A DNA stretch of 64,000 nucleotides, taken from the NCBI RefSeq assembly GCF_030705305.1, contig NZ_JAUZEE010000006.1, forward strand, positions 62,001 through 126,000. The letters run 5' to 3'. Shown piece by piece: positions 1 to 64,000 of the stretch (position 1 is its first letter; each line of letters starts with the position of its first letter). A program made the translations under genes and the position numbers. Source of the stretch: Leptothrix discophora. GTDB lineage: Bacteria; Pseudomonadota; Gammaproteobacteria; Burkholderiales; Burkholderiaceae_C. The notes under the pieces are model-generated. The model made no database searches, was not told the DNA's origin, and saw only the letters and a program-made list of their open reading frames with translations.

Positions 1-2
1 CC

Positions 3-557
3 AGCGTCAAGGCCGCCTTCGACACGCTGGCCGAGCGCGGCCTGTGCGCCGACGTGCTCGTCAACAACGCCGGCGTGGCGGTCTCGCGCCCGCTGCTGGC
101 GCAGACCGAGGCCGACTGGGACGGCGTCGTCGACACCAACCTCAAGGGCGCCTGGCTGGTCGCGCAGGAAGCGGCGCGGCGGCTGGTGGCGGCCGGCAAG
201 CCCGGCAGCATCGTCAACGTCGCCTCGATCACCGGCGAGCGGGTGGCCGGCGGCGTCGCGCCCTACTGCGCCTCCAAGGCCGGCCTGATCCAGCTGACCA
301 AGGCGATGGCGCTGGAGCTGGCGCGCGTGGGCATCCGCGTCAACGCGCTGGCGCCGGGCTATGTCTCGACCGAGCTGAACCAGGACTTCCTCGCATCGGG
401 TGCCGGCGAACGGCTGCGCGCGCGCATCCCGCAGCAGCGCTTCGGCCGCGTCGAGGACCTCGACGGCCCGCTGCTGCTGCTGGCCAGCGAGGCCGGCGCC
501 TACGTCACCGGCAGCGTGCTGGCGGTCGACGGCGGGCATCTCGTCAGCAGCCTGTGA
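3..557 (+). CDS. SDR family oxidoreductase, 5' end cut by the window
   Basis: This is the C-terminal part of a classical short-chain dehydrogenase/reductase, an NAD(P)-dependent enzyme. The reading frame is open from base 3, so the nucleotide-binding TGxxxGIG segment lies outside the window. Visible family marks are NNAG (LVNNAGV), the catalytic serine in IVNVASITG, and the YxxxK pair in [12 protein letters not shown](Y)VSTE loop follows, then the usual C-terminal VTGS.LAVDGG strand. The substrate cannot be read from the sequence. The next gene, an APH-fold kinase, starts 19 bases after the stop, so the two are probably co-transcribed. SDR/APH pairs of this type are common beside acyl-CoA dehydrogenase genes, which suggests acyl or alcohol degradation (inference). 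Confidence 0.9.
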
Positions 558-576
558 ATCCACCGATCCGAGCGAC

Positions 577-1608
577 ATGAGCAGCCCCATCGCCCCTCCC
601 GATCCCGTCCTGCTGGCCGACTGGCTGCGCGCCCACGTGCGGCCCTTCCACGGCTCGGTGCAGGTCCAGCCGCTGACCGGCGGCCAGTCCAACCCGACCT
701 ACCGCGTGCAGGCCGGCGAGCACCAGTGGGTGCTGCGCCGCAAGCCGCCCGGCGTGCTGCTGACCTCGGCCCATGCGATCGAGCGCGAGCACCGTGTCAT
801 GTCCGCGCTGGCCGGCAGTGCCGTGCCGGTGCCTGCCATGCATGTGCTGTGCGAGGACGCGGCGGTGATCGGCTCGCCCTTCTACGTCATGGACTACGTC
901 GAGGGCCGCGTCTTCGCCAGCCCTGACCTGCCCGGCCTCGCGCCGGCCGAACGTGGGGCGATCTTCGACGAGATGAACCGCGTCGTCGCCGCGCTGCATG
1001 GCGTGGACGTGCAGGCCGTCGGCCTGGCCGACTACGGCCGGCCGCAGAACTACCTGGCCCGCCAGCTCGACCGCTGGACCCGCCAATACCGCGCCAGCGA
1101 GACCGAGCGCCACGAGCCGATGGAGCACCTGATCGATTGGCTGCAGGCCCATCGGCCGGACGACGAGGAGGTCTCGCTGGTGCATGGCGACTTCCGCATC
1201 GACAACCTCATCTTCCACCCCACCGAGCCGCGCGTGCTGGCCGTGCTGGACTGGGAGCTGTCGACGCTGGGCCATCCGCTGGTCGACTTCGCCTACCACC
1301 TGATGACCTGGCGGGTCACGCCCGAGGAGTTCCGCGGCCTCAAGGGCCATGACCTCGCGGCGCTGGGCATCCCGGACGAGGCGGCCTATGTGGCGGCCTA
1401 TGCGCGCCGCAGCGGCCGGGCCAGCCTGCCCCACCTGGACTACCACCTGGCCTTCAACATGTTCCGCATGGCCGCGATCCTGCAGGGCATCCTGGCCCGG
1501 GCGCTGCAGGGCAGCGCGGCCAGCGCGGACGCCGAGCGCACCGGCCGGCAGGCGCGTCCGATGGCCGAGGCCGGCTGGCGACTGGTGCAGCAGCTGGCGG
1601 CGAGCTGA
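577..1608 (+). CDS. phosphotransferase family protein (APH/ACAD11-like kinase fold)
   Basis: The protein is 343 residues, starting at the ATG 19 bases after the SDR stop; a longer in-frame extension would overlap the SDR gene and is rejected. It has the aminoglycoside phosphotransferase fold. A nucleotide-loop region ([12 protein letters not shown]) comes first, the ATP lysine region WVLRRKPPG follows, then the catalytic Brenner motif [13 protein letters not shown] and the metal-binding aspartate in [12 protein letters not shown]. This [10 protein letters not shown] version matches the ACAD11-like subgroup that accompanies acyl-CoA dehydrogenases, where a hydroxyacyl intermediate is thought to be phosphorylated. 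Antibiotic resistance is unlikely. The family call is secure, the substrate is not known. Confidence 0.9.
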
Positions 1609-1646
1609 ATGCGCGGTCTCGCCCGGCCACGCAGAATCCGCGCCGC

Positions 1647-2684
1647 ATGCTGAAGATCCTCGACGTCACCTTTCCCTTCTTCGCCCTTGTGCTGGTCGGC
1701 TGGTTCGCCGCCCGGCGCCGCTGGATGCCGCTGGAGGCCATCCCGGGGCTGAACCTGTTCGTCCTCTACTTCGCGCTGCCCTGCATGCTGCTGCGCTTCG
1801 CGGCGGCCACGCCGATCGCCCGCATGGTCGATCCCGGCGTGCTCGGCACCTGGCTGGTCTGCGCGCTGGCGATGGTCGCGCTGGCGCTGCTGGCCGCACG
1901 CGGGCTGTCTGGACGGCCGCGCATGGGCTGGGACAACGCCGCCTTCGGCGCGCTGGTGGCGGCCTTCCCGAACTCGGGCTTCATGGGCGTGCCGCTGCTG
2001 GTCGACCTGCTGGGCCAGCGGGCGGCGGCGCCGGCGATCGTCGCGCTGTCGATGGACATGATCGTCACCTCGTCGCTGTGCATCGCGCTGTCGCGGCTGG
2101 ACGCGGCGGGCAGCCACGGTGCCGGCCGGGCGGCGATGAACGCGCTCAAGGGCGTGCTGGTCAACCCGCTGCCCTGGGCCATCGGCGCGGGCTGCGCGGT
2201 CTCGGCCAGCGGCGGCAGCCTGCCGCACCTGGTCATGAAGCCGGTCACGATGCTGGCCGACGCCGCCTCGCCGGCCGCGCTGTTCACGCTCGGTGCGGTG
2301 CTGGCGCGATCACAGGCACATTCGCAGGCACGTTCACAGGCGCGGGCCGAGGCCGCCGAAGCCGTCGCTCGCCCCGCCGACGCCGCTGCGGCGCCAGCCC
2401 ACCATCCGCTCGGCGACGTGCCCTGGGTGGTCGCGTTGAAGCTGGTCGTCCACCCGCTGCTGGTCTGGCTGGCCTGCCAGGCCGCGATCGCGCTGGGCGT
2501 GCCGCTGGACGCCGACGCGGTGCTGGTCCTGACCCTGCTGGCCGCGCTGCCGAGCGCGAGCAACGTGCCCATGCTGGCCGAACGCTTCCAGGCCGACGCC
2601 GGCCGCATCGCCCAGATCGTGCTGCTGACGACGGCGCTGGCCTTCGTGACCTTCACCGCCCTGGTGGCGCTGCTGGTGGGGTGA
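1647..2684 (+). CDS. AEC family (auxin efflux carrier-like) permease
   Basis: A 345-residue inner-membrane transporter of the AEC superfamily, with about ten hydrophobic segments in two blocks. The N-terminal block opens with FPFFALVLVGWFAAR and includes the conserved stretch FGALVAAFPNSGFMGVPL. A hydrophilic cytoplasmic loop near residues 222-255 separates the blocks and carries an SQAHSQARSQA run encoded by three imperfect 12-bp repeats. The C-terminal block contains LPSASNVPMLAERF. Members export or exchange small organic acids such as malate or malonate, but the substrate here is unknown. The gene lies 38 bases after the APH kinase and may be the last member of that operon. Confidence 0.9.
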   Translation: MLKILDVTFPFFALVLVGWFAARRRWMPLEAIPGLNLFVLYFALPCMLLRFAAATPIARMVDPGVLGTWLVCALAMVALALLAARGLSGRPRMGWDNAAFGALVAAFPNSGFMGVPLLVDLLGQRAAAPAIVALSMDMIVTSSLCIALSRLDAAGSHGAGRAAMNALKGVLVNPLPWAIGAGCAVSASGGSLPHLVMKPVTMLADAASPAALFTLGAVLARSQAHSQARSQARAEAAEAVARPADAAAAPAHHPLGDVPWVVALKLVVHPLLVWLACQAAIALGVPLDADAVLVLTLLAALPSASNVPMLAERFQADAGRIAQIVLLTTALAFVTFTALVALLVG

Positions 2685-2776
2685 GCCGCACCGGACCGGT
2701 TTGCGCCTGCCCCGATCGGGCGCCCGCCGGCCACGTCTCGTGCGATCCTTCGTCCCGCTGGACCCAGGAGACCGAC

Positions 2777-5149
2777 ATGAGCACCGCTGAACACGCCCCC
2801 GTCAAGAACCCCGTGCTGGCCGGGTTCCGCCGCCAGGCCGATGCGCTGGTTGCGCAGATGAGCGTCGAGGAACAGGCCCTGCTGCTGTCGGGCGACGGCT
2901 GGTGGCAGACCCATGGCATCGAGCGCCTCGGCCTCGCGCCGATGGTCGTGTCCGACGGGCCGCACGGGCTGCGCAAGGTCAACGGACCCGGCCTGGACGG
3001 CAGCGTGCCGGCGACCTGCTTCCCGACCGCGCCCGGCCTGGCCGCGACCTGGAACACCGCGCTGGCCCGCGAGGTCGGCGCCGCGCTGGGCCTGGAGGCG
3101 CAGGCCAGCGGCGTCCACATCGTGCTCGGCCCGGGCATCAACATGAAGCGCTCGCCGCTGGGCGGGCGCAACTTCGAATACTTCTCCGAAGACCCGGTGC
3201 TGGCCGGCCGCATGGCCGCCGCCTACATCGACGGCGTGCAGGGCCAGGGCGTGGGCACCTCGCTGAAGCACTTCGCGGTCAACAACCAGGAATTCGAGCG
3301 CATGTCGACCAGCTCGGACGTCGACGAGCGCACGCTGCACGAGATCTACCTGCAGGCCTTCGAGATCGCCATCGCCCAGGTGCCGCCGGAAGCGCAGCCG
3401 TGGTCGGTGATGAGTTCCTACAACCTGATCAACGGCGTGCAGGCCAGCGAGCACCGCGAGCTGCTGACCGGCATCCTGCGCGAGCGCTGGGGCTACGAGG
3501 GCTTCGTCGTGTCGGACTGGGGCGGCATCCGTGACCGCGTGGCCGGTGTCATCGCCGGCAACCACCTGGAGATGCCCGGCAGCGGCGCGCACAACCGCCA
3601 GAAGATCATCGACGCGGTCCATGCCGGCGCGCTCGACCGCGCCGTGCTGGCGCGCGTCACGGCCGAGCTGGTCGCGGTCATCCTGATGGCCCATGCCCGC
3701 CACCGGCCCGGCAGCACCTTCGACGCCGAGGCCCACCACGCGCTCTCGCGCCGCGTCGGTGCCGAAGGCATCGTGCTGCTGAAGAACGAGGGCAACGTGT
3801 TGCCGCTGGCGGCGGGCACGCGCGTCGCGGTGATCGGCGACTTCGCCCAGGCGCCGCGCTACCAGGGCGCCGGCAGCTCGCAGGTCAACCCGACGCGGGT
3901 GGCCCGTCCGCACGACGAGCTGGTGGCGCTGCTGGGCGCGGAGCAGGTCCGCCATGCCCGCGGCTGCGACGAGGAGGGCGTGACCACCGACGCGCTGGTG
4001 GCCGAGGCGGTGGCGGTGGCGCAGGCCTGCGACGTCGTGCTGGTCTTCGCCGGTCTGCCCGACAGCTACGAGTCCGAGGGCTTCGACCGTCGCCACATCG
4101 ACCTGCCACCGGGCCAGGACCGGCTGATCGAGGCGCTGGCCGCTGCGCACCCGAAGGTGGTCGTCGTGCTGATGAACGGCTCGGCCGTGGCCATGCCCTG
4201 GGTCGACAGCGTGCCGGCCATCGTCGAAGGGTGGCTGGGCGGACAGGCCGGTGGCGGTGCCATCGCCGACGTGCTGACCGGCCGCGTCAACCCGTCCGGC
4301 AAGCTCAGCGAGACCTTCCCGGTCAGCCTGCAGCAGACGGCCGCCTGGCCGAACTTCCCCGGCCGCGACGGCCAGGCCTGGTATGGCGAGGGCCTGTTCA
4401 TCGGCTATCGCCACCACGACAAGCGCGGCCTGCAGCCGCTGTTTCCCTTCGGCCACGGCCTGAGCTACACGCGCTACGACTACACCGCGATCCGCACGGA
4501 TGCGTCGACCTTCGACGTCGACGCGGACTTGGATGGGGGTGGCCGGCTGGTGGTCGAGGCGACGCTGGAGAACACCGGCGAGCGCGCCGGCCAGGAGGTC
4601 GTGCAGCTCTACGTGCGCGAGCGTGCGCCGCATGTCGTGCGGCCCGAGCGCGAGCTGCGCGCCTTCGCCAAGGTCAGCCTGGCACCCGGCGCGTCGACCA
4701 CCGTGCGCTTCGAGCTGGGCCGGCGCGACTTCGCCCACTACGACATCGGCCTGCACGACTGGGCCGTGACGCCGGGCACCTACGACATCCAGGTCGGTGG
4801 CTCATCGCGTGAGCTTCCGCTCTGCGCGACGGTCGAGGTGCAGGCCAGCCGGGCCCGTCGTCAGCCGCTGACCCGGCAGTCGATGGTGCAGGACTTCCTC
4901 GGCCGCCCCGGCGGCCAGGCCGCCTACGACGAGCTGCTGCGCGCGCTCGGCATGGGCGGGCTGGTCGACCCGGTCGATGAGGCCGCGCTCGCGAAGCTGA
5001 CCCCCGAGCAGCTCGCCGCCAAGCGCAAGGGCGACCGCGGCGCGCTGGCCTTCGCCAACGAGATGCCGCTCTACAAGCTCCCCGCCATGTCCGGCGGGCG
5101 CTGCAGCGATGCGCGCATTGACGCGCTGGTGAGGGTGTTCGGAGGGTGA
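2777..5149 (+). CDS. glycoside hydrolase family 3 beta-glucosidase-like enzyme
   Basis: The predicted 790-residue protein starts at the ATG preceded by a CAGGAGACC Shine-Dalgarno region. It has the three-part GH3 layout. The (beta/alpha)8 domain includes SDGPHGLRK, the NNQEFERM stretch and the nucleophile aspartate (about D247) in VVSDWGG. The second alpha/beta sandwich begins about residue 320 and contains SEGFDRRHIDLPPGQ, which places the acid/base region. A C-terminal Fn3-like domain begins about residue 590. No signal peptide is visible, so the enzyme is probably cytosolic and acts on imported beta-linked oligosaccharides or aryl glucosides. The far C-terminus carries an extra ~90 residues after the Fn3-like domain. 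GH3 specificity is broad, so beta-glucosidase is the family's most likely activity and is not proven here. Confidence 0.93.
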   Translation: MSTAEHAPVKNPVLAGFRRQADALVAQMSVEEQALLLSGDGWWQTHGIERLGLAPMVVSDGPHGLRKVNGPGLDGSVPATCFPTAPGLAATWNTALAREVGAALGLEAQASGVHIVLGPGINMKRSPLGGRNFEYFSEDPVLAGRMAAAYIDGVQGQGVGTSLKHFAVNNQEFERMSTSSDVDERTLHEIYLQAFEIAIAQVPPEAQPWSVMSSYNLINGVQASEHRELLTGILRERWGYEGFVVSDWGGIRDRVAGVIAGNHLEMPGSGAHNRQKIIDAVHAGALDRAVLARVTAELVAVILMAHARHRPGSTFDAEAHHALSRRVGAEGIVLLKNEGNVLPLAAGTRVAVIGDFAQAPRYQGAGSSQVNPTRVARPHDELVALLGAEQVRHARGCDEEGVTTDALVAEAVAVAQACDVVLVFAGLPDSYESEGFDRRHIDLPPGQDRLIEALAAAHPKVVVVLMNGSAVAMPWVDSVPAIVEGWLGGQAGGGAIADVLTGRVNPSGKLSETFPVSLQQTAAWPNFPGRDGQAWYGEGLFIGYRHHDKRGLQPLFPFGHGLSYTRYDYTAIRTDASTFDVDADLDGGGRLVVEATLENTGERAGQEVVQLYVRERAPHVVRPERELRAFAKVSLAPGASTTVRFELGRRDFAHYDIGLHDWAVTPGTYDIQVGGSSRELPLCATVEVQASRARRQPLTRQSMVQDFLGRPGGQAAYDELLRALGMGGLVDPVDEAALAKLTPEQLAAKRKGDRGALAFANEMPLYKLPAMSGGRCSDARIDALVRVFGG

Positions 5150-5190
5150 GGCGGCCCCGGTTCCCGTCGCCATCGGGCGACGCCGGCCTA

Positions 5191-5223
5191 CGGTAGGTCG
5201 GATACCCCGTGTCCGACCTACCG
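5191..5223. terminator. perfect 12-bp inverted repeat between convergent genes
   Basis: Bases 5191-5202 and 5212-5223 are perfect reverse complements (arm CGGTAGGTCGGA) around a 9-base loop. The right arm overlaps the folD stop codon. The hairpin sits where the plus-strand GH3 gene and minus-strand folD converge, so it could stop transcription from both sides, although no U-tract is evident. The arm also resembles dispersed GTAGGTCGGA-type repetitive hairpins seen in betaproteobacteria, so it may be a REP-like element. A second weaker hairpin lies just upstream, around 5165-5182. Confidence 0.6.
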
Positions 5224-6069
5224 GGCCCGCTCGGCCGCCTCGATCGTGTTGACCAGCAGCATCGTGATGGTCATCGGCCCGACGCCGCCGGGCACCGGGG
5301 TGATCCAGCCGGCGACGTCCTTGACGCCGTCGAAGTCGACGTCGCCGCAGAGCTTGCCCTCGTCGTTGCGGTTCATGCCGACGTCGATGACGACGGCGCC
5401 GGGCTTGACCCTGTCGGCGGTCAGCACGTTGCGCTTGCCGACGGCGGCGACCACGATGTCGGCCTGGCGGGTGTGGTGGGCCAGGTCGGTCGTGCCGCTG
5501 TGGCAGACCGTCACGGTGGCGTTGGCCGCCAGCAGCATCATGGCCATGGGCTTGCCGACGATGTTGCTGCGGCCGATGACGACCGCGTGCTGGCCGCGCA
5601 GGTCCTTCAGGCCGATGGATTCGAGCATCTTCATGCAGCCGTAGGGCGTGCAGGCCTTGAAGCCCGGTTCACCGACCATCAGCGCGCCGGCGCTGGCGAC
5701 GTGGAAGCCGTCGACGTCCTTGAGCGGCGAGATCGCCTCGATCACGGCGTGGTCGTCAATGTGCTTCGGCAGCGGCAGCTGGACCAGGATGCCGTGGATG
5801 GCCGGGTCGGCGTTGAGCGCCTCGATGCGCGCGAGCAGTTCGGCCTGGGTCATCGAGGCGTCGTGTTTCTCCAGCACCGAATGCAGGCCGCTGTCGGCGC
5901 AGGCCTTGACCTTGTTGCGCACGTAGACGGCGCTGGCCGGGTTGTCGCCCACGAGGATGACGGCCAGACCGGGCCGGATGCCGCGCGCGGTCAGGGCGGC
6001 GGCGCGTTGCGCGACGTCGGCGCGGAGCTGGCGGGAAAGGGCGTTGCCGTCGATCAGCTGGGCGGTCAC
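5218..6069 (-). CDS. folD: bifunctional methylenetetrahydrofolate dehydrogenase/cyclohydrolase
   Basis: FolD oxidises 5,10-methylene-THF to methenyl-THF with NADP and hydrolyses it to 10-formyl-THF in the cytosol. The 283-residue length matches the family (about 285). Motifs run in order: the substrate-site tyrosine and lysine in [12 protein letters not shown], the loop [10 protein letters not shown], the dinucleotide site [13 protein letters not shown] and the C-terminal [16 protein letters not shown] chose the GTG start because a strong AAGGAGG ribosome site lies six bases before it; the longer open frame runs into purU. It lies 11 bases downstream of purU in the same operon. That linkage suggests a dedicated route passing one-carbon units to formate. 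Confidence 0.97.
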
Positions 6070-6080
6070 GGCGGCCTCCT

Positions 6081-6929
6081 TCAATTGAAGACGATCGTGC
6101 TGTGGCCGTTGAGCAGCACGCGCCGCTCGGTGTGCCACTTGACGGCGCGGGCCAGCACCTGGCTCTCGGTGTCGCGGCCGATGGCGGTCAGGTCCTCCGG
6201 GCTCATCGCGTGATCCACCCGGGCGACGTCCTGCTCGATGATCGGACCCTCGTCGAGGTCGGCGGTCACGTAGTGCGCGGTCGCGCCGATCAGCTTCACG
6301 CCCCGGTCGTGGGCCTGGTAGTAGGGCCGCGCGCCCTTGAAGCTGGGCAGGAAGCTGTGGTGGATGTTGATGGCGCGGCCCGACAGGCGCCGGCACATCG
6401 GGTCGGACAGCACCTGCATGTAGCGCGCCAGCACGACCAGTTCGGCGCCCTCGCGCTCGATGATCTCGAGCTGCCTCGCCTCGGCCTCGGGCTTGGTCGC
6501 CGCCGTCACCGGGATGTGGTGGAAGGGCACGTCATGGCTGGCCGCCAGGCGGTAGAAGTCGCGGTGGTTGGAGACGATGGCCTTGGGCGCGATCGGCAGC
6601 AGGCCGGACTTCCAGCGGAACAGCAGGTCGTTGAGGCAATGGCCGTGCTGGCTGACCAGGATGACGGTCGGCACCGGCTCCTGGTGCGGGTGCAGGCCGA
6701 TGGTCATGGACCATTCGCCGGCCAGCGTGCGCAGCTCGGTGGCCAGGGCCTCCTGGACCGCGCTGGCGCAGCTGAACTGCACGCGCATGAAGAACATCGC
6801 GGTGCGGGCGTCCTGGTGCTGGGCGGCTTCCTCGATGTTGGCCTCGTGGCGCAGCAGCGCGCCGGAGACGGCATGCACGATGCCGGGCTTGTCGGGACAG
6901 GACAGGGTCAGGATGAAGGCGGAGCGCAT
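6081..6929 (-). CDS. purU: formyltetrahydrofolate deformylase
   Basis: PurU hydrolyses 10-formyl-THF to formate and THF. The 282-residue protein has an N-terminal ACT domain ([19 protein letters not shown]) and a C-terminal formyltransferase-fold domain. The catalytic Asn and His sit in [13 protein letters not shown] and the catalytic Asp in [11 protein letters not shown]. The ATG chosen places the ACT domain directly at the N-terminus; upstream in-frame residues belong to the Rieske gene in another frame. It lies between the Rieske ferredoxin gene (14 bases upstream) and folD. In oxidative demethylation clusters, FolD and PurU remove the formaldehyde carbon captured on THF, which is the likely role here (inference). 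Confidence 0.96.
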
Positions 6930-6943
6930 GGGCGGGTTCCTGT

Positions 6944-7252
6944 TCAGATCTCGATGTGGACGATGTCGTCCTCGATCTTGGTGGCGTAGGTCTTGAGGGC
7001 GACGCAGACCGGCGCGCCGAGCGGACGGCCGTCGCGGATGTCGAAGCGGCCGTTGTGCTTCGGGCATTCGATGACGTGGCCCGACACCAGGCCGTCGCAC
7101 AGGTGCACCTTCTCGTGCGTGCACAGGCCGTCGCTGGCATAGGCACGGTCCTCGACGCGGTAGATCGCGAAGGTCCGGCCGGCGTGGTCATGGCGGGTGA
7201 CGTCCTCGTCGTCGATGGCGTCGAAGGACACGGTGGGGATCCAGGTGGACAT
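6944..7252 (-). CDS. MocE-like Rieske [2Fe-2S] ferredoxin
   Basis: A 102-residue soluble Rieske ferredoxin. The cluster ligands are clear: C44 and H46 in GLCTHEKVHL, and C63 and H66 in ECPKHNGRFD. The small size, lack of a signal peptide and CTHE/CPKHNG pattern fit the MocE group of ferredoxins, which feed electrons to a non-haem oxygenase. A plausible partner in this cluster is the di-iron hydroxylase at 12282-13295, as MocE is thought to serve MocD in rhizopine catabolism. No ferredoxin reductase gene is visible in the window, so one must come from elsewhere. It is the first gene of the Rieske-purU-folD operon. Confidence 0.93.
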   Translation of the reverse strand: MSTWIPTVSFDAIDDEDVTRHDHAGRTFAIYRVEDRAYASDGLCTHEKVHLCDGLVSGHVIECPKHNGRFDIRDGRPLGAPVCVALKTYATKIEDDIVHIEI

Positions 7253-7288
7253 GGGCTTTCCTTGAAGGGGGAATCGGGGTTCGGGGGA

Positions 7289-8113
7289 TCAGGTGAGCCG
7301 CCGGGGCTCGGGGTGCAGCGAGCGGGCCAGCGCCTCGCACAGGGCCAGCGCGTTCAGCAGCCGGCGCGAGTCGGTGCCCAGGCGCATCACGATGCCGCCG
7401 TGGGCCCGCAGCTCGTGGCGGTTCATGCGACCGCGCACGAGGCTCAGCACGCGCGGTCCGTAGGGCAGGGGATCACGCGGGCGGGTCTCGGGCGTCAGGT
7501 CCTGCCAGACGGCGACCTGGACCAGCCAGTCGCCCGGCTGGGCCGCCGCCTCGGGGTGGGGGCCGAGCACCTGCAGGCCACCGCGCAGGTGGGTGGCGAG
7601 GGTCTCGTCGGTCGGTCCGGCCGCGACGACGTGGATGCGCCGGGCGCCCCGCAGCGCCTGCACCGCGAGCCGGAACTCGGGTCGCACGACCAGGCCCTTG
7701 AGGCTGCCCAGGCCGAGCGCGCTGGCCTCGATGTCGGCCAGCGCGCGGGCGCTGTCCGGGTGCAGCCAGTCGTCGGGCGTGGCGACCGGATCGGGCGTCT
7801 CGCGCCCGGCCCGCTCGACCATCGCGTACTTCAGTTCCTGGAAGCCGCGCAGCCCGAAGCGCTGGGCCAGCCGCACGACCGAGGCGGGGATGGTTCCGCA
7901 GGCCCGCGCGACGTCCTGGATGCGGTGGTGGTGCAGCGTGGCCGCGTGGTCGATGCAGTAGCGCGCGACGTGGCCGAGCTTGGGGCTCAGGTTCGGCAGC
8001 TCGCTCTGCATCTCCAGCAGCAGCCGCGAGGCGGCCGTGTCGCGGCTGGCGACAGGCCCGGGGCCGGACCCGGTGCCGGCCGGGCTGGCGTGGACAGCGT
8101 GTAGCGCATGCAT
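7289..8113 (-). CDS. MurR/RpiR family transcriptional regulator
   Basis: A predicted 274-residue regulator with an N-terminal RpiR helix-turn-helix domain (about residues 30-105, including VARACGTIPASVVRLAQRFG and the typical GFQELKYAM). A SIS-like sugar-binding domain follows from about residue 115 (RRIHVVAAGPTDETLATHL). The start used has a GAAAGGAAG ribosome site six bases upstream; an in-frame ATG 48 bases further out is possible but lacks a good site. RpiR proteins sense phosphosugars or inositol-type compounds. The gene is divergent from the LacI gene at 8228 and lies just upstream of the Rieske operon, so it probably controls part of this island. Confidence 0.88.
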   Translation of the reverse strand: MHALHAVHASPAGTGSGPGPVASRDTAASRLLLEMQSELPNLSPKLGHVARYCIDHAATLHHHRIQDVARACGTIPASVVRLAQRFGLRGFQELKYAMVERAGRETPDPVATPDDWLHPDSARALADIEASALGLGSLKGLVVRPEFRLAVQALRGARRIHVVAAGPTDETLATHLRGGLQVLGPHPEAAAQPGDWLVQVAVWQDLTPETRPRDPLPYGPRVLSLVRGRMNRHELRAHGGIVMRLGTDSRRLLNALALCEALARSLHPEPRRLT

Positions 8114-8227
8114 GCAGGTCTTCCTTTCAAGGACGTTCCGGATCACATGAACGACAGGCACGACAGGCCGGCGTCGGCCCTGCGGCTAAAGTGGCTGGCA
8201 TAGCCCCGAACAGCGAATCGACCAGCG

Positions 8228-9247
8228 ATGTCCCGAGACCCGTCGAGCACCCGAAAGATCACCGCCAGCGATGTCGCCGAGCGCGTCGGCGTGTCCAAGT
8301 GGACCGTCTCGCGCGCCTTCACCGACGGCGCTTCGATCGCGCCCGACGTGCGCGAACGCGTGCTGCAGGCCGCCGCCGAGATGGGCTACTCGCCCAACCT
8401 GCTGGCGCGCAGCCTGACGACCCGCAGCTCGCGTCTGGTCGCGCTGGTGGTCGACGAACTCGGCAACCCGAACCAGCTCTTCCTGATCAACGAGGCGACC
8501 CGGCAGCTGCAGGCCCGCGGCTTCAGCTCGCTGCTGCTCAACCTCAGCCCCGAATACGGTCCGGCGGCGGCCCTGCGGCTGGCCGACCAGTTCCAGGTCG
8601 ACGGCATCATGTTCATGGGCACCTCGCTGAACCAGGAGCTGATCGAGCTGGCGCAGAAGATCCGCCGCGTGCCGCTGGTGGTCGTCAGCCGCAACTCGTC
8701 GCTGTCCAACATTCCCTTCGTCACCACCGATGGCTATGCCGCCGGTGCCGAGATCGCCGACCTGTTCCTGTCGCAAGGCCTGCGCCGCATCGGCCACATG
8801 ACCGGCCCGGCCTCGGAGCGCACCGAGCTGCGCCGGCTCGACGGCTTCCGCGACCGGCTGGAGGCCTGTGGCGTGCCGCTGGCCTGCGTGCTGCATGCCG
8901 ATCACTACCGCCGCGACCAGGCCATGCAGGCCCTGCTGAAGTACCTCGGCGCGACCCCGCGCGAACAGCGCATCGAGGCGCTGTTCTGCGAGAGCGACAT
9001 CCTGGCGATCGGTGCGCTCGACGCGCTGCATTCGACCGGCAACCTGCACCGCCTCGCGGTCGTCGGCTTCGACGACATCGAGATGGCCTCGGCACCGCCC
9101 TACCAGCTGACCACCTTCCGCCAGCCGGTCGACCACCTCGTCGCCGAGGCGATCCGCCGCATCCTCGATCCGGACGCGCTGGACGCCGGCTCGCTGCTGG
9201 CGCCGGGCACGCTGGTGCTGCGCGGCTCGCATCGCCGGCTCGGCTGA
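8228..9247 (+). CDS. LacI family transcriptional regulator
   Basis: The 339-residue protein has a LacI helix-turn-helix at residues 10-60 (ITASDVAERVGVSKWTVSRA, then the hinge segment MGYSPNLLARSL). A periplasmic-binding-protein-like effector domain follows, ending in the typical VVGFDDIEMASAPPYQLTTF. It is divergent from the RpiR gene with 114 bases between starts, and convergent with the MocA-like dehydrogenase gene. Two LacI-type palindromes at 12029 and 12238, in front of the divergent isomerase and hydroxylase genes, are good candidates for its operators (inference). The effector is probably the sugar or cyclitol handled by the cluster or one of its metabolites. Confidence 0.93.
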   Translation: MSRDPSSTRKITASDVAERVGVSKWTVSRAFTDGASIAPDVRERVLQAAAEMGYSPNLLARSLTTRSSRLVALVVDELGNPNQLFLINEATRQLQARGFSSLLLNLSPEYGPAAALRLADQFQVDGIMFMGTSLNQELIELAQKIRRVPLVVVSRNSSLSNIPFVTTDGYAAGAEIADLFLSQGLRRIGHMTGPASERTELRRLDGFRDRLEACGVPLACVLHADHYRRDQAMQALLKYLGATPREQRIEALFCESDILAIGALDALHSTGNLHRLAVVGFDDIEMASAPPYQLTTFRQPVDHLVAEAIRRILDPDALDAGSLLAPGTLVLRGSHRRLG

Positions 9248-9263
9248 GCCGGCGGGCGAACGG

Positions 9264-10274
9264 TCAGCCGACGACCGGCCGGCCGTCCTTCAGCCGCACC
9301 GTCTGGCCGGTCTTGCACGACAGCGTCGCGGCCTCGGCCACGGCCAGCGCGTTGACGCCATCCTGCAGCGTGACCGGGTAGCCGGTGCCGGCCTTGACCG
9401 CATCGATGAAGGCACGCCATTCGGCCTCGTAGGCACGCATGTAGCGCTCCAGGAAGAAGTACTCCGGCTTGGCACTGGTGGCACCGGCGGTGGTCACCTT
9501 GTTGACCGTGTTCTCCAGCACGTTGCCGGCCTGCAGCAAGCCAGTCGAGCCCAGCAGTTCGAGGCGCTGGTCGTAGCCGTAGACGGCGCGGCGGCTGTTC
9601 TTGATGACGGCGATGCGGCCGTCGGCCCAGCGCAGCGTGATGACGGCGGTGTCGACGTCACCGGCCTCACCGATGGCGGGATCGACGATGCTGGTGCCCA
9701 CGGCCGAGACCTCCACCGGCGCGCCACCGAAGATCCAGCAGGCCATGTCGAAGTCGTGGATGGCCATGTCGCGGAACAGGCCGCCCGAGACCTGGATGTA
9801 GCTGACCGGCGGCGGGGCCGGGTCGAACGACGTGATGGACAGCAGCTCGCCCTTGCCGATCTCGCCGGCCTCGAGGGCGCGCTTGACGGCGGCGAAGTTC
9901 GGGTCGAAGCGGCGGTTGAAGCCGATCATCACGGGCTTGCCGGTCTTCGCCACGGCAGCTTGGCAGGCCAGCGCGCGTTCGAGGCTCAGGTCGACCGGCT
10001 TCTCGCACAGCACGGCCTTGCCGGCGGCGGCGGCGGCCTCGATCAGGCCAGCGTGGGTGTCGGTCGAGGTGGCGATCAGCACCGCATCGATGGACGGGTC
10101 GTGGATGATGTCCAGCGAGCTGCGGGCCTGCGCGCCGTAACCGGCGGCGAGCTTCTCGGCGGCCGCCTGGTTGACGTCCGACACCGCGACCAGCTGGCTG
10201 TCCGCGTTGGCGGCGATGCTCTTGGCGTGAACGTTGCCGATGCGGCCTGCGCCGAGCAATCCGACCTTGATCAT
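9264..10274 (-). CDS. Gfo/Idh/MocA dehydrogenase, inositol 2-dehydrogenase-like
   Basis: A 336-residue NAD(P)-dependent cyclitol or sugar dehydrogenase. The Rossmann motif GLLGAGRIGNVHA is at the N-terminus and the signature EKP sits in VLCEKPVDLS. RRFDPNF comes next, and the catalytic region is GGLFRDMAIHDFDMACW, with the Asp/His pair of the IolG/MocA group. The length and DMAIHDFDM pattern are those of myo-inositol 2-dehydrogenase-like proteins. It would oxidise a ring hydroxyl to a ketone. The PanB-like and isomerase genes lie upstream on the same strand at 70- and 23-base gaps, so the three probably form one operon with the isomerase first. Confidence 0.93.
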   Translation of the reverse strand: MIKVGLLGAGRIGNVHAKSIAANADSQLVAVSDVNQAAAEKLAAGYGAQARSSLDIIHDPSIDAVLIATSTDTHAGLIEAAAAAGKAVLCEKPVDLSLERALACQAAVAKTGKPVMIGFNRRFDPNFAAVKRALEAGEIGKGELLSITSFDPAPPPVSYIQVSGGLFRDMAIHDFDMACWIFGGAPVEVSAVGTSIVDPAIGEAGDVDTAVITLRWADGRIAVIKNSRRAVYGYDQRLELLGSTGLLQAGNVLENTVNKVTTAGATSAKPEYFFLERYMRAYEAEWRAFIDAVKAGTGYPVTLQDGVNALAVAEAATLSCKTGQTVRLKDGRPVVG

Positions 10275-10341
10275 GTTGGGAACTCCGAAAGTGGGGGCGG
10301 GCGACAAGGATGCGCCACGCGGGGTGGAACGGGAAGGGACT

Positions 10342-10358
10342 GGCTCAGTCCGTGAGCC
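10342..10358. repeat. GGCTC-N7-GAGCC hairpin overlapping the PanB-like stop codon
   Basis: Five-base arms GGCTC and GAGCC flank AGTCCGT. The element covers the last codons and stop of the PanB-like gene. An almost identical copy, differing at one loop base, lies inside the coding region at 19993-20009. Related hairpins with a different loop lie at 13307 and 16462. It may act as a weak terminator or be a small dispersed repeat. Confidence 0.45.
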
Positions 10359-11169
10359 TGGCAAGGAACTGGTCGAACTCGGCATCTGCGATCGGCACGA
10401 CGTGCTCGGGCGCCGGGTAGGCGCCGGTGTTCACGTCGGCGACGAACTCCTGGAAGGCGGCGACACGCTCGCGCTGCAGGCGCTCGAACTCGGCGGCGAA
10501 GTTGCGGTAGGTCTTGGCATGGCGCGGCTTGTGGCCGCGGGTGTGGCCCAGCACGTCCTCGGTGAAGAGGTACTGCGCATCCGCGCCGGGGCCGGCACCC
10601 ATGCCCAGCATCAGCACCGAGGTGCGGCGCGAGATCTCGGCCGCGACGCGGTCGGGCACGACCTCCAGCTCGGCGGCGAACACGCCGATGGCTTCGAGCC
10701 GCTGCACGTGCTGCCACACCGCCAGCGCGCTCGGGGCGGTCTTGCCGACCGCCTTGAAGCCGCCGGTCCAGGTCGCCTGCGACGGGATCAGCCCGACATG
10801 GCCGACCACCGGCACGGCCTCGTCGCACAGGCGTTTCTGGATGTCCAGCGAGGCGGCGCAGTAGACGCAGTCGCCGCCCAGGCCCATGAAGTGGAAGGCC
10901 TCGCGCAGGTAGTCCTCGGCGGTGATGAGCTTGCCGTAGGGGCCGTAGGGCAGGCCGACCTGCACGAAGCAGTGGCCGGCGGCGGCGCGCATCTCGGCCG
11001 TGAAGAAGCGGCCCTCGATGGACAGCATGTCCACGCCGGCCGCATCGGCCGCGGCGGCCTCCTCGGGCGTCGTGACGTAGAGCATCGAGATCTGGCGCTT
11101 GCCCTTGAGGGCGCGCATGTCGGCCACGGTCGGGCGACGGCTGCGGGCGGTGGACGTGGTGAGGCTCAT
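10345..11169 (-). CDS. divergent ketopantoate hydroxymethyltransferase (PanB)-like protein
   Basis: This 274-residue TIM-barrel protein belongs to the PanB superfamily, whose standard enzyme moves a hydroxymethyl group from methylene-THF to 2-oxoisovalerate. Conserved parts are VVGHVGLIPSQATWTGGFKA, the catalytic-glutamate region ELEVVPDRVAAEIS and GMGAGPGADAQYLFTEDVLG. The usual N-terminal metal motif VGDSLG is replaced by LSIEGRFF, so the first metal aspartate is absent. With folD and purU nearby, a methylene-THF-linked reaction on another substrate, possibly removal of a hydroxymethyl group, fits better than pantothenate synthesis. No panC is adjacent. The start ATG follows the isomerase stop by 23 bases. 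Confidence 0.85.
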   Translation of the reverse strand: MSLTTSTARSRRPTVADMRALKGKRQISMLYVTTPEEAAAADAAGVDMLSIEGRFFTAEMRAAAGHCFVQVGLPYGPYGKLITAEDYLREAFHFMGLGGDCVYCAASLDIQKRLCDEAVPVVGHVGLIPSQATWTGGFKAVGKTAPSALAVWQHVQRLEAIGVFAAELEVVPDRVAAEISRRTSVLMLGMGAGPGADAQYLFTEDVLGHTRGHKPRHAKTYRNFAAEFERLQRERVAAFQEFVADVNTGAYPAPEHVVPIADAEFDQFLARLTD

Positions 11170-11192
11170 GGGGATGTCCTGTTTCCGGCCGT

Positions 11193-11984
11193 TCAGACGG
11201 TGAAGGCGCTGCGGAAGGCTTCGAGTGCCGCATCCGCGTCGCCGGAGGCAAAGGCCTCCATGCAGACGGCGCCGGTGTAGCCCATGCCCTTGAGGGCGCG
11301 GGCGACGCCGGCGTAGTTGACCTCGCCGGTGCCGGGCTCCATGCGGCCGGGCACGTCGGCGACCTGCACCTCGCCGATCCACGGCAGGCAGGCGCGGCAC
11401 AGCGCGATCAGGTTGCCCTCGCCGATCTGGGCGTGGTAGAGGTCGAGGTTGAGCTTCAGGCCGGGGCGGTTGATCGAGGAGACCAGCGCCAGCGTGTCGC
11501 GGGCCAGCGCGAAGGGCACGCCGGGATGGTCGACCGGCAGGTTGAGGTTCTCGATCATGAAGGTCACGCCGTGGGCCTCGGCCAGGTCGGCGATGCGGTT
11601 GAGCGTGTCGCGGGCCTTGAGCCACATCGCGCCGGTGACGGTCTCGCAAGGCGTGACCGGCAGGCCGCGATCGCCCAGTCCGGTGCCGTGCAGGTTCAGG
11701 CGCGCCACGTTCAGGCGCTGGCCCACGGCGATGGCTTCGGCGGCGGTGGCCAGCAGCTCGTCGGCACCGGCATCGTCGGCCAGGCGGCCGCGCAGGTAGC
11801 CGGTCATGGAGGAGAAGCGCGTGCCGGCGGCGGCCGCCGCCTCCAGCATCGCCAGCTCATGGTTCTGCCAGCCCCAGATGCCGACCTGGTAGCCCATCTC
11901 GGTCAGGCGGGCGAGGCGCCAGGCCATCGGGCGGTCGTTCCAGAGCATCTCGGCGCAGGCGGCCAGCACAAAGGGGGAGTTCAC
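11193..11984 (-). CDS. sugar phosphate isomerase/epimerase family TIM barrel (hydroxypyruvate isomerase-like)
   Basis: A 263-residue xylose-isomerase-like TIM barrel beginning at a GTG codon; an AAGGACC ribosome site precedes it. Metal-ligand regions are visible in order: FMIENLNLP (Glu), KLNLDLYHAQIGEGNLI (Asp and His), VQVADVPGRMEPGTGEVNY and VCMEAF (Glu). The GRMEPGTGEVNY pattern is typical of hydroxypyruvate isomerases. MocC and IolE belong to the same fold and act as cyclitol isomerases or dehydratases. It is the first gene of the minus-strand operon with the PanB-like and MocA-like genes, and it is divergent from the hydroxylase at 12282. The substrate is unknown. Confidence 0.88.
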   Translation of the reverse strand: MNSPFVLAACAEMLWNDRPMAWRLARLTEMGYQVGIWGWQNHELAMLEAAAAAGTRFSSMTGYLRGRLADDAGADELLATAAEAIAVGQRLNVARLNLHGTGLGDRGLPVTPCETVTGAMWLKARDTLNRIADLAEAHGVTFMIENLNLPVDHPGVPFALARDTLALVSSINRPGLKLNLDLYHAQIGEGNLIALCRACLPWIGEVQVADVPGRMEPGTGEVNYAGVARALKGMGYTGAVCMEAFASGDADAALEAFRSAFTV

Positions 11985-12028
11985 GTCAGGGGTCCTTCCG
12001 GTAGGTCTGGGTGCAGTGTAGAAAGCCG

Positions 12029-12042
12029 TGCATCCGGTTGCA
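12029..12042. promoter_or_regulatory. LacI-type operator candidate upstream of the isomerase operon
   Basis: The site is TGCATCCGGTTGCA, an almost perfect palindrome centred on CCGG, the typical core of LacI-family operators. It lies 45 bases before the isomerase start in an AT-rich gap (11985-12281). A second site of the same type lies at the other end of this gap. The LacI protein at 8228 is the natural candidate to bind both. Confidence 0.6.
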
Positions 12043-12237
12043 AGATAATCAGAAAGATTTTTCTCTTATGTCGATCCGACCCACGGGAAAACGCTAGGGC
12101 AAACCCGGTGGGCTCGGCCACGAACGGGGTGACTTCCTCGGAGCATGCGACCAAAGAGGCCATCCCATGGACTCGCAATGCCAGTTCTTGCCGGGAAAAT
12201 ACTTAGAAGATTTTTTCCAAGTCGCCGATAAAGTCCA

Positions 12238-12253
12238 TTGCACTCGGTTGCAA
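12238..12253. promoter_or_regulatory. LacI-type operator candidate upstream of the hydroxylase gene
   Basis: The site reads TTGCACTCGGTTGCAA, with matching TTGCA/TGCAA outer halves and a core shared with the site at 12029 (CGGTTGCAAGA occurs in both). It lies 28 bases upstream of the hydroxylase ATG, a position where a bound repressor would block transcription. The 297-base gap between the two divergent genes otherwise contains AT-rich promoter-like DNA and no supported small gene. Confidence 0.6.
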
Positions 12254-12281
12254 GAACCGCCCTTCAAGGACACGACAGACC

Positions 12282-13295
12282 ATGGATGACTCGCACTTCG
12301 GCGTGCGCAACAAGCGCGGCGACTGGGCCCCGACCGGCCGGCGCGAGGTGGCGCCCTTCTGGGCCTGGCCGCCGCAGCTGGGCAAGGTGCTGGCCTGGCT
12401 GCCGGGCTATGTCTGGCCCTGGAACGCCTTCCACCTCGCCACCGCGCTGCTGTGGTGGTTCTTCGTCGTGCCCGATGCGGCGACGCTCAAGGTGCTGTCC
12501 TGGGGCTGGCCGGCCTGGCTGCTGGCGGTCAACTGGGTCGCCTGCCTGGCCTGGTACGGCGCCTTCGAATGGCGGCTCTACCGCCAGCGGGCCCAGGCCG
12601 GGCGCTTCAAGTACCACCACAAGTTCCCGTCCGAATCGCCCTCGGACGTGTTCTGGTTCAAGAGCCAGAACATCGACAACTTCCTGCGCAGCTTCCTGAT
12701 CTCCATCCCGCTGTGGACGCTGGTGCAGGTGATCTTCCTGTGGTGCTGGGCGAACGGCATCGGCGCCTGGCTGACCTGGGACGAGCATCCCGTCTACCTG
12801 ACGCTGCTGCTGCTGCTGTCGCCGGCCATCCACGAGGTCCACTTCTACGCGATCCACCGGCTGATCCACACGCCGCAGCTCTACAAGTGGATCCACTCGA
12901 TCCACCACAACTCGGTCAACCCGAGCCCGTGGTCCTCGCTGAGCATGCACCCGGTCGAGGGCTTCCTGTACCACGCGGTCGCGCTGTGGCACCTGGTGAT
13001 CCCGTCCAACCCGATCGTGGCGATGTTCCAGCTGCATGCGGCCGGCTTCGGCGCCATCAACGGCCACATCGGCTTCGACCGCATCGAGCTGGGCGATGAG
13101 CGCTGGATGCACAGCCATGCCTACACGCACTACCTGCACCACAAGTACTTCGAGGTGAACTTCGGCGGCGACGGCCTGGTCCCGCTGGACCTCTGGCTGG
13201 GCACCTGGCACGACGGCAGCAAGGACGGCGAACGCCAGATGCAGGCCCGCTACGAACGCAAGCTGGCGCGCATGAACGCCGGCAAGGCCGGTTGA
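12282..13295 (+). CDS. sterol desaturase/fatty acid hydroxylase superfamily di-iron protein
   Basis: A 337-residue integral membrane protein with four or more hydrophobic segments and the histidine clusters of the sterol desaturase/fatty acid hydroxylase superfamily. The clusters are HEVHFYAIHRLIH, WIHSIHHNS and HYLHHKYFEVNFGGD, with a further HSHAYTH. These ligate a non-haem di-iron centre for O2-dependent hydroxylation. In the moc locus the equivalent position is held by an oxygenase (MocD) served by the MocE ferredoxin. I infer that this protein hydroxylates or O-demethylates the imported substrate using the Rieske ferredoxin at 6944. The formaldehyde would pass to THF. It begins the plus-strand half of the island and precedes the ABC transporter genes. 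Confidence 0.85.
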   Translation: MDDSHFGVRNKRGDWAPTGRREVAPFWAWPPQLGKVLAWLPGYVWPWNAFHLATALLWWFFVVPDAATLKVLSWGWPAWLLAVNWVACLAWYGAFEWRLYRQRAQAGRFKYHHKFPSESPSDVFWFKSQNIDNFLRSFLISIPLWTLVQVIFLWCWANGIGAWLTWDEHPVYLTLLLLLSPAIHEVHFYAIHRLIHTPQLYKWIHSIHHNSVNPSPWSSLSMHPVEGFLYHAVALWHLVIPSNPIVAMFQLHAAGFGAINGHIGFDRIELGDERWMHSHAYTHYLHHKYFEVNFGGDGLVPLDLWLGTWHDGSKDGERQMQARYERKLARMNAGKAG

Positions 13296-13306
13296 GGCAC
13301 TCGGGC

Positions 13307-13325
13307 TGGCTCATCGAACGAGCCA
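13307..13325. repeat. TGGCTC-N7-GAGCCA hairpin after the hydroxylase gene
   Basis: Six-base arms TGGCTC and GAGCCA flank ATCGAAC, 12 bases after the hydroxylase stop. A near-identical hairpin (loop ATCGACC) follows the ABC ATPase gene at 16462-16486, so the transporter cassette is bracketed by the same element. Possible weak terminator or mRNA-stabilising hairpin. Confidence 0.5.
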
Positions 13326-13443
13326 CCTGACCTCGCACCGCCCGGATCCGATCCCCACGCGCAGTTTTTCCCCCACGACGGCCGCCAGGCGCGGGCGGCT
13401 CCCCACGATCTTTCCGACAGACCTGACAGACCAGGAGACAACC

Positions 13444-14421
13444 ATGACCTTCCTCAGCAAGACCTTCAAGCTGCTGGCCGCGACGGCCGCCATCGCCGCC
13501 GCCACCAGCGCCCTGGCCGCCGGCCCCCGCATCTTCGTGATCGGCGGCAAGGCCGACGATCCGTTCTGGTCGCGTGTCAAGAAGGGTGCCGATGACGCCG
13601 GCCTGGTCGTCAAGGCCGCCGGTGGCAGCGTGACCTGGCTGGGTCCGCAGACCTACGACAACCTCGGCCCGGACGCCGCCAAGCTGATCCGCACCGCGCT
13701 GAGCCAGAAGCCCGATGCCATCGTCGGCCCGGACTGGGTGCCCGAGGCGATGGACGCGGCCTTCAAGGAAGTGGTCGCCGCCGGCGTGCCGCTGATCATC
13801 TACAACGCCGGCGGCATGGAGGCGGCCAAGCGCCTGGGCGCGATGAACTACGTCGGCAGCGAGGAATACGTCGCCGGCCAGGGCGGCGGCGAGTACTTCA
13901 CCAAGAGCGGCGCGAAGAACGTGCTGTGCGTGAACACGCAGCCGGGCTCGACCAACCAGGAATCGCGCTGCAAGGGCGTCGCCGACGGCATGGCCAAGGC
14001 CGGCGGCAAGTCGACCCAGCTGCCGCTGCCGGCCTCGTCCTTCGGCAACCCGACGGCGGTCGCCCAGGCGGTCAAGGCGGCCCTGCAGAAGGACAAGACG
14101 GTCGACGGCATCATCACCATCAGTGCCGGCGACGCCACCAGCGCCGCCACCGGCATCGCCCAGGCCGGCCTCGTCAAGCAGGTCAAGCTCGGCACCTTCG
14201 ACATCGACCCGACCAATCTGGCCCGCATCCAGGACGGCACGCAGCTGTTCTGCATCGACCAGCAGCCCTACCTGCAGGGCTACCTGGCCGTGTCCATGCT
14301 CAACAGCTTCGTGCAGTACGGCCTGAAGGTGCCCAGCGCGCCGCTGCTGACGGGCCCCGGCATCGTCGACGCGTCCAACGTGGCGGCCACGCTGGCCGGT
14401 GCCAAGGCCGGCGCGCGCTGA
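13444..14421 (+). CDS. ribose-type sugar ABC transporter substrate-binding protein
   Basis: A 325-residue periplasmic binding protein of the LacI/RbsB-like group. The signal peptide spans about residues 1-23 (MTFLSKTFKLLAATAAIAAA and cleavage after ALAA). The mature part opens with the typical PRIFVIGGKADDPFWSRVKKG. Characteristic later segments are KPDAIVGPDWVPEAMDAAFKE and LFCIDQQPYLQGYL. MocB, the rhizopine-binding protein, belongs to this same family. An ATG preceded by GGAGACAACC follows the 148-base gap after the hydroxylase. The permease gene follows after 143 bases and the ATPase after that. The ligand is presumably the cyclitol or sugar degraded by the neighbouring enzymes. Confidence 0.93.
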   Translation: MTFLSKTFKLLAATAAIAAATSALAAGPRIFVIGGKADDPFWSRVKKGADDAGLVVKAAGGSVTWLGPQTYDNLGPDAAKLIRTALSQKPDAIVGPDWVPEAMDAAFKEVVAAGVPLIIYNAGGMEAAKRLGAMNYVGSEEYVAGQGGGEYFTKSGAKNVLCVNTQPGSTNQESRCKGVADGMAKAGGKSTQLPLPASSFGNPTAVAQAVKAALQKDKTVDGIITISAGDATSAATGIAQAGLVKQVKLGTFDIDPTNLARIQDGTQLFCIDQQPYLQGYLAVSMLNSFVQYGLKVPSAPLLTGPGIVDASNVAATLAGAKAGAR

Positions 14422-14564
14422 TCCGGCGCCGATCCTGCCCTGATCCCCACGTCGTGCGCCGGTCTGGCCCGGGCCCCATCCCGGGCCGGACCGGCGGGGT
14501 CGGTCGTCCCCACGGCGGCTGGCGGCCCCTGCAGTCCTTCCGCCGTGCACCTCAAGCCCGCACC

Positions 14565-15632
14565 ATGAACCCGTCCCTCACCACCGCCCCGCCCGCCGGG
14601 GCCGCCACCGACCCGAGCCCGCGCATGCCCACCCTTCAACTCGGCAACCTCCTGCGACGTCCGGAGACCGGCTCGTTCATCGGCCTCGTCTCGGTCTTCG
14701 TCTTCTTCGCCATCTTCGGTGGCGAGACCTTCCTGTCGACCAGCGGCGCGGCCAGCTGGCTCAACATCGCGGCCGAGCTGGGCATCATCGCCCTGCCGGT
14801 CGGCCTGCTGATGATTGCCGGCCACCTCGACTTGTCGGTCGGCAGCGTGATCCCGGCCAGCTCGATGACGGTGGCCATCGTCTCGGGCCACTACGGCCTG
14901 CCGATGCCCGTGGGCATCGCCGCCGCGCTCGGCCTGGGCCTGGCGATCGGCTTCATCAACGGCTACCTGATCGTGCGCACCGACCTGCCGTCCTTCGTCG
15001 TCACGCTGGCCACGCTGTTCGCGGTCGCCGGCCTGACGCTGGGCCTGTCGGTGATCGTCGCGGGCAGCACCAGCGTCGCGCTCAAGGCCGACCCGGTCAC
15101 CAAGGCCATCTTCGGCGACTACATCGACGGCAAGTTCCAGATCGTGCTGCTGTGGTGGATCGCCGCCGCGCTGCTGGTCGGCTTCATCCTCAGCCGCACC
15201 AGGTACGGCAACTGGATCCTGGCCCTCGGCGGCGACAAGGTCAGCGCCCGCAATGCCGGCATCCCGACCGACAAGCTCAACATCGCGCTCTACATGGGCA
15301 GCGGCTTCTGCTCGGCCTTCGTGGGCATGTGCCAGGCCATCCTCTACAACAGCGCGCAGGTCTCGGCCGGCCAGTCCTTCATCTTCAACTCGATCATCGC
15401 GGTGGTCATCGGCGGCGTGATCCTGACCGGCGGCTACGGCTCGGTGCTGGGCATCGTGCTGGGCACCATGACCTTCGCGATCGTGAACCAGGGCATCTAC
15501 TACACCGGCTTCGACGCCAACTGGGCCAGCCTGATCATCGGCGTCCTGCTGCTGGCCGCCGTGCTGCTCAACAACACCTTCCGGACCAAGGCGCTGTCGC
15601 ACTCGAAGTCCACCGCCAAGAAGAAGGCCTGA
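14565..15632 (+). CDS. ribose-type ABC transporter permease
   Basis: A 355-residue inner-membrane permease of the RbsC/FrcC family (BPD_transp_2), with about ten transmembrane segments starting near residue 40. Typical stretches are LMIAGHLDLSVGSVIPASS, INGYLIVRTDLPSFVVTLAT, GNWILALGGDKVSARNAGIP and VIGGVILTGGYGSVLGIVLG. I chose the ATG at 14565 because upstream in-frame codons belong to the binding-protein gene in another frame. The stop overlaps the spacer before the ATPase start by two bases, indicating one transcript. It would form a homodimeric pore for the ligand captured by the protein at 13444. Confidence 0.93.
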   Translation: MNPSLTTAPPAGAATDPSPRMPTLQLGNLLRRPETGSFIGLVSVFVFFAIFGGETFLSTSGAASWLNIAAELGIIALPVGLLMIAGHLDLSVGSVIPASSMTVAIVSGHYGLPMPVGIAAALGLGLAIGFINGYLIVRTDLPSFVVTLATLFAVAGLTLGLSVIVAGSTSVALKADPVTKAIFGDYIDGKFQIVLLWWIAAALLVGFILSRTRYGNWILALGGDKVSARNAGIPTDKLNIALYMGSGFCSAFVGMCQAILYNSAQVSAGQSFIFNSIIAVVIGGVILTGGYGSVLGIVLGTMTFAIVNQGIYYTGFDANWASLIIGVLLLAAVLLNNTFRTKALSHSKSTAKKKA

Positions 15633-15634
15633 CC

Positions 15635-16450
15635 ATGAACGCACCCCTGCTCCAGCTTTCGGGCATCTACAAGTCCTTCGGTCCGGTCGATGTCCTGCAC
15701 GACATCTCGCTGGAGGTGAAGGCCGGCGAGGTCCTGTGCCTGCTCGGCGACAACGGCGCGGGCAAGTCCACGCTGATCCGCATCCTGTCGGGCGTGCACC
15801 AGCCGACCCGCGGCGAGATGCGCATGAACGGCCAGGCCGTCTCGTTCCAGAACCCGCGCGAGGCCAGCGAACACGGCATCTCGACGGTGCACCAGTTCGG
15901 CGGCACCTTCCCGCTGATGAGCATCGGCCGCTCCTTCTTCGTCGGTGCCGAGCCGACGAAACGCTGGGGGCCCTTCGAGGTCTTCGACCGCAGGAAGGCC
16001 AACGAGATCGCGGTGCGCGAGATGCGCCAGCTGGGCATCACCCGCATCGACGACGGCAACCGGCTGGTCGGCGGGCTGTCCGGCGGCGAGCGCCAGGCGC
16101 TGGCGATCGCCCGTGCGGTCCACTTCGGCGCGAGCGTGCTGATCCTCGACGAGCCGACCGCCGCGCTGGGCGTCAAGGAAGCGGCGCATGTGCTGCGCAT
16201 CATCCTGCAGGCCCGCAAGAAGGGCGTCGCGGTCATCTTCATCACCCACAACGTGGTGCATGCGCTGACCGTGGGCGACCACTTCGCGGTGCTGATCCGC
16301 GGGGCCAAGGCGGCCGACTTCCGCAAGGGCGAGAAGAGCCGCGAGGAGATCACCGACCTGATGGCCGGCGGCGAGGCCATGGCCGAGCTGGAGGCCGAGA
16401 TCGAGGGCTACATGGCCACGCACGACGGCCATCCGCCGCAGGTGGCCTGA
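15635..16450 (+). CDS. ribose-type ABC transporter ATP-binding protein (single domain)
   Basis: A 271-residue ATPase with Walker A LLGDNGAGKSTLIRIL, the signature LSGGERQALAIARAV, Walker B VLILDEPTAALG and the switch histidine in IFITHN. It is the FrcA-like half-size form, unlike the double-domain RbsA. The protein therefore probably dimerises. ATG follows the permease stop by two bases. The C-terminus (ITDLMAGGEAMAELEAEIEG) is normal for the FrcA group. Together with 13444 and 14565 it makes a complete importer. Confidence 0.94.
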   Translation: MNAPLLQLSGIYKSFGPVDVLHDISLEVKAGEVLCLLGDNGAGKSTLIRILSGVHQPTRGEMRMNGQAVSFQNPREASEHGISTVHQFGGTFPLMSIGRSFFVGAEPTKRWGPFEVFDRRKANEIAVREMRQLGITRIDDGNRLVGGLSGGERQALAIARAVHFGASVLILDEPTAALGVKEAAHVLRIILQARKKGVAVIFITHNVVHALTVGDHFAVLIRGAKAADFRKGEKSREEITDLMAGGEAMAELEAEIEGYMATHDGHPPQVA

Positions 16451-16461
16451 GCCACGCCCGC

Positions 16462-16486
16462 CGCTGGCTCATCGACCGAGCCAGCG
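16462..16486. terminator. 9-bp inverted repeat between convergent genes
   Basis: CGCTGGCTC (16462-16470) pairs with GAGCCAGCG (16478-16486) around ATCGACC. It lies between the ATPase stop (16450) and the stop of the minus-strand catalase-like gene (16496), so it may end transcripts from both directions. No U-tract is seen. Core identical to the hairpin at 13307 except for one loop base. Confidence 0.55.
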
Positions 16487-16495
16487 CCGGGCGCC

Positions 16496-17695
16496 TCAGG
16501 CGTCGAAGGTCTCCGAGCCGTCCGGCTCGACGTGCGGCGTGCCGTTCATGGCCTGGCGCAGCCGCGAGAGTTCCTCGTAGATGCGCCGGCGCGCCCGGTT
16601 CTGGTTGCCCAGCGGGCGGTGCGCTTCCAGTGCATGCCACGGGTGGATCGACAGCCGGTGCGCGAAGGCCAGCTGCGCCGGGCTGTCGAAGACCTGCTGC
16701 GGGATGTGCAGCGTGGCCACCGGGACCGGCGGGGACAACCGCTCGCTCCAGCGCACCGAGGCGTTCTCGATCGGCGTGTGGCGGGCATCGACCTGGCGCT
16801 GCACGCACAGCTCAAAGGCGGCGTCGCGCGTGCGCAGCGTCGCGGCCAGGGCCTCGCGCAGGTAGTTCGGCGAGGGCCGGCCGGGCAGGCCCGGCACCGC
16901 GCGGGGCGGGCCGTCGCCGAGCGGCCGGAACTGGTACTGCATGACCGCCTCCGGCCCGAGCCGGTAGGGCACGCAGCCCCAATAGCCGGTCTCCAGCGGG
17001 CTGGTCTGGGTGCGCGACCAGAGCGCCTGCATCAGGCTGTCGAGCAGGTGGCCACGCAGGAAGTACCACAGCGGCGTGCCGCGCCGGATCATGGCCTGCA
17101 GCTGCGCGTTGGCGATCACGTCCGGCGTGGTGAAGACCGGCGTGCTGATGCCGGTCAGGTCCTGCGTGTGGCGCTCGTCGTCCATCAGCTTGGGGCCGGG
17201 CACGTCCATCACCTTGACGCCCAGGCTGAGCACGCCGACGTCGTCGATGTCCGGCGGGCTGGCCGGCCCCGGGCCGCCGAAGCGCACCCAGGCCGGGTAG
17301 CGCCGGGGCGTCGCGAAAAGGCCGTGGCGCAGCGCCTCGGGCAGGCCGTCGTGCACGCGCAGCTCGGCCCGCACGACGCCATGGGTCTTGGTGTTGCCGG
17401 CGCGTTCGTACTCGCCGGGGCGGTAGAGGCGGTGCATGTGGTCGCGCATGTCGCGCACGATCGCGTCGACGCAGGCCTCCTCGCCGGGCAAGGGCGTTTC
17501 CTCGCCCGGCCGCTCGCGCACGCGCGCCGGCTGCAGGCGGATCAGGGCCTGCACGACGCGGGTCAGCGGCTCGCGCAGCAGGCTGTCCAGCGCCGGCCGC
17601 ACCAAGGGGTCGACGCGCCGTTCCAGCTGCATCAGCCGGACGAGGCTGCCGTGCAGCGCGCGTTCCAGCGCGCCGGCCGGGGGCGGGCGGTTCAT
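16496..17695 (-). CDS. catalase-fold haem protein (small catalase-like)
   Basis: A 399-residue protein with the catalase core but without the long C-terminal extension of classical catalases. The presumed distal histidine region is NTKTHGVVRAELRVHD, followed by YPAWVRFGG and the VLSLGVKVMDVPG strand. The proximal haem tyrosine region is probably ETGYWGCVPYRLGPEAVMQY. Small catalase-related proteins of this type include peroxygenase-like and allene-oxide-synthase-like enzymes, so hydroperoxide conversion is as likely as H2O2 disproportionation. No signal peptide is visible. The ATG overlaps the DyP stop by 4 bp, so it is translated with the DyP gene as the last gene of a six-gene operon. Confidence 0.85.
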   Translation of the reverse strand: MNRPPPAGALERALHGSLVRLMQLERRVDPLVRPALDSLLREPLTRVVQALIRLQPARVRERPGEETPLPGEEACVDAIVRDMRDHMHRLYRPGEYERAGNTKTHGVVRAELRVHDGLPEALRHGLFATPRRYPAWVRFGGPGPASPPDIDDVGVLSLGVKVMDVPGPKLMDDERHTQDLTGISTPVFTTPDVIANAQLQAMIRRGTPLWYFLRGHLLDSLMQALWSRTQTSPLETGYWGCVPYRLGPEAVMQYQFRPLGDGPPRAVPGLPGRPSPNYLREALAATLRTRDAAFELCVQRQVDARHTPIENASVRWSERLSPPVPVATLHIPQQVFDSPAQLAFAHRLSIHPWHALEAHRPLGNQNRARRRIYEELSRLRQAMNGTPHVEPDGSETFDA

Positions 17696-19179
17696 GGTGC
17701 CGCCCCGTCGCCGACCGTGGCCAGGTAGCGCAGCGCGCGCCGTCCGGGCAGGAAGAAGTAGCCGCCGCCGCGCACGGTGACGAAGCGCGGCAGGCCCTCC
17801 AGGCGCTGGCCCGGGCCACCGGCCTGCGGCAGCGTCATCGTGTCGCTCGGTCGCCCGGCCGCGTCGGGCAGGCGATGGCCCAGCAGCGGGTCGCTCTCGC
17901 CGCTCAGGCCGCCGAATTGCGTGCTGGCGATCCAGGCGCCCTGCACGAACTCGAACTGGCGGCTCAGGCTGGCGTTCAGCGCCACGAAGGCCAGGCCCTG
18001 CGGCGCGTCGGCCGGGCCGTAGGTCCGGCCACGCCGCAGCAGGCGATGGAAGCGGGTCGACGCGATCCGGTCGCGCTCGCGGGCGGCCGCGTCCAGCCCG
18101 AGCGTGCGCAGCAGCCAGGACAGGCCGGTGTTGTCGCCCGGCGGCAGGTCGGCGTTGCGCGGGTTGCTGCGTCGGATGTGCGCGCCGACGGGGCAGCGCA
18201 GGCCGTCCGTATCGGCGTCGAAGGTGAAGCCTTCGGGATCCCCTGCGTCCGCATCGACCAGCGGCGTGCCATCGCGGCGGCGGCCGACCAGGCGCTCGGC
18301 CAGGCGCTCGCGCGCGGCGGCGTCGCCACCGGCCAGCCGGTCCATGCAGGACCAGAAGCCGGCCACGTCCTGCGCCAGCTGGCGCAGCACCAGGTAGCTG
18401 CCGTTGCGGCCGAGGTCGCGCTGGCCGGGCTGGTCCTCGGCATCCGGTAGCAGGCCCTGCGGGTCGCGTGCAGGATCGAGCAGCGGCCGCTCGGTGTAGC
18501 CGCCGTATTCGTTCGGGTAGCCGAGCAGGAACTCGCCCAGGCAGGTCAGCGGCGCATAGGCCAGCCGGGTCTGGTCGCGCGGCGGCCGTTCGCGGGCCCA
18601 GTCCAGTTCGGGCTGCGACAGGCCGTCGGCGAAGCCGAAGGGCTCGCGGCCGTCGAGCGCCTCGCCGCCCAGCGTCGTGACCGTGTCGAAGGCCGTGCCC
18701 CAGCCGGTCGCGGCATCGGCGAGTTCGGCCTGCCAGCCGGCCAGCCGGCCGGGCTGCGCATAGAGCATCAGCAGCAGGTGCGGCAGGCGCTCGCCGCAGC
18801 CCCACAGCCAGCCGGCCGACGCGTTCGGGCCGATGTCGCCGAGCCGGCGGGCCTGGCTCTCGTCCTGGCCCAGGCCGAGCAGGAACTCGTCGGAGAAGCC
18901 GGCCAGCAGGTCCTCGGGCAGGCCGAGCGCGCGCAGGCCGGGCGCCGTCAGCGCGACCTGCAGGACGCGGGCGGGCAGCGGCTCGGCACGCCGTGCGCTG
19001 GCCACCGGCGCGTCCGCCAGCCAGCGCCGCGCGGCGGCCGCGTCGCGCACCCGCAGCAGCACGAAGGCCGATTCGGGATGGTCCTTGTAGGCCCGCCGCA
19101 GCAGGCCCTGCACGTCGTCGAGGTCGACCGACGCATGCGTCGTCGACCGGCCGGTGGGGCTGCGCCGGGACCCGGTCAT
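17692..19179 (-). CDS. DyP-type peroxidase family protein
   Basis: A 495-residue haem peroxidase of the dye-decolorising family. The GxxDG motif appears as EPFGFADGLSQPELDW, the proximal haem histidine is in CPVGAHIRRSNPRNAD, and TRFHRLLRRGRTYG and GLAFVALNASLSRQFEFVQ are conserved C-terminal segments. It is longer than bacterial A/B-type DyPs and resembles the larger C/D-type proteins. No Tat signal is visible at the N-terminus, so it is probably cytosolic unless the true start lies elsewhere. The start chosen forms a 4-bp ATGA overlap with the upstream membrane-protein gene, and its stop overlaps the catalase-like gene in the same way. Substrate unknown. Confidence 0.92.
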   Translation of the reverse strand: MTGSRRSPTGRSTTHASVDLDDVQGLLRRAYKDHPESAFVLLRVRDAAAARRWLADAPVASARRAEPLPARVLQVALTAPGLRALGLPEDLLAGFSDEFLLGLGQDESQARRLGDIGPNASAGWLWGCGERLPHLLLMLYAQPGRLAGWQAELADAATGWGTAFDTVTTLGGEALDGREPFGFADGLSQPELDWARERPPRDQTRLAYAPLTCLGEFLLGYPNEYGGYTERPLLDPARDPQGLLPDAEDQPGQRDLGRNGSYLVLRQLAQDVAGFWSCMDRLAGGDAAARERLAERLVGRRRDGTPLVDADAGDPEGFTFDADTDGLRCPVGAHIRRSNPRNADLPPGDNTGLSWLLRTLGLDAAARERDRIASTRFHRLLRRGRTYGPADAPQGLAFVALNASLSRQFEFVQGAWIASTQFGGLSGESDPLLGHRLPDAAGRPSDTMTLPQAGGPGQRLEGLPRFVTVRGGGYFFLPGRRALRYLATVGDGAAP

Positions 19180-20525
19180 AGCAGCTTCAGCCAGGCCAGG
19201 GCCTCGGCCTCGGTGAGGTCGGTGCGGGCCAGGCCGTCGCGGATGCGCTGGTGGCGCGCCAGGTCGACCAGGCTCAGGCCGGGATAGGCCTTGAACCAGA
19301 CCTGCGTGGGCACCTGGTGGCGGCGCTGGTAGGGCTTGAAGCGGTGCTCCCGGCGCGCGCCGCCCAGCACCAGCCAGCGGGTGCGCGGCCAGCCCACACC
19401 ATTGCTGAAGACGAGGTTGAGGCCCCAGGCGACCTTGTTGATGAAGTCGTCCATGTAGCCCTGGTGGCTGCCGTCGTAGTTGCTGATGAAGAGCACGCGC
19501 GAGCGAGCGTCCAGGCAGACCCAGCGGGCGAAGTGGATGGTCTGCACCCGCGCCAGGTAGCCGCGCGTGTAGAGGTGGCGGCAGCTGTAGTCGATGGCCA
19601 GCAGCAGCGCGGCGAGCAGCCAGCCCCGGAAGCGACCGGGCTTGACCGGGCCGATGGCGGTGTACTGGTTGGTGACGTCGCGGTCTTCCAGCGCCTGCAG
19701 CGTGCGCAGCAGGCCGGGGTCCGGGCGCGGGCAGATCTCCGGGTCGGCTTGCTCGCGCTGGCGCAGCAGCCAGAGCAGCACCGGCAAGGCCAGCAGCAGC
19801 AGCGGCCAGAGCAGCACCCCGAGCAGCAGCCCGATCGCCGGCACCGCCAGCAGGTGCAGCCACCGGCGCAGTTGCCAGGCCAGCGGCGTGGGGGCCTCGG
19901 GCGTGAGCCTCAGCTCGCCGGCCTGCACGGCGGCGCGGGCGCGCGCCTGCAAGGCGGCATGCAGGCGCCGTGCGCCGTCCGGGGCGGCGAGTGGCTCGGT
20001 CCGTGAGCCTGAGGGCAGACGGGCCGACAGCCAGGCCTGCAAGGCCTGTTCCTCGTGCACCTGCTGCACCGTGCGGCCGAGCGTGTTGACGTAGGCCGCC
20101 TGGGCCGGTCGCGCCCGCGCCAGCAGCCAGGCCAGCAGGTCGGCTGGAGCGTCGCCCTGCGGATCGAAGCCGGCGCAGTGGCCGAACAGTTGCCGCAGGC
20201 CGTCGCCGGCACGCGCGACCAGGTCGGCCAGGCAGTCGCGCGCCGGGCCGTCGCAGTCGATCATCAGGACCAGCGCGGTCGGCAGCCGGGGGCGCGGTGG
20301 CCGCGTGCGTGCATCGGGCAGGGCGTCGAGGTCGGCCTGCAGCGCATCGTCGATCAGCACCAGGCGGGCGAAGTGGATCTGCCCGAAGGCGCCGAAGGGC
20401 AGCACCGGATGGGCCGGATCGGCCAGGCCGGGCTCGCGGTTCATGCCGTCGAGCAAGGCCCGCAGCGCGGCCTCGCGGCCGGCGGCCAGCGGCGCGACGA
20501 CGGTGCAGTGGTCCTGGGGCGTCAT
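19176..20525 (-). CDS. unknown membrane-associated protein with a duplicated IHFAR motif
   Basis: This 449-residue protein is not from a family I can name. Two soluble parts flank a hydrophobic block at about residues 215-260 (LLAVPAIGLLLGVLLWPLLL and following). A second short hydrophobic stretch, WLLAALLLAIDY, lies near residue 305. The N-terminal part has FGQIHFARLVLIDD and the C-terminal part has VQTIHFARWVCLDARSR, followed by FISNYDGSHQGYMDDF. The repeat suggests two related ferredoxin-like (dimeric alpha/beta-barrel) domains, the fold that also builds DyP peroxidases. Its stop overlaps the DyP start by 4 bp, so the two products are made together. A role in anchoring or delivering substrate to the DyP enzyme is inference. 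A GGCTC hairpin copy is embedded at 19993-20009. Confidence 0.8.
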   Translation of the reverse strand: MTPQDHCTVVAPLAAGREAALRALLDGMNREPGLADPAHPVLPFGAFGQIHFARLVLIDDALQADLDALPDARTRPPRPRLPTALVLMIDCDGPARDCLADLVARAGDGLRQLFGHCAGFDPQGDAPADLLAWLLARARPAQAAYVNTLGRTVQQVHEEQALQAWLSARLPSGSRTEPLAAPDGARRLHAALQARARAAVQAGELRLTPEAPTPLAWQLRRWLHLLAVPAIGLLLGVLLWPLLLLALPVLLWLLRQREQADPEICPRPDPGLLRTLQALEDRDVTNQYTAIGPVKPGRFRGWLLAALLLAIDYSCRHLYTRGYLARVQTIHFARWVCLDARSRVLFISNYDGSHQGYMDDFINKVAWGLNLVFSNGVGWPRTRWLVLGGARREHRFKPYQRRHQVPTQVWFKAYPGLSLVDLARHQRIRDGLARTDLTEAEALAWLKLL

Positions 20526-20541
20526 GACCGGGCCCGCAGGC

Positions 20542-20973
20542 TCAGAACTGCAGCGCGAAGTCGATCAGCCGGTCGCGGCCCCAGTAGACCTTGCCGAGGT
20601 AGAGGCCCGGCCCGATCAGGCGGATCTCGTCGCGGATGTAGTGCGCCACGATCGAGGTGTCCGAGTAGTCGAGCACGATGCATTCCTTGCCGTCCAGCCA
20701 GCTCGGGGCCTTGTAGACCTTGGCCAGGATGGCCTCGACGTGGAAGATCAGGATGCGGTTCTTCAGCACGCCCTTGGCGGAGTCGAACACCTTGCCCTGC
20801 CAGGCGAACAGGTTGACGACCTGGGCGATGGTCTCGGTGTAGCGCGTGCCCGGCGCGATGATGGCCGTGCCGGTGGCGACGCCATCGGGGATGTCTCCGG
20901 CCGGACTGGCCTCGAACAGCTCGTCCAGTTCCTTCTGGCTCATGTCCAGCAGCCGTGCGACGTCGATGCTCAT
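20542..20973 (-). CDS. conserved hypothetical protein, 143 residues
   Basis: A small soluble protein with no signal peptide or membrane segment. The first ~25 residues are acidic and helical (LLDMSQKELDELFEASPAG). A compact alpha/beta part follows, with SWLDGKECIVLDYSDTS, AHYIRDEIR and the C-terminal motif PGLYLGKVYWGRDRLIDFAL. The look is of a small ligand-binding or lipocalin-like domain, but I do not recognise the family with certainty. The ATG overlaps the GMC oxidoreductase stop by 4 bp, and the next gene follows after 16 bases. Translation coupling to the flavoenzyme suggests a direct partner or chaperone. Confidence 0.82.
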   Translation of the reverse strand: MSIDVARLLDMSQKELDELFEASPAGDIPDGVATGTAIIAPGTRYTETIAQVVNLFAWQGKVFDSAKGVLKNRILIFHVEAILAKVYKAPSWLDGKECIVLDYSDTSIVAHYIRDEIRLIGPGLYLGKVYWGRDRLIDFALQF

Positions 20974-22898
20974 GTCGTGCTCCTTGGGTGGGTTCCGGTT
21001 GCAGGGCCGCCGCCCGGCGGCCGGGGTGGATCGCCTTGTTGCAGCAGCGTCTCGGCGGCCTTCTCGCCGACGAGGTAGACCGCTGCGGCGACGAAGAAGC
21101 CGGGGATGCGCGGGAAGACCGAGGCATCGACCACGCGCAGCCGGCGCAGGCCGTGGACGCGGAAGTCGCTGGCCAGCACGCCGCCGTCGGCCACCGGCCC
21201 GATCGGGCAGGAGCACGAGGCGTGGTGGCCCCAGGCGGTGTCGCGCACATGGCGGGCCAGGGCCTCGTCGCTGTCGACCGCCAGGCCGGGCGAGGTTTCC
21301 TCGGCGATGACGCCGGATGCGCGCAGCGGCTCGGTCAGGCGGCGCACGAAGCGGATCGCCTCGACCATCGCGCGCAGGTCCTCGCCGGCCTGGTCGTCGC
21401 CTTCCTCGAAGTAGCGGAAGTCGATGTGCGGCGGCTCCAGCGGGTCGGCCGACCGCAGCGTGACGCGGCCGGCGCGGTTGCGCGTATGGGCCTTCAGCAC
21501 GGCCCAGGTCAGGCGGTCGGCATGGGCCTCGATGGCACGCGAATAGCCCGGCGCATAGCCCTCGAACAGCGTGGGCAGGGCCATGCAGAAGAGGTCCGGC
21601 TCGGGCGCGCGGCGGCTCGATCGCCGCACCACCGCGAGCGCCGCGCCGCTGCCGTCGTAGAGGCTGGAGCGGCGCTCGCGCCAGCGCTGCCAGGGCCGGT
21701 CGCCACGCCGGAAGCGCGCGCCGTCGAGCAGTTCCCAGGGCTGGCCCATGCGGTGGGTCAGCGCGATCTCGTAGCGGTCCTGCAGGTTGCGGCCGACGCC
21801 GGCCAGGTCGTGCCGGACGGCGATGCCGTGGCGGCGCAGTTCCTCGGCCGGGCCGATGCCCGAGAGCATCAGCAGCTGCGGCGTGTTGAAGGCGCCGCCG
21901 CACAGCACGACCTCGCGGCCGGCCTGCACGGTGCGGCGTTCGCCCGGCGTGCGCGCTGGCAGCGCATGGGCGCGGTAGAGGTGGCGGCCCTTGAGGTACT
22001 CGACGCCGCAGGCCGCGCCCTCGGCATCGAACAGCACCCGGGTGGCGAGCGCATCGGTCTCGACATGCAGCCGGCCGGGATGCCGTTGCGCGACCTGCAG
22101 CAGCCGCTCGCGCGTGCCGGTGCGGCGATGGCCGGCGGTCGACAGCGGCGTGTAGCACAGGCCCTCGAAGCTGCCGCGCCAGAGCTTCGGGCCGCGCGCG
22201 TTCGGGTCGCCCGCGCCCCACAGCGCATGGCGCAGGCCGTCGATCGGGTGACGCCAGCCGGCCAGCAGCGTCGCGGCGGTGCGGGCCGCCAGCGCGACCA
22301 TGCCGGGGTCGCCCAGGGCCTGCAGCGGCACCGAGCGTTCGGTGCGCAGCCAGCCGTTCCAGCCGTGGCCGGTCGGGTCCAGGCCGAGGTGGCGCAGCGC
22401 GCGCCAGACCGGCCGGTGGCGGCAGTCCTCCAGCCGCTTCAGGTGGCGCCGCATCGCGCTGGCGCGCCAGCTGCGGTCGCCGGTCAGGCCGGCGATGTGG
22501 TCCCAGTCCGAGTCGTGCGGCGGCATGAAGATCATCGCGTTGTGGGCCGTGCAGCCGCCCAGCGCGGCCGCGCGCGGGTAGAGCACGCCGTCGCGCTCGG
22601 CGACGAACTTCGGGTCACGCGCCTGGCGCTGCGTGTCGGCGTAGTGGCGGACGTGGAAGTTCCAGCTGATGGCCGGGTTCTCGCTCGCATGGGCATGGAA
22701 GCCGGGCACCTCGTAGTCGTCGGGCAGGCGCGCGTCGACGGCGGCAGCGTCGGCATCGGCCGGGTCCGGTCCGGCCTCGATCAGGAAGACCCGCTGGCCG
22801 CCCTCGACCAGCCGCGCGGCCAGCGTGCCGCCGCCGGCACCGGAGCCGACCACGACGTAGTCCCAGCTGCGTTGGTGGGCCGGCATCGTCGTGTCCAT
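20970..22898 (-). CDS. GMC family FAD oxidoreductase
   Basis: The 642-residue protein has the GMC flavin fold. The FAD dinucleotide motif is at residues 14-45 (YVVVGSGAGGGTLAARL and IEAGPD). The GMC signature 1 region is AAALGGCTAHNAMIFMPPHD and signature 2 is GGAFNTPQLLMLSGIGP. The C-terminal substrate domain holds the active-site histidine in AWGHHASCSCPIGP. The Asn-Pro usually found at the second catalytic position is not evident near PRIPGFFVAAAVYLVGEKAAE, which is unusual. It would oxidise an alcohol or aldehyde and pass electrons to O2 or, given the neighbour, to the c-type cytochrome. No signal peptide. It is the second gene of the operon, 23 bases after the cytochrome gene. Confidence 0.93.
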   Translation of the reverse strand: MDTTMPAHQRSWDYVVVGSGAGGGTLAARLVEGGQRVFLIEAGPDPADADAAAVDARLPDDYEVPGFHAHASENPAISWNFHVRHYADTQRQARDPKFVAERDGVLYPRAAALGGCTAHNAMIFMPPHDSDWDHIAGLTGDRSWRASAMRRHLKRLEDCRHRPVWRALRHLGLDPTGHGWNGWLRTERSVPLQALGDPGMVALAARTAATLLAGWRHPIDGLRHALWGAGDPNARGPKLWRGSFEGLCYTPLSTAGHRRTGTRERLLQVAQRHPGRLHVETDALATRVLFDAEGAACGVEYLKGRHLYRAHALPARTPGERRTVQAGREVVLCGGAFNTPQLLMLSGIGPAEELRRHGIAVRHDLAGVGRNLQDRYEIALTHRMGQPWELLDGARFRRGDRPWQRWRERRSSLYDGSGAALAVVRRSSRRAPEPDLFCMALPTLFEGYAPGYSRAIEAHADRLTWAVLKAHTRNRAGRVTLRSADPLEPPHIDFRYFEEGDDQAGEDLRAMVEAIRFVRRLTEPLRASGVIAEETSPGLAVDSDEALARHVRDTAWGHHASCSCPIGPVADGGVLASDFRVHGLRRLRVVDASVFPRIPGFFVAAAVYLVGEKAAETLLQQGDPPRPPGGGPATGTHPRSTT

Positions 22899-22921
22899 CG
22901 GGCTTTCCGGCCGGGGCGATG

Positions 22922-25474
22922 TCACAGGGTCTTGAGGAAGGCGATCAGCGCGCGCTTGTCCTCGTCGCCCAGGACTGGCTCGGTGCCCCAGGCGCGCTCG
23001 TCGGCGCTCAGGCCCTCGGTGCGGTTGAACTCGGCGGTGCCGAAGTAGTGGCCGCGGTTGACGACGAAGTCCGGGCACTTGCTCAGCGCCAGCAGCGGCT
23101 TCTTGAGGTTGGCGAGCCGGCGCGTCAGCTCGGCATCGTCGGCCTCGCGCGGCGCGCCGAGCAGGTCGAGCTTGAGCTTGATGATGGCCTCGGCCGCATC
23201 CTTCGCATGCGTGGCGATGACGGCCGGGTCGCTGCTTTCCGAGCGCAGCTTGATGTTGGCCAGCAGGTTGACCGGCACGCCCTTGGGGATCGGCCCGAGC
23301 GTCAGTCCGCCCGTCTCGTCGACCCATTGCGGCAGGTGCTCATGCAGCCAGTGGCGGGCCTTGTCCTGCAAGGGCTGCAGCGACTCGGGCAGGTAGCCGA
23401 AGGGGATGGTGATCTGGCTGCGCTGCGTGGTGCGGTCGATGGTGCCGGGCACCCGGTCGCCGAGCAGGCTGTCGCGCTCGCGCTTCTCGGGCCACAGCAG
23501 CTGCTCGATCGACGCATCGAAGACCTTGACCCGCGCGGCCACCGATGGATCGGTGTCGAAGGGGCCGAGGCTGTTGTTGAGCAGCAGCGGCCCGGTCGAC
23601 CAGGCGCTGATCAGCGAGGGCACGCGGGTGTAGCCACGCCCGCCGGCCGGCATCGCGTAGGGCGAGGGCTCGGCGGTGTACGGGTCCTGCACGGTGATGG
23701 TGCCGACCGAGGGCAGGGCCTTGTAGTCGCTCGACGAGAAGTTGTCCCAGATGTTGCCGCCCAGCGCATTCGTCGCCAGCGGGCTGCAGGCGTTGGTGCG
23801 CAGCAGCGTCACGGGGATGCGGGCCTCGGTCGACAGGTAGTTGTCCTTGAGGAAGTCGGGCGCCTGCACCACGCGGCGCATCTGCGCCTTGTAGTCGTCC
23901 GACTGGGTCCACTTCCAGTAGCGCCTGAAGCAGTCCAGGTAGCCCGCGCCGGCGCAGGCACGCGGCTCTAGCGCCAGCTCGGCCGGCGGCGTCGGGCCCT
24001 TGCTGGAATGGCAGCGCGCGCAGGTCTCGGCGAAGACGGTCCTGCCGCGTTCGAGCCTGGCGGCGTCGGCCGTCAGCAGGGCCGCGCCGCCGGGCGCGTC
24101 CTTCAGGCGGTCGGGCTGGGCGGCCTTCAGGAAGAACAGCGCGGTGGCCGGCGTGCCGGCCTCGGTGGCCTGCCAGTAGGACGAGTTCTTCTGCGCGTCG
24201 GCGATGCGGATCGGCGTGATGGTCTTGCCGCCCAGCACCGGGTTGAAGTGCAGCAGCCATTCCTCGCTGAACAGGCCGATGTTGAGGTAGACCCGGTTGA
24301 GCGCGCCCAGCAGGCCGACCGAGTCGGCCCCGTCCTTGAGCACGTGCGGCGTGCGCGCGATGGCGCCGGCCTTGTCGTAGAACTCGCTCAGCGGGCCGGT
24401 CGGGAACAGGTCGTTGAGCTGGCGGTTGTCCAGCTCGCCGCCGGCCAGCTGCTCATGCCACAGCAGCTTGCCCACCGCCAGGCGCGAGGCGAAGTCGTAG
24501 ACCGCGTTCATGGTGCGCGGGTTGTTGATGCTGTCGGTCGAGACCAGCGAGGTGTCCATCGCGCCCGGCCGGTAGGTGTGGGCCAGCTGGTACATGTAGT
24601 TGGCCTGGCCTTCGGGCCTGGCGGCGTTGTGGATGAACAGCCGGTCGACCCACATGTACTGCGCCCCGACCGAGGAGCTCAGGTTGACGTAGGCCGGGTT
24701 GTTCGGATCGGCCGGCGGATGGATGGGGCTCGGGCCGACATGGCAGAAGCCGCAGGACATGCCCACGCGGTAGGGCCGCACCAGGTCCTTGCGGTTGTAG
24801 TAGGACGGGTCGGTGTAATAGCGCTCGGCATCCCATGCCTGGGCGGCCTTGGCGTCGAAGGCCGGGTTGGGGAAGAGCCGCAGGCCCATGATCCCGGTCG
24901 GCTCGCCGTAGAACGAGCCGACCGGCTGGACGCTGCCGTCGCCCAGCGGCTGGCCGCGCGAGCCGATCGCCACGCCGGGGTACTTCTTCTCGTCGGCGAA
25001 GGGGTCGGGTGCGCAGTCCTGGCGGCGCCGGTCCAGCCAGAGGCCCCGATGGGCCTTGTCGGCGGCCTGGGCGGGCTCGAAGCAGGGTTCGTTGACGAGG
25101 CCCAGGTAGGACCAGCGGTTGCTGCGCGAATAGCCCAGGCTGGGGTGCGAGCTGATGACCTTGAGCAGGTCGAAGGCGCCGTAGGTGTACTGCGTCATCT
25201 GCTCCCAGAAGCGGTCGTTGCCGCCGCTCCAGACCAGCCACATGTTGCGGCCGGCCTCTTCCTGCGGCGTCAGCGCGACGCCGTTGTCCATGTCGCGGAA
25301 GTAGGGCTCGCTCGCATGCGTGAACGACGCGCCGCTGCGGCCGGCCAGGCGGGCCTCGTCCAGCACGGTACCGGGTTCGGGTGCCCTGGAACAGGCCACC
25401 AGCAGCAGCGATCCCGCGCCAGCTGCGACGCTTCGGGCCCACGTTCCTGCACGTCGTGCGGTGCTCGATGCCAT
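22922..25474 (-). CDS. large di-haem c-type cytochrome lipoprotein (possible oxygenase or peroxidase)
   Basis: An 850-residue exported lipoprotein. The N-terminal signal ends in a lipobox with C28 (LLLVACSR). Two c-type haem motifs are seen: CGFCH at 241-245 and CARCH at 485-489. Characteristic segments are MWLVWSGGNDRFW, RVYLNIGLFSEEW and SSYWQATEAGTPA. The ~240-residue haem spacing and large size are reminiscent of RoxA-type di-haem dioxygenases and other large di-haem peroxidase relatives, but that similarity is only a hypothesis. The start has an AAGGAGAGGTC ribosome site. It heads the operon with the GMC, DyP and catalase-like genes, so it probably supplies or removes electrons or oxygenated products in the periplasm. 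Confidence 0.85.
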   Translation of the reverse strand: MASSTARRAGTWARSVAAGAGSLLLVACSRAPEPGTVLDEARLAGRSGASFTHASEPYFRDMDNGVALTPQEEAGRNMWLVWSGGNDRFWEQMTQYTYGAFDLLKVISSHPSLGYSRSNRWSYLGLVNEPCFEPAQAADKAHRGLWLDRRRQDCAPDPFADEKKYPGVAIGSRGQPLGDGSVQPVGSFYGEPTGIMGLRLFPNPAFDAKAAQAWDAERYYTDPSYYNRKDLVRPYRVGMSCGFCHVGPSPIHPPADPNNPAYVNLSSSVGAQYMWVDRLFIHNAARPEGQANYMYQLAHTYRPGAMDTSLVSTDSINNPRTMNAVYDFASRLAVGKLLWHEQLAGGELDNRQLNDLFPTGPLSEFYDKAGAIARTPHVLKDGADSVGLLGALNRVYLNIGLFSEEWLLHFNPVLGGKTITPIRIADAQKNSSYWQATEAGTPATALFFLKAAQPDRLKDAPGGAALLTADAARLERGRTVFAETCARCHSSKGPTPPAELALEPRACAGAGYLDCFRRYWKWTQSDDYKAQMRRVVQAPDFLKDNYLSTEARIPVTLLRTNACSPLATNALGGNIWDNFSSSDYKALPSVGTITVQDPYTAEPSPYAMPAGGRGYTRVPSLISAWSTGPLLLNNSLGPFDTDPSVAARVKVFDASIEQLLWPEKRERDSLLGDRVPGTIDRTTQRSQITIPFGYLPESLQPLQDKARHWLHEHLPQWVDETGGLTLGPIPKGVPVNLLANIKLRSESSDPAVIATHAKDAAEAIIKLKLDLLGAPREADDAELTRRLANLKKPLLALSKCPDFVVNRGHYFGTAEFNRTEGLSADERAWGTEPVLGDEDKRALIAFLKTL

Positions 25475-25656
25475 GACCTCTCCTTGATCGGGAAGCCGGG
25501 CAAGCATGCGCCTGCCGATCGATGCTGGCAAACGTGGAAAAGGGCGAAATCCGCAGTTTTGTCACATCGGGCGCGGATGTCTGGATCGGCATCGTTTGCG
25601 CCGTCCAGGCGAGGCCTCGCCGGTGCCGTCCCCGGTGCAGTCTCCGGTCGCGCCGC

Positions 25657-27531
25657 TCACCAGCCTTCGACGGCCACCGCGTCCGGTGCGGCCGCATCGG
25701 CCTCGGGCCGCGGGCGTCGCCGGGCCGTGCCCAGCGCCGACAGCAGCGCGGGTTCTGCCACGCAGGACCGGTCGCGGCCGGCCGCCTTGGCCTGGTAGAG
25801 CGCCATGTCGGCCAGGTGGACCAGGTCCTCCGGCAGGTGGGACATGCTGGCGTCGGCGATGCCGAAGCTGGCCGTGTAGGCCGGGACCTGGCCGGCGCGC
25901 AGGGCCCGCGCGAGCTGCTCGCGCAGGGTCTCGACCACCTCGACGGCGGCGGCCGCGTTGGCGTAGGCCAGCAGCAGCGTGAACTCCTCGCCGCCCCAGC
26001 GGCCGGCCAGGTCGGCCTGGCCCAGCGTGCTGCGCAGCACGTCGGCGAAGACGCGCAGCGCGGCGTCGCCGGTGGCATGGCCGTGTCGGTCGTTGAGCAG
26101 CTTGAAGTGGTCCAGGTCGCACATGACGACCGCGTAGGCCTTGCCGCTGGAGGCCAGTTCGCGCAGCCGCTGTTCGGTGCTGCGGCGGTTCGGCAGGCCC
26201 GTCAGCGGGTCGGTGGCGGCCTGCAGCTGGGTCTTCTCGAAGGCCCGCACGGTGCCAATGCGCATGCCCAGCTGGCTGCCCAGCATCGTGACCTGCTGGA
26301 CCTGGTCGGCGCTGAAGGGCAGTCCCGGGCCGGCGGCGGCGTGCAGCACGCCCATGGACCGGCCCATGAAGGACACCGGCACGCAGACGGCCGAGCGGGT
26401 CTCGCAGGCGCGACCGCGCAGGTGCTCGCAGGCGTGCAGGTCGGTGCTGCTGTCGAAGGTGACGGCGCTGCCGCGCCGCACCGCGACGCAGTCGTAGGGC
26501 GAATGCACCCCGCAGCCGGGTGCGCCGACGTCCGGATGCTCGGCGGCGCGCGCCATCTGGGTCCGGCTGGAGTCGGAGATCAGCAGCTCCATCGGGTGTG
26601 CGGCGGAGACCTCGGTCATCGCCCGGCTGGCGACGGCGCAGACCTGGTGCTCGCGGTCGGCCATGTCCAGCGCATCGCTCAGGCGCTGGCCGAAGGCGGC
26701 CAGGCGGGCCTCGCGGCGCATGTCGTCGATCATGGCGTTGAGGCTGCTGGCCATGCGGTCGACCGCCGCGCCGAGCGCGCCCAGCTCGTCGTGCCGGCCG
26801 GTGCTGGCGCGGCGCGTCAGGTCACCGTCGGCAATCGCCTGGGCGACGCTGCACAGCTCGCCCAGCCGGCGCCGGATCGCCAGCGTGATCAGCGCGACGA
26901 TGGCGCTGGCCACCGCGATCGTGACCAGGCAGGTCCAGACCAGCGACTGGCGCGCCAGCGTCGCCTCCTGCGCCGCCAGGGCCTGGGCTTCCCGCAAGGC
27001 CACGCCGATCTGCTCGCCCTGCTGCTGCAGCTCGTCGACCAGGTGGCGGAACTGCTGGTCGAAGGCCGGCAGGCTGGCCAGGGCGACCTCGCGCTGCTCG
27101 ACCGCGCGGTGCGTCAGGTCCAGCGCCGCCTGGCCGTAGCTGCGCGCGGCCAGCCGGTTGCGGTGCACGCGCTCGACCAGCGCGGCGGGCAGCTCGTCGA
27201 AGGTGGCCAGGCGTTCGAGCGCGTCCTCCAGCTCGCGGGCGTCCTCGGCGACGTGGCGCAGCACGTCGTCCTGGGCCAGCTGCGGCACCTGTCCGACCAG
27301 CAGCGAGGCCAGCACGTCCGCACGCAGCGCGTCATGGACCATGTCGGCCTGCTTGTTGAGGTGCAGCGCCTCGGCCAGCCGCACCTGGCGGGCCTGGGCC
27401 TCGTCCTGCTGCGAGGAACTGCGCCACGCCAGCATCGCCAGCAGCAGCAGGGCCGCGACCACGGCTGCGTTCAGCGTGACCAGCTTGGCCCGCAGCGACA
27501 TCGCGCTGGCGTAGGACGTCATGTTCATCAC
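25657..27531 (-). CDS. membrane diguanylate cyclase with HAMP, GAF-like and GGDEF domains
   Basis: The 624-residue protein starts with a transmembrane helix at about 16-36. A periplasmic helical sensor follows to about residue 185, then a second transmembrane helix (WTCLVTIAVASAIVALITLA). Next are a HAMP segment, a GAF-like domain at about 275-430 containing several cysteines and histidines (GAPGCGVHS, DLHACEHLRGRACETR), and a GGDEF domain. The GGDEF active loop is WGGEEF, a functional variant, with DPLTGLPNRR and DLDHFKLLNDRHGH present. The inhibitory RxxD site five residues before it reads GQAD, so feedback inhibition by c-di-GMP is probably lost. The metal-ligand-rich GAF may sense metal or redox state. 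No linked target gene. Confidence 0.92.
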   Translation of the reverse strand: MMNMTSYASAMSLRAKLVTLNAAVVAALLLLAMLAWRSSSQQDEAQARQVRLAEALHLNKQADMVHDALRADVLASLLVGQVPQLAQDDVLRHVAEDARELEDALERLATFDELPAALVERVHRNRLAARSYGQAALDLTHRAVEQREVALASLPAFDQQFRHLVDELQQQGEQIGVALREAQALAAQEATLARQSLVWTCLVTIAVASAIVALITLAIRRRLGELCSVAQAIADGDLTRRASTGRHDELGALGAAVDRMASSLNAMIDDMRREARLAAFGQRLSDALDMADREHQVCAVASRAMTEVSAAHPMELLISDSSRTQMARAAEHPDVGAPGCGVHSPYDCVAVRRGSAVTFDSSTDLHACEHLRGRACETRSAVCVPVSFMGRSMGVLHAAAGPGLPFSADQVQQVTMLGSQLGMRIGTVRAFEKTQLQAATDPLTGLPNRRSTEQRLRELASSGKAYAVVMCDLDHFKLLNDRHGHATGDAALRVFADVLRSTLGQADLAGRWGGEEFTLLLAYANAAAAVEVVETLREQLARALRAGQVPAYTASFGIADASMSHLPEDLVHLADMALYQAKAAGRDRSCVAEPALLSALGTARRRPRPEADAAAPDAVAVEGW

Positions 27532-27623
27532 GACATGTTCGTCGCGATGCGCCCGGCATTGATGCAGGTCATGGCTTGCAGATGGGCCGGGCGTGGCATA
27601 TGGCCGTGGAAAGTTGACCAGGC

Positions 27624-28454
27624 TCAGATCACCGGCCGCAGCGTCTGCGCCGTCTCCAGCAGCGCCGGCACCAGCCGGGTGACGATCTGCTCGGGCGGCC
27701 AGGCGGCGCTCTGCAGCGTCATGCTCAAGGCGCCCTTGCAGGCGCCGTGGCGGTCACGCAGGACCGTGGCGACGCCGGTCAGGCCGACGTCGAGCTGGCC
27801 GACCGAGATCCAGTGGTCCTGTCGACGGGCCTGGCGGACCTGCTCGATGAAGGTCTCGGCCGTGACCACGGTGCTGGCCGTGAAGCCGGCGAACTCGTGT
27901 TGGGCGACCCACTTCTGCAAGGCCTTGTCCGACAGGGTGGCCAGCAGCACGCGGCTGGTGCTGACCACGTGCGCCGGCACGCGGGCGCCGGCATGGAAGC
28001 CGATCGACACCACCCGAGGCGTGTTGCTGCGGGCAACGTAGACGACCACGTGCCCGTCGAGCTCGCTGACGTTGACCGTCTCGCCGGTGGCGGCCGACAG
28101 GCGCTGGATGAAGGGCTGGACCAGCCGTGGCAGGCGCGCGCTCTCCAGGTAGCTCTGCCCCAGCCGCAGCACCCGGGGCGTCAGCCAGAAGTGCTTGCCG
28201 TCGGTCGCGGCATAGCCGAAGTGGCACAGGCTCAGCAGGTGCCGTCGCACGGCGGTGCGCGGAATGCCGGTGCGCTGGTGGACCTGCGCGGCGGTCATGC
28301 GGGCGTGCTCGTCGTCAAAGGACTCGATGACCTGCAAGCCACGGCCCAGTCCGGCGATCAGGTCGGCCGGATCGATCGGGAAGGCGGCCTCGCCGGCCTC
28401 GATGGTCTCGACGGCGGCGGCCGGAACGGTTCGACGGGACCCCGGGGTAACCAT
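27624..28454 (-). CDS. IclR family transcriptional regulator
   Basis: A 276-residue IclR protein of the PcaR/PobR type. The N-terminal winged helix spans about residues 30-95 (LGRGLQVIESFDDEHARMTAAQV, then TGIPRTAVRRHLLSLCHFGY). The C-terminal effector domain includes VNVSELDGHVVVYVARSN and the conserved GQLDVGLTGVATVLRD. It is divergent from the TRAP binding-protein gene at 28637. Inverted repeats at 28462-28496 lie between them, just upstream of its start. It probably controls its own gene and the TRAP protein in response to an aromatic or organic acid. Confidence 0.93.
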   Translation of the reverse strand: MVTPGSRRTVPAAAVETIEAGEAAFPIDPADLIAGLGRGLQVIESFDDEHARMTAAQVHQRTGIPRTAVRRHLLSLCHFGYAATDGKHFWLTPRVLRLGQSYLESARLPRLVQPFIQRLSAATGETVNVSELDGHVVVYVARSNTPRVVSIGFHAGARVPAHVVSTSRVLLATLSDKALQKWVAQHEFAGFTASTVVTAETFIEQVRQARRQDHWISVGQLDVGLTGVATVLRDRHGACKGALSMTLQSAAWPPEQIVTRLVPALLETAQTLRPVI

Positions 28455-28461
28455 GATTTGA

Positions 28462-28496
28462 TCCGATCACCGGACAACACTGTCCGATTATCGGAC
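28462..28496. promoter_or_regulatory. IclR-type operator candidate with clustered inverted repeats
   Basis: Two inverted repeats share the half-site TCCG/CGGA. One is TCCG-N5-CGGA at 28462-28474; the other is the strong palindrome GTCCGATTATCGGAC at 28482-28496. The middle CGGACA...TGTCCG also pairs. The block lies 8-42 bases before the iclR start and 140 bases before the TRAP gene. It is the obvious binding region for the IclR protein. Confidence 0.6.
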
Positions 28497-28636
28497 GTGG
28501 CGGTGGCCCAGCCGCTATCGGTGCAAGCCCTGGGTTCCTACAGTGCTTCCATGCGCCGCAGCGACCTGCCAGCGGACGCTGCTTGAAGCCGACGAGACCG
28601 TCGGCACCGCCCCATCCCCGCATCCGGAGACCTGCC

Positions 28637-29653
28637 ATGAAGACCCTGCGCCGCCTGTTCACCCTCACGCTCCTGGGCACCGGCCTGCTGGCCGCCGGCA
28701 TCGGCCATGCCGCCGACATCGAGAGCCGCACGATCAAGTTCCCGTCCGCCAGCAACAAGGGCCATCCGCAGGTGGTCGGTGTCGAGAAGTTCGCCGAGCT
28801 GGTGGCCCAGAAGAGCGGCAACAAGCTGGCCGTCAAGCCCTTCCCCGGTGGCGCGCTGGGTCCGGACCTGCAGACCGTCTCGGCCATGCAGGGCGGCACC
28901 GTCGAGATGACGGTGATGAATGCCAGCCTGCTGGCCGGCAACGTCAAGGAAATGGCGGTCTTCGACTTCCCCTTCCTGTTCAACAACACCCGCGAGGCCG
29001 ATGCCGTCGCCGACGGCCCGGTCGGCCAGAAGCTGCTGGACAAGCTGCAGGAACGTGGCCTGGTCGGCCTGGCCTACTGGGACCTCGGCTTCCGCCAGGT
29101 CCACACGATGAAGCGCGTCATCGCCAAGGCCGACGACTTCAAGGGCGTGAAGATGCGCGTCATCCCGACGCCGATCTACGTCGACTTCATGAAGGCCCTG
29201 GGCGCCTCGCCGGTGCCGATGCCCTTCACCGAGACCTACGCGGCGCTGGAGCAGGGTGCCATCGACGGCATGACCAACCCGCTGCTGAACATCCTGGACG
29301 GCAAGTTCAACGACGTCTCCAAGCACCTCACGCTGACCAACCACATGTACACGCCGCAGGCGGTCGTGGTGAGCAAGAAGTTCTGGGACAAGCTCTCGCC
29401 GGTCGAGCAGAAGATCCTGCGCGACGCCGCCAACGAGACGGCCGTGTTCCAGCGCAAGTTCGCCCGAGACGAGGCGACCAAGGTCCTGGCCGAGCTGCGC
29501 AAGGCCGGCATGACCGTGCATGAGCTGCCCCCGGCCGAGATCGCGAAGCTGCGCGAGCGCGCCCAGCCCGTGATCGACAAGTACACCCGCGACCTCGGCC
29601 CGATCGTCCAGGAGACCTATGCGGCCGTGGAGAAGGTGCGCGCCGGCAAGTGA
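28637..29653 (+). CDS. TRAP transporter substrate-binding protein (DctP family)
   Basis: A 338-residue periplasmic binding protein. A signal peptide ends about residue 25 (GIGHAADIE). DctP features include FAELVAQKSGNKLAVKPFP, DFPFLFNNTREADAV, the signature arginine segment GVKMRVIPTPIYVDFMKALG and ALEQGAIDGMTNPLLNI. It would bind a carboxylate. The matching membrane subunits (DctQ and DctM types) are absent from the window: the next gene is an SDR on the other strand. It must therefore work with permease genes elsewhere or act as a ligand sensor. I used the ATG that begins the signal peptide, not the longer in-frame extension. Confidence 0.92.
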   Translation: MKTLRRLFTLTLLGTGLLAAGIGHAADIESRTIKFPSASNKGHPQVVGVEKFAELVAQKSGNKLAVKPFPGGALGPDLQTVSAMQGGTVEMTVMNASLLAGNVKEMAVFDFPFLFNNTREADAVADGPVGQKLLDKLQERGLVGLAYWDLGFRQVHTMKRVIAKADDFKGVKMRVIPTPIYVDFMKALGASPVPMPFTETYAALEQGAIDGMTNPLLNILDGKFNDVSKHLTLTNHMYTPQAVVVSKKFWDKLSPVEQKILRDAANETAVFQRKFARDEATKVLAELRKAGMTVHELPPAEIAKLRERAQPVIDKYTRDLGPIVQETYAAVEKVRAGK

Positions 29654-29687
29654 TCCGGGCCGGCGGCGCCGCGTCGGTGCCGTCGCC

Positions 29688-30416
29688 TCACAGGTCGAAG
29701 TTGGTCGGCATCATCACCACGTCGCGGATGGTCATGCCGCGCGGGCGGGTGAGCATGAAGGTGACGACCTCGCCGACCTCGCGGGCGTCGAGCAGGCTGC
29801 CGGAGTCGCGGGCTTCCTGCAGCTTCTCGGCCGGCCAGTCGGCCAGCAGGGCCGTGATGACCGGTCCGGGCGAGATCGAGCCGACGCGGATGCCGTGCTT
29901 GAAGACCTGGCGGCGCACGGTCTGCACGAAGCAGTTGATGGCCCACTTCGACGAGGCGTAGACCGGCTCCCAGGGCGTCGGGAAATGCGCCGCCAGCGAG
30001 CTGGTGATGATGATGTCGCCGCTGCCGCGCTCGATCATGTGCGGCAGCACGTCGTGAACGTTCTTCATCACGACGTTGATGTTGAGGTTCAGCATCCGGT
30101 CGATCGCGGCGTTGTCGTTGTCGACCAGGTCGCCGCCGACGTAGCTGCCCGCGTTGGCATGCAGGATGTCGAGCCGGCCGGCCAGCTCCAGCACACGCGG
30201 CAGCAGCGTGGCGCAGTCCTTCGGGTCAAGCAGGTCGATCACCAGCGGGATCACCGCGTCGCCCAGGCGCGCGCGCATCGCCTCCAGTGCGGCGCGGTCG
30301 CGGTCGATGCAGACCACGCGGGCGCCCTCGGCCAGCATGGCCTCGGCGCTGGCCAGGCCGATGCCCGATGCCGATCCGGTGATGGCCGCGACCTTGCCGT
30401 TCAACTTGCCTGTCAT
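29688..30416 (-). CDS. SDR family oxidoreductase, ribitol 2-dehydrogenase-like
   Basis: A 242-residue classical SDR. The NAD motif TGSASGIG is at residues 14-21, NAG appears in LHANAGSYVGG, the catalytic serine in IIITSSLAAHF, and the YxxxK motif in VYASSKWAIN. The C-terminal DVVMMPTNFDL closely follows the ribitol 2-dehydrogenase pattern. It would oxidise a pentitol or similar polyol with NAD. It is convergent with the TRAP gene with 34 bases between stops. The upstream 467-base interval to the tRNA gene holds a tandem repeat and no supported gene. Confidence 0.88.
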   Translation of the reverse strand: MTGKLNGKVAAITGSASGIGLASAEAMLAEGARVVCIDRDRAALEAMRARLGDAVIPLVIDLLDPKDCATLLPRVLELAGRLDILHANAGSYVGGDLVDNDNAAIDRMLNLNINVVMKNVHDVLPHMIERGSGDIIITSSLAAHFPTPWEPVYASSKWAINCFVQTVRRQVFKHGIRVGSISPGPVITALLADWPAEKLQEARDSGSLLDAREVGEVVTFMLTRPRGMTIRDVVMMPTNFDL

Positions 30417-30680
30417 GTGCTTGCTCCTTCTGGGTTGCTCGATGGGATGGGTCTCTCCGCCGGCCGCAGCTTGCGGTGCAGCCCGCGCGGGAACACGCGG
30501 GTGAGCGGCTGGCGGGTGCTGGCCATGTTGGATGTCGTCGTGTGCAGAGGGGCGACATCCGACGCGGTCGGGGGATGTCTCGGTGGGCACGAACGATAGT
30601 CGGCCACACGGCATCCGCCGATATCCGGCATGAGCCGACCGATACTTTCCTGCACGCCACCGTCGCGGACAAACACCGAG

Positions 30681-30781
30681 GCGGGAGCCTCGTTGAAGGA
30701 AGGGCGGGAGCCTCGTTGAAGGAAGGGCGGGAGCCTCGTTGAAGGAAGCGCGGGCGCCTCGTTGAAGGAAAGGCGGGCGCC
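30681..30781. repeat. 23-bp tandem repeat, about 4.4 copies
   Basis: Units start at 30681, 30704, 30727 and 30750, with a partial fifth at 30773. The first two are identical, and units three and four differ by one and a few bases. Each unit begins GCGGGAGCCTCG and ends in a GAAGGAAGG-like purine run. Because 23 is not a multiple of 3, no repeated peptide would result. It lies between the SDR start and the tRNA-Arg terminator in a 467-base stretch where I see no gene. Confidence 0.85.
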
Positions 30782-30807
30782 GCGCGGCAGGCGGCCGCAC
30801 CAAGCAA

Positions 30808-30831
30808 AACGCCGACCCTGGGGTCGGCGTT
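30808..30831 (-). terminator. rho-independent terminator of tRNA-Arg
   Basis: A perfect 10-bp stem (AACGCCGACC paired with GGTCGGCGTT) closes a 4-base loop. On the minus strand it is followed by a short TTTTG run, giving the direction of termination for the tRNA 53 bases upstream. The plus-strand side is also T-rich, so it may work both ways. Confidence 0.8.
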
Positions 30832-30883
30832 CTGTTGTCTTCTTCTGGACGCTGCGGCTGTGGAGCCACCGCGACGTCATGTC

Positions 30884-30959
30884 TGGCGCGCCCGGCTGGG
30901 ATCGAACCAGCGACCCTTGGCTTCGGAGGCCAATACTCTATCCACTGAGCTACGGGCGC
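30884..30959 (-). tRNA. tRNA-Arg (anticodon CCG)
   Basis: A 76-nt cloverleaf including the encoded 3' CCA. The acceptor stem pairs GCGCCCG with CGGGCGC with discriminator G. The D-arm contains AGTGGATA. The anticodon stem TTGGC/GCCAA holds loop CTCCGAA, giving anticodon CCG. The T-arm has GGTTCGATCCC with a 5-bp GCTGG/CCAGC stem. The 3' end lies 53 bases from the terminator at 30808. The gene reads CGG codons, which suits a GC-rich genome. Confidence 0.97.
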
Positions 30960-31028
30960 GAAAAACGAGAGTCTAGCAGGCTTGGGGGCGGTGTCTGCAC
31001 GCAACACCGAGGGCCGGGACCGCCCCCC

Positions 31029-31034
31029 TATAAT
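31029..31034 (+). promoter_or_regulatory. perfect TATAAT -10 box upstream of the cytochrome c gene
   Basis: TATAAT stands alone in a very GC-rich stretch, 58 bases before the cytochrome c ATG. No clear -35 hexamer is seen 16-18 bases upstream, so an activator or an extended recognition is possible. Confidence 0.5.
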
Positions 31035-31092
31035 TCCGGGGTTTTGCGCACCGTGCAACGGCCGCGCGGCGGATTCAACACTTGAGGACACC

Positions 31093-31635
31093 ATGAGCGA
31101 CGCTCAACACGCCCACGACGCACACGAAGGACATGAGGCACATGAAGGCCCGATCAAGACGCCCAACCAGCTGATCGCTGCGGTCGTCGCCGCCTTCGTC
31201 GTTCCCATCTTCGTGATCGTGCTGCTGGTGAAGAACGTGGGCAGCGATGCCCGGGTCGGCGCAGGCGTCGACGCGATGGGTCCGGAGGCCACCGCGGCCC
31301 GCATCCAGCCGATCGGCCAGGTCGCGATCAAGCTCGAAGGCGGTCCCGCCAAGTCTGGCGAGGACGTGTTCAAGGCCCAGTGCACCGCCTGCCACACGGC
31401 GGGCCTGGCTGGCGCGCCCAAGTTCGGCGACAGCGCGGCCTGGGCCGCACGCCTCGGCACCGGTCTGGAAGCGCTGGTGACCTCGGCCCTGAAGGGCAAG
31501 GGCGCGATGGGCGCACAAGGCGGCGGCGATTTCAGCGACTACGAGATCGCCCGCGCCGTGGTCTACATGGCCAACGCCGCCGGCGGCAAGTTCGAGGAGC
31601 CCAAGGCTCCGGCGCCGGCCGCATCCGCGCCCTGA
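31093..31635 (+). CDS. membrane-anchored c5-type cytochrome c
   Basis: A 180-residue protein. An N-terminal stretch rich in histidine and acid (HAHDAHEGHEAHEG) precedes one transmembrane helix at about residues 26-47. A periplasmic mono-haem domain follows, with CTACH at 97-101. The axial methionine is likely in KGAMGAQGGGDFSDYE or VYMANAAGGKF. The tail is rich in Ala and Pro. This cytochrome-c5-like architecture is common in Burkholderiales, where it passes electrons to terminal oxidases. A TATAAT promoter precedes it and a strong terminator follows, so it is probably monocistronic. The His-rich cytosolic end could bind metal. Confidence 0.93.
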   Translation: MSDAQHAHDAHEGHEAHEGPIKTPNQLIAAVVAAFVVPIFVIVLLVKNVGSDARVGAGVDAMGPEATAARIQPIGQVAIKLEGGPAKSGEDVFKAQCTACHTAGLAGAPKFGDSAAWAARLGTGLEALVTSALKGKGAMGAQGGGDFSDYEIARAVVYMANAAGGKFEEPKAPAPAASAP

Positions 31636-31681
31636 GGATCGCCTGACCGGCGCGGCCCGCGAGCAGCGGCGGAGCGAGAAG

Positions 31682-31707
31682 AAGCCGACCCGAGGGTCGG
31701 CTTTTTT
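31682..31707 (+). terminator. rho-independent terminator of the cytochrome c gene
   Basis: A 9-bp stem (AAGCCGACC with GGTCGGCTT) and loop CGAG is followed by a T-tract, 47 bases after the cytochrome stop. It may also serve galE on the other strand. Confidence 0.85.
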
Positions 31708-31715
31708 GTGCCCTT

Positions 31716-31746
31716 GTGGATTGACGTCCCCGTGGATTGACGTCCC
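31716..31746. repeat. short direct repeat after the terminator
   Basis: GTGGATTGACGTCCC occurs at 31716-31730 and again at 31732-31746 with one base between copies. It lies between the terminator and the galE stop. Function unknown. Confidence 0.6.
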
Positions 31747-31763
31747 TGCGGATGGCGCGCCGA

Positions 31764-32774
31764 TCAGGCGTAGCCGTGCGGGTTGGCGGACTGCCAGCGC
31801 CAGGTGTCCTCGCACATCGCGGCCAGGTCGCGGCGGGCCTGCCAGCCGAGCACCTCGCGGGCGCGGGCCGGATCGGCCCAGCAGGCCGCCACGTCGCCGG
31901 GGCGGCGGGCAACGATGCGGTGCGGCAGTTCGCGGCCACAGGCGCGGCCGAAGGCGGCCAGCATCTCCAGCACGCTGACGCCCGCGCCGGTGCCGAGGTT
32001 GAAGACGTGCAGGCCGGCGCGGCCGTGGCCATGGGCCAGCGCGGCGAGGTGGCCATCGGCCAGGTCCATCACGTGGATGTAGTCGCGCACGCCGGTGCCG
32101 TCCGGGGTCGGGTAGTCGTCGCCGTAGACGCTCAGGAACTCGCGCCGGCCGACGGCGACCTGGGCGATGTAGGGCATCAAGTTGTTCGGCACGCCCTGCG
32201 GGTCCTCGCCGAGCCGGCCGCTCGGATGGCCGCCGACCGGGTTGAAGTAGCGCAGCGCGGTCAGCGACCAGGACGGGTCCGAGCGCGCCAGGTCTGCGAG
32301 GACCTGCTCGACCATCAGCTTGCTGCGACCGTAGGGGTTGGTGGCCGAGGTCGGCGCGTCCTCGCGCAGCGGCAGCACCGGCGCGTCGCCGTAGACGGTG
32401 GCCGACGAGCTGAAGACCAGCGTGCGCACGCCGGCGGCCTGCATCGCCGCGAGCAGCACCAGCGTGCCGTGCACGTTGTGGTCGAAGTAGCTCAGCGGTT
32501 GAGCCACCGATTCGCCGACCGCCTTCAGGCCGGCGAAGTGGATGACCGCGTCGATGCGCTCGCGCACCAGCAGGTCGTCGAGCAGCGCGCGATCGCGGAT
32601 GTCGCCGCGCACGAAGGCCGGTGGGCGGCCGGCGACCTCGGTGATGCGATCGATGACGCCGGCCTTGGCGTTGTGCAGGTTGTCCAGGATCACCGGCCGA
32701 TGGCCGGCCGCGATCAGCTGGAGGCAGGTGATGCTGCCGATGTAGCCGGCGCCACCGGTGACGAGGATGTTCAT
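31764..32774 (-). CDS. galE: UDP-glucose 4-epimerase
   Basis: GalE interconverts UDP-galactose and UDP-glucose with bound NAD. The 336-residue extended SDR has the NAD motif TGGAGYIGS at residues 6-14, HFAGLKAVGES, the catalytic serine region FSSSATVYG and Y148-x3-K152 in NPYGRSK. RYFNPVGGHPSG and GVRDYIHVMDLADGH follow. Length and motifs are standard. It lies 10 bases downstream of the second permease gene and is the last gene of the GH42 operon. That placement ties released galactose to central metabolism, although galK and galT are not in the window. Confidence 0.97.
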   Translation of the reverse strand: MNILVTGGAGYIGSITCLQLIAAGHRPVILDNLHNAKAGVIDRITEVAGRPPAFVRGDIRDRALLDDLLVRERIDAVIHFAGLKAVGESVAQPLSYFDHNVHGTLVLLAAMQAAGVRTLVFSSSATVYGDAPVLPLREDAPTSATNPYGRSKLMVEQVLADLARSDPSWSLTALRYFNPVGGHPSGRLGEDPQGVPNNLMPYIAQVAVGRREFLSVYGDDYPTPDGTGVRDYIHVMDLADGHLAALAHGHGRAGLHVFNLGTGAGVSVLEMLAAFGRACGRELPHRIVARRPGDVAACWADPARAREVLGWQARRDLAAMCEDTWRWQSANPHGYA

Positions 32775-32784
32775 GTCGTCCTTC

Positions 32785-33636
32785 TCAACCCTTGGATGCG
32801 CCGAGCGTCAGGCCGGCGATGAACTGCTTCTGCATCAGGAAGAAGATCGCCACCGGCGGCAGCGCCGCGACGATGGAGCCGGCCGACACGAGGTGCCATT
32901 GCGCCACCCACATGCCGTTGAGCGACTTCAGCCCGCCGGTGACCGGCATCGCGTGGTCGCCCTGGATCAGCACGGTCGACCAGAAGTAGTCGTTCCAGAT
33001 GAAGGTGAAGACCAGCACCGCCAGCGCGGCCAGCGCCGGGCGGACCAGCGGCAGCACGACGCGCCAGAAGATCTGCACCTCGCTGGCGCCCTCGATGCGG
33101 GCGGCCTCGACCAGCTCCATCGGCAGGTCGCGGATGAAGTTGCGCATGAAGAAGGTGCAGAAGCCGGTCTGGAAGGCGATGTGGAACAGCACCAGGCCGG
33201 TGATCGAGTCGTACAGCCCCATGCGCAGGCTCAGGTCGCGCACCGGCACCATCAGGATCTGGAAGGGCACGAAGTTGCCGCCCACGAAGATGAAGAAGAC
33301 CAGCAGGTTGAGCTTGAAGCGGTAGACGCCCAGCGCGAAGCCGGCCAGGCAGGCCAGCGAGACCGCGCCGATCACCGTCGGCAGCGTCACCATGAAGCTG
33401 TTGGCGATGTAGCGCAGGATCGGCGTGTTCGTGAAGACGGCGGTGTAGTTCTCGACCACCTGCCACTGCGTGGGCAGGCCCCAGTAGTTGCCACTGGCGA
33501 TGTCGCCCTGGCCGCGCAGCGAGGTCAGTGCCACCGCGATGATGGGCAGCAGCCAGACGATCAGCGAGATCGGCAGCGCGACCTGGTAGAGCCAGCGCGT
33601 GCCGGCCGATGTCTTGGCGATGGGGGTCGGGAACAT
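32785..33636 (-). CDS. carbohydrate ABC transporter permease (MalG-like)
   Basis: A 283-residue inner-membrane permease with six predicted transmembrane segments. The EAA loop appears as ELVEAARIEGASEVQIFWRV. The ATG shares a base with the upstream permease stop (TGATG), so the two are coupled. It pairs with the MalF-like protein at 33636-34550. The ATPase is not encoded here, so a shared MsmX/UgpC-like ATPase elsewhere is expected. The ligand is probably a beta-galactoside, given the GH42 enzyme in the same operon. Confidence 0.93.
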   Translation of the reverse strand: MFPTPIAKTSAGTRWLYQVALPISLIVWLLPIIAVALTSLRGQGDIASGNYWGLPTQWQVVENYTAVFTNTPILRYIANSFMVTLPTVIGAVSLACLAGFALGVYRFKLNLLVFFIFVGGNFVPFQILMVPVRDLSLRMGLYDSITGLVLFHIAFQTGFCTFFMRNFIRDLPMELVEAARIEGASEVQIFWRVVLPLVRPALAALAVLVFTFIWNDYFWSTVLIQGDHAMPVTGGLKSLNGMWVAQWHLVSAGSIVAALPPVAIFFLMQKQFIAGLTLGASKG

Positions 33637-34550
33637 CAGGCGGTTTCCTTCTCTTGCTGGTGGATGCGCCACAGCACGAACAGGATGTAGACCAGCATGA
33701 TCGCGAACAGCACCGTGGCGATGGCGGTGCCGTAGCCCATGCGGTAGCCGTATTCGGACAGCGCCTTCTCGTACATGTAGTAGGCGAGCACGCGCGAGCT
33801 GCCATAGGGGCCGCCCGAGGTCATGATGGAGATCATGTCGAAGCTGCGCAGCGAGCCGATGATGGTCACGACCACCGCGATGAAGGTCGCCGGCCGCAGC
33901 TGCGGCAGCACCACGTGGCGCAGCATCGACCAGCCCTTGGCGCCTTCGAGGCGCGCCGCCTCGATCAGGTCGGGGCGCAGGTTGTTCAGGCCGGTGAGGT
34001 ACAGGATCATGCAGTAGGCCACCTGCGGGTAGAGGCCGGCCAGCACGATGCCGTAGGTGACCCAGTGCTCGTCGGCCAGCACCGAGACCGGGTCCATGCC
34101 GAACAGGCCGAAGATCTCGCCGACCAGGCCGTTGGCCGGGTTGTAGAACCACGTGAAGATCAGGCCGATGACGCCCTGCGAGATCACGAAGGGGAAGAAG
34201 AACATCGACTTGATCGCGCGGATGCCGAACACCGTCTGGTTCAGGAACAGCGCCAGGCCCAGGCCGATCGGCACCGCCAGCAGGAAGCCGACCAGCCAGA
34301 TGACGTTGTTCTTCAGCGCGATGAAGAAGTCGGGGTCGGTGGCCAGCTCGCGGTAGTTGTCCAGGCCGATCCAGCGTGCCTCGCCCAGGCCGTCCCAGTC
34401 GTAGAAGCTCAGCGCGATCGACTCGACGATCGGCACGAGCACGTAGAGCGTGAACATCAGCGCGGCGGGCGCGAGGAACAGCCAGGGCGCGATGTCGCGC
34501 TGGTGGCGGGTCCACCAGGAGAACGTGGGGGGCGAGGGCGGTGGATTCAT
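33636..34550 (-). CDS. carbohydrate ABC transporter permease (MalF-like)
   Basis: A 304-residue permease of the sugar CUT1 family with six transmembrane segments, starting with PWLFLAPAALMFTLYVLVP. The EAA loop reads DLIEAARLEGAKGWSMLRHVVLP. It begins 104 bases after the binding-protein gene; that spacer contains a large hairpin. Its stop overlaps the MalG-like start by one base. It works with 32785-33636 and the binding protein at 34655. Confidence 0.94.
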   Translation of the reverse strand: MNPPPSPPTFSWWTRHQRDIAPWLFLAPAALMFTLYVLVPIVESIALSFYDWDGLGEARWIGLDNYRELATDPDFFIALKNNVIWLVGFLLAVPIGLGLALFLNQTVFGIRAIKSMFFFPFVISQGVIGLIFTWFYNPANGLVGEIFGLFGMDPVSVLADEHWVTYGIVLAGLYPQVAYCMILYLTGLNNLRPDLIEAARLEGAKGWSMLRHVVLPQLRPATFIAVVVTIIGSLRSFDMISIMTSGGPYGSSRVLAYYMYEKALSEYGYRMGYGTAIATVLFAIMLVYILFVLWRIHQQEKETA

Positions 34551-34583
34551 GGTTGGCTCTTGAAGTCCGATCTGGCGCGCAGG

Positions 34584-34656
34584 GACGAAGGGTTTGATCT
34601 GGCGAGCGGCGCACGGCCCGCATCGACCCGCGCCGCCGCCAGATCAGCCCTTCGTC
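34584..34656 (-). terminator. large stem-loop between the binding-protein and permease genes
   Basis: Bases 34584-34604 and 34637-34656 form an imperfect inverted repeat with about 20-bp arms (GACGAAGGG...GATCTGGCG against its complement) and a 32-base loop. The right arm covers the binding-protein stop codon. Hairpins at this place, as in malE-malF, protect the upstream mRNA or partly stop transcription. Binding protein is then made in excess over permeases. No long U-tract is present. Confidence 0.65.
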
Positions 34657-35887
34657 ATTTGTAGACGCGGCCGCGCACCTGCTCCAGGCGCTCCAGCACG
34701 TCCTTGCGCGACTCGGGCTTGATCATGTAGCGCTGGAAGCCCTCCATGCCGGCCTTGGCCATCTCGGCGGGCGCGTCGCGGTCGTAGAACTGGCCCAGCG
34801 CGTAGGCGCCCGACAGCATCGAGAAGCCGTCCTTGAGGTAGACGTCGGTCGGGCGCGTGGCGTCCTTGTTGACCGGCAGCTGGCCCAGGATCGCATTGAC
34901 CTCGCTCTGCACCTTGGCGCTGGCGGCATAGGCCAGGAAGCGGCGTGCATCGGCCTTGTTCTTGGCCTTGGCGGGGATGTGGATGGTGTCGGTCGGGGCG
35001 TCCTCGGCCATCGGCACGTTGTTGATCTTCGGGAACTGCATGAAGCCGAGCTGCGCCTCGGTCAGGCCGGCCTTCTTCATCGGGTCGACCGCGAAGTTGC
35101 CCATCAGGTACATCGCGGCCTCGCCCTTGACGAAGGCGGGCACGGCGTCCTGCCAGTCGATGCCGGCGTGGTTGGCCAGGAAGTAGCCCGGCTTGGTCAG
35201 CTCGTCCCAGCGGTCGAAGACCTCGTTGACGCGCTTGTCGGTGTAGGGCACCTTGCCGGCGGTGAGGTCCATGTGGAACTCGTAGCCGTTGACGCGCATG
35301 TTGAGGTAGTCGAACCAGCCGCCGGTCGGCCAGAGCGCCTTGGTGCCGATCGCGAAGGGCGTGACGCCGGCGGCCTTGAGCTTGGCGCAGGCGGCCACCA
35401 GCTGCTTCCAGTCGGTCGGCACGGCGATGCCGTTCTTCGCGAAGATGTCCTTGCGGTAGTAGATGCCCCACTGGTAGTAGGTGTAGGGCACGCCCCACTG
35501 CTTGCCGCCGATGGTCATCGACGCGGCGGCCGACTTCAGCTTGTCCTTCAGGCCTTCCTTGGCCCAGACATCGGAGACGTCGTCGAACAGGTTGGCGTTG
35601 ACGAAGGGGGCCATCCGGTTGCCGGCATACCAGGTGACGATGTCCGGGGGATCGGCGGTCAGGAAGTTGCGGATCGAGGTCTTGAAGCCTTCGTGGTCGA
35701 AGGTGTTGATCTTGACCGTCACGTCCGGATTGGCGGCCATGAAGCCTTTGGCCATCGCGTCCCACGCGGCCTTCGGCGCCGGGTCGGACGCATCGGTGTT
35801 GATCACCAGCGTGCCGGCCTGGGCGCTGACCCAGGCCAGGCCGGCCAGTGCCAGTGCGCTGAGTCGCGCCTTGTTTCGCATCGTCAT
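34655..35887 (-). CDS. carbohydrate ABC transporter substrate-binding protein
   Basis: A predicted 410-residue periplasmic CUT1-type binding protein. The signal peptide is about residues 1-24 (RLSALALAGLAWVSAQAG). The mature protein opens with TLVINTDASDPAPKAAWDAM and includes DPPDIVTWYAGNRMAPFVN and GVPYTYYQWGIYYRKDIF. The chosen ATG has an AGGAG site seven bases before it; a second ATG two codons later is also possible. It starts two bases after the GH42 stop, so it is co-transcribed with the beta-galactosidase. It supplies ligand to the permeases downstream. Confidence 0.93.
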   Translation of the reverse strand: MTMRNKARLSALALAGLAWVSAQAGTLVINTDASDPAPKAAWDAMAKGFMAANPDVTVKINTFDHEGFKTSIRNFLTADPPDIVTWYAGNRMAPFVNANLFDDVSDVWAKEGLKDKLKSAAASMTIGGKQWGVPYTYYQWGIYYRKDIFAKNGIAVPTDWKQLVAACAKLKAAGVTPFAIGTKALWPTGGWFDYLNMRVNGYEFHMDLTAGKVPYTDKRVNEVFDRWDELTKPGYFLANHAGIDWQDAVPAFVKGEAAMYLMGNFAVDPMKKAGLTEAQLGFMQFPKINNVPMAEDAPTDTIHIPAKAKNKADARRFLAYAASAKVQSEVNAILGQLPVNKDATRPTDVYLKDGFSMLSGAYALGQFYDRDAPAEMAKAGMEGFQRYMIKPESRKDVLERLEQVRGRVYK

Positions 35888-35889
35888 CG

Positions 35890-38007
35890 TCAGTCTCCTG
35901 TTGTGGCAGGCCGCGAGGCCTGCGGTTCGGTAGCGGCGCCCGATGGGGACGGCGCCTGCTGCGTGTGCCACAGGGCGATGCCCCGAGGCGCCAGCGTCGC
36001 GCCGCCGATCAGCGGCCGGCTCGACGTGGTTGCGGAGTCCGCCGCGTCGGGCTGCCAGTGCAGCGTCGCGTCGGAGAAGTTGCAGGCCAGCACCAGCGCG
36101 CCGATGCGGCTGATGCGCAGGCCGTCGTGCAGCGGCTCGACCGCCAGCCCGGCGGCCTCGGCCGTGCGCTGCAGGGCGCTGCGCCAGCCGGATTCATCGA
36201 GCCAGCCGGCGACGTAGCGCAGCGCGCCGTCGCCGTGCGGTCGGCAGGTCAGCGCCGCACGGCCGTCGTCGCCGAAGACGGCCTCGACCACGACGCCCGC
36301 GTCGACCGCCAGGTCCTCGCGCCAGCGCGAGACCTCGCAGGAGGTCCAGCCACCGGCCAGGCCGGCCGTCGGCAGCAGCGTGACCGTCAGGCCCGGCGGC
36401 AAGGAGGCGACCCGCTGCACCGACACGCCGGTCGCATCGCGCAGTGGCCCGGGGGCCAGATTCACGGGGATGGACAGCCTGTCCGTCTTCGACCCGGCAC
36501 GTGGCCCGAGCACGATCTGGGCACCGGCCAACGCGGCCCGCGCCAGGGCGGCCGCCAGGGCGTCGGCGACGTGCAGCTGGACCGGCAGCACGATCAGCCG
36601 GTAGCCGTCGAGCGAGGCCGTCGGCGCGACCACGTCGACGTCCAGCCCGAGCGTGCGCAAGGCGCTGTAGACGCGGAAGTGCAGCTCGATGGGCAGGTAG
36701 TCCGCGCCCTGCGGCTGGATCTGCGCCATCCACACGCTGGCGTAGTCGAACACCAGCGCGACGCGGTTGACGATGCCCGGCGCGGCCAGCGTCGCCAGCG
36801 CCTCGCCCAGCGTGCGCAGTTCCTCGCCGACCTGGCCGGCCTCGACGCCGCCCTGGTCGACGCTGCGGTCGGGCCGGTGCAGGCCGGTGTGCATCTGTTC
36901 CTGCGACCACGGCGCCTGGCGCCAGCGGAAGTAGCTGACCACCTCGGCGCCGTGCGCCAGCGCCTGCCAGGTCCACAGCCGCACCATGCCGTCGTGCGGG
37001 GCCGGGTTCCAGCTGGCCCAGTTGACCGGGCCAGGCTGCTGCTCCATCACCCACCAGCGGCCATGGGCCGGCGCGCCAGGCCGCACGCTGGCGCACATGC
37101 CGCGGTAGAGGTCATGGTGGAAGGCGGGGATGTCGGGGTGGCCGGTGCGGGCCAGCGCGGCCTTCTCGTCGGCCCGCAGGAAGAAGTTCTGCGTGAAGCC
37201 CAGCGGGTAGCTGTCCCAGGTGGCGATGTCGAGGTCGGCGGCCACCTCGTGGTGGTCGAACTCGGTGAAGAAGCCCATGTAGTTGTGCGACACCGGCCGG
37301 CCCGGCGACGCTTCGCGCAGGATCTCGCACTGCTCGCGGTTGAAGGCGCGGACCTCGGACGAGGCGTAGCGGCGCCAGTCCAGCCGGTGCGCCGGATGGG
37401 CCTCGGTGACCGTGCCGACCGGCGCGTCGACCTCGTCGAAGCTGCGGTATTCCATGCTCCAGAAGACCGTGCCCCAGGCCTCGTTGAGCGCCGCGACCGT
37501 GCCGTGGCGCTCGGCCAGCCAGCGCCGGAAACCGGCCTTGGCGGCCTCGGAGTAGCTCAGCACCGTGTCGTGGCAGCCGTACTCGTTGTCGGTCTGCCAG
37601 GCGGCGACGGCCGGATGGCGGCCGTAGCGTTCGGCCACCGCGCGGCTGATGCGGCGCGATTCGGCCCGGTAGCCGGCGTGCGAGAAACAGTAGTGGCGGC
37701 GCGAGCCGTGGCCGCGCGGCTGGCCGTTCGCGTCGACCGCGAGCATGTCGGGCATGGCGTCGACCAGCCACTTCGGCGGCGTCGCGGTCGGCGTGCACAT
37801 CACGACCTTCAGGCCCTGCGCATGCAGGGTCTCGACCGCCTCGTCCAGCCAGGCCCAGTCGAAGTGGCCGGGCGAGGGCTCGATGCGGCTCCAGGCGAAT
37901 TCGGCGATGCGCACCCAGGTGATACCCATCTCGCGCATGCGGCGGGCATCCTCGGCCCACCAGGCGCGGGGCCAGTGTTCGGGGTAGTAGCAGACGCCGA
38001 GTTGCAT
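35890..38007 (-). CDS. GH42 beta-galactosidase
   Basis: The 705-residue enzyme hydrolyses terminal beta-galactosides. The start LGVCYYPEHWP is the GH42 signature. The acid/base glutamate is E142 in WQTDNEYGCHD and the nucleophile is E322 in WWVMEQQPGPVNW. A trimerisation-type domain follows from about residue 395 and a small C-terminal beta domain closes the protein. There is no signal peptide, so it is cytosolic and acts on sugar imported by the ABC system. It heads the operon GH42-binding protein-MalF-MalG-GalE. A perfect 15-bp palindrome 82 bases upstream is the likely site for the divergent LacI protein. Confidence 0.95.
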   Translation of the reverse strand: MQLGVCYYPEHWPRAWWAEDARRMREMGITWVRIAEFAWSRIEPSPGHFDWAWLDEAVETLHAQGLKVVMCTPTATPPKWLVDAMPDMLAVDANGQPRGHGSRRHYCFSHAGYRAESRRISRAVAERYGRHPAVAAWQTDNEYGCHDTVLSYSEAAKAGFRRWLAERHGTVAALNEAWGTVFWSMEYRSFDEVDAPVGTVTEAHPAHRLDWRRYASSEVRAFNREQCEILREASPGRPVSHNYMGFFTEFDHHEVAADLDIATWDSYPLGFTQNFFLRADEKAALARTGHPDIPAFHHDLYRGMCASVRPGAPAHGRWWVMEQQPGPVNWASWNPAPHDGMVRLWTWQALAHGAEVVSYFRWRQAPWSQEQMHTGLHRPDRSVDQGGVEAGQVGEELRTLGEALATLAAPGIVNRVALVFDYASVWMAQIQPQGADYLPIELHFRVYSALRTLGLDVDVVAPTASLDGYRLIVLPVQLHVADALAAALARAALAGAQIVLGPRAGSKTDRLSIPVNLAPGPLRDATGVSVQRVASLPPGLTVTLLPTAGLAGGWTSCEVSRWREDLAVDAGVVVEAVFGDDGRAALTCRPHGDGALRYVAGWLDESGWRSALQRTAEAAGLAVEPLHDGLRISRIGALVLACNFSDATLHWQPDAADSATTSSRPLIGGATLAPRGIALWHTQQAPSPSGAATEPQASRPATTGD

Positions 38008-38088
38008 GGGGCGAAGGTTCCGTCAGGTGGAGGAAGCGTTCGTCGCGGGCCCGGCGCGTACACCGGGATGCGGTGCACGGATTGTGGT

Positions 38089-38103
38089 GCTAATAAAATT
38101 AGC
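38089..38103. promoter_or_regulatory. LacI operator candidate upstream of the GH42 operon
   Basis: The perfect inverted repeat GCTAAT-AAA-ATTAGC is embedded in a 30-base block that is repeated in front of the lacI gene at 39402 (shared GCTAATAAA, GATA, TGGTG, AAAC). It is much more AT-rich than its surroundings. It lies 82 bases upstream of the GH42 ATG, so it is placed to control that operon. Confidence 0.7.
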
Positions 38104-38185
38104 GATAACTGGTGAAAACCCGCGTGGGCGATGAACGGATCATCAGCGTGGCGGCGCCCGCTGCGGGCGTTCCGGCGTGGCCCGG

Positions 38186-39385
38186 TCAGCGCCGCCGGAC
38201 GGTCTCGCGCTCGACCAGCGGGCAGTCGATCTTGGTCAGCGCGCGGCGGCTGCCGCTGCTGCGCGTGCCGGCCTCGGCGCCGGCGGTCTCGGCCAGCAGG
38301 GCCTCGACCGCCGCCCGGCCCATCTCGTAGTTGGGCAGCACCATGGTGGTCAGCGGCGGGTGGGTGTGGCGCGAGATCTCCTGGTCGTCGTAGCCGATCA
38401 CCGAGACGTCCTCCGGCACCTTCCTGCCGAGCTGGGCCAGGGCCTCCAGTGCGCCGATCGCCATCAGGTCGTTGGCGCAGAAGATCGCGCTGGGCGGACG
38501 CGGCAGCGCCATCAGCGCCATCGTGCCGTCGAAGCCGCCGCTGTTCATCCAGTCGCCGTCGCGCACCAGGGCCGGATCGAAGGGCAGGTCGGCGGTCGCC
38601 AGCGCGCGCCGGTAGCCCTTCAGGCGGTCCTTGGCGGCCTCCATCCAGGGCTCGCCGTTGATGAAGCCGATGCGGGTGTGGCCCGCACCGATCAGGTAGT
38701 CGGTCGCCGCATGGCCACCGCCAACCTCGCCCGGCACGATGGTCGGGAAACGCCCGCTGTCGTCGTGGCAGTTCAGCAGCACGGTGGGCACCTCGCGCAG
38801 GGCCTCGGGCACCTGGGCGGCCCGCGTGAAGATGGTCGAGTAGACGACGCCCAGCAGTTGCGGATGGGCCCGCAGCGCGGCGATCGCGGCGGCCTCCTGG
38901 TCGGCGTTGCTGCGGGTCACGCACACGCTCAGCACGCAGCCGTGTTCCCAGGCCGCGTCGCGCGCGCCGTCGACGCTGACGACCGGGTGCGGGCTGGTGG
39001 AGATCTCGTCGACCAGGTAGCCGATCAGGTTGCGGCGCGGCCCGGCGGCGTCGGCCGGCAGCACCTCGTTGACCGTGCCCTCGCGGCGCGGCAGGCGGTA
39101 GCCCAGCTCGACGGCGGCGCTCAGCACCTTGGCCCGGGTGGCGTCCGACAGCCGTGCGCTGCTGACGTTGTTGAGCGCCATCGAGACGGTCGACTGCGAC
39201 ACGCCGGCCGCCTTGGCGACGTCGGTCATGGTCGGGCGGCGGCTGGGCGGGGTGGTCGGCTTGCGGGGGGTCACGGTCGTCTCGGCGTCGTCGGGTGTGT
39301 GCGGGGCTGCAGGCTGCGAATTATTCGCGCTCCGCGGGCCGTGTTCCTGACGGCTGCCGAGCGCGGCGGTCGAGGTGTCGATCAT
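38186..39385 (-). CDS. LacI family regulator of the GH42 operon
   Basis: A LacI protein of about 399 residues. The helix-turn-helix is TMTDVAKAAGVSQSTVSMAL, preceded by about 50 extra residues rich in Ala, Pro and Thr. The effector domain includes IFCANDLMAIGALEAL and VIGYDDQEISRHTHPPLTTM. I chose the ATG at 39385 because the next one upstream lies inside the operator-like block; a start nearer the helix-turn-helix is also possible. The stop is about 180 bases from the GH42 start. Matching palindromes lie before its own gene and the GH42 gene, so it is probably an autoregulated galactoside repressor. Confidence 0.92.
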   Translation of the reverse strand: MIDTSTAALGSRQEHGPRSANNSQPAAPHTPDDAETTVTPRKPTTPPSRRPTMTDVAKAAGVSQSTVSMALNNVSSARLSDATRAKVLSAAVELGYRLPRREGTVNEVLPADAAGPRRNLIGYLVDEISTSPHPVVSVDGARDAAWEHGCVLSVCVTRSNADQEAAAIAALRAHPQLLGVVYSTIFTRAAQVPEALREVPTVLLNCHDDSGRFPTIVPGEVGGGHAATDYLIGAGHTRIGFINGEPWMEAAKDRLKGYRRALATADLPFDPALVRDGDWMNSGGFDGTMALMALPRPPSAIFCANDLMAIGALEALAQLGRKVPEDVSVIGYDDQEISRHTHPPLTTMVLPNYEMGRAAVEALLAETAGAEAGTRSSGSRRALTKIDCPLVERETVRRR

Positions 39386-39401
39386 GGTCCTGATGCTGAT
39401 A

Positions 39402-39435
39402 GCTAATAAATTTGCTGATATTGGTGGAAACACCA
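39402..39435. promoter_or_regulatory. operator-like block upstream of lacI (copy of the 38089 site)
   Basis: It opens with GCTAATAAATTTGCT, an imperfect version of the palindrome at 38089. It continues with GATATTGGTGGAAAC, which matches the flank of the first site with one base fewer. It ends in the perfect inverted repeat TGGTG-GAAA-CACCA (39422-39435). The block sits just before the lacI start. Autoregulation is the simple reading. Confidence 0.65.
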
Positions 39436-39469
39436 TGATCAGCGGTGACCGCCGTGCGTATCCTGCCGG

Positions 39470-39483
39470 CTAACACGCGTTAG
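39470..39483. promoter_or_regulatory. CTAACACGCGTTAG palindrome upstream of the second sugar-binding protein
   Basis: The TAAC/GTTA half-sites surround a CG-containing centre, the usual shape of a LacI-family operator. It lies 128 bases before the ATG at 39611 and differs in sequence from the 38089/39402 pair. The LacI protein at 42548 is therefore the better candidate to bind here (inference). Confidence 0.5.
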
Positions 39484-39610
39484 GTGCTGACTGCAAATCC
39501 CCCGGACGAGCCGGATCCGCCCGACGCGCTGCCGTCGCCCCACCCGGCGTCCCCGTCCACCGTTCACCTGCCCCGCGCCACCGGCGCCGCCCCACCGAGG
39601 AGACATCCGC

Positions 39611-40939
39611 ATGACCTTCCGCCGCCCCATCCGCCGCTCCCTCCGCCGCCACGCCCTGTCCGCCGCCGCGCTGCTCGCCAGCGCCGGCGCCGCCCATGCC
39701 GTCGACATCAAGTACGTGTTGTGGGACTCCGGCCAGCGCCCGGCCTACCAGCAGTGCGCCAGCGACTTCGAGAAGGCCAACCCCGGCATCTCGATCAAGA
39801 TCAGCCAGCAGGGCTGGGACGAGTACTGGACCGGCATCTCGACCGGCTTCATCTCCGGCACCGCCCCGGACGTGTTCACCAACCACCTGGCCAAGTACCC
39901 CGAGTTCGCCAAGAACAACCAGCTGGTCGACCTCGCGCCGCTGGTGGCGCGCGACAAGGTCAGGACCGACGTCTACTCGAACGGCCTCTACGACATCTGG
40001 GGCCGTGACGGCAAGCAGTACGGCCTGCCCAAGGACTGGGACACCATCGCCTTCATCGTCAACATGGACGTGGCGAAGAAGGCTGGCGTGAGCCTGGCCG
40101 ACCTGAACAACATGACCTGGAACCCGAAGGACGGCGGCAGCTTCGAGCAGATCGTCAAGAAGCTGACCCTGGACGCCAACGGCAACAACGCGCTGAGCCC
40201 GAAGTTCGACAAGACCAAGGTCGCGACCTACGGCTACCAGAACCCCGGCGCGGGCGGGATGATGGGCCAGACCGAGTGGAGCCACTTCGCGGTGTCCAAC
40301 GGCTTCAAGTTCCAGGACAAGCCCTGGGCCGGCAAGTTCTACTACGACGACGCCAAGCTGGCCGAGACCATCCAGTACATCGCCGGCCTGCCGGGCAAGG
40401 GCGTGTCGGCGAGCGCCGAGGACGTCAGCAAGCTGGGCTCCGGCGGCATGTTCATGGCCGGCAAGGCCGCGATGATTCCGGAGGGCTCCTGGATGATCAA
40501 CCACTTCGCCACCAACACGAAGTTCAACTACGCCTGGGTGCCGCTGCCCAAGGGCCCGTCCGGTGCGCGCGCCACCATGTTCAACGGCCTGGCCGATTCG
40601 ATCTGGGTCGGCAGCAAGAACAAGGAAGAGGCCTGGAAGTGGGTCAAGTACCTGGGCTCGGAAGCCTGCCAGAGCGTGGTCGCCAAGGCCGGCGTGGTGT
40701 TCCCGGCGATCAAGGGCCTGCCCGACACCGTGACCGCCGTGCACAAGGCCAAGGGCATCGACGACTCGGCCTTCCTCGAGATGGCCAAGGGCAAGACCTT
40801 CCTGGCACCGATCGCCGACAACGGCTCGCAGGTCAACGAGCTGATGGCCAACGCGATCGACTCGGTGCTGCGTGGCAAGGCCCAGGCCGCGCCGGCCCTG
40901 AAGGACGCGAACGGCAAGGTCAACGCGCTGTTCAAGTGA
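39611..40939 (+). CDS. extracellular sugar-binding protein of an ABC transporter (no adjacent permease)
   Basis: The 442-residue CUT1-type binding protein has a signal peptide to about residue 30 (ALLASAGAAHAV), then IKYVLWDSGQRPAYQQCASDF. Typical CUT1 segments are GTAPDVFTNHLAKYPEF, YGLPKDWDTIAFIVNMD and AAMIPEGSWMINHF. No permease gene follows: after a strong hairpin comes the GH4 alpha-galactosidase. It may deliver an alpha-galactoside to the MalF/MalG-like permeases at 32785-34550 or to a distant transporter. A candidate LacI operator lies upstream at 39470. Confidence 0.93.
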   Translation: MTFRRPIRRSLRRHALSAAALLASAGAAHAVDIKYVLWDSGQRPAYQQCASDFEKANPGISIKISQQGWDEYWTGISTGFISGTAPDVFTNHLAKYPEFAKNNQLVDLAPLVARDKVRTDVYSNGLYDIWGRDGKQYGLPKDWDTIAFIVNMDVAKKAGVSLADLNNMTWNPKDGGSFEQIVKKLTLDANGNNALSPKFDKTKVATYGYQNPGAGGMMGQTEWSHFAVSNGFKFQDKPWAGKFYYDDAKLAETIQYIAGLPGKGVSASAEDVSKLGSGGMFMAGKAAMIPEGSWMINHFATNTKFNYAWVPLPKGPSGARATMFNGLADSIWVGSKNKEEAWKWVKYLGSEACQSVVAKAGVVFPAIKGLPDTVTAVHKAKGIDDSAFLEMAKGKTFLAPIADNGSQVNELMANAIDSVLRGKAQAAPALKDANGKVNALFK

Positions 40940-41018
40940 GCGCCTGAGCCGCCCGGCTCACGCTCACCTTCACTTGTCTCCGAGGCGCTGACGGCAGGGA
41001 CTCCGTCGGCGCGGGTTC

Positions 41019-41047
41019 ACGTGCCGGAGCGGTCTGCTCCGGCACGT
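41019..41047 (+). terminator. strong stem-loop with U-tract after the sugar-binding protein gene
   Basis: A perfect 12-bp stem (ACGTGCCGGAGC with GCTCCGGCACGT) and loop GGTCT is followed by CTTTTG. It lies between the binding-protein stop (40939) and the GH4 ATG (41086). It is probably a partial terminator that lowers GH4 expression relative to the binding protein. Confidence 0.8.
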
Positions 41048-41085
41048 CTTTTGTCTTCAACGAGTCCCTGGAAGTACCCCACACC

Positions 41086-42513
41086 ATGACCGTCGCCGCC
41101 TCGAACCGCCGCCTGAAGATCACGCTGATCGGTGCCGGCAGCACCGTGTTCACCCGCAACCTGCTGGGCGACATCCTGGCCTACCCGGAACTGGCCGGTG
41201 CCGAGATCTCGCTGCACGACATCGACGCGCACCGCCTCGCGTTGTCCGAGCAGGTCGCGCACCGCATCGCCGACGCGCTGGGTGCCCAGCCGGTCATCCG
41301 CGCCAGCACCGATCGCCGGGCCGCGCTGGACGGGGCGAACGTCGTCATCAACACCATCCAGGTCGGCGGCTACAAGCCGGCGACCGTGACCGACTTCGAC
41401 ATCCCGAAGAAGTACGGCCTCGAACAGACCATCGGCGATACGCTGGGCATCGGCGGGATCATGCGCGGGCTGCGCACCATCCCCGTGATGCTCGACATGC
41501 TGCGCGACATGGAGGCGGTCTGCGCCCCCGGCGCGATCCACCTCAACTACGTCAACCCGATGGCGATGATCACGTGGGCGCTGAACGCGTCGTCCACCCG
41601 CATCCCGACGGTCGGCCTGTGCCACAGCGTGCAGCACACCGCCGGTGAGCTGGCGCGTGACCTGGGCATCCCCGTCGAGGAGATCCAGTACCACTGCGCC
41701 GGCATCAACCACATGTCGTTCTACCTGCGCTTCGAGCACCAGGGCCGCGACCTCTACCCGCGCCTGCGCGAGATCCAACGCGACGGCGCGATGCCCGACT
41801 GGAACCGCGTGCGCTACGAGATGCTGCACCAGCTCGGCTACTTCCCGACCGAGTCCAGCGAGCACTTCAGCGAGTACGTGCCCTGGTTCATCAAGCAGGG
41901 CCGCGAGGACCTGCTCAAGAAGTTCAACATCCCGCTGGACGAGTACCCGGGCCGCTGCCAGGTCTTCGAGCACGCCTGGCCCTACATCGAGCGTGAACTC
42001 CAGAAGCCGGGCTCGCAGGACCCGGCCGCGCTGCTGGCGCAGCTGCGCACGGCCGGCATCCACGTGATGCCGCGCTCGATCGAGGACGCGCCACACATGC
42101 TCGAAGGGCTGCGCCAGGTCGTGCGCAGCGTCGAGTACGGCAGCTCCATCATCCATTCGGTCGTGACCGGCCAGCCCTGCGTGATCAACGGCAACGTGCT
42201 CAACCACCGGCTGATCGACAACCTGCCGCAGGGCTGCGCGGTCGAGGTGCCGTGCGTGGTCGACCACAACGGCGTGCAGCCGACGCGCGTCGGTGAACTG
42301 CCGGTGCAGCTGGCCGCGCTGATGCGCACCAACGTGAACGTCCAGGAACTGGTCGTGGCGGCCATCCTCAAGCAGGAGCGCGAGCACGTCTACCATGCCG
42401 CGATGCTGGACCCGCACACCGCCGCGACGCTCGACCTGGCGCAGATCCGCGCCATGGTCGACGAGCTGCTGGTGGCGCACCGGCCCTTCCTGCCGGACTA
42501 CCTGCACGGCTGA
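41086..42513 (+). CDS. melA: GH4 alpha-galactosidase
   Basis: A 475-residue NAD- and Mn-dependent glycosidase of family GH4, of the MelA type. The NAD site is KITLIGAGSTVFTRNLLGDI. The metal-site motif CHS is at about 179-181 (VGLCHSVQHT), and GINHMSF carries the second metal histidine. NPMAMITWAL is also conserved. These enzymes hydrolyse melibiose- or raffinose-type alpha-galactosides through a 3-keto intermediate in the cytosol. A binding-protein gene precedes it and a LacI gene follows. The pairing with the nearby GH42 and GalE suggests one galactoside programme. Confidence 0.93.
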   Translation: MTVAASNRRLKITLIGAGSTVFTRNLLGDILAYPELAGAEISLHDIDAHRLALSEQVAHRIADALGAQPVIRASTDRRAALDGANVVINTIQVGGYKPATVTDFDIPKKYGLEQTIGDTLGIGGIMRGLRTIPVMLDMLRDMEAVCAPGAIHLNYVNPMAMITWALNASSTRIPTVGLCHSVQHTAGELARDLGIPVEEIQYHCAGINHMSFYLRFEHQGRDLYPRLREIQRDGAMPDWNRVRYEMLHQLGYFPTESSEHFSEYVPWFIKQGREDLLKKFNIPLDEYPGRCQVFEHAWPYIERELQKPGSQDPAALLAQLRTAGIHVMPRSIEDAPHMLEGLRQVVRSVEYGSSIIHSVVTGQPCVINGNVLNHRLIDNLPQGCAVEVPCVVDHNGVQPTRVGELPVQLAALMRTNVNVQELVVAAILKQEREHVYHAAMLDPHTAATLDLAQIRAMVDELLVAHRPFLPDYLHG

Positions 42514-42547
42514 AGCCGCGAGGGAGCCGGCCCCGACCCGAGAGCCC

Positions 42548-43624
42548 GTGACCGACACGCTGCGCACCCCCACCACCAGCGCCGAGGTCGCCCGCCAGGC
42601 GGGCGTCTCGCGCACCACCGTGAGCTTCGTGCTCAACGGCGTCGAGAACCGCGGCATCAGCGAGGCCACGCGCGACCGCGTGCTGGCCGTCGCGCGCGAG
42701 CTGGGCTATGCGCCCAACGCGGCGGCGCGCCAGCTGGCGGGCGGGGGCAGCGGCACCATCGGGCTGGTGATCCCGCAGGCCTCGCACCTCTACACCGACG
42801 TCTTCCTCTCGCAGATGGTGGCCAGCGTCAACGACGCCTGCCACCGCGAGGGCCTCAAGCTGCTGATCGAGTCGACCGAGGGCGAAGGCCGCGAGCCCGG
42901 CGGCTTCATCGGCCTGGTGCAGGCCCGCCGCATCGACGGCCTGCTGATCGTCAGCCCGCGCCGCGACGTCTACGACCACCTGCACCGCATCGCCGAGGCC
43001 GCCATCCCGCTGGTCGTGCTGGGCCGCGCACCGGCCGGGCTGGAGCACATCCAGGCCCTGCCGAGCAACAACACCGGCGCGGTCGGCGAGCTGATCGGCC
43101 ACCTGCACCGGCTGGGTCACCGCCGCATCGGCCATGTGGCCTTTGCGCCGGCCGAGCTGCTGGCCTCGCATGAGCGCATCGGCAACTGGCGCGAGGCGAT
43201 GGACAGCCTGGGCCTGCCGAGCGACGACGCCTGGCTGACCCATGCCGACATCAGCGCCGCCAGCGGCCTGGCGGCGACCCGCGTGCTGCTGGCGCGGCAG
43301 CGCGAGCTGCCGGCCGCGCGCCGCATCACCGCGCTGTTCGCCGGCAACGACACCATCGCCTTCGGGGCGCTGCGGGCGCTGGCCGAGGCCGGCCTGCGCG
43401 TGCCCGAGGACATCGCCGTGGTCGGCTACGACGACATCCCGCTGGCGGCCTATGCCAACCCGCCGCTGACGACGGTGCGCACCCACCCGATCGAGCAGGG
43501 CCAGGTCGCGGTGGCTCAGTTGATGAGCCAGCTGCGCAAGGCGCCGGCCGAGGCCGCGACCAGCGAGCAGACCGAGCCCGAGCTGGTCGTGCGCGCGTCC
43601 TGCGGAACCTTGCCGGGCGCCTGA
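42548..43624 (+). CDS. LacI family transcriptional regulator, probably of the alpha-galactoside genes
   Basis: The 358-residue protein begins at a GTG 34 bases after the GH4 stop. The helix-turn-helix is TSAEVARQAGVSRTTVSFVL, followed by the hinge ELGYAPNAAARQLAGG. The effector domain ends with VVGYDDIPLAAYANPPLTTV. An earlier in-frame start would overlap the alpha-galactosidase gene. It is co-directional with the binding-protein and GH4 genes. The CTAACACGCGTTAG site at 39470 is the best local operator candidate. Confidence 0.92.
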   Translation: MTDTLRTPTTSAEVARQAGVSRTTVSFVLNGVENRGISEATRDRVLAVARELGYAPNAAARQLAGGGSGTIGLVIPQASHLYTDVFLSQMVASVNDACHREGLKLLIESTEGEGREPGGFIGLVQARRIDGLLIVSPRRDVYDHLHRIAEAAIPLVVLGRAPAGLEHIQALPSNNTGAVGELIGHLHRLGHRRIGHVAFAPAELLASHERIGNWREAMDSLGLPSDDAWLTHADISAASGLAATRVLLARQRELPAARRITALFAGNDTIAFGALRALAEAGLRVPEDIAVVGYDDIPLAAYANPPLTTVRTHPIEQGQVAVAQLMSQLRKAPAEAATSEQTEPELVVRASCGTLPGA

Positions 43625-43638
43625 ACGGGACGCCGGCC

Positions 43639-44493
43639 TCAGGCGTTGCGGCGGGTCCGCACGGCGGCCAGGAAGGCGTTCATCAGCGGCTCGGCCGGCA
43701 GCAGGTCCGGGCGGCTTGGGTGGAATTCCGGATGCCACTGCACGCCGGTCACGAACAGGTCGCCACGGGCACGGATCGCCTCGACGATGCCGTCGTCTGC
43801 GCTGCGGGCCTCGATCACCAGGTCGCCGCCGAGCCGGTCGACCGCCTGGTGGTGGATGCTGTTGACACGCGCGTTCGACGGCATGCCGTAGATGCCGGCC
43901 AGCCGGCTGTGCGGTTCGATGCGCAGGCCGTGGGCGAGCTGGTCGTACTGTTCGGCGTCGACGTGGCGGATCGCCTCCGGGCGCTGCGTGGCGATGTCCT
44001 GGTAGAGCGAGCCGCCGAGCGCCACGTTGAGCAGCTGGCAGCCGCGGCAGATGCCCAGCAGCGGCTTGCCGGCGGCCAGGAAGCCGTCGATCAGCTCGAT
44101 CTCGTAGCGGTCCCGCACGGCATCGCCGCGCCAGGCCTCGCGCATCGGCTGCTGGCCGTAGGTCAGCGGGCTGACGTCGGCGCCGCCCTGCAGCATCAGG
44201 CCGTCGAGCAGCTCGACGTAGTGGTGGACGCCGACCTTGCGGCGCGCCACCTCGGCATCGAAGCCCAGCGTGGGCACCATCACCGCCATCGCGCCGTGGC
44301 CCATGATCCAGTGGGCCAGCGACTGCTCCAGGTATTGCAGCGTCTTGCCGCGGAAGCCCAGTTCGGCCGGCGGCTGGTGCATCAGCCGCGCGGTCATGCC
44401 GATCAGCAGCGGGCGCTGCGCGTTGCGGCCTTCGGCCACGGCGGAGCGGCCGCCGGCACCGCGCTCGGCCTGGCCTGCCGCGCGCTGCGGCAT
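43639..44493 (-). CDS. class I glutamine amidotransferase-like hydrolase (peptidase C26, PuuD-like)
   Basis: The predicted 284-residue enzyme belongs to the gamma-glutamyl hydrolase/PuuD group. The nucleophile cysteine is about C149 in LLGICRGCQLLNVALGG. The catalytic His and Glu are H254 and E256 in VQWHPEFHPS. DGLMLQGGADVSPLTYG is the oxyanion-region strand. The ATG chosen overlaps the ligase stop by one base (TGATG); an in-frame ATG ten codons upstream would overlap that gene more. It probably releases glutamate from a gamma-glutamyl compound made by the neighbouring ligase. Confidence 0.88.
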   Translation of the reverse strand: MPQRAAGQAERGAGGRSAVAEGRNAQRPLLIGMTARLMHQPPAELGFRGKTLQYLEQSLAHWIMGHGAMAVMVPTLGFDAEVARRKVGVHHYVELLDGLMLQGGADVSPLTYGQQPMREAWRGDAVRDRYEIELIDGFLAAGKPLLGICRGCQLLNVALGGSLYQDIATQRPEAIRHVDAEQYDQLAHGLRIEPHSRLAGIYGMPSNARVNSIHHQAVDRLGGDLVIEARSADDGIVEAIRARGDLFVTGVQWHPEFHPSRPDLLPAEPLMNAFLAAVRTRRNA

Positions 44494-45626
44494 CAGGCTG
44501 CGCGTCCGGCCCAGCGCGTGCATTGCTGTCGGACCACTTCGGCCAGCAGGCCCTCGCGCGCCTGGACCGCGCGGATCCAGCCGGCGTCGTTGCCCAGCCG
44601 CGCGATCTCGCCGCGCAGGTAGGCGATCGCGCCCTCGGCACGCAGCTCCATGGCGTGGACCTCCAGCGCCGAGAAGGTCAGCGCGATGTCGTCGCGCAGC
44701 GTGCGGTGCTCGCCGGTCTGTGGGTCGACGAACAGGCCGTCCAGCCCGAAGCGGCAGGCCTGGAAGCGGTTGTAGGTGTAGGGCAGGTAGTCGTCCTCGT
44801 GCAGCGTGTAGGGCCGCTCGATGCGCAGCCAGCGGGCCAGGCACTGGATCAAGCCGGCCATCGCGGCGGCCTTCTCGATCGTCAGCGGCGTGTCGAGCAC
44901 GCGCACCTCGATGGTCCCGTACTCGGGCTTGGGGCGGATGTCCCAGTAGAAGTCCTTCATGCTGCGGACCACCCCCGTGCGGGTCATCTTCTCGAAGTAG
45001 ACCTGGAAGTCGTCCCAGGTCTGCACGAAGGGTGCGCGGCCCGACATCGGGAAGGCGAAGACCGAGTTCAGCCGGGCCGAGTCGAAGCCGGTGTCGGTGC
45101 CCTGCACGTAGGGCGAGGACGCGCTCAGCGCGATCAGGTGCGGGATGAAGCGCGACAGCCCGTGCAGCAGCACCAGCGCCTGGTCCGGCCCCGGACAGCC
45201 GATGTGCACGTGCTGGCCGAAGATCGTGAACTGCTTGCTGAGGTAGCCGTAGAGCTGCGACAGCTCCTGGAAGCGCGGCTTGTCGAAGATGCGGCGCTGG
45301 CTCCAGTCCTGGAAGGGATGCGTGCCGCCGCCGCACAGGCCGAGGTTGAGCGAGTCGGCGCAGCTCACCAGCGCGTCGCGCAGCTGGCCCAGCTGCGACA
45401 GCGCATCCGCATGGTCGGCGCAGATGCCGGTGGACAGCTCGATCATGCTGTCGGTCATCTCCGGCACGATGCTGCCCGGCAGCTGGTCCTTCAGCCCGTC
45501 GACCAGGCGCAGCAGGTCCTTGGCCGACGGGGCCAGGTCGTAGTCGTGGGTGTTGACGATCTGCAGCTCCAGCTCGACGCCCAGCGTCAGCGAGCGCGAG
45601 CGCGCGAACGGTTCCAGGCGGATCAC
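44493..45626 (-). CDS. carboxylate-amine ligase of the GCS2/YbdK family
   Basis: This 377-residue ATP-dependent ligase has the YbdK type of glutamate-cysteine ligase 2 fold. It begins with a GTG that overlaps the antiporter stop by four bases (GTGA). Conserved segments are [34 protein letters not shown] and [17 protein letters not shown]. YbdK enzymes join glutamate and cysteine only weakly, so another amine may be the real acceptor. Its position between a CPA2 antiporter and a gamma-glutamyl hydrolase suggests that the product matters to membrane ion homeostasis or a gamma-glutamyl cycle (inference). Confidence 0.92.
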
Positions 45627-47035
45627 GACAGCGCCCCGCCGATGCCCGCCGCGACCGTCACCGACGCCGCGACCGGCGTGATCACCGACCCGATGGCCGC
45701 CGCCTCGCCGCCGCTGGCCGCCAGCATCGGGGCCTGCTGCGGCACCCGCTGCGGCCCACGCACGGCCTGCACGGCCTGCACGGCCCGCGCCGCCGGCACC
45801 CGGCTCGGTGTCGCGGGGGCTGGCGCGACCTCGCCGGCCAGCTTCAGCGCGGCACAGACCGCCAGCGGCCCGGCCAGCTCCAGCAGCGCGATCGCGCTCA
45901 GCACGATCGGACCCAGGCCGTGGCCGTAGTCGGGGTGGATGGCCTGCAGCTCCGCCAGCATCACCAGCGCGGTGGCCGACAGCGGTGCCAGCGACAGCCC
46001 CAGCGCAAGGCCCTGGCGTGGCGCGAGGCCGCTCAGCCGCGCCAGCCCGACGACGGCCAGCAGCTTGGCCAGCACCCGCGCACCGACCAGCACCGCGCCC
46101 AGCAGCAGGCCGGTGCGCAGCGCGTCGAGCGTCCAGGCCGATCCGACGATCACGAACAGCAGCAGCACCAGCACGCCGCCGGCGGTGCCGAAGTGGCGCG
46201 GCCAGACCCACGGCCGCTCGCTGCGGTTGCGCAGCACCAGGCCGGCCAGCAGCGGCACCAGCAGCGTGGACAGGGCCAGCGCGCGCGCCACCGTGATGGC
46301 CACCAGCACGAGGCCCAGCAGCAGCAGCACGGCATGGTCGTTGCGCAGGTCGAGCCGGCGCGCGATCCAGCCGACCAGCTGGGCCAGCATCAGCGCCAGC
46401 AGCAGCGAACCGAGGAAGTTGTAGCCCAGCCGGGCCAGCGCGGGCAGCCAGTCGCCCAGCGTCTCCAGGCTCAGCCAGCCGCGCAGCAGCGTCAGGCCCA
46501 GGGCGGCGTAGAGCGTGTTCAGGGCGGTCAGCAGGATCATGCGTTCGGTCACCTGGCCGGCCGCGCCCAGCTCCAGCGAGACCCGGCCCGCCACCGCCGC
46601 CGAAGCGGGGACCGCCAGCACCGCGCAGCCCAGTGCCAGCGTCGGGTCCAGGCCGGCCCAGCGCAAGGCGGCATGCACCGTCAGCAGCGTCAGCAGGGCC
46701 TCGCCCAGGCTGGTCGCCAACAGGGCCGGGTTGTCGCGCAGCCAGCGCAGCCGCACCCGCGCGCCGATCTCGAAGAGCAGCAGCGCCAGTGCCAGGTCGA
46801 TCACCAGCTTGAGCGAGGCCGGCATGGCCGCACCGGTCAGGCCCTGGCCCGACAGCGCCATGCCGATGCCGGCGGCGGTGTAGCCCATCACGCGCGGCAT
46901 GCGGGTCCAGCGTGCCACCAGCTCGCCGAGCAGGCCGCCGGCCAGCAGCATCAGGACGGCCCAGAAGAGCGCGCCCGGGTCTGGCGGCCAGGGTTCGATG
47001 TGCAGCACGCGTGCCACGTCTTCCAGCCATTCCAT
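45623..47035 (-). CDS. CPA2-type monovalent cation:proton antiporter
   Basis: A 470-residue integral membrane protein with about twelve transmembrane segments of the Na+/H+ exchanger fold (KefB-like membrane domain). Features include [37 protein letters not shown] and [19 protein letters not shown]. No TrkA-N nucleotide domain follows, unlike full-length Kef. The last ~75 residues are Ala/Pro/Val-rich and low in complexity. It is the first gene of a coupled three-gene operon with a GCS2-type ligase and a C26 hydrolase. Because Kef channels are gated by glutathione adducts, a gamma-glutamyl ligand is an attractive possibility here. Confidence 0.9.
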
Positions 47036-47596
47036 CGCTGCTCCTCGCGGGCCTCGCCGGCGTCCGGGCGGGCCTGGTCGTCATGGGCTCCCGGGCGTCG
47101 GACGCGGGGGCGGGAGGGTCAATGTAGAGGTCGGCCGGGACGCTTCGGTTCCTCGCTTCGCATCCAGACGTCAGAGGCGGGACCGGGTGTTTCAGACGCG
47201 GGGACGACCCGGATTGACAGCCGCTGCGGTCCCGTCGTGACGATTTATGAAAACTGAATGGAAAGCTTTCCCTTGTCCAGGCTGACCGAAACAGTCGGTC
47301 TGACGCAGTTGGGGCCTTCGGTCGGAAAAATTTCACGGTCTCGGCCACTTTGGGGTCAAGCTGTGGGTTTTTTCGCCCAATAACCCCACCCAAGAGGGCA
47401 CAAAGACTTGTCTTTCGTCACGTCTCGTGTCGATACGATCGGACACCTTAAGTTCAGCTGAAGGAATCTGACCCGCATCTGATTCGTTGTGCCGACCGTA
47501 TGTCCAGGACATCGAGCAAGGTCGGAAGCGTTTGCAGAGCGGCCTTGAAGTTCTTCTTCTGAAAAATTCTGTCGCCGATCACGAGGGTATCCAGCC
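47036..47596. other. 561-base intergenic leader region
   Basis: No gene is supported here; it separates the divergent antiporter and multicopper-oxidase genes. It is more AT-rich than the average. Visible elements are an isolated TTGACA at 47214-47219, the 12-bp palindrome GGAAAGCTTTCC at 47260-47271 and the inverted repeat GACCGA-N5-TCGGTC at 47284-47300. A T-run at about 47370 and a long AT-rich stretch approach the multicopper oxidase start. The length suggests a long 5' leader or several regulator sites for the multicopper oxidase gene. Confidence 0.6.
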
Positions 47597-49492
47597 ATGT
47601 CCGAAGTTCTGAAGTCCGATCCCCCGCCATCGACCGAGGCCGTCGGCCAGCCTGGCCGTCGCCAGGCCTTCAAGCTCGCACTCGGTGCCGCACCGGCGGC
47701 GCTGCTGGCGACGACCGCCACGCCGGCCCGTGCCGGCGACCCGGAGCCCAGCCCGCGCATCACGCCCTTCCTGGAGCCGCTGCCGACCCCGCCCGAGCTG
47801 CCGCAGCGTGCGCTGAGCGACCCGGCCTTCGCGCAGGCGCCGACCGTCGCGCCGAACCGCCGCGTCAACCCGGCCACCGGCCTGCCCTACGAGGGCCGCG
47901 GCGACCCGCACCAGCTGCGTGACCGCAACCCGCCGCAGTTCTTCTACGCCCAGCGCTATGGCGCGGTGCCGCCGGTGTCGATCCATCCGCAGCTCAAGTT
48001 GCAGCTCAACTTCTGGGGCGCGAACCGGGGCGGTGCCGACCTGACGCAGGACCCGCCGACCACGCCGATGCCGACCATCGTCAGCCGCTACCAGGCCGGC
48101 GCGAACACCGCCATCCTCGTGCGGCGCTACAACGATCTGCCCAAGGGCGTGCCCTCGGGCGGCTTCGGCAAGTACTCGGTCTCGACCCACCTGCACAACT
48201 TCCACTCGGCGCCCGACAGCGACGGCGGTCCCTGCGATCCGCGCCTGGGCTCGCTGTCCGAGGACCCGGTCACGCAGGGCCGCTTCTTCTTCCCCGGCCA
48301 GTACTACGACTACTACTACAACATGAAGCGGGCCGGCTTCACCAACCCCGGTATGCCCGACGGCGACGTGCGCGAGACGCTGGGCACGCTCTGGTATCAC
48401 GACCACCGCGAAGCCCACACCTCGGAGAACGTCTACAAGGGCATGTGCGGCTTCCACCTGATCTTCAACGAGCACGACACCGGCGACGAGAACACCGGTT
48501 TGCGCCTGCCCAGCTACCCGGCCTATGACGTGCCGATCATGTTCTGCGACCTGCGCCTGGACCCGCGCACCGAGCAGACCGTGTTCGACGTGTTCGACGA
48601 CGACGGCCACATCGGTGACCGCTACCTCGTCAACGGCAAGCTCCAGCCCTACAAGGAAGTCGACCAGCGGCGCTACCGCTTCCGCCTGCTCAACGTCGGT
48701 CCGTCGCGCTTCCACCAGCTCTTCCTGGTCAACCCGGACAACCCCAGGCAGGTCATTCCGTTCTGGCAGATCGCCAACGACGGCAACCTGCTGCCCAAGC
48801 CGCTGAAGGTCACCTCGGTCAAGCTGTCCTGCGCCGAGCGGGCCGACGTGATCGTCGACTTCCGCGAGCTGACCGCCGCCGGTGGCCCGGCAGCCGGCGC
48901 GACCCGCCTGTGGCTGGAGAACCGCCTGCTGCAGGACAACGGCCGCGGTCCCGAGAACGAGCTGCTGCCGCCGGGCAACCCGGACCATGTGCTGGTCGAG
49001 TTCCGCATCGGCGCGGCGGTGCCCGACAACAGCCGGCATCCGTCGCAGATCCCGAACTTCGCGCCGATCACGCTGCCGCCGCTGGACACGCCGGTCATCA
49101 CCCGCACCTTCGACTGGGGCCGTGGCAATGGCGGCTGGGTCTGCAACGGCAAGCCCATCAACTGCGACGAGGTCCGCTTCACGATGAAGCGCGGCCAGAT
49201 GGAACGCTGGATCCACCGCACCGGCGGCGGCTGGGCCCACCCGATCCACAACCACTTCGTCGAGGGCCGGATCATCAAGCGCAACGGCAAGGCGATCCCC
49301 GTCAACTCGCCCGAGTACTCGCGCAAGGACGTGATCTGGCTGGGCGAGGGCGACGAGGTCGAGTACTGGGTCAAGGCGACCGACTACACCGGCGTCTACC
49401 CCATGCATTGCCACAACGTGGTCCACGAGGACAAGGGAATGATGTTGCTGTTCGCGGTCGACGACGTCGGCGACAAGAAGACCCAGCCTTGA
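47597..49492 (+). CDS. CotA-like multicopper oxidase
   Basis: The 631-residue protein has a Tat-like signal near residues 20-46 (GRRQAFKLALG, cleavage after ATPARA). The copper-site motifs appear in order: THLHNFH, LWYHDHREAH, HPIHNHF and HCHNVVHEDKGMM. The last includes the T1 cysteine and an axial methionine, as in CotA and bilirubin oxidases. These enzymes oxidise phenols, bilirubin, Mn(II) or Cu(I) with O2. The substrate here is unknown. A Cu-chaperone-like SCO gene follows after 50 bases, supporting a copper enzyme matured in the periplasm. Confidence 0.93.
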   Translation: MSEVLKSDPPPSTEAVGQPGRRQAFKLALGAAPAALLATTATPARAGDPEPSPRITPFLEPLPTPPELPQRALSDPAFAQAPTVAPNRRVNPATGLPYEGRGDPHQLRDRNPPQFFYAQRYGAVPPVSIHPQLKLQLNFWGANRGGADLTQDPPTTPMPTIVSRYQAGANTAILVRRYNDLPKGVPSGGFGKYSVSTHLHNFHSAPDSDGGPCDPRLGSLSEDPVTQGRFFFPGQYYDYYYNMKRAGFTNPGMPDGDVRETLGTLWYHDHREAHTSENVYKGMCGFHLIFNEHDTGDENTGLRLPSYPAYDVPIMFCDLRLDPRTEQTVFDVFDDDGHIGDRYLVNGKLQPYKEVDQRRYRFRLLNVGPSRFHQLFLVNPDNPRQVIPFWQIANDGNLLPKPLKVTSVKLSCAERADVIVDFRELTAAGGPAAGATRLWLENRLLQDNGRGPENELLPPGNPDHVLVEFRIGAAVPDNSRHPSQIPNFAPITLPPLDTPVITRTFDWGRGNGGWVCNGKPINCDEVRFTMKRGQMERWIHRTGGGWAHPIHNHFVEGRIIKRNGKAIPVNSPEYSRKDVIWLGEGDEVEYWVKATDYTGVYPMHCHNVVHEDKGMMLLFAVDDVGDKKTQP

Positions 49493-49542
49493 ACGGGCTG
49501 GCCGCCATTCCCCGATCTGATGCCGACTTCCGGAGCAACGAC

Positions 49543-50217
49543 ATGAGCGCCAACCTGGCCCTGAACCCTTCCCGTTCTTCCCACCTGAGCGACACGGGCG
49601 CCGGCGACCGGCGCGGCCTGTTCGGCCGTGCCCTGCTCGGCGCCGGCCTGCTGGCCGCTGGCGCGACGCTGATGGGCGCGTCGCAGCCGGCCCGCGCCGC
49701 GCTCGACGATCCGCGCGAGCGCGTCCGCCAGCGCCGTCTGCCCAACGTCCCGCTGCTGACCCATGAAGGCCGCGTGGTCCGCTTCTACGACGACATCGTG
49801 CGCGACCGCCAGGTCGTGATCAACGTGATGTACACCTCGTGCAGCAACATCTGCGGCCCGGCCACCCGCAAGCTGGTCGAGGCCCGCCACCACCTCGGCA
49901 GCCGCACCCGCGACCTGCACTTCGTGTCGCTGACGCTGACGCCGCTGACCGACACGCCCGCCGAGCTGGCCGCCTACCGCCGCGCCCACGGCATCGACGG
50001 CCGCGACGGCGACTGGACCTTCCTGACCGGCAGCGTCGCCAACGTCGAGCGCGTCGCCAAGGCCCTGGGCCTGATGAGCCAGGACCCGGCCGACGACCTG
50101 CTCAGCCACTCCGGCGCCGCCGTGGTCGGCGACGAGCGTCGCGTGCAATGGGGCCACGCCAACACGCTGACCAGCGGCCGCGGCATCGCGCGGATGATCC
50201 GGTTCGAGCTGGTGTGA
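49543..50217 (+). CDS. SCO1/SenC family copper chaperone
   Basis: The 224-residue protein has a twin-arginine-like signal or anchor near residues 23-50 (RRGLFGRALLGAGLLAAGA). The mature thioredoxin-like domain carries the CxxxC copper motif in YTSCSNICGPATRKLVE. The conserved distal histidine is in LLSHSGAAVVG. SCO proteins deliver copper or reduce disulphides, usually for cytochrome oxidase CuA. Here it follows the multicopper oxidase by 50 bases, so it most likely loads copper into that enzyme (inference). Confidence 0.93.
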   Translation: MSANLALNPSRSSHLSDTGAGDRRGLFGRALLGAGLLAAGATLMGASQPARAALDDPRERVRQRRLPNVPLLTHEGRVVRFYDDIVRDRQVVINVMYTSCSNICGPATRKLVEARHHLGSRTRDLHFVSLTLTPLTDTPAELAAYRRAHGIDGRDGDWTFLTGSVANVERVAKALGLMSQDPADDLLSHSGAAVVGDERRVQWGHANTLTSGRGIARMIRFELV

Positions 50218-50228
50218 GCATCCATGGC

Positions 50229-51821
50229 TCAACGTCGAACGGTGCGTCCGTTGGCGTTGTCCATCAGCGGCGATCGGTCACGCGTCGGCATGGGCTGGAG
50301 ACCTGCATCCCGTTCGGAAGATGACGGTCGAGCCGCCGACGCTCGCTGTGCCAGCGTGCTTCCGCTGGCAGGACAGGCGCCCGTGCGCCGATGGACCAGG
50401 GCAGCGGCCAGCAGCGCCTCGTTCGGGTTGCCCAGTTCATGCCAGCGGTCGTCGGCGATCACGCAGTCGGGCGTCAGCCCGTCGGCATAGCCGCCCCGGC
50501 CCAGGTCGTTGGTGATCTCGAACTCGATCGGGAAGTAGGCGATGCCGCTGGCTTGGTGGCCCATGAAGCCATGGGGTTTGCCGCAGGTGGTCTCACCCAT
50601 GAGCACCACCTGGACGCCGATGCCGCGCAGTCCGTTGACCAGCGCTTCACTGGCCGAGCAGGTGCGGGGGCCGACCAGCACGTAGACGCGCGGAAGGCCG
50701 AGCGTCGGTAGTGGCATGTCCACGGTGCACTCGAAGGTCTGGGGATCCGGTCGGCAGGCTCGCGTCACGAAAGGCGTGTTCCGGTCGGTCTCTGCCACGG
50801 GCGGATGGTTGGGGCCGAAGGCGAGGCGCGAGAACATCCGGTTGGCGGTATGGGCGGCATCGCTCATGCCGGACGCCAGGCCGTTGGCGATGTAGAGCAG
50901 GCCACCACCGTTGTAGCGCAGGTCCAGCACGACATCCTTGACCTGTGCCGCCCGAAATCTCGTCAGGGCATCGAACAAGGGTGCTTCGGCGGACAGGATG
51001 TGCTGATTGAATTGCAGGTAGCCGACCCAGCCGTTGGTGAATTGGGGCAGCAGCCGGACTTTCGGCACCGGGTTGGGGACATGGGCCGTGCTGTCGATCG
51101 ACACCTCCTGGATCACGCCGCTGGATGCCTTGAGCAGTCGCAGCCTGGCGCGGCAGACGGTGTCCGGCTCGACACCACCCACGTAGCGATTGACCGCCTT
51201 CCGTGTCGGGTCGCGGCGAGCCTCGGCCAGCGTCACGCCGTCGACCGCCAGCAGGATGTCGCCGCGGGCGACCACGCCGCTGCGACCCGCCGCGGCATCG
51301 GGCTCGACCTGCTCCACCTGCAGGGTGTCTGTCGACGCGTCGAAGTGCCAGTGGATGCCCGAACCGATGGTCTGGTCGCCGGCGTAGAAGGCTTCGGTCG
51401 CCTGGACCGTGGTGACGTAGCTGAAGCGATCCCGGCCGGTGACGGGGCTCAGCAGGTCCTCGAACCACGCGGTCAGCGAGGTGTACGGCTGTGCGGCGTC
51501 GGAATAGGCAGCCGCCGACGGATCGCGCGCGGGGATGTCCTGCGGCCAGAGGTAGTTGGCCGTCATCATCGAGCGCACCCAGGCCTTCTCGACGCCGAGC
51601 GAGGCCACCGCCACGCCTCGCGTGTCGACACGGCCGGTCGAGCCCTGCCAGGGCGGGCAGGTCGGCGGCGCGGTGATGCCACCACTCCCGCCACCACCAC
51701 AGCCCGCCAGCGACAGGAGCACGACCATCGCCGCGCGACCCAGGCCCGGCTTGAGCCGGCGTGCCACCTTGGCAGCACGGGTCCGAATGTCTGTTTCGTG
51801 CCTGATCCTCTCCATCCCCAT
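50229..51821 (-). CDS. S41 family (C-terminal processing-like) peptidase lipoprotein
   Basis: A 530-residue exported lipoprotein with the lipobox LSLAGC41, followed by a Gly-rich linker. A PDZ-like domain at about residues 170-230 includes GRSGVVARGDILLAVDGVTL. The S41 domain follows: DVVLDLRYNGGGLLYIA, the nucleophile region TCSASEALVNGLRG and the general-base lysine in GETTCGKPHGF. Such enzymes cleave periplasmic proteins near their C-termini. The gene is convergent with the SCO gene with 11 bases between stops. The far C-terminus is Arg/Ser-rich and low in conservation. Substrates are not predictable. Confidence 0.9.
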   Translation of the reverse strand: MGMERIRHETDIRTRAAKVARRLKPGLGRAAMVVLLSLAGCGGGGSGGITAPPTCPPWQGSTGRVDTRGVAVASLGVEKAWVRSMMTANYLWPQDIPARDPSAAAYSDAAQPYTSLTAWFEDLLSPVTGRDRFSYVTTVQATEAFYAGDQTIGSGIHWHFDASTDTLQVEQVEPDAAAGRSGVVARGDILLAVDGVTLAEARRDPTRKAVNRYVGGVEPDTVCRARLRLLKASSGVIQEVSIDSTAHVPNPVPKVRLLPQFTNGWVGYLQFNQHILSAEAPLFDALTRFRAAQVKDVVLDLRYNGGGLLYIANGLASGMSDAAHTANRMFSRLAFGPNHPPVAETDRNTPFVTRACRPDPQTFECTVDMPLPTLGLPRVYVLVGPRTCSASEALVNGLRGIGVQVVLMGETTCGKPHGFMGHQASGIAYFPIEFEITNDLGRGGYADGLTPDCVIADDRWHELGNPNEALLAAALVHRRTGACPASGSTLAQRASAARPSSSERDAGLQPMPTRDRSPLMDNANGRTVRR

Positions 51822-51921
51822 CTCCGTTTTCGACGAGTCGTTCGTCGCTGTGGAAATGGTCAGGAGGCCGGTGTGTTCCGGCCATGACTCGTTCGAGTCA
51901 ATCTCAGGCGCGCTACCGGCT

Positions 51922-53130
51922 TCAGTCCACCCGCCGCGCCCCGATCGCCAGGGCCCCGGCGGCGATCACGACCACCACCATCGCGGCGGTCAGCGACCAG
52001 TTGTGGGCGATCACGCCGATCAGCGGCGGGCCGATCAGGAAGCCGCTGTAGCCGATCGAGGACACCGCCGCGATGGCCGCCGCGCTGCTGCTGCCGGGCA
52101 CCCGGCTGGCGGCGTTGAAGAGGATGGGCACGATCGGCGCGAGGCCCGCACCGATCAGCGCGTAGCCGATCATCGCCACCGTCGGCGAGGCACTGGCCAG
52201 CACGACGGCCATGGAGACGGCCGTCAGCGTGGCGCTGCTGCGCAGCAGCAGCTTCTCGCTGACGCGCGCGCGCAGGAAGTCGCCGCCGAAGCGTGCCGCC
52301 GCCATCGCGCCGGCGAAGACCGCGTAGCCCGCCGCCGCCCGGTCCTGCGGCATGCCCAGTTCCTGCTTGAGGTAGAGCACGCACCAGTCGTACATCACGC
52401 CCTCGGCCGTCATGCCCGCGAAGATCAGCAGGCCGATCAGCAGCAGCAGGCCCTGGGGCCAGACGAAGTGGCGCTGCTCCTCGCCCGGTGCCGGCGGGGC
52501 CGGTCGGGCGTCGAGCATCGAGCGGTTGGCGATCGCGAGCGCCACGGCCAGCAGCAGCGCCACGCCACCGAGCTGCGCGGCCGCCGGCACCTCGGCCCGC
52601 AGCATCGCGGCGGCCATCGCCGCGCCACCCATCGCGCCCAGGCTGAAGCAGCCGTGCAGGTTGCCCATGATGGGCTGGCCGCCATCCCGTTCCAGGGCCG
52701 TGCCTTCCGAGTTGATGCTCACGTCGAACACGCTCATCGACATGCCGAAGGCGACGCTGGCGAGCATCAGCACCCAGACCGACGGCCACAGCAGCGCACT
52801 GCCCAGCGCGCTGCACAGCACCAGGCCGGTGATGAGGCTGGCCCGGCGCGCGCCCAGGTGGCCGATGAAGCGCCCGGCGAAGAACACCGAGCTGACCGCG
52901 CCGACGGCGGCGCTGAACAGCACCGCCGACAGCACCGCCTCGTCGATGCCGTAGCGGTCCTTGATCGACGGGATGTGGGCGCCCCAGACGCCGCTGAGCA
53001 CGCCCAGCACCGCGAACAGCGTGCGGGTGGCCCAGCGTGCGGCACGCAGGCGCTGCTGCTGCGGCGTGATGCCGGAGCCGGGCTCCAGCGTGGCCTGCAG
53101 GGCCGGCGTCATCGGATCGGGCGTGGTCAT
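51922..53130 (-). CDS. MFS transporter (fucose/sugar-like permease family)
   Basis: The 402-residue protein has twelve predicted transmembrane segments. GVWGAHIPSIKDRYGIDEAVL lies in the first loop and GRFIGHLGARRASL is the MFS loop 2-3 motif. GIDEAVLSAVLF and the FDVSINSEGTALE stretch suggest the YbjJ/fucose-permease-like group. It lies 23 bases downstream of the Gfo/Idh dehydrogenase gene. It is the last gene of an operon with ThuA-like and dehydrogenase genes. It may import the sugar handled by those enzymes. Efflux is also possible. Confidence 0.9.
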   Translation of the reverse strand: MTTPDPMTPALQATLEPGSGITPQQQRLRAARWATRTLFAVLGVLSGVWGAHIPSIKDRYGIDEAVLSAVLFSAAVGAVSSVFFAGRFIGHLGARRASLITGLVLCSALGSALLWPSVWVLMLASVAFGMSMSVFDVSINSEGTALERDGGQPIMGNLHGCFSLGAMGGAAMAAAMLRAEVPAAAQLGGVALLLAVALAIANRSMLDARPAPPAPGEEQRHFVWPQGLLLLIGLLIFAGMTAEGVMYDWCVLYLKQELGMPQDRAAAGYAVFAGAMAAARFGGDFLRARVSEKLLLRSSATLTAVSMAVVLASASPTVAMIGYALIGAGLAPIVPILFNAASRVPGSSSAAAIAAVSSIGYSGFLIGPPLIGVIAHNWSLTAAMVVVVIAAGALAIGARRVD

Positions 53131-53153
53131 GGTCGCGGTTTCCTGGGCGGGGT

Positions 53154-54260
53154 TCAGAGCTTCACGGGTGCGCCGGTGCGGGCGCTTTCATAGACCGCGT
53201 CGAGCAGTTCCATGACGATCAGCCCTTCCTCGCCCGAGGCGGGGTGGGGCCGGTCGGCGAGGATGGCCTCGGCATAGTCGTGCATGGCCGACCGGGCCGG
53301 CGTCTTCGGCACGTGGATGTGGGTGTCGAGCTGCGCACCGCCGCCGTCGCTGAAGATGAAGGCCTCGAACTCGTAGCCCTCGCCGACGTTGCGCTGCAGC
53401 AGCCCGGCCTTCGTGCCCAGCAGCCGCGTCTCCATCAGCTCGGCCTGCTGGATGTGGGCGGCCCAGGAGGCCTCCAGCACCAGCGAGGCACCGTTCTCGA
53501 ACTTGATGTAGGCGCTGGCCAGGTCCTCGACGTCGAAGGTCTTGCCGCTGGCCTGGGCCGCCTCGCGGGCGATCGGGTCGTAGGTCGCGCCCATCACCCA
53601 GGTCGGCTTCGGGTAGCCCATCAGCCACAGCGCGAGGTCCAGGCGGTGCACGCCCAGGTCGATCAGCGGACCGCCGCCGGCCAGCGCCTTGTTGCCGAAC
53701 CAGCCGCCAAAGCCGGGCATGCCGCGGCGGCGATGCCAGACGGTGCGGCCGAAGTAGAAGTCGCCGAACTGGCCGGTCTCGACCTGCGCCTTCAGGGCCC
53801 GCGAGGGCGCGCTGAAGCGGTAGCTGAAGTTGATCATCAGCCGCTTGCCGGCGGCCTTCGCGGCGGCCAGCATCTCGCGGCCCTCGCTGGCGTTCATCGC
53901 CATCGGCTTCTCGCACAGCACATGGCAACCGGCGGCCAGCGCGGCCAGCGTCAGGTCCTTGTGGAACTTGTTGGGCGTGCAGACGCTGACCACGTCCAGC
54001 CCGCCAGCGGCCAGCATGGCCTCGGCGCTCGCGTGGCGGCCGGCGATGCCGAACTGCTCGCCGACCGCTTCGAGGCGGGCCGGGTCCGGGTCGGCGAGGG
54101 CGACGACCTCGACGTCCGGGTGCTGGCGCCAGCCCTCGATGTGCATGCGGCCGATGCCCAGGCCGATCACGCCGATGCGCAGCTTGCGCCCGTTCGGGGC
54201 GGTGGTGGTGACGCTGGCCGACGCGGTGGCCTGCTTCTGGTCGTCGGTGCCCGTGCTCAC
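53154..54260 (-). CDS. Gfo/Idh/MocA oxidoreductase (ThuB-like)
   Basis: The 368-residue enzyme starts at a GTG overlapping the ThuA stop by 4 bases. The NAD(P) motif [15 protein letters not shown] is at about residues 29-43, with [12 protein letters not shown] and the catalytic [19 protein letters not shown] following. It would oxidise a sugar or sugar acid hydroxyl. Coupling with a ThuA protein mirrors the ThuA-ThuB pair of disaccharide (trehalose/sucrose type) 3-keto metabolism in rhizobia. I therefore infer a 3-ketosugar pathway. Confidence 0.92.
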
Positions 54261-55063
54261 GTGATGTCCTTCTTGTCCTGCACCACGCCGGCCTTGGCGA
54301 AGTGGATGTTCTTCGGTGCGATCGGCTCCAGCGCCGGGCTCATCGGGCAGACGTCGACGATCTGCACGCGCGGGTTGGCCCACTGCACCGCGTTGGCGAG
54401 CACGCGCTTCACGTTGGCGTCGAAGTAGGTCGGATAGGCCTCGTGGCCGGGGCGGAAGTAGAAGATGCGGCCGTGGCCACGCTGCCAGCACAGGCCGGAG
54501 CGGAACACCTCGCCGCCCTCGAACCAGGAGATGAAGACCGTCTCGTCCGGCTGCGGCACGTCGAAGCGTTCGCCGTACATCTCCTCGTAGGGCAGCTCGA
54601 AGAACTCGCCCAGGCCGGCCGCGATCGGGTGCGAGGGCTCGACCACCCACAGGCGTTCCTTCTCGTCGGCCTCGCGCCACTTCAGCGAGCAGTTGGTGCC
54701 CAGCATGCGGCGGAAGATCTTCGAGAAGTGGCCCGAGTGCAGCACGATCAGGCCCATGCCTTCGAGCACGCGCTTCTGGACCCGGTCGACGATGGCGTCG
54801 GCGACCTTGCCGTGGGCCCGGTGGCCCCACCAGATCAGCACGTCGCAGTCGGCCAGGCGGGCCTCGGTCAGGCCGTGCTCGGGCTGGTCCAGCGTCGCGG
54901 TCGTGACCTCGACCGGCAGCGCGCCGGGGTTCAGGCCGGGCACCTCGCGCAGGCCGGCGGCAATGGCGCCGTGGATGCCTTCGGGGTAGATCGCCGCGAT
55001 CGCGGGATTGGCTTGCTCGTGTTCGTACTCGTTCCAGACGATGACAGAAATCTTCGACTTCAT
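54257..55063 (-). CDS. ThuA-like protein (trehalose utilisation family)
   Basis: A 268-residue protein with the ThuA fold, related to class I glutamine amidotransferases but lacking the catalytic nucleophile. Features include [43 protein letters not shown] and [15 protein letters not shown]. ThuA proteins take part in the metabolism of trehalose- and sucrose-like disaccharides. The gene is coupled to the dehydrogenase at 53154. It is divergent from an AraC regulator with about 136 bases between starts. The family is secure; the exact reaction is not. Confidence 0.92.
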
Positions 55064-55198
55064 CGGAATGTCTTTCAGGTGGGGAATGGGGGGGTCAATC
55101 CGCTTCGGAACATCCGAGCTTGCGAGAAGGACAGCCAGCAGGATAGATTCGGCGGGCTGCCCCTCTCAAGCGCAAGCAAAGCCAGAAAACTGCGATCG

Positions 55199-56167
55199 AT
55201 GTCAAAAATCCTGGATCACCGACCCGACTGCCCGGCGCCCTTCGTCGACCCCGTCGACCGCCATCCCGACGTCGACATGGCGCTGGCTGCCCGGCTGCGT
55301 GCGCAGCTCGACGCCTTTGCCAACGGGCTGGGCCGCGAACACTGGCCGCTGCACCGGCCGGCCTCGGCGGGCGTGGCGCGGGGCGAGGGCCATTTCCACC
55401 TCGCGCCCGAGCTGTTCCTGCAGGTCTGCGGCTGGACCCGCTTCGGCCTGCCGCATGGCGCGGTGCGGGTCGGGCCGGGCGAGGCGCTGCTGATGCCGGC
55501 CCGGCTGCTGCACCACGAGCAGGTCGGCCGCGAGCCGGGTGGCGAGCCCTTCTGCAATGTCGTCCTCTATGCCGACGGCAGCGTGCTGACCTGCCACGTC
55601 GCGCACGAACATGCGCCCGGCACGCCCGGCATCCTCTACCTGGAGGCGCGCCAGCATGCCCAGGCCGCCCGCGCGCTCGACTGGCTGAGCCATGCCGCCG
55701 AGGTGCCCGACGTGCCTGAGGCGGCCGAAGCGGCCGACTGGCAGGTCCGCGCCCTGGTCATCGCCACGCTGGCCGGCGCACGCCGCGTGCTCGACGAGGC
55801 CGGCATGCCGGCGGCCCGCTCGGAGCCGGCCGCCGTTGCGCGGCTGCGCATGCTGATCCAGAACCAGCTCGGCGACCAGGACCTGAGCGTGCGTCGCCTG
55901 GCCGAGCAGAGCGGCGTGAGCGCCGACTACCTGTCGCATCGCTTCCGGTTGGCCAGCGGCGAGCACCTCGTGGCCTACATCAACCGCCAGCGCATGGAGC
56001 GCGCCGCCCGCCTGCTGGCCGACACCGACATGGCGGTCAAGGAGATCGCCTGGGCCTGCGGCTACGCCACGCCGGGCTACTTCATCCAGAGCTTCCGGCG
56101 CCACTTCGGCGACACGCCCGGACAGTGGCGCAGCGCCCACGCCCAGCCCGCCGCGCGGGTGGCCTGA
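55199..56167 (+). CDS. AraC family transcriptional regulator
   Basis: The 322-residue protein has an N-terminal cupin-like sensing domain (RVGPGEALLMPARLLHHEQVG) and a C-terminal AraC domain from about residue 215. The two helix-turn-helix units are DLSVRRLAEQSGVSADYLSHR and MAVKEIAWACGYATPGYFIQS, ending with RRHFGDTPGQWR. It is divergent from the ThuA gene, which suggests it controls that operon in response to a sugar. The start chosen is the ATG at the edge of the intergenic gap; longer extensions overlap the ThuA gene. Confidence 0.9.
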   Translation: MSKILDHRPDCPAPFVDPVDRHPDVDMALAARLRAQLDAFANGLGREHWPLHRPASAGVARGEGHFHLAPELFLQVCGWTRFGLPHGAVRVGPGEALLMPARLLHHEQVGREPGGEPFCNVVLYADGSVLTCHVAHEHAPGTPGILYLEARQHAQAARALDWLSHAAEVPDVPEAAEAADWQVRALVIATLAGARRVLDEAGMPAARSEPAAVARLRMLIQNQLGDQDLSVRRLAEQSGVSADYLSHRFRLASGEHLVAYINRQRMERAARLLADTDMAVKEIAWACGYATPGYFIQSFRRHFGDTPGQWRSAHAQPAARVA

Positions 56168-56295
56168 GCGGGGTCCGGGCCGGTTCCGAACCCAACCGAA
56201 TCGCGCAAAGCGCGGCATCATCCGCGCCACGCCGGAGACGGCACGGACCGCGGGCGCGGTCCGTCGCCCGGCGCATCGCCTGGAGGAGGAAACCG

Positions 56296-56913
56296 ATGAT
56301 CCCGACGCTGCAACCGCGCATGGCGCCCGCCGCCATCCTGGCCCTGGCCTTGGTCACCACCGCGCTGCCGGCCGCCGCGCAAGCCACCTTCACGCTGGAG
56401 AGCCCGGACCTGGCCTCCGGCACTTTCGGCAACGACTTCGTGCTGGGCGCCTTCGGCTGCCAGGGCGTGAACGTGTCGCCGGCGCTGGTCTGGCGCAATG
56501 TCCCGGCCGGCACGAAGTCGCTGTCGCTGCAGGTCCACGACCCGGATGCGCCCACCGGCGCCGGCTTCTGGCACTGGGCGGTCTACAACCTGCCGGCCAG
56601 CACGACCGGGCTGCCGCGCGGCGCGGGCAATGGCGCGGTCAAGCTGCCGGGCGCGGCCTTCGGCGGCAACACCGACTTCATGGACACCGGCGCGACCGGC
56701 GGCAACGGCAACTGGGGCGGCCCCTGCCCGCCGCAGGGCGACAAGCCGCACCGCTACAACTTCACCCTCTACGCCCTGGCCGTCGACGACCTCGTCGCCG
56801 CTGGCGGCGTCCCGCGCACCGGCTCGGCATCGCTGATGTCCTTCGTGCTGAACAAGGGCCTGGGCGACAAGCTGCTGGGCAAGGCGACGTTCACGGCGAC
56901 GTATGGCCGGTGA
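56296..56913 (+). CDS. YbhB/YbcL family PEBP protein (periplasmic)
   Basis: The 205-residue protein has a signal peptide to about residue 30 (ALPAAAQATF). The phosphatidylethanolamine-binding fold shows CQGVNVSPALVW and the ligand-site stretch HDPDAPTGAGFWHWAVYN, followed by PPQGDKPHRYNFTLYAL. A GGAGGAGG ribosome site precedes the ATG. These proteins bind small anions or phosphate-like ligands, but bacterial roles are unclear. No operon partner. The following 255 bases up to 57168 hold no supported gene. Confidence 0.92.
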   Translation: MIPTLQPRMAPAAILALALVTTALPAAAQATFTLESPDLASGTFGNDFVLGAFGCQGVNVSPALVWRNVPAGTKSLSLQVHDPDAPTGAGFWHWAVYNLPASTTGLPRGAGNGAVKLPGAAFGGNTDFMDTGATGGNGNWGGPCPPQGDKPHRYNFTLYALAVDDLVAAGGVPRTGSASLMSFVLNKGLGDKLLGKATFTATYGR

Positions 56914-57168
56914 GTGTTGGCCCCCGGTCACGCGGGTACGCGTGATCCGCCCCCCCCATGGGGGGCAGGCGCAGGCCGGCTTGGGGCGGCCCGGCGCCGG
57001 CCTGCGGGCGCGGCAGGTGAGGGTCCTTGCTTCGTTCGATGGTGTCGGCGATGGCATCGGAGACCTGTTCTTGCGGCGGGCCGGCGCCAGCCCTGCCGAA
57101 GCGTTCAACGGGGCTCGGGCTCGTGGCCGTGATTCCGCGGGGTCCTGGCGCGACGCTGCCGCCGACGC

Positions 57169-59040
57169 TCAATGCTTCAACCCCCGCGTTGCCGCCTGGG
57201 CGGCGCACCAGCCCTTGACCTGTTCGGGCGGGAGCGGGCGGCTCCAGGCATAGCCCTGGGCGGCGTGGCAGCCGACCTTGAGGAGCCAGGCGGCGGTCTC
57301 GGCGTCCTCGACGCCGGTGACGACGACCTGGGCGCCGAGGCCGGCGGCCAGGGTCAGCAGCGAGCTCAGCACGGCCGCGCCGCGGTCCGGGGCGCTGCCG
57401 CCCAGGCCGCTGTACAGGCGCTCGGGCGACGGGGCCGGCGCGGCATGGCCGGGGCTGCGGCCGAGGCTGCGCAGGTCGACCTTCAACTCGGCGAAGGCGC
57501 CCAGTTCGGCCAGCGCGAGGTAGGCCGACAGGCCGCTGCCGAGGTCGTCAACGATCAGTCGCACGCCCAGCTGGCACAGCCGGTGGATCACGTCCTGAGC
57601 CACCGCGCCGGGCTGCGACAGGGCCGTCGCCGGCAGTTCCAGCATCAGCGCCTTGGCCGGCCACTGGTGGGCCTCGAGGATGGCGCCCAACCGTTCGGGC
57701 AGGTCCGGGTCATCCAGCAGGCGGGCCGACAGGTTGATCGACAGGGCCGGCACCAGGCCCTGTTCGCGCCAAGGCGACGCGGCACGCAGCGCACGCTCGA
57801 GCATGCGGTCGGTCAACTGCGCGATCAGCGCGTGGTGCTCGGCGATCGGGATGAAGGTCGACGGGCCGACCGGGCCCCAGCTGGCGCTGTGCCAGCGTGT
57901 GAGCGCTTCGAGCCGGCGCAGGGTCCAGTCCAGGCTGCCATCGGCGCCGGGATGCAGGTTGACGACCGGCTGGAACACCAGCCCCAGCTCGTCTTGGGCC
58001 AGCGCGTGGGCGAACTGGGTGGCCAGCGCCTCTTCGGTCGGCGGCGGCCGCACGGCGTCGGCGCGCATCAGGGTCGCGGACTGTGCCGTGCCCGCTCCGG
58101 TGCCGGCGCGCAGGCCGAGGCGGGCGTCGTAGACCGCCACCTCGCGGCGGCTGTGCTGGGCCTGCTCCATCGCGGCCTGGGCATGCAGCATGACGCTGCG
58201 CGCGTCGGTGCCGTGCTGCGGGCACAGGGCGATGCCCACGCGCACCTTCGGGTCCAGCGAGCGGCCGTCGACCATCACCGGTCGGGCCAGCTGCTCGGTG
58301 ATCTTGTGCGCCATCGCGGTGGTGCCGGCCACGCTGTTGTTGCCCAGCAGCAGCGCGGCAAAGGTGTGGCCGCCGATGCGGGCGTAGCTGTCCGATCGCC
58401 GACCCAGCCGCTTGAGCCGTCGGGCCAGGGCCTCGATCAGCGTGTCGGCGCCGGCGCTGCTGAGCGTGTCGGTGCTGCCCTGCGGCCATTCGAAGCCGAT
58501 CACCAGCGTGGCGAAGGCGTTGCCGCCGCGCATGACCGAGGCCGCCGCCTGCTCAAGCCGGTCGAGGAAGAGTTCGCGGCTGGGCAGACCGGTCTGGCGG
58601 TCGGCCAGGCCCATGCGGCGCAGGCGGCTGTCGGACTCGGCCAGCGCGGCTTCGAGTTCGTGGCGGCGCAGCGCGCGCATCAGGCTGGCGTTGAGCCGCT
58701 CGAAGGGCAGGCCACCACCGGCGGCCTGCAAGGGGCTGTCGGGGCCGATGTCGCCGTAGCCCAGCAGCAGGGCCACGGGCTGGCCCGGCTGCGGCTGCAG
58801 CGCATGGCGCAACTCGCTTTCGAGTTCGCTGTGGGCGAAGTCGGAGGGCGGGCCGGAGAGGCTGTCCAGGCTGGTGTCGACGAAGGGCGCGGGCATCGAG
58901 TGCTCGCGCAGCAGGGCGGCTGCGTCGGCGCCGCTGAGGCCTTCGAGCTGCCGCAGGTCCAGGCCCGGCAGCTGGCCGCTGCGCAGGCCGGGTGGCACGT
59001 CGCCGCCGTCGTCGAGGATCACGATGCGCAAGGTCTTCAT
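57169..59040 (-). CDS. degenerate GGDEF-EAL protein (probable c-di-GMP effector)
   Basis: The 623-residue protein has an N-terminal receiver-like region (about 1-130) without clear phosphorylation residues. A GGDEF domain at about 145-310 has its active loop as IGGHTF in place of GGDEF, so cyclase activity is unlikely. The EAL domain at about 345-610 keeps LEALTRW, SINLSAR, DDLGSG, LKVDLR and AAQGYAWSRPLP. The usual ELTES-type strand reads LELPATA, and the AEGVE motif reads VTGVED, so one catalytic glutamate is replaced. It probably binds c-di-GMP or a partner and does not make or break it. No transmembrane segment is seen. Confidence 0.88.
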   Translation of the reverse strand: MKTLRIVILDDGGDVPPGLRSGQLPGLDLRQLEGLSGADAAALLREHSMPAPFVDTSLDSLSGPPSDFAHSELESELRHALQPQPGQPVALLLGYGDIGPDSPLQAAGGGLPFERLNASLMRALRRHELEAALAESDSRLRRMGLADRQTGLPSRELFLDRLEQAAASVMRGGNAFATLVIGFEWPQGSTDTLSSAGADTLIEALARRLKRLGRRSDSYARIGGHTFAALLLGNNSVAGTTAMAHKITEQLARPVMVDGRSLDPKVRVGIALCPQHGTDARSVMLHAQAAMEQAQHSRREVAVYDARLGLRAGTGAGTAQSATLMRADAVRPPPTEEALATQFAHALAQDELGLVFQPVVNLHPGADGSLDWTLRRLEALTRWHSASWGPVGPSTFIPIAEHHALIAQLTDRMLERALRAASPWREQGLVPALSINLSARLLDDPDLPERLGAILEAHQWPAKALMLELPATALSQPGAVAQDVIHRLCQLGVRLIVDDLGSGLSAYLALAELGAFAELKVDLRSLGRSPGHAAPAPSPERLYSGLGGSAPDRGAAVLSSLLTLAAGLGAQVVVTGVEDAETAAWLLKVGCHAAQGYAWSRPLPPEQVKGWCAAQAATRGLKH

Positions 59041-59088
59041 GGCGGTCGCGGCTCCCCGGAAACAGCGGTGGAAAAGCAGTTTTTGATG

Positions 59089-60018
59089 CTAGCACTCACC
59101 CAGGAAAAAACGGCTCATCGCCAGGGCGCAGGCCTCGGGCTGTTCCTCGGGGATGAAGTGGCCGGCGCCGAGGGCCTGTCCGGTCACCGGGCCTTCGCAG
59201 ACGGCCTGCCAGTCGGCGATGGGATCGAACAGGCGGTGCACCACGCCGCGCTCGCCCCACAGCACGTGCAGCGGCGCGGCGACCTTCTGGCCGGCGCTGC
59301 GCGACATGCGGTCATGGACCAGGTCGATGCTGGCGGCGGCGCGGTAGTCCTCGCAGGCGGCGTGGATGCCGGCGGCGTTGCAGAAGCAGCGTTCGTAGTC
59401 GATCAGCGCCGGTGGCTCGATGTGGTCGAGCCCGCCGGCGCCCCAGCCGCCGAGCTTGGCGTGCAGGTAGTAGGTCGCGTTGCCGCCGATCATGCGTTCG
59501 GGCAGCGGTGCGGGCTGGATCAGGTGGAACCAGTGGTAGTAGGCGGAGGCGAAGGCCATGTCGGTGCGCTCGTACATCGTCAGCGTCGGCACGATGTCGA
59601 TGACGCAGAGCCGGTCGACCCGCTGCGGATGGTCCAGCGCCAGCCGGTGCGCGACCCGGCCGCCGCGGTCGTGGCCGCAGACGTGGAAGCGGCGATGGCC
59701 CAGCGTGTCCATCAGCGCGATCAGGTCCTCGGCCATGGTGCGCTTGCTGTAGTTCGCGTGGTCGGCCAGGCCGGGCGGCTTGTCGGAATCGCCATAGCCG
59801 CGCAGGTCCGGCAGCACCAGCCGGAAGTGCGGCGCCAGCCGCAGGGCGATGCGGTGCCACAGCGCGTGGGTCTGCGGGAAGCCGTGCAGCAGCAGCAGCA
59901 CCGGCGCGCTGTCGTCGTCGATCGGCCGACCGCCCAGGCGCGCGAACAGCCGCACGCCGTTGACGTCGAACTGCTGCGGGTGGAAGCCTTCGAACCAGGC
60001 GGTGTGCAGGCTGGACAT
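59089..60018 (-). CDS. alpha/beta hydrolase, fluoroacetate dehalogenase-like
   Basis: The 309-residue enzyme matches the haloacetate dehalogenase H-1 group. Counterparts of all known active residues are present: D117, R118 and R121 in GHDRGGR; H162 and W163 in YYHWFHLIQP; Y225 in CEDYRA; and H287 in GAGHFIP. The family cleaves C-F or C-Cl bonds in haloacetates. Close relatives with the same motifs can be epoxide hydrolases, so the substrate needs an assay. The ATG used begins MSSLHTAWF; the longer open frame contains a low-complexity repeat and is rejected. No partner gene. Confidence 0.88.
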   Translation of the reverse strand: MSSLHTAWFEGFHPQQFDVNGVRLFARLGGRPIDDDSAPVLLLLHGFPQTHALWHRIALRLAPHFRLVLPDLRGYGDSDKPPGLADHANYSKRTMAEDLIALMDTLGHRRFHVCGHDRGGRVAHRLALDHPQRVDRLCVIDIVPTLTMYERTDMAFASAYYHWFHLIQPAPLPERMIGGNATYYLHAKLGGWGAGGLDHIEPPALIDYERCFCNAAGIHAACEDYRAAASIDLVHDRMSRSAGQKVAAPLHVLWGERGVVHRLFDPIADWQAVCEGPVTGQALGAGHFIPEEQPEACALAMSRFFLGEC

Positions 60019-60139
60019 GGTGTGCTCCGTGGGGAAGGTCAGCGGGTCCGGCCACGATGGCAGCCGGGCCCGACCGCGAAACAATAACCGCGCGCCGCTG
60101 TCCCTGCCTGCCCCGCTGGCAAGCCGGCCGCGCGCCCCG

Positions 60140-60199
60140 CCACTTGCCTGGCCACTAGCCCCGCCACTAGCCCCGCCACTTGCCCCGCCACTTGCCTGG
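60140..60199. repeat. 12-bp tandem repeat, five units
   Basis: Five 12-base units run from 60140 to 60199, each beginning CCACT(A/T)G and ending CC(C/T)(C/G)G; the outer two are identical and the inner three vary slightly. The block ends nine bases before the SDR start codon. It lies in the divergent region between the dehalogenase-like gene and the SDR gene. Confidence 0.85.
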
Positions 60200-60208
60200 A
60201 TCGACGCC

Positions 60209-61072
60209 ATGACCGATGCATCGCCTGCCCGCGACCTCCCGACATCCCCGACGCCATCCGGCTGGCCCGACGACGCCTTGCGCCTCGGCCCGCCTGCGCC
60301 CGGCGCCGACGGCCGCGCGCCGCTGCTGCTGATCACCGGCGGCAGCCGCGGCATCGGTGCGGCGACCGCCCGGCTCGCGGCGGCGGCGGGCTGGCAGGTG
60401 GCGCTGACCTACGCCAGCGACGCGGCCGCCGCTGCCAGCGTCGTGGACGCGTTGCACCAGCGTGGCCGGCGAGCCCGCGCCTGGCCGCTGGACGTGGCCG
60501 ACGAGGCGCAGGTGGTCGCCGTCTTCGCCGAGGTCGATGCCTGGGCCCTTGCCGAGGGGCTGGCGCTGCGCGGCTTCGTCAACAACGCCGGCGTGGTCGA
60601 CCAGGCCCGGCGCTGCGACGAGATGAGCGGCGAGCGCCTGCGCCGCATGGTCGGCATCAACCTGCTGGGCGCGATGTACGCGGCCCGCGAGGCGGTGCGC
60701 CGGCTGTCGACGCGGCATGGCGGTGCCGGCGGTGCGATCGTCAACGTGTCCTCGGTGGCGGCGCGGCTGGGCGCGTCCGGCCAGTACGCCGACTACGCGG
60801 CGACCAAGGCCGCGCTGGACACGTACACGCTCGGCCTGGCGCGCGAGGTGGCCGACGAGGGCGTGCGCGTCAACGCGATCCGGCCCGGGATCATCGACAC
60901 CGCCATCCACGCCAGCGGCGGCCAGCCCGACCGGGCGCAGCGGCTGGCCTCGCAGATCCCGATGCAGCGCGCCGGCACGGCCGAGGAGGTCGCGCAGACC
61001 ATCGTCTGGCTGCTGTCGCCGCAGTCGTCGTACACGACCGGCTCGATCGTCGAGGTGACGGGCGGACGCTGA
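60209..61072 (+). CDS. SDR family oxidoreductase (glucose 1-dehydrogenase/YgfF-like)
   Basis: A 287-residue SDR with about 38 extra N-terminal residues. The NAD(P) motif is TGGSRGIG (about 44-51), NNAG appears in GFVNNAGVVDQ, the serine in IVNVSSVAARLG and the YxxxK in YADYAATKAAL. C-terminal IRPGIIDTAIHASGG and TTGSIVEVTGG are typical. The substrate is unknown. It is convergent with the TIR-like gene. The start lies just after a 12-bp repeat tract, and a downstream start nearer the Rossmann fold is possible. Confidence 0.9.
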   Translation: MTDASPARDLPTSPTPSGWPDDALRLGPPAPGADGRAPLLLITGGSRGIGAATARLAAAAGWQVALTYASDAAAAASVVDALHQRGRRARAWPLDVADEAQVVAVFAEVDAWALAEGLALRGFVNNAGVVDQARRCDEMSGERLRRMVGINLLGAMYAAREAVRRLSTRHGGAGGAIVNVSSVAARLGASGQYADYAATKAALDTYTLGLAREVADEGVRVNAIRPGIIDTAIHASGGQPDRAQRLASQIPMQRAGTAEEVAQTIVWLLSPQSSYTTGSIVEVTGGR

Positions 61073-61099
61073 GGCCGCCGCGGACGACGCGGGTCCGCT

Positions 61100-62923
61100 T
61101 CAGCCCGGACAGCCGTCGACCTGCCGCGCGCCGGGGCGGCACAGGTCGCGGTCCAGCCACAGCTCGTAGACGTCGCCGGCCGGACGGGCCAGCCGCAGGT
61201 GGACCAGATCGGCGGTCTGGCCGACCTGGTCGCTCGACATCCGCCGCATCCAGCGCGCCAGGCCCTGGTGGCTGGCGCCCTGGCTGCGGATCTCCGTGCG
61301 GCTGGGGGCCTGGTCGCCGACCAGCGCCAGTTCCGGCACCCGCCAGCCGGCCTCGGCCAGCTGCGTGGCCAGGCGCATCGCCAGCGGGCGCTGGGCCTCG
61401 TCGGCCAGCTGGATGTAGACGATGGGCTGCGGCAGGCGGGTGTAGCCGGTGATGCGCTCGCGCACCTGCTCGGCCTGGGCGCGGGCCTCGGGGCCCAGCA
61501 CGGCGGCGGTGTCGACGAAGCGCAGCACCGCCTGCCGGTGCAGTACCAGCGTCAGCGGGCTGGCCTGTTCGAGCAGGCCCAGCGTGTAGCGCGCGGCCTC
61601 GGCCACGGCGGCCGAACCGGCGCGGTGCAGCAGGTTGGCCTCGGCCCGCTCGACGGCCATCGGCAGCACGTCCGAATGCAGCTGGCTGGAGACGGTCAGC
61701 TCGCTGGCGGCGCTCCAGCGCAGCTGCGGGTCGGCCGCGTAGAGCGCGTCCAGCCGCTGCGCCAGCTCGCGTTGCAGTTCCGAGGATGCCGGCACGCGCG
61801 AGGCGAGCAGCGCCAGCGCCGGCGCGTCGGCACCGAACAGCAGGTCGCTGGAGGGAGGCGGGCGCAGCGCGGCCAGGGCGGCCCGCTCGGCATGGGCGGC
61901 CACGGCCTCGATGTCCGGGCGAACGGACTTGCCGGCCGCACGCGCCGGGCCGCTGCCGGCGGCGGTCGGCTCCGCCGGGATCACCAGCCCGCCATCGGCC
62001 AGGACCGAGGCGACCGGTTCGACCGCCAGCCGATCGGTCGGCCGCAGGACCGCGCCCGGCTCGTCGTCGTCGGACAGCACGGCCATCAGCCGCAGGGCCT
62101 CCTGGCGGCGCGCGGCGGGCAGGCCGTCGTGGTCGCGCAGGGCGGCCGACAGGTGCAGGCGGGCCTGCACCAGGTCGTGCTCGCGCACCAGCAGGTGGGC
62201 GAGCTGGACATGCGCCAGGCCCAGTTCGGGCGCGGCCTCCAGCGCGCGTTCGTAGGCCCGCCGGGCGGCGACCAGGTCGGGCGTGACCGAGAACTGGGCC
62301 TGCTGCGCCAGCGTCATCTGGGCCTGGGCCTCGCGCTCGTCCATCGCCGCCAGCCCGACATGGGTCGCCGCGCCGATGGCCAGCGCCAGCGCACCGACAC
62401 CGGCGAGCTGGCGCCAGGTCCGGCTGGCCGGCGCGCTGGCCTCGGCCAGCGGCGCGTCGCGCTCGTCGGGCAGGAAGCCCAGCGTCGCCAGCTCGGTGGC
62501 CAGTGCCGCCAGGTCGGTGCCCCAGTGGCTCTGGCGCAGCGCCAGCGCCGGCTGCGCGGCCAGCGAGACCAGGTCGGGCGGCAGGCCGTGGGCCATCAGG
62601 GGCGGCGTCTGGTCGATCCGCAGCGCCTGCAGGTGGGCCCGGCCGGCCTGGGCGGCCAGCAGGTGGCGGCGCACCGGCTCGATCGGGGCCTGCGCGCCGT
62701 CCGCGCCGGGGTCGGCTGGCAGGTCGGCGTAGTCGGGCGTCAGCAGCACCAGCAGCACGCTGCCGGGGCCGAGCAACTCGGAGACCTCGACATCGTCCTG
62801 GCGCTCGACCAGGTCGATGACCGGCTCGCCGAACAGCTCGCGCAGCCCGACGGCCAGACGCTGCGCGGCGCGCGCACCGGCGGCGCCCCGGTGGCTCAGG
62901 CAGATCGGTGCGTGGACGGGCAT
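61100..62923 (-). CDS. TIR-like/TPR membrane protein linked to a metacaspase
   Basis: The 607-residue protein is not a named family. Residues ~1-75 look like a TIR-type alpha/beta domain (ICLSHRGAAGARAAQRLAVG and VLLVLLTPDYADL). A transmembrane segment follows near 170-190 (LAGVGALALAIGAATHVGL). TPR-like helices lie at about 205-275 (AARRAYERALEAAPELGLAHV). The C-terminal part contains PIVYIQLADEAQRPLAMRL, resembling domains in bacterial signalling ATPase/caspase proteins. The gene starts 23 bases after the metacaspase stop, so they are one operon. A sensor or adaptor for the protease is a plausible role. Confidence 0.75.
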   Translation of the reverse strand: MPVHAPICLSHRGAAGARAAQRLAVGLRELFGEPVIDLVERQDDVEVSELLGPGSVLLVLLTPDYADLPADPGADGAQAPIEPVRRHLLAAQAGRAHLQALRIDQTPPLMAHGLPPDLVSLAAQPALALRQSHWGTDLAALATELATLGFLPDERDAPLAEASAPASRTWRQLAGVGALALAIGAATHVGLAAMDEREAQAQMTLAQQAQFSVTPDLVAARRAYERALEAAPELGLAHVQLAHLLVREHDLVQARLHLSAALRDHDGLPAARRQEALRLMAVLSDDDEPGAVLRPTDRLAVEPVASVLADGGLVIPAEPTAAGSGPARAAGKSVRPDIEAVAAHAERAALAALRPPPSSDLLFGADAPALALLASRVPASSELQRELAQRLDALYAADPQLRWSAASELTVSSQLHSDVLPMAVERAEANLLHRAGSAAVAEAARYTLGLLEQASPLTLVLHRQAVLRFVDTAAVLGPEARAQAEQVRERITGYTRLPQPIVYIQLADEAQRPLAMRLATQLAEAGWRVPELALVGDQAPSRTEIRSQGASHQGLARWMRRMSSDQVGQTADLVHLRLARPAGDVYELWLDRDLCRPGARQVDGCPG

Positions 62924-62946
62924 GGTCGGCTGGGATGGGGAATGGG

Positions 62947-63972
62947 TCAGATCAGGATCGGCGCCTGCGTCAGCAGGGTCGCCACCGGGCCCAGCGTGTA
63001 CAGGTTGGGCGACTGTGTCGGCGGCAGGCCGGCGCGGATGCGGCTGTGGAACAGGCGGTGGTTGCCCTTGAACTTGCCGCCGTTCCAGACCTTCAGCAGC
63101 TGCTCGGTGAAGGCGCCGTTGTGCTCGCCGTCCATCGAGGTCTGGTTGTCCTGGCAGCCCGAAATCAGCACCACCGAGGCCTTGAAGCGGCTGACGATGC
63201 CGGTCAGGCGCGTGCTGTTGGGCGCGATCGTCAGGCTGGCCAGCACCGCGTCCGGATCGGCGCTGGCGGCGCGGCCGGCCGCCGTCCTGGCGATGTCGCG
63301 CTGGAGCTTGTCGTAGAAGGCCTGGTGGGCCGCGTAGGTGCGCCGCGCGACGGCGGTGGGCATCTGGCGCGGGCGCGGGCCGATGGGTGAGAGGCCGGGG
63401 ATGGGCGGGGCGGCGCGGACCGAGGTGCCGCTGTGGCAGCTGTCGGTCAGCACGAGGATGCGCACGCCGGTGGCGAAGCGGCTCAGCGCGAGGTAGGTCT
63501 CGTCGTCGATCAGCTGGCTGTCGTAGAGGCACCAGGTCTCGTCGAGCTTGTCGTCCTCGTCACCGGTGACGTCGTCGACCTGGCCGCCGTGGCCCGAGAA
63601 GGACAGCAGGAAGTAGTCGCCCGAGACCAGCTTCTGCGCCGCCTTGTCCAGCTCGGCCAGCACCCGGGCGCGGGTCGCGGCCTTGGTCAGCAGCACGGTC
63701 GGCTTGATGCCGCGCGAGGTCGCGACGGCGGCCATGTCGCGGGCATCGGCCTCGCAGGCCACCAGGTCACCCGACCAGCCGCCGTAGTGCTTCGGGCTGA
63801 CCGAGTTCAGGCCGATGTGCAGCGACAGGCCGATCGGCTTGCGCGCTGCCGGGGCAACGACCTTGCTGCCGGTCTTTTTCGCGGCCGCGCGCTTCGTGGC
63901 GGCGACCTGTTTCGTCGCGGCCTTCCGGGCGGTCGTCTGTTGCGCGGCTGTCTCGGTACGGGCTTGTGCCAT
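62947..63972 (-). CDS. caspase family protein (bacterial metacaspase, peptidase C14)
   Basis: The 341-residue protease has the caspase-fold dyad: H128 in FSGHGGQ and C179 in LTDSCHSGT. Other family marks are [12 protein letters not shown] and [17 protein letters not shown], and a Q/D-rich region near residue 140. The first ~45 residues are very rich in Ala, Lys and Thr, resembling histone-H1-like tails, and may bind nucleic acid or act as a propeptide. The gene lies just upstream of the TIR-like gene. The combination recalls regulated-proteolysis and defence modules where a caspase is activated by a sensor protein. Confidence 0.92.
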
Positions 63973-64000
63973 GTCTTGCTCCTGAGCGTTCGTGATCTTG

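Follow-up and report, generated by a model that had tools for sequence, protein, structure and literature searches.

Six tightly coupled genes of Leptothrix discophora raise the question of what an exported dihaem cytochrome, a flavoenzyme, two proteins of uncharacterised families and two peroxide-type haem proteins could accomplish together. The genes, here designated A to F, lie in the window, that is, the whole 64,000-nucleotide stretch of DNA analysed:

25474-22922, minus strand: A, exported (lipobox-like) dihaem c-type cytochrome, 850 aa (from frames and starts)
22898-20970, minus strand: B, GMC flavoprotein oxidoreductase, 642 aa (PF00732, PF05199)
20973-20542, minus strand: C, predicted lipocalin-like eight-stranded barrel, 143 aa (fold match)
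20525-19176, minus strand: D, tandem ABM/ferredoxin-like domains, 449 aa (fold match)
19179-17692, minus strand: E, DyP-type haem peroxidase, 495 aa (profile match to a DyP structure)
17695-16496, minus strand: F, catalase-fold haem protein of the catalase-related (allene-oxide-synthase-like) kind, 399 aa (profile relation)

The layout described in the initial annotation, six minus-strand genes with three ATGA overlaps and gaps of 16 and 23 bases, proved exact to the base over 25474-16496. The 23-base gap separates A from B and the 16-base gap C from D, and the ATGA overlaps join B to C, D to E and E to F. All six frames are open, with zero internal stops. Inspection of the starts revealed AAGGAGAGG upstream of the ATG of A and AAGGAG upstream of C, and B has an alternative GTG start at 22925 that would overlap the stop of A as GTGA. 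A scan of the operon region for the sigma-70 consensus found no promoter. As to gene content, the two CxxCH sites of A, the GMC nature of B and the DyP-like nature of E were retained; the description of F as catalase-like holds only distantly, F having no Pfam or NCBIfam match.

The grouping of A to F is a real unit beyond chance, since all six genes could be identified nearby in 48 of 80 loci searched by tblastn (the 80 best among 379 A relatives); among those of the best 80 with adequate flanks, 39 out of 54 held the complete set. The complete loci span Proteobacteria and Acidobacteria and show six different gene orders, so the genes stay together in dozens of species even with their order shuffled. 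The initial annotation had read the genes as one functional unit and named loss of co-conservation as the observation that would count against it; the neighbourhood analysis found them co-conserved. It should be noted that these counts keep all 80 loci, including those whose rows were dropped from the alignments on account of a stop codon within the aligned stretch (A of L091; E of L033 and L081; B of L032, L038, L048, L059, L064, L071, L082 and L101). The alignments of D, C, F and E (A3-A6) comprised 34, 37, 35 and 31 relatives out of 51, 61, 54 and 49, respectively; L016 was added to the list of relatives for the D alignment, and L014 was left out of alignment A2.

An inseparable set of six is ruled out by the distribution of its parts: the operon consists of two modules, A-B and (C)-D-E-F, either of which occurs without the other. 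Across 398 sampled genomes, A was present in 5 and C in 4, and C and full-length D occurred in exactly the same four genomes. Of 11 D-E stretches searched outside A-B loci, 3 contained F and 6 a P450; the two never occurred together, and 2 stretches (L108 and L140) had neither. Fusions were also observed, E and F forming a single 900-aa open frame in genome G642 and P450-D-E occurring as one protein.

Alternative partners of the modules (phospholipases, RoxA-like pairs, an animal haem peroxidase, and P450s with D-E) pointed to lipids. Of 88 loci, 10 have a patatin-like gene no more than 600 bp from the core, and patatins made up 10 of 167 near genes versus 2 of 711 among those farther away (Fisher p 2e-6, for loci that are not independent of one another). 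These neighbours occurred in Alpha- and Betaproteobacteria, in Acidobacteria and in a genome of the window's class, and in L008 the GMC enzyme and the patatin are one 1537-aa protein. Tle1-like phospholipase genes were detected in 6 loci, in 2 of which the gene lies no more than 600 bp from the core (the patatin and Tle1 proximity counts, like the loose lipobox count given below, include neither L008 nor the window). Support for the phospholipase link comes mainly from A-B loci lacking D-E-F, because among the 48 complete loci (from the best 80 of 379) only L071 shows a patatin within 600 bp, the other 47 having none that close; the complete loci L080 and L081 carry a Tle1-like gene in their flanks. 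In other bacteria, A-B is accompanied by RoxA-like (PF21419) dihaem proteins, which come in pairs; partners of this kind were seen in 7 loci. In G642, an animal haem peroxidase (PF03098, 1.7e-68), which we take to belong to the superfamily of the fungal linoleate dioxygenases, is flanked by C and D-E-F. The Variovorax loci have common neighbours, some of which look transporter-like by eye, and 11 loci have an alpha/beta hydrolase gene at a distance of 1.8-4.6 kb from A; these neighbours were set aside as shared synteny.

We consider it about an even chance that the operon encodes a cascade of lipid or fatty-acyl oxygenation and hydroperoxide processing. First, exported A would act in the periplasm, adding oxygen to an unsaturated acyl chain or a related lipid to yield a hydroperoxide or an oxo/hydroxy product. 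Second, lipocalin-like C might carry or shield the hydrophobic intermediate inside the cell, where C to F presumably act. Third, F, as an enzyme of the allene-oxide-synthase kind, could rearrange or split the hydroperoxide. Fourth, the probably membrane-associated D together with the DyP E, working as a pair, may carry out further oxidation or C-C cleavage. Finally, B would oxidise the resulting alcohol. The proposal of stepwise oxidation of a lipid or polymer in the initial annotation is thus kept in its lipid half, favoured because of the phospholipase partners, and in its handling of lipid hydroperoxides and alcohols, and finds no support in its polymer half.

The same phospholipase partners, and the presence of two peroxide-type haem proteins (E and F), would also suit repair or detoxification of oxidised lipids, in which the enzymes clear lipid hydroperoxides and their alcohol or aldehyde products after oxidative damage and make no oxylipins. 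In line with repair, Deinococcus radiodurans has a related triad of consecutive homologues of D (a short form, D'), E and F, with 29, 31 and 32% identity to the window's genes, although its D' has only 243 aa and no A, B or C adjoins it. We presume its E and F homologues to be DR_A0145 and DR_A0146, tags deduced from adjacency. However, the exported dihaem protein, the animal haem peroxidase and the RoxA-like pairs suggest deliberate oxygenation, and the patchy spread of A and C (5 and 4 of 398 genomes) is unlike that of a housekeeping repair system, so that repair appears rather unlikely.

The cascade would begin with A, whose CxxCH sites lie at residues 241 and 485, 244 residues apart, and whose lipobox-like LVAC, read from the sequence, ends at residue 28. 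Exactly two CxxCH were found in all 88 homologues of A, spaced by 239-252 residues in 84 of them (range 221-252), and 60 of the 88 fit a loose lipobox pattern. Like RoxA, RoxB and RoxC, A is thus an exported protein carrying one CxxCH in its N-terminal and one in its C-terminal part; in contrast with them, it showed no match to their NCBIfam models (NF050033, NF050034, NF051462) at E<=0.1 or, among the matches listed, to the RoxA structure 4b2n at E<=1, and the haem spacing of RoxA is 199 in the accessible text of PMC4496055. The same text gives the MauG-type motif PYFHNGSVP for PA2077 and PA2078 of Pseudomonas aeruginosa (PMC4496055). At the place of this pattern (P[YF].HNGSVP), A reads GPLLLNNSLG, and the position of the MauG-type His is Leu in 82 of the 88 homologues and His in 3, the remaining 3 having no match to the pattern. 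PA2077 and PA2078 (FadCcp; oleate 10S-dioxygenase and 7,10-diol synthase) are likewise exported dihaem c-type proteins, acting on fatty acids, with haem spacings of 245 and 235 as described in part of PMC4496055, a range (about 235-245) that includes the 244 of A. A differs from them in its 850 aa, the missing MauG-motif His and its tie to five other genes; in the one profile comparison made, with NF040606, it scored no more than 20.1 bits (cut-off 150).

In profile-profile comparison, A and the RoxA-like partners align over only 29 columns round the second haem, also when all 88 A sequences are used. A forced global alignment, which is weak evidence, lines up the NNS of A with the NGS of the RoxA-like proteins and shows a common dihaem layout and C-terminal stretch (GH..GT..L..DK.AL..FLKT). 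The oxygenase role of A is only putative, because of this short profile link and the lack of the MauG-type His. By its sequence features, A belongs among the dihaem cytochromes of the wider RoxA/CCP type but outside the RoxA family. The RoxA-like reading proposed at first therefore stands for the superfamily and fails for the family; membership of the latter was rejected on the NCBIfam, 4b2n and MauG-motif results together. Oxidation of isoprenoids or a rubber-like polymer, the function that the RoxA idea implied, could draw on the shared layout and C-terminal stretch and on the 7 loci with RoxA-like partners, but besides the failed matches of A, all 12 of those partners match NF040606 and, in one score table, reach 48-63 bits where the RoxA/B/C cut-offs are 900-1000, which leaves this function quite improbable. 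Since the P. aeruginosa oleate 10S-dioxygenase and diol synthase are related to RoxA according to the accessible part of PMC4496055, the RoxA-like partners of A-B would be related to these oleate enzymes.

B matched PF05199 (3.2e-27) and PF00732 (5.2e-20), both over the Pfam cut-offs, and scored 225.8 bits against a choline-dehydrogenase-like NCBIfam, below the cut-off of 605. No export signal was seen in B, and the earlier picture of an exported dihaem protein beside partners without such a signal was supported. C and D represent two uncharacterised families, and the family of A is uncurated. The predicted fold of C best matched the uncharacterised Tcur_1030 (4mve; Z 11.8, 128 aligned, rmsd 3.2), with lipocalins and FABPs reaching only Z 5-6, and we regard C as a predicted lipocalin-like barrel. 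Its profile detected among PDB sequences only 8qad, at 0.01, with no single stretch passing alone. Allene oxide cyclase is a beta barrel, and C was considered as one for this reason; that enzyme was not among the fold matches listed for C, an absence that is not decisive.

D consists of two ABM/ferredoxin-like domains, arranged as a pseudo-dimer with a long hydrophobic helix (about 215-260) between them, and has the ABM/SchA-like fold. It had no Pfam match, and its profile found only 7tgh (E 1.1) among PDB sequences. The best fold matches were WhiE-ORFI (9lmn; Z 14.2, 224 aligned, rmsd 4.0) and a polyketide decarboxylase (9ltx; Z 11.8, 202 aligned, rmsd 4.4). As these nearest folds are polyketide enzymes, the substrate could be aromatic or a polyketide, and tailoring or breakdown of aromatic, polyketide or lignin-type compounds would also fit the oxidation of phenolics by DyPs described in part of PMC10820274. 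The recurrent neighbours identified are instead lipases, RoxA-like cytochromes, a molybdenum hydroxylase and an old-yellow-enzyme homologue, a weak counterargument in that only a minority of 22 clusters was identified; we give such tailoring little credence.

E scored below the cut-offs of TIGR01413 (E 3.5e-21; 75.9 bits versus a curated 100.5) and PF20628 (18.3 bits versus 20), but was kept in the DyP superfamily because of its nearly full-length relation to the solved DyP 8re3 (6.4e-38). The GxxDG motif, here GFxDG, was conserved in 32 of 32 aligned sequences, as was the proximal His334, presumably the haem ligand. The nearest solved structures, 8re2 and 8re3, are those of Deinococcus DrDyP. 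According to the accessible text of PMC10820274, it is unclear what DyP peroxidases do physiologically and which substrates they use in nature.

For F, the catalase model PF00199 gave no match at E<=0.1, and the idea of a true catalase was rejected. Its profile was instead related to solved coral allene oxide synthase(-lipoxygenase) (1u5u, 8.2e-5; 3dy5, 8.7e-4), over only 60 residues, and F appears by this measure to be nearer that enzyme than catalase. T104, R369 and Y373 are invariant in 36 of 36 sequences; position 105 on the distal side is His in 25, including the window, and Gln in 11. The distal Thr-His pair and proximal Arg/Tyr side were equated by eye with coral T66-H67 and Y353 (residues from the accessible part of PMC5617202). 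F resembles the coral allene oxide synthase and hydroperoxide lyase in its catalase-related core, in adjoining a putative oxygenase and, as judged by eye for the window's F, in these residues; unlike the coral lipoxygenase fusions, it is a stand-alone bacterial protein, has Gln variants, and no lipoxygenase was seen. Plain defence against hydrogen peroxide or oxidative stress by DyP and catalase, as the annotation 'catalase family protein' of F relatives and the listing of DR_A0146 among three D. radiodurans catalases (part of PMC7143949) would imply, is very improbable given the closeness of F to allene oxide synthase, its Gln variants, the reported inactivity of DrDyP at physiological pH (part of PMC10820274) and the fact that A, B, C and D would be left unexplained.

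To our knowledge, bacterial 'catalase family' proteins are little understood. The operon gives them and DyPs a specific, repeated genetic context, tying both to the uncharacterised C and D, the uncurated dihaem family of A and phospholipases, and a handful of purified proteins, together with lipid hydroperoxides, would allow a direct approach to the question of substrate. The earlier statement that no named pathway is known for this set agreed with a literature search, at listing or abstract level and with subscription papers mostly outside it, in which neither the six-gene set nor a fused P450-DyP was found described. A bacterial oxylipin pathway is a conceivable but rather unlikely extension of the cascade: a c-type dihaem or animal-haem-peroxidase dioxygenase would replace lipoxygenase, a catalase-fold enzyme or P450 would serve interchangeably as allene oxide synthase or lyase, and a new ABM+DyP pair, sometimes fused to a P450 or catalase-fold enzyme, would finish the product, which might serve as a signal to plants or other microbes. 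It is equally tentative that the parts of such a pathway would be unlike those of plants, animals and fungi. Although different in haem fold (DyP plus ABM), the P450-D-E fusion would be a putative bacterial analogue of the fungal dioxygenase-P450 fusions (linoleate diol and allene oxide synthases), in which a peroxide-type haem domain is joined to a P450.

All six minus-strand genes of the initial annotation were confirmed, together with the ATGA overlaps and the short gaps that it had noted between them:

25474-22922, minus strand, A (dihaem c-type cytochrome), first gene
22898-20970, minus strand, B (GMC protein), second gene, 23-base gap after A
20973-20542, minus strand, C (predicted lipocalin-like barrel), third gene, ATGA overlap with B
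20525-19176, minus strand, D (ABM-fold protein), fourth gene, 16-base gap after C
19179-17692, minus strand, E (DyP), fifth gene, ATGA overlap with D
17695-16496, minus strand, F (catalase-fold protein), sixth gene, ATGA overlap with E
25657-27528, minus strand (as A), HAMP-GAF-GGDEF protein, ending 182 bases upstream of A
beyond F, plus strand, ATPase gene of a sugar-type ABC transporter, converging on F

Because the last two genes bound the set in this way, the operon most likely spans A to F. The window corresponds to C28:62001-126000 in a genome of 4.65 Mb, and a fatty-acid-hydroxylase-family gene (PF04116) lies at 12282-13295, ∼3 kb past F, with the sugar-type ABC transporter in between.

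The species-genome collection was scanned once with seven A homologues, which gave 379 relatives; the top 80 were retained along with flanks of at most 10 kb on either side, and genes were counted as present by tblastn (E<=1e-5). All six genes were found in 48 of these 80 loci, so that the coupling proposed in the initial annotation was borne out by a co-conserved gene neighbourhood. The remaining 32 loci contained AB (12), ABC (9), ABF (3), ABCD (2), ABCDE (2), A (2), AE (1) and ABCDF (1), and several incomplete loci were cut by contig ends. Flanks of no less than 6.5 kb (left of A) and 8.9 kb (right of A) were available in 54 loci; of these, 39 had all six genes, followed by ABC (7), AB (5), ABF (2) and A (1). 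Gene order in the complete loci was A>B>C>D>E>F> (32 loci), A>B>F>E<D<C< (11 loci, found in Alphaproteobacteria, for example, Novosphingobium, Caulobacteraceae and Rhizobium) or one of four further orders (five loci), two of which were those of one Acidobacteriota MAG and one Edaphobacter MAG. That the set stays the same through such rearrangement is strong evidence that A-F act jointly. The nearest A relatives among the best 80 of 379 were from a Rhizobacter sp. MAG (76%) and Scleromatobacter humisilvae (77%), both of the order Burkholderiales, and genome G495, from a different class, had the full A-F order (identities of 57, 56, 73, 49, 47 and 50% for A to F, respectively).

A-F are built from two modules, A-B and (C)-D-E-F. 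A single sample of 398 genomes from the phylum served for A, C and D alike. A (profile, E<=1e-20) was present in five (the window's own genome, G086, G342, G447 and G495), C (E<=1e-8) in four (own, G334, G642 and G495) and both in two. D occurred in 19 genomes, and full-length D exactly in the four with C, a match with a chance probability of ∼1e-9 by a hand estimate assuming independent genomes, which they are not. In the other 15 genomes D matched only in part; the open frames concerned measured 1410-1544 aa in six cases, 543-550 aa in two (both read, with E coming after) and 164-708 aa in seven. G334 and G642, which lack A, had C, D, E and F as a group, and E and F formed one 900-aa open frame in G642 (L139 12688-15390). 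A-B stood without C or D in G086 and G447, D-E-F were found on a 12.7-kb contig in G131, and a short D homologue (D'), E and F were consecutive in D. radiodurans.

All six proteins belong to or resemble known superfamilies, and A, C, D, E and F had no above-cut-off Pfam or NCBIfam family model. Exactly two CxxCH motifs were present in 88/88 A homologues, 239-252 residues apart in 84 of them; A did not match the NCBIfam RoxA/B/C models, reached only 20.1 bits against the dihaem peroxidase model NF040606, and its profile aligned with general c-type haem sites of PDB sequences (best 60 of 70). B is a GMC protein with both Pfam domains. The AlphaFold model of C (mean pLDDT 83.5) was an eight-stranded barrel closest to Tcur_1030 (4mve, Z 11.8); Z was only 5-6 for lipocalins and fatty-acid-binding proteins. 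The model of D (mean pLDDT 88.5) had two ABM/ferredoxin-like domains and a hydrophobic helix at ∼215-260, and matched WhiE-ORFI (9lmn, Z 14.2) and the polyketide decarboxylase Abx(+)O (9ltx, Z 11.8).

E carried GFxDG in 32/32 sequences and an invariant His334, and among the matches listed its only near-full-length alignment with solved chains was with DrDyP (8re3/8re2, 6.4e-38). DrDyP, a class C DyP, is described as inactive at physiological pH, with six-coordinate low-spin haem (PMC10820274). Against the PDB, the F family profile found coral allene oxide synthase-lipoxygenase (1u5u, 8.2e-5; 3dy5, 8.7e-4) and, more weakly, 3e4w (0.63); true catalases were absent at E<=1. Thr104, Arg369 and Tyr373 were each present in 36/36 F sequences; at position 105, 25 of these had His and 11 had Gln. 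Distal and proximal residues were paired by eye with those of the coral allene oxide synthase, given as T66, H67 and N137 (distal) and Y353 (proximal ligand) (PMC5617202). Variovorax, Rhizobacter, Scleromatobacter and Rhodoferax loci were among those with Gln for the distal His. The D. radiodurans homologue of F (34% identity over 325 columns) is taken here to be DR_A0146 from its position beside the DyP gene. DR_A0146 is described as scavenging H2O2 less efficiently than KatE1 (PMC7143949).

Partners found with A-B instead of, or beside, C-F tell something about the chemistry. In 10/88 loci, a patatin-like phospholipase gene lay no more than 600 bp from a core gene, five of them above the Pfam Patatin cut-off (L007, L066, L074, L020 and L084), one below it (L100), two without a match in the Pfam scan (L083 and L071) and two called by BLAST similarity only (L006 and L079). 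Two loci (L055 and L072) had such genes farther away, giving 10/167 near vs 2/711 far genes (Fisher p 2e-6, with related loci). In Rhizobium sp. CCGE532, B and patatin were fused in one open 1537-aa protein (L008 14764-19377). Six loci carried Tle1-like phospholipase genes, at a distance of no more than 600 bp in two (Pfam for L080 and L006, BLAST for the rest). RoxA-like dihaem pairs (PF21419) accompanied A-B in Rhizobium, Sinorhizobium, Beijerinckiaceae, Rhodospirillales and Pseudoroseomonas, and all 12 such proteins aligned matched NF040606. For the RoxA-related P. aeruginosa pair PA2077/PA2078, the reported substrates are oleate and its 10-hydroperoxide (PMC4496055). A 1102-aa protein (L096 12583-15891), whose N-terminal parts look hydrophobic by eye, ends in a RoxA-like dihaem cytochrome; Rhizobium instead had two RoxA-like cytochromes with a small hydrophobic protein of 143 aa between them. 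In five loci (four Cupriavidus, one Burkholderiaceae), a two-gene molybdenum hydroxylase occupied the usual place of D-E-F.

The C-D-E-F module had partners of its own in the genomes without A. In G642, a 1008-aa animal-haem-peroxidase (L139 8269-11295, exported-looking) and a second catalase-like gene sat between C and D; in G334, an alpha/beta hydrolase and a GMC protein similar to cholesterol oxidase (240 bits against a cut-off of 850) lay upstream of C. Among 11 D-E stretches searched for F and P450, three had F (L106, L138 and L139), two had P450 as the next gene (L104 and L141), and none had both. In four more, a P450 was fused in front of the D-like and E-like DyP parts, giving single proteins of 1423-1620 aa:

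L103 5814-10145
L105 5775-10637
L102 5877-10148
L017 6880-11151

The large gene before each fusion encoded a SARP regulator, cyclase/TPR, TPR or hypothetical protein (annotated or scanned). Neither F nor P450 was found within ∼16 kb in L108 (7194-10118) and L140 (6382-9557), so a third D-E partner may exist. Five P450s were aligned and had Pro (GFxPT in four, GGPPQ in one) at what we take to be the I-helix acid position of oxygen-activating P450s, which is no more than suggestive of an enzyme using a peroxide rather than O2.

The best-supported reading, to which we give an even chance, would be a pathway of lipid oxygenation and hydroperoxide processing, pointed to by phospholipases, oxygenases of two unrelated haem types, allene-oxide-synthase-like F or P450, and a GMC oxidase; A itself we infer to be an oxygenase. 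It should be noted that patatin adjoins the core in just one of the 48 complete loci (L071), and thus the lipid inference runs via the shared A-B module. The polyketide-acting closest folds of D and the two D-E loci with neither F nor P450 also weigh against this reading. The strongest rival to lipid oxygenation, in which damaged lipids would be cleared, appears rather unlikely. Literature searches at the level of listings returned no description of the A-F gene set; we judge the novelty to lie in this set, the chemistry being known in kind (enzymatic lipid/fatty-acid oxygenation).

A second, divergent cluster in the window's own genome (L142, G000:C27:34000-52000, at 6166-9245) contained two D'-like stretches and, after them, a DyP resembling E (28% to E); D-type genes thus stand once more beside this kind of DyP.
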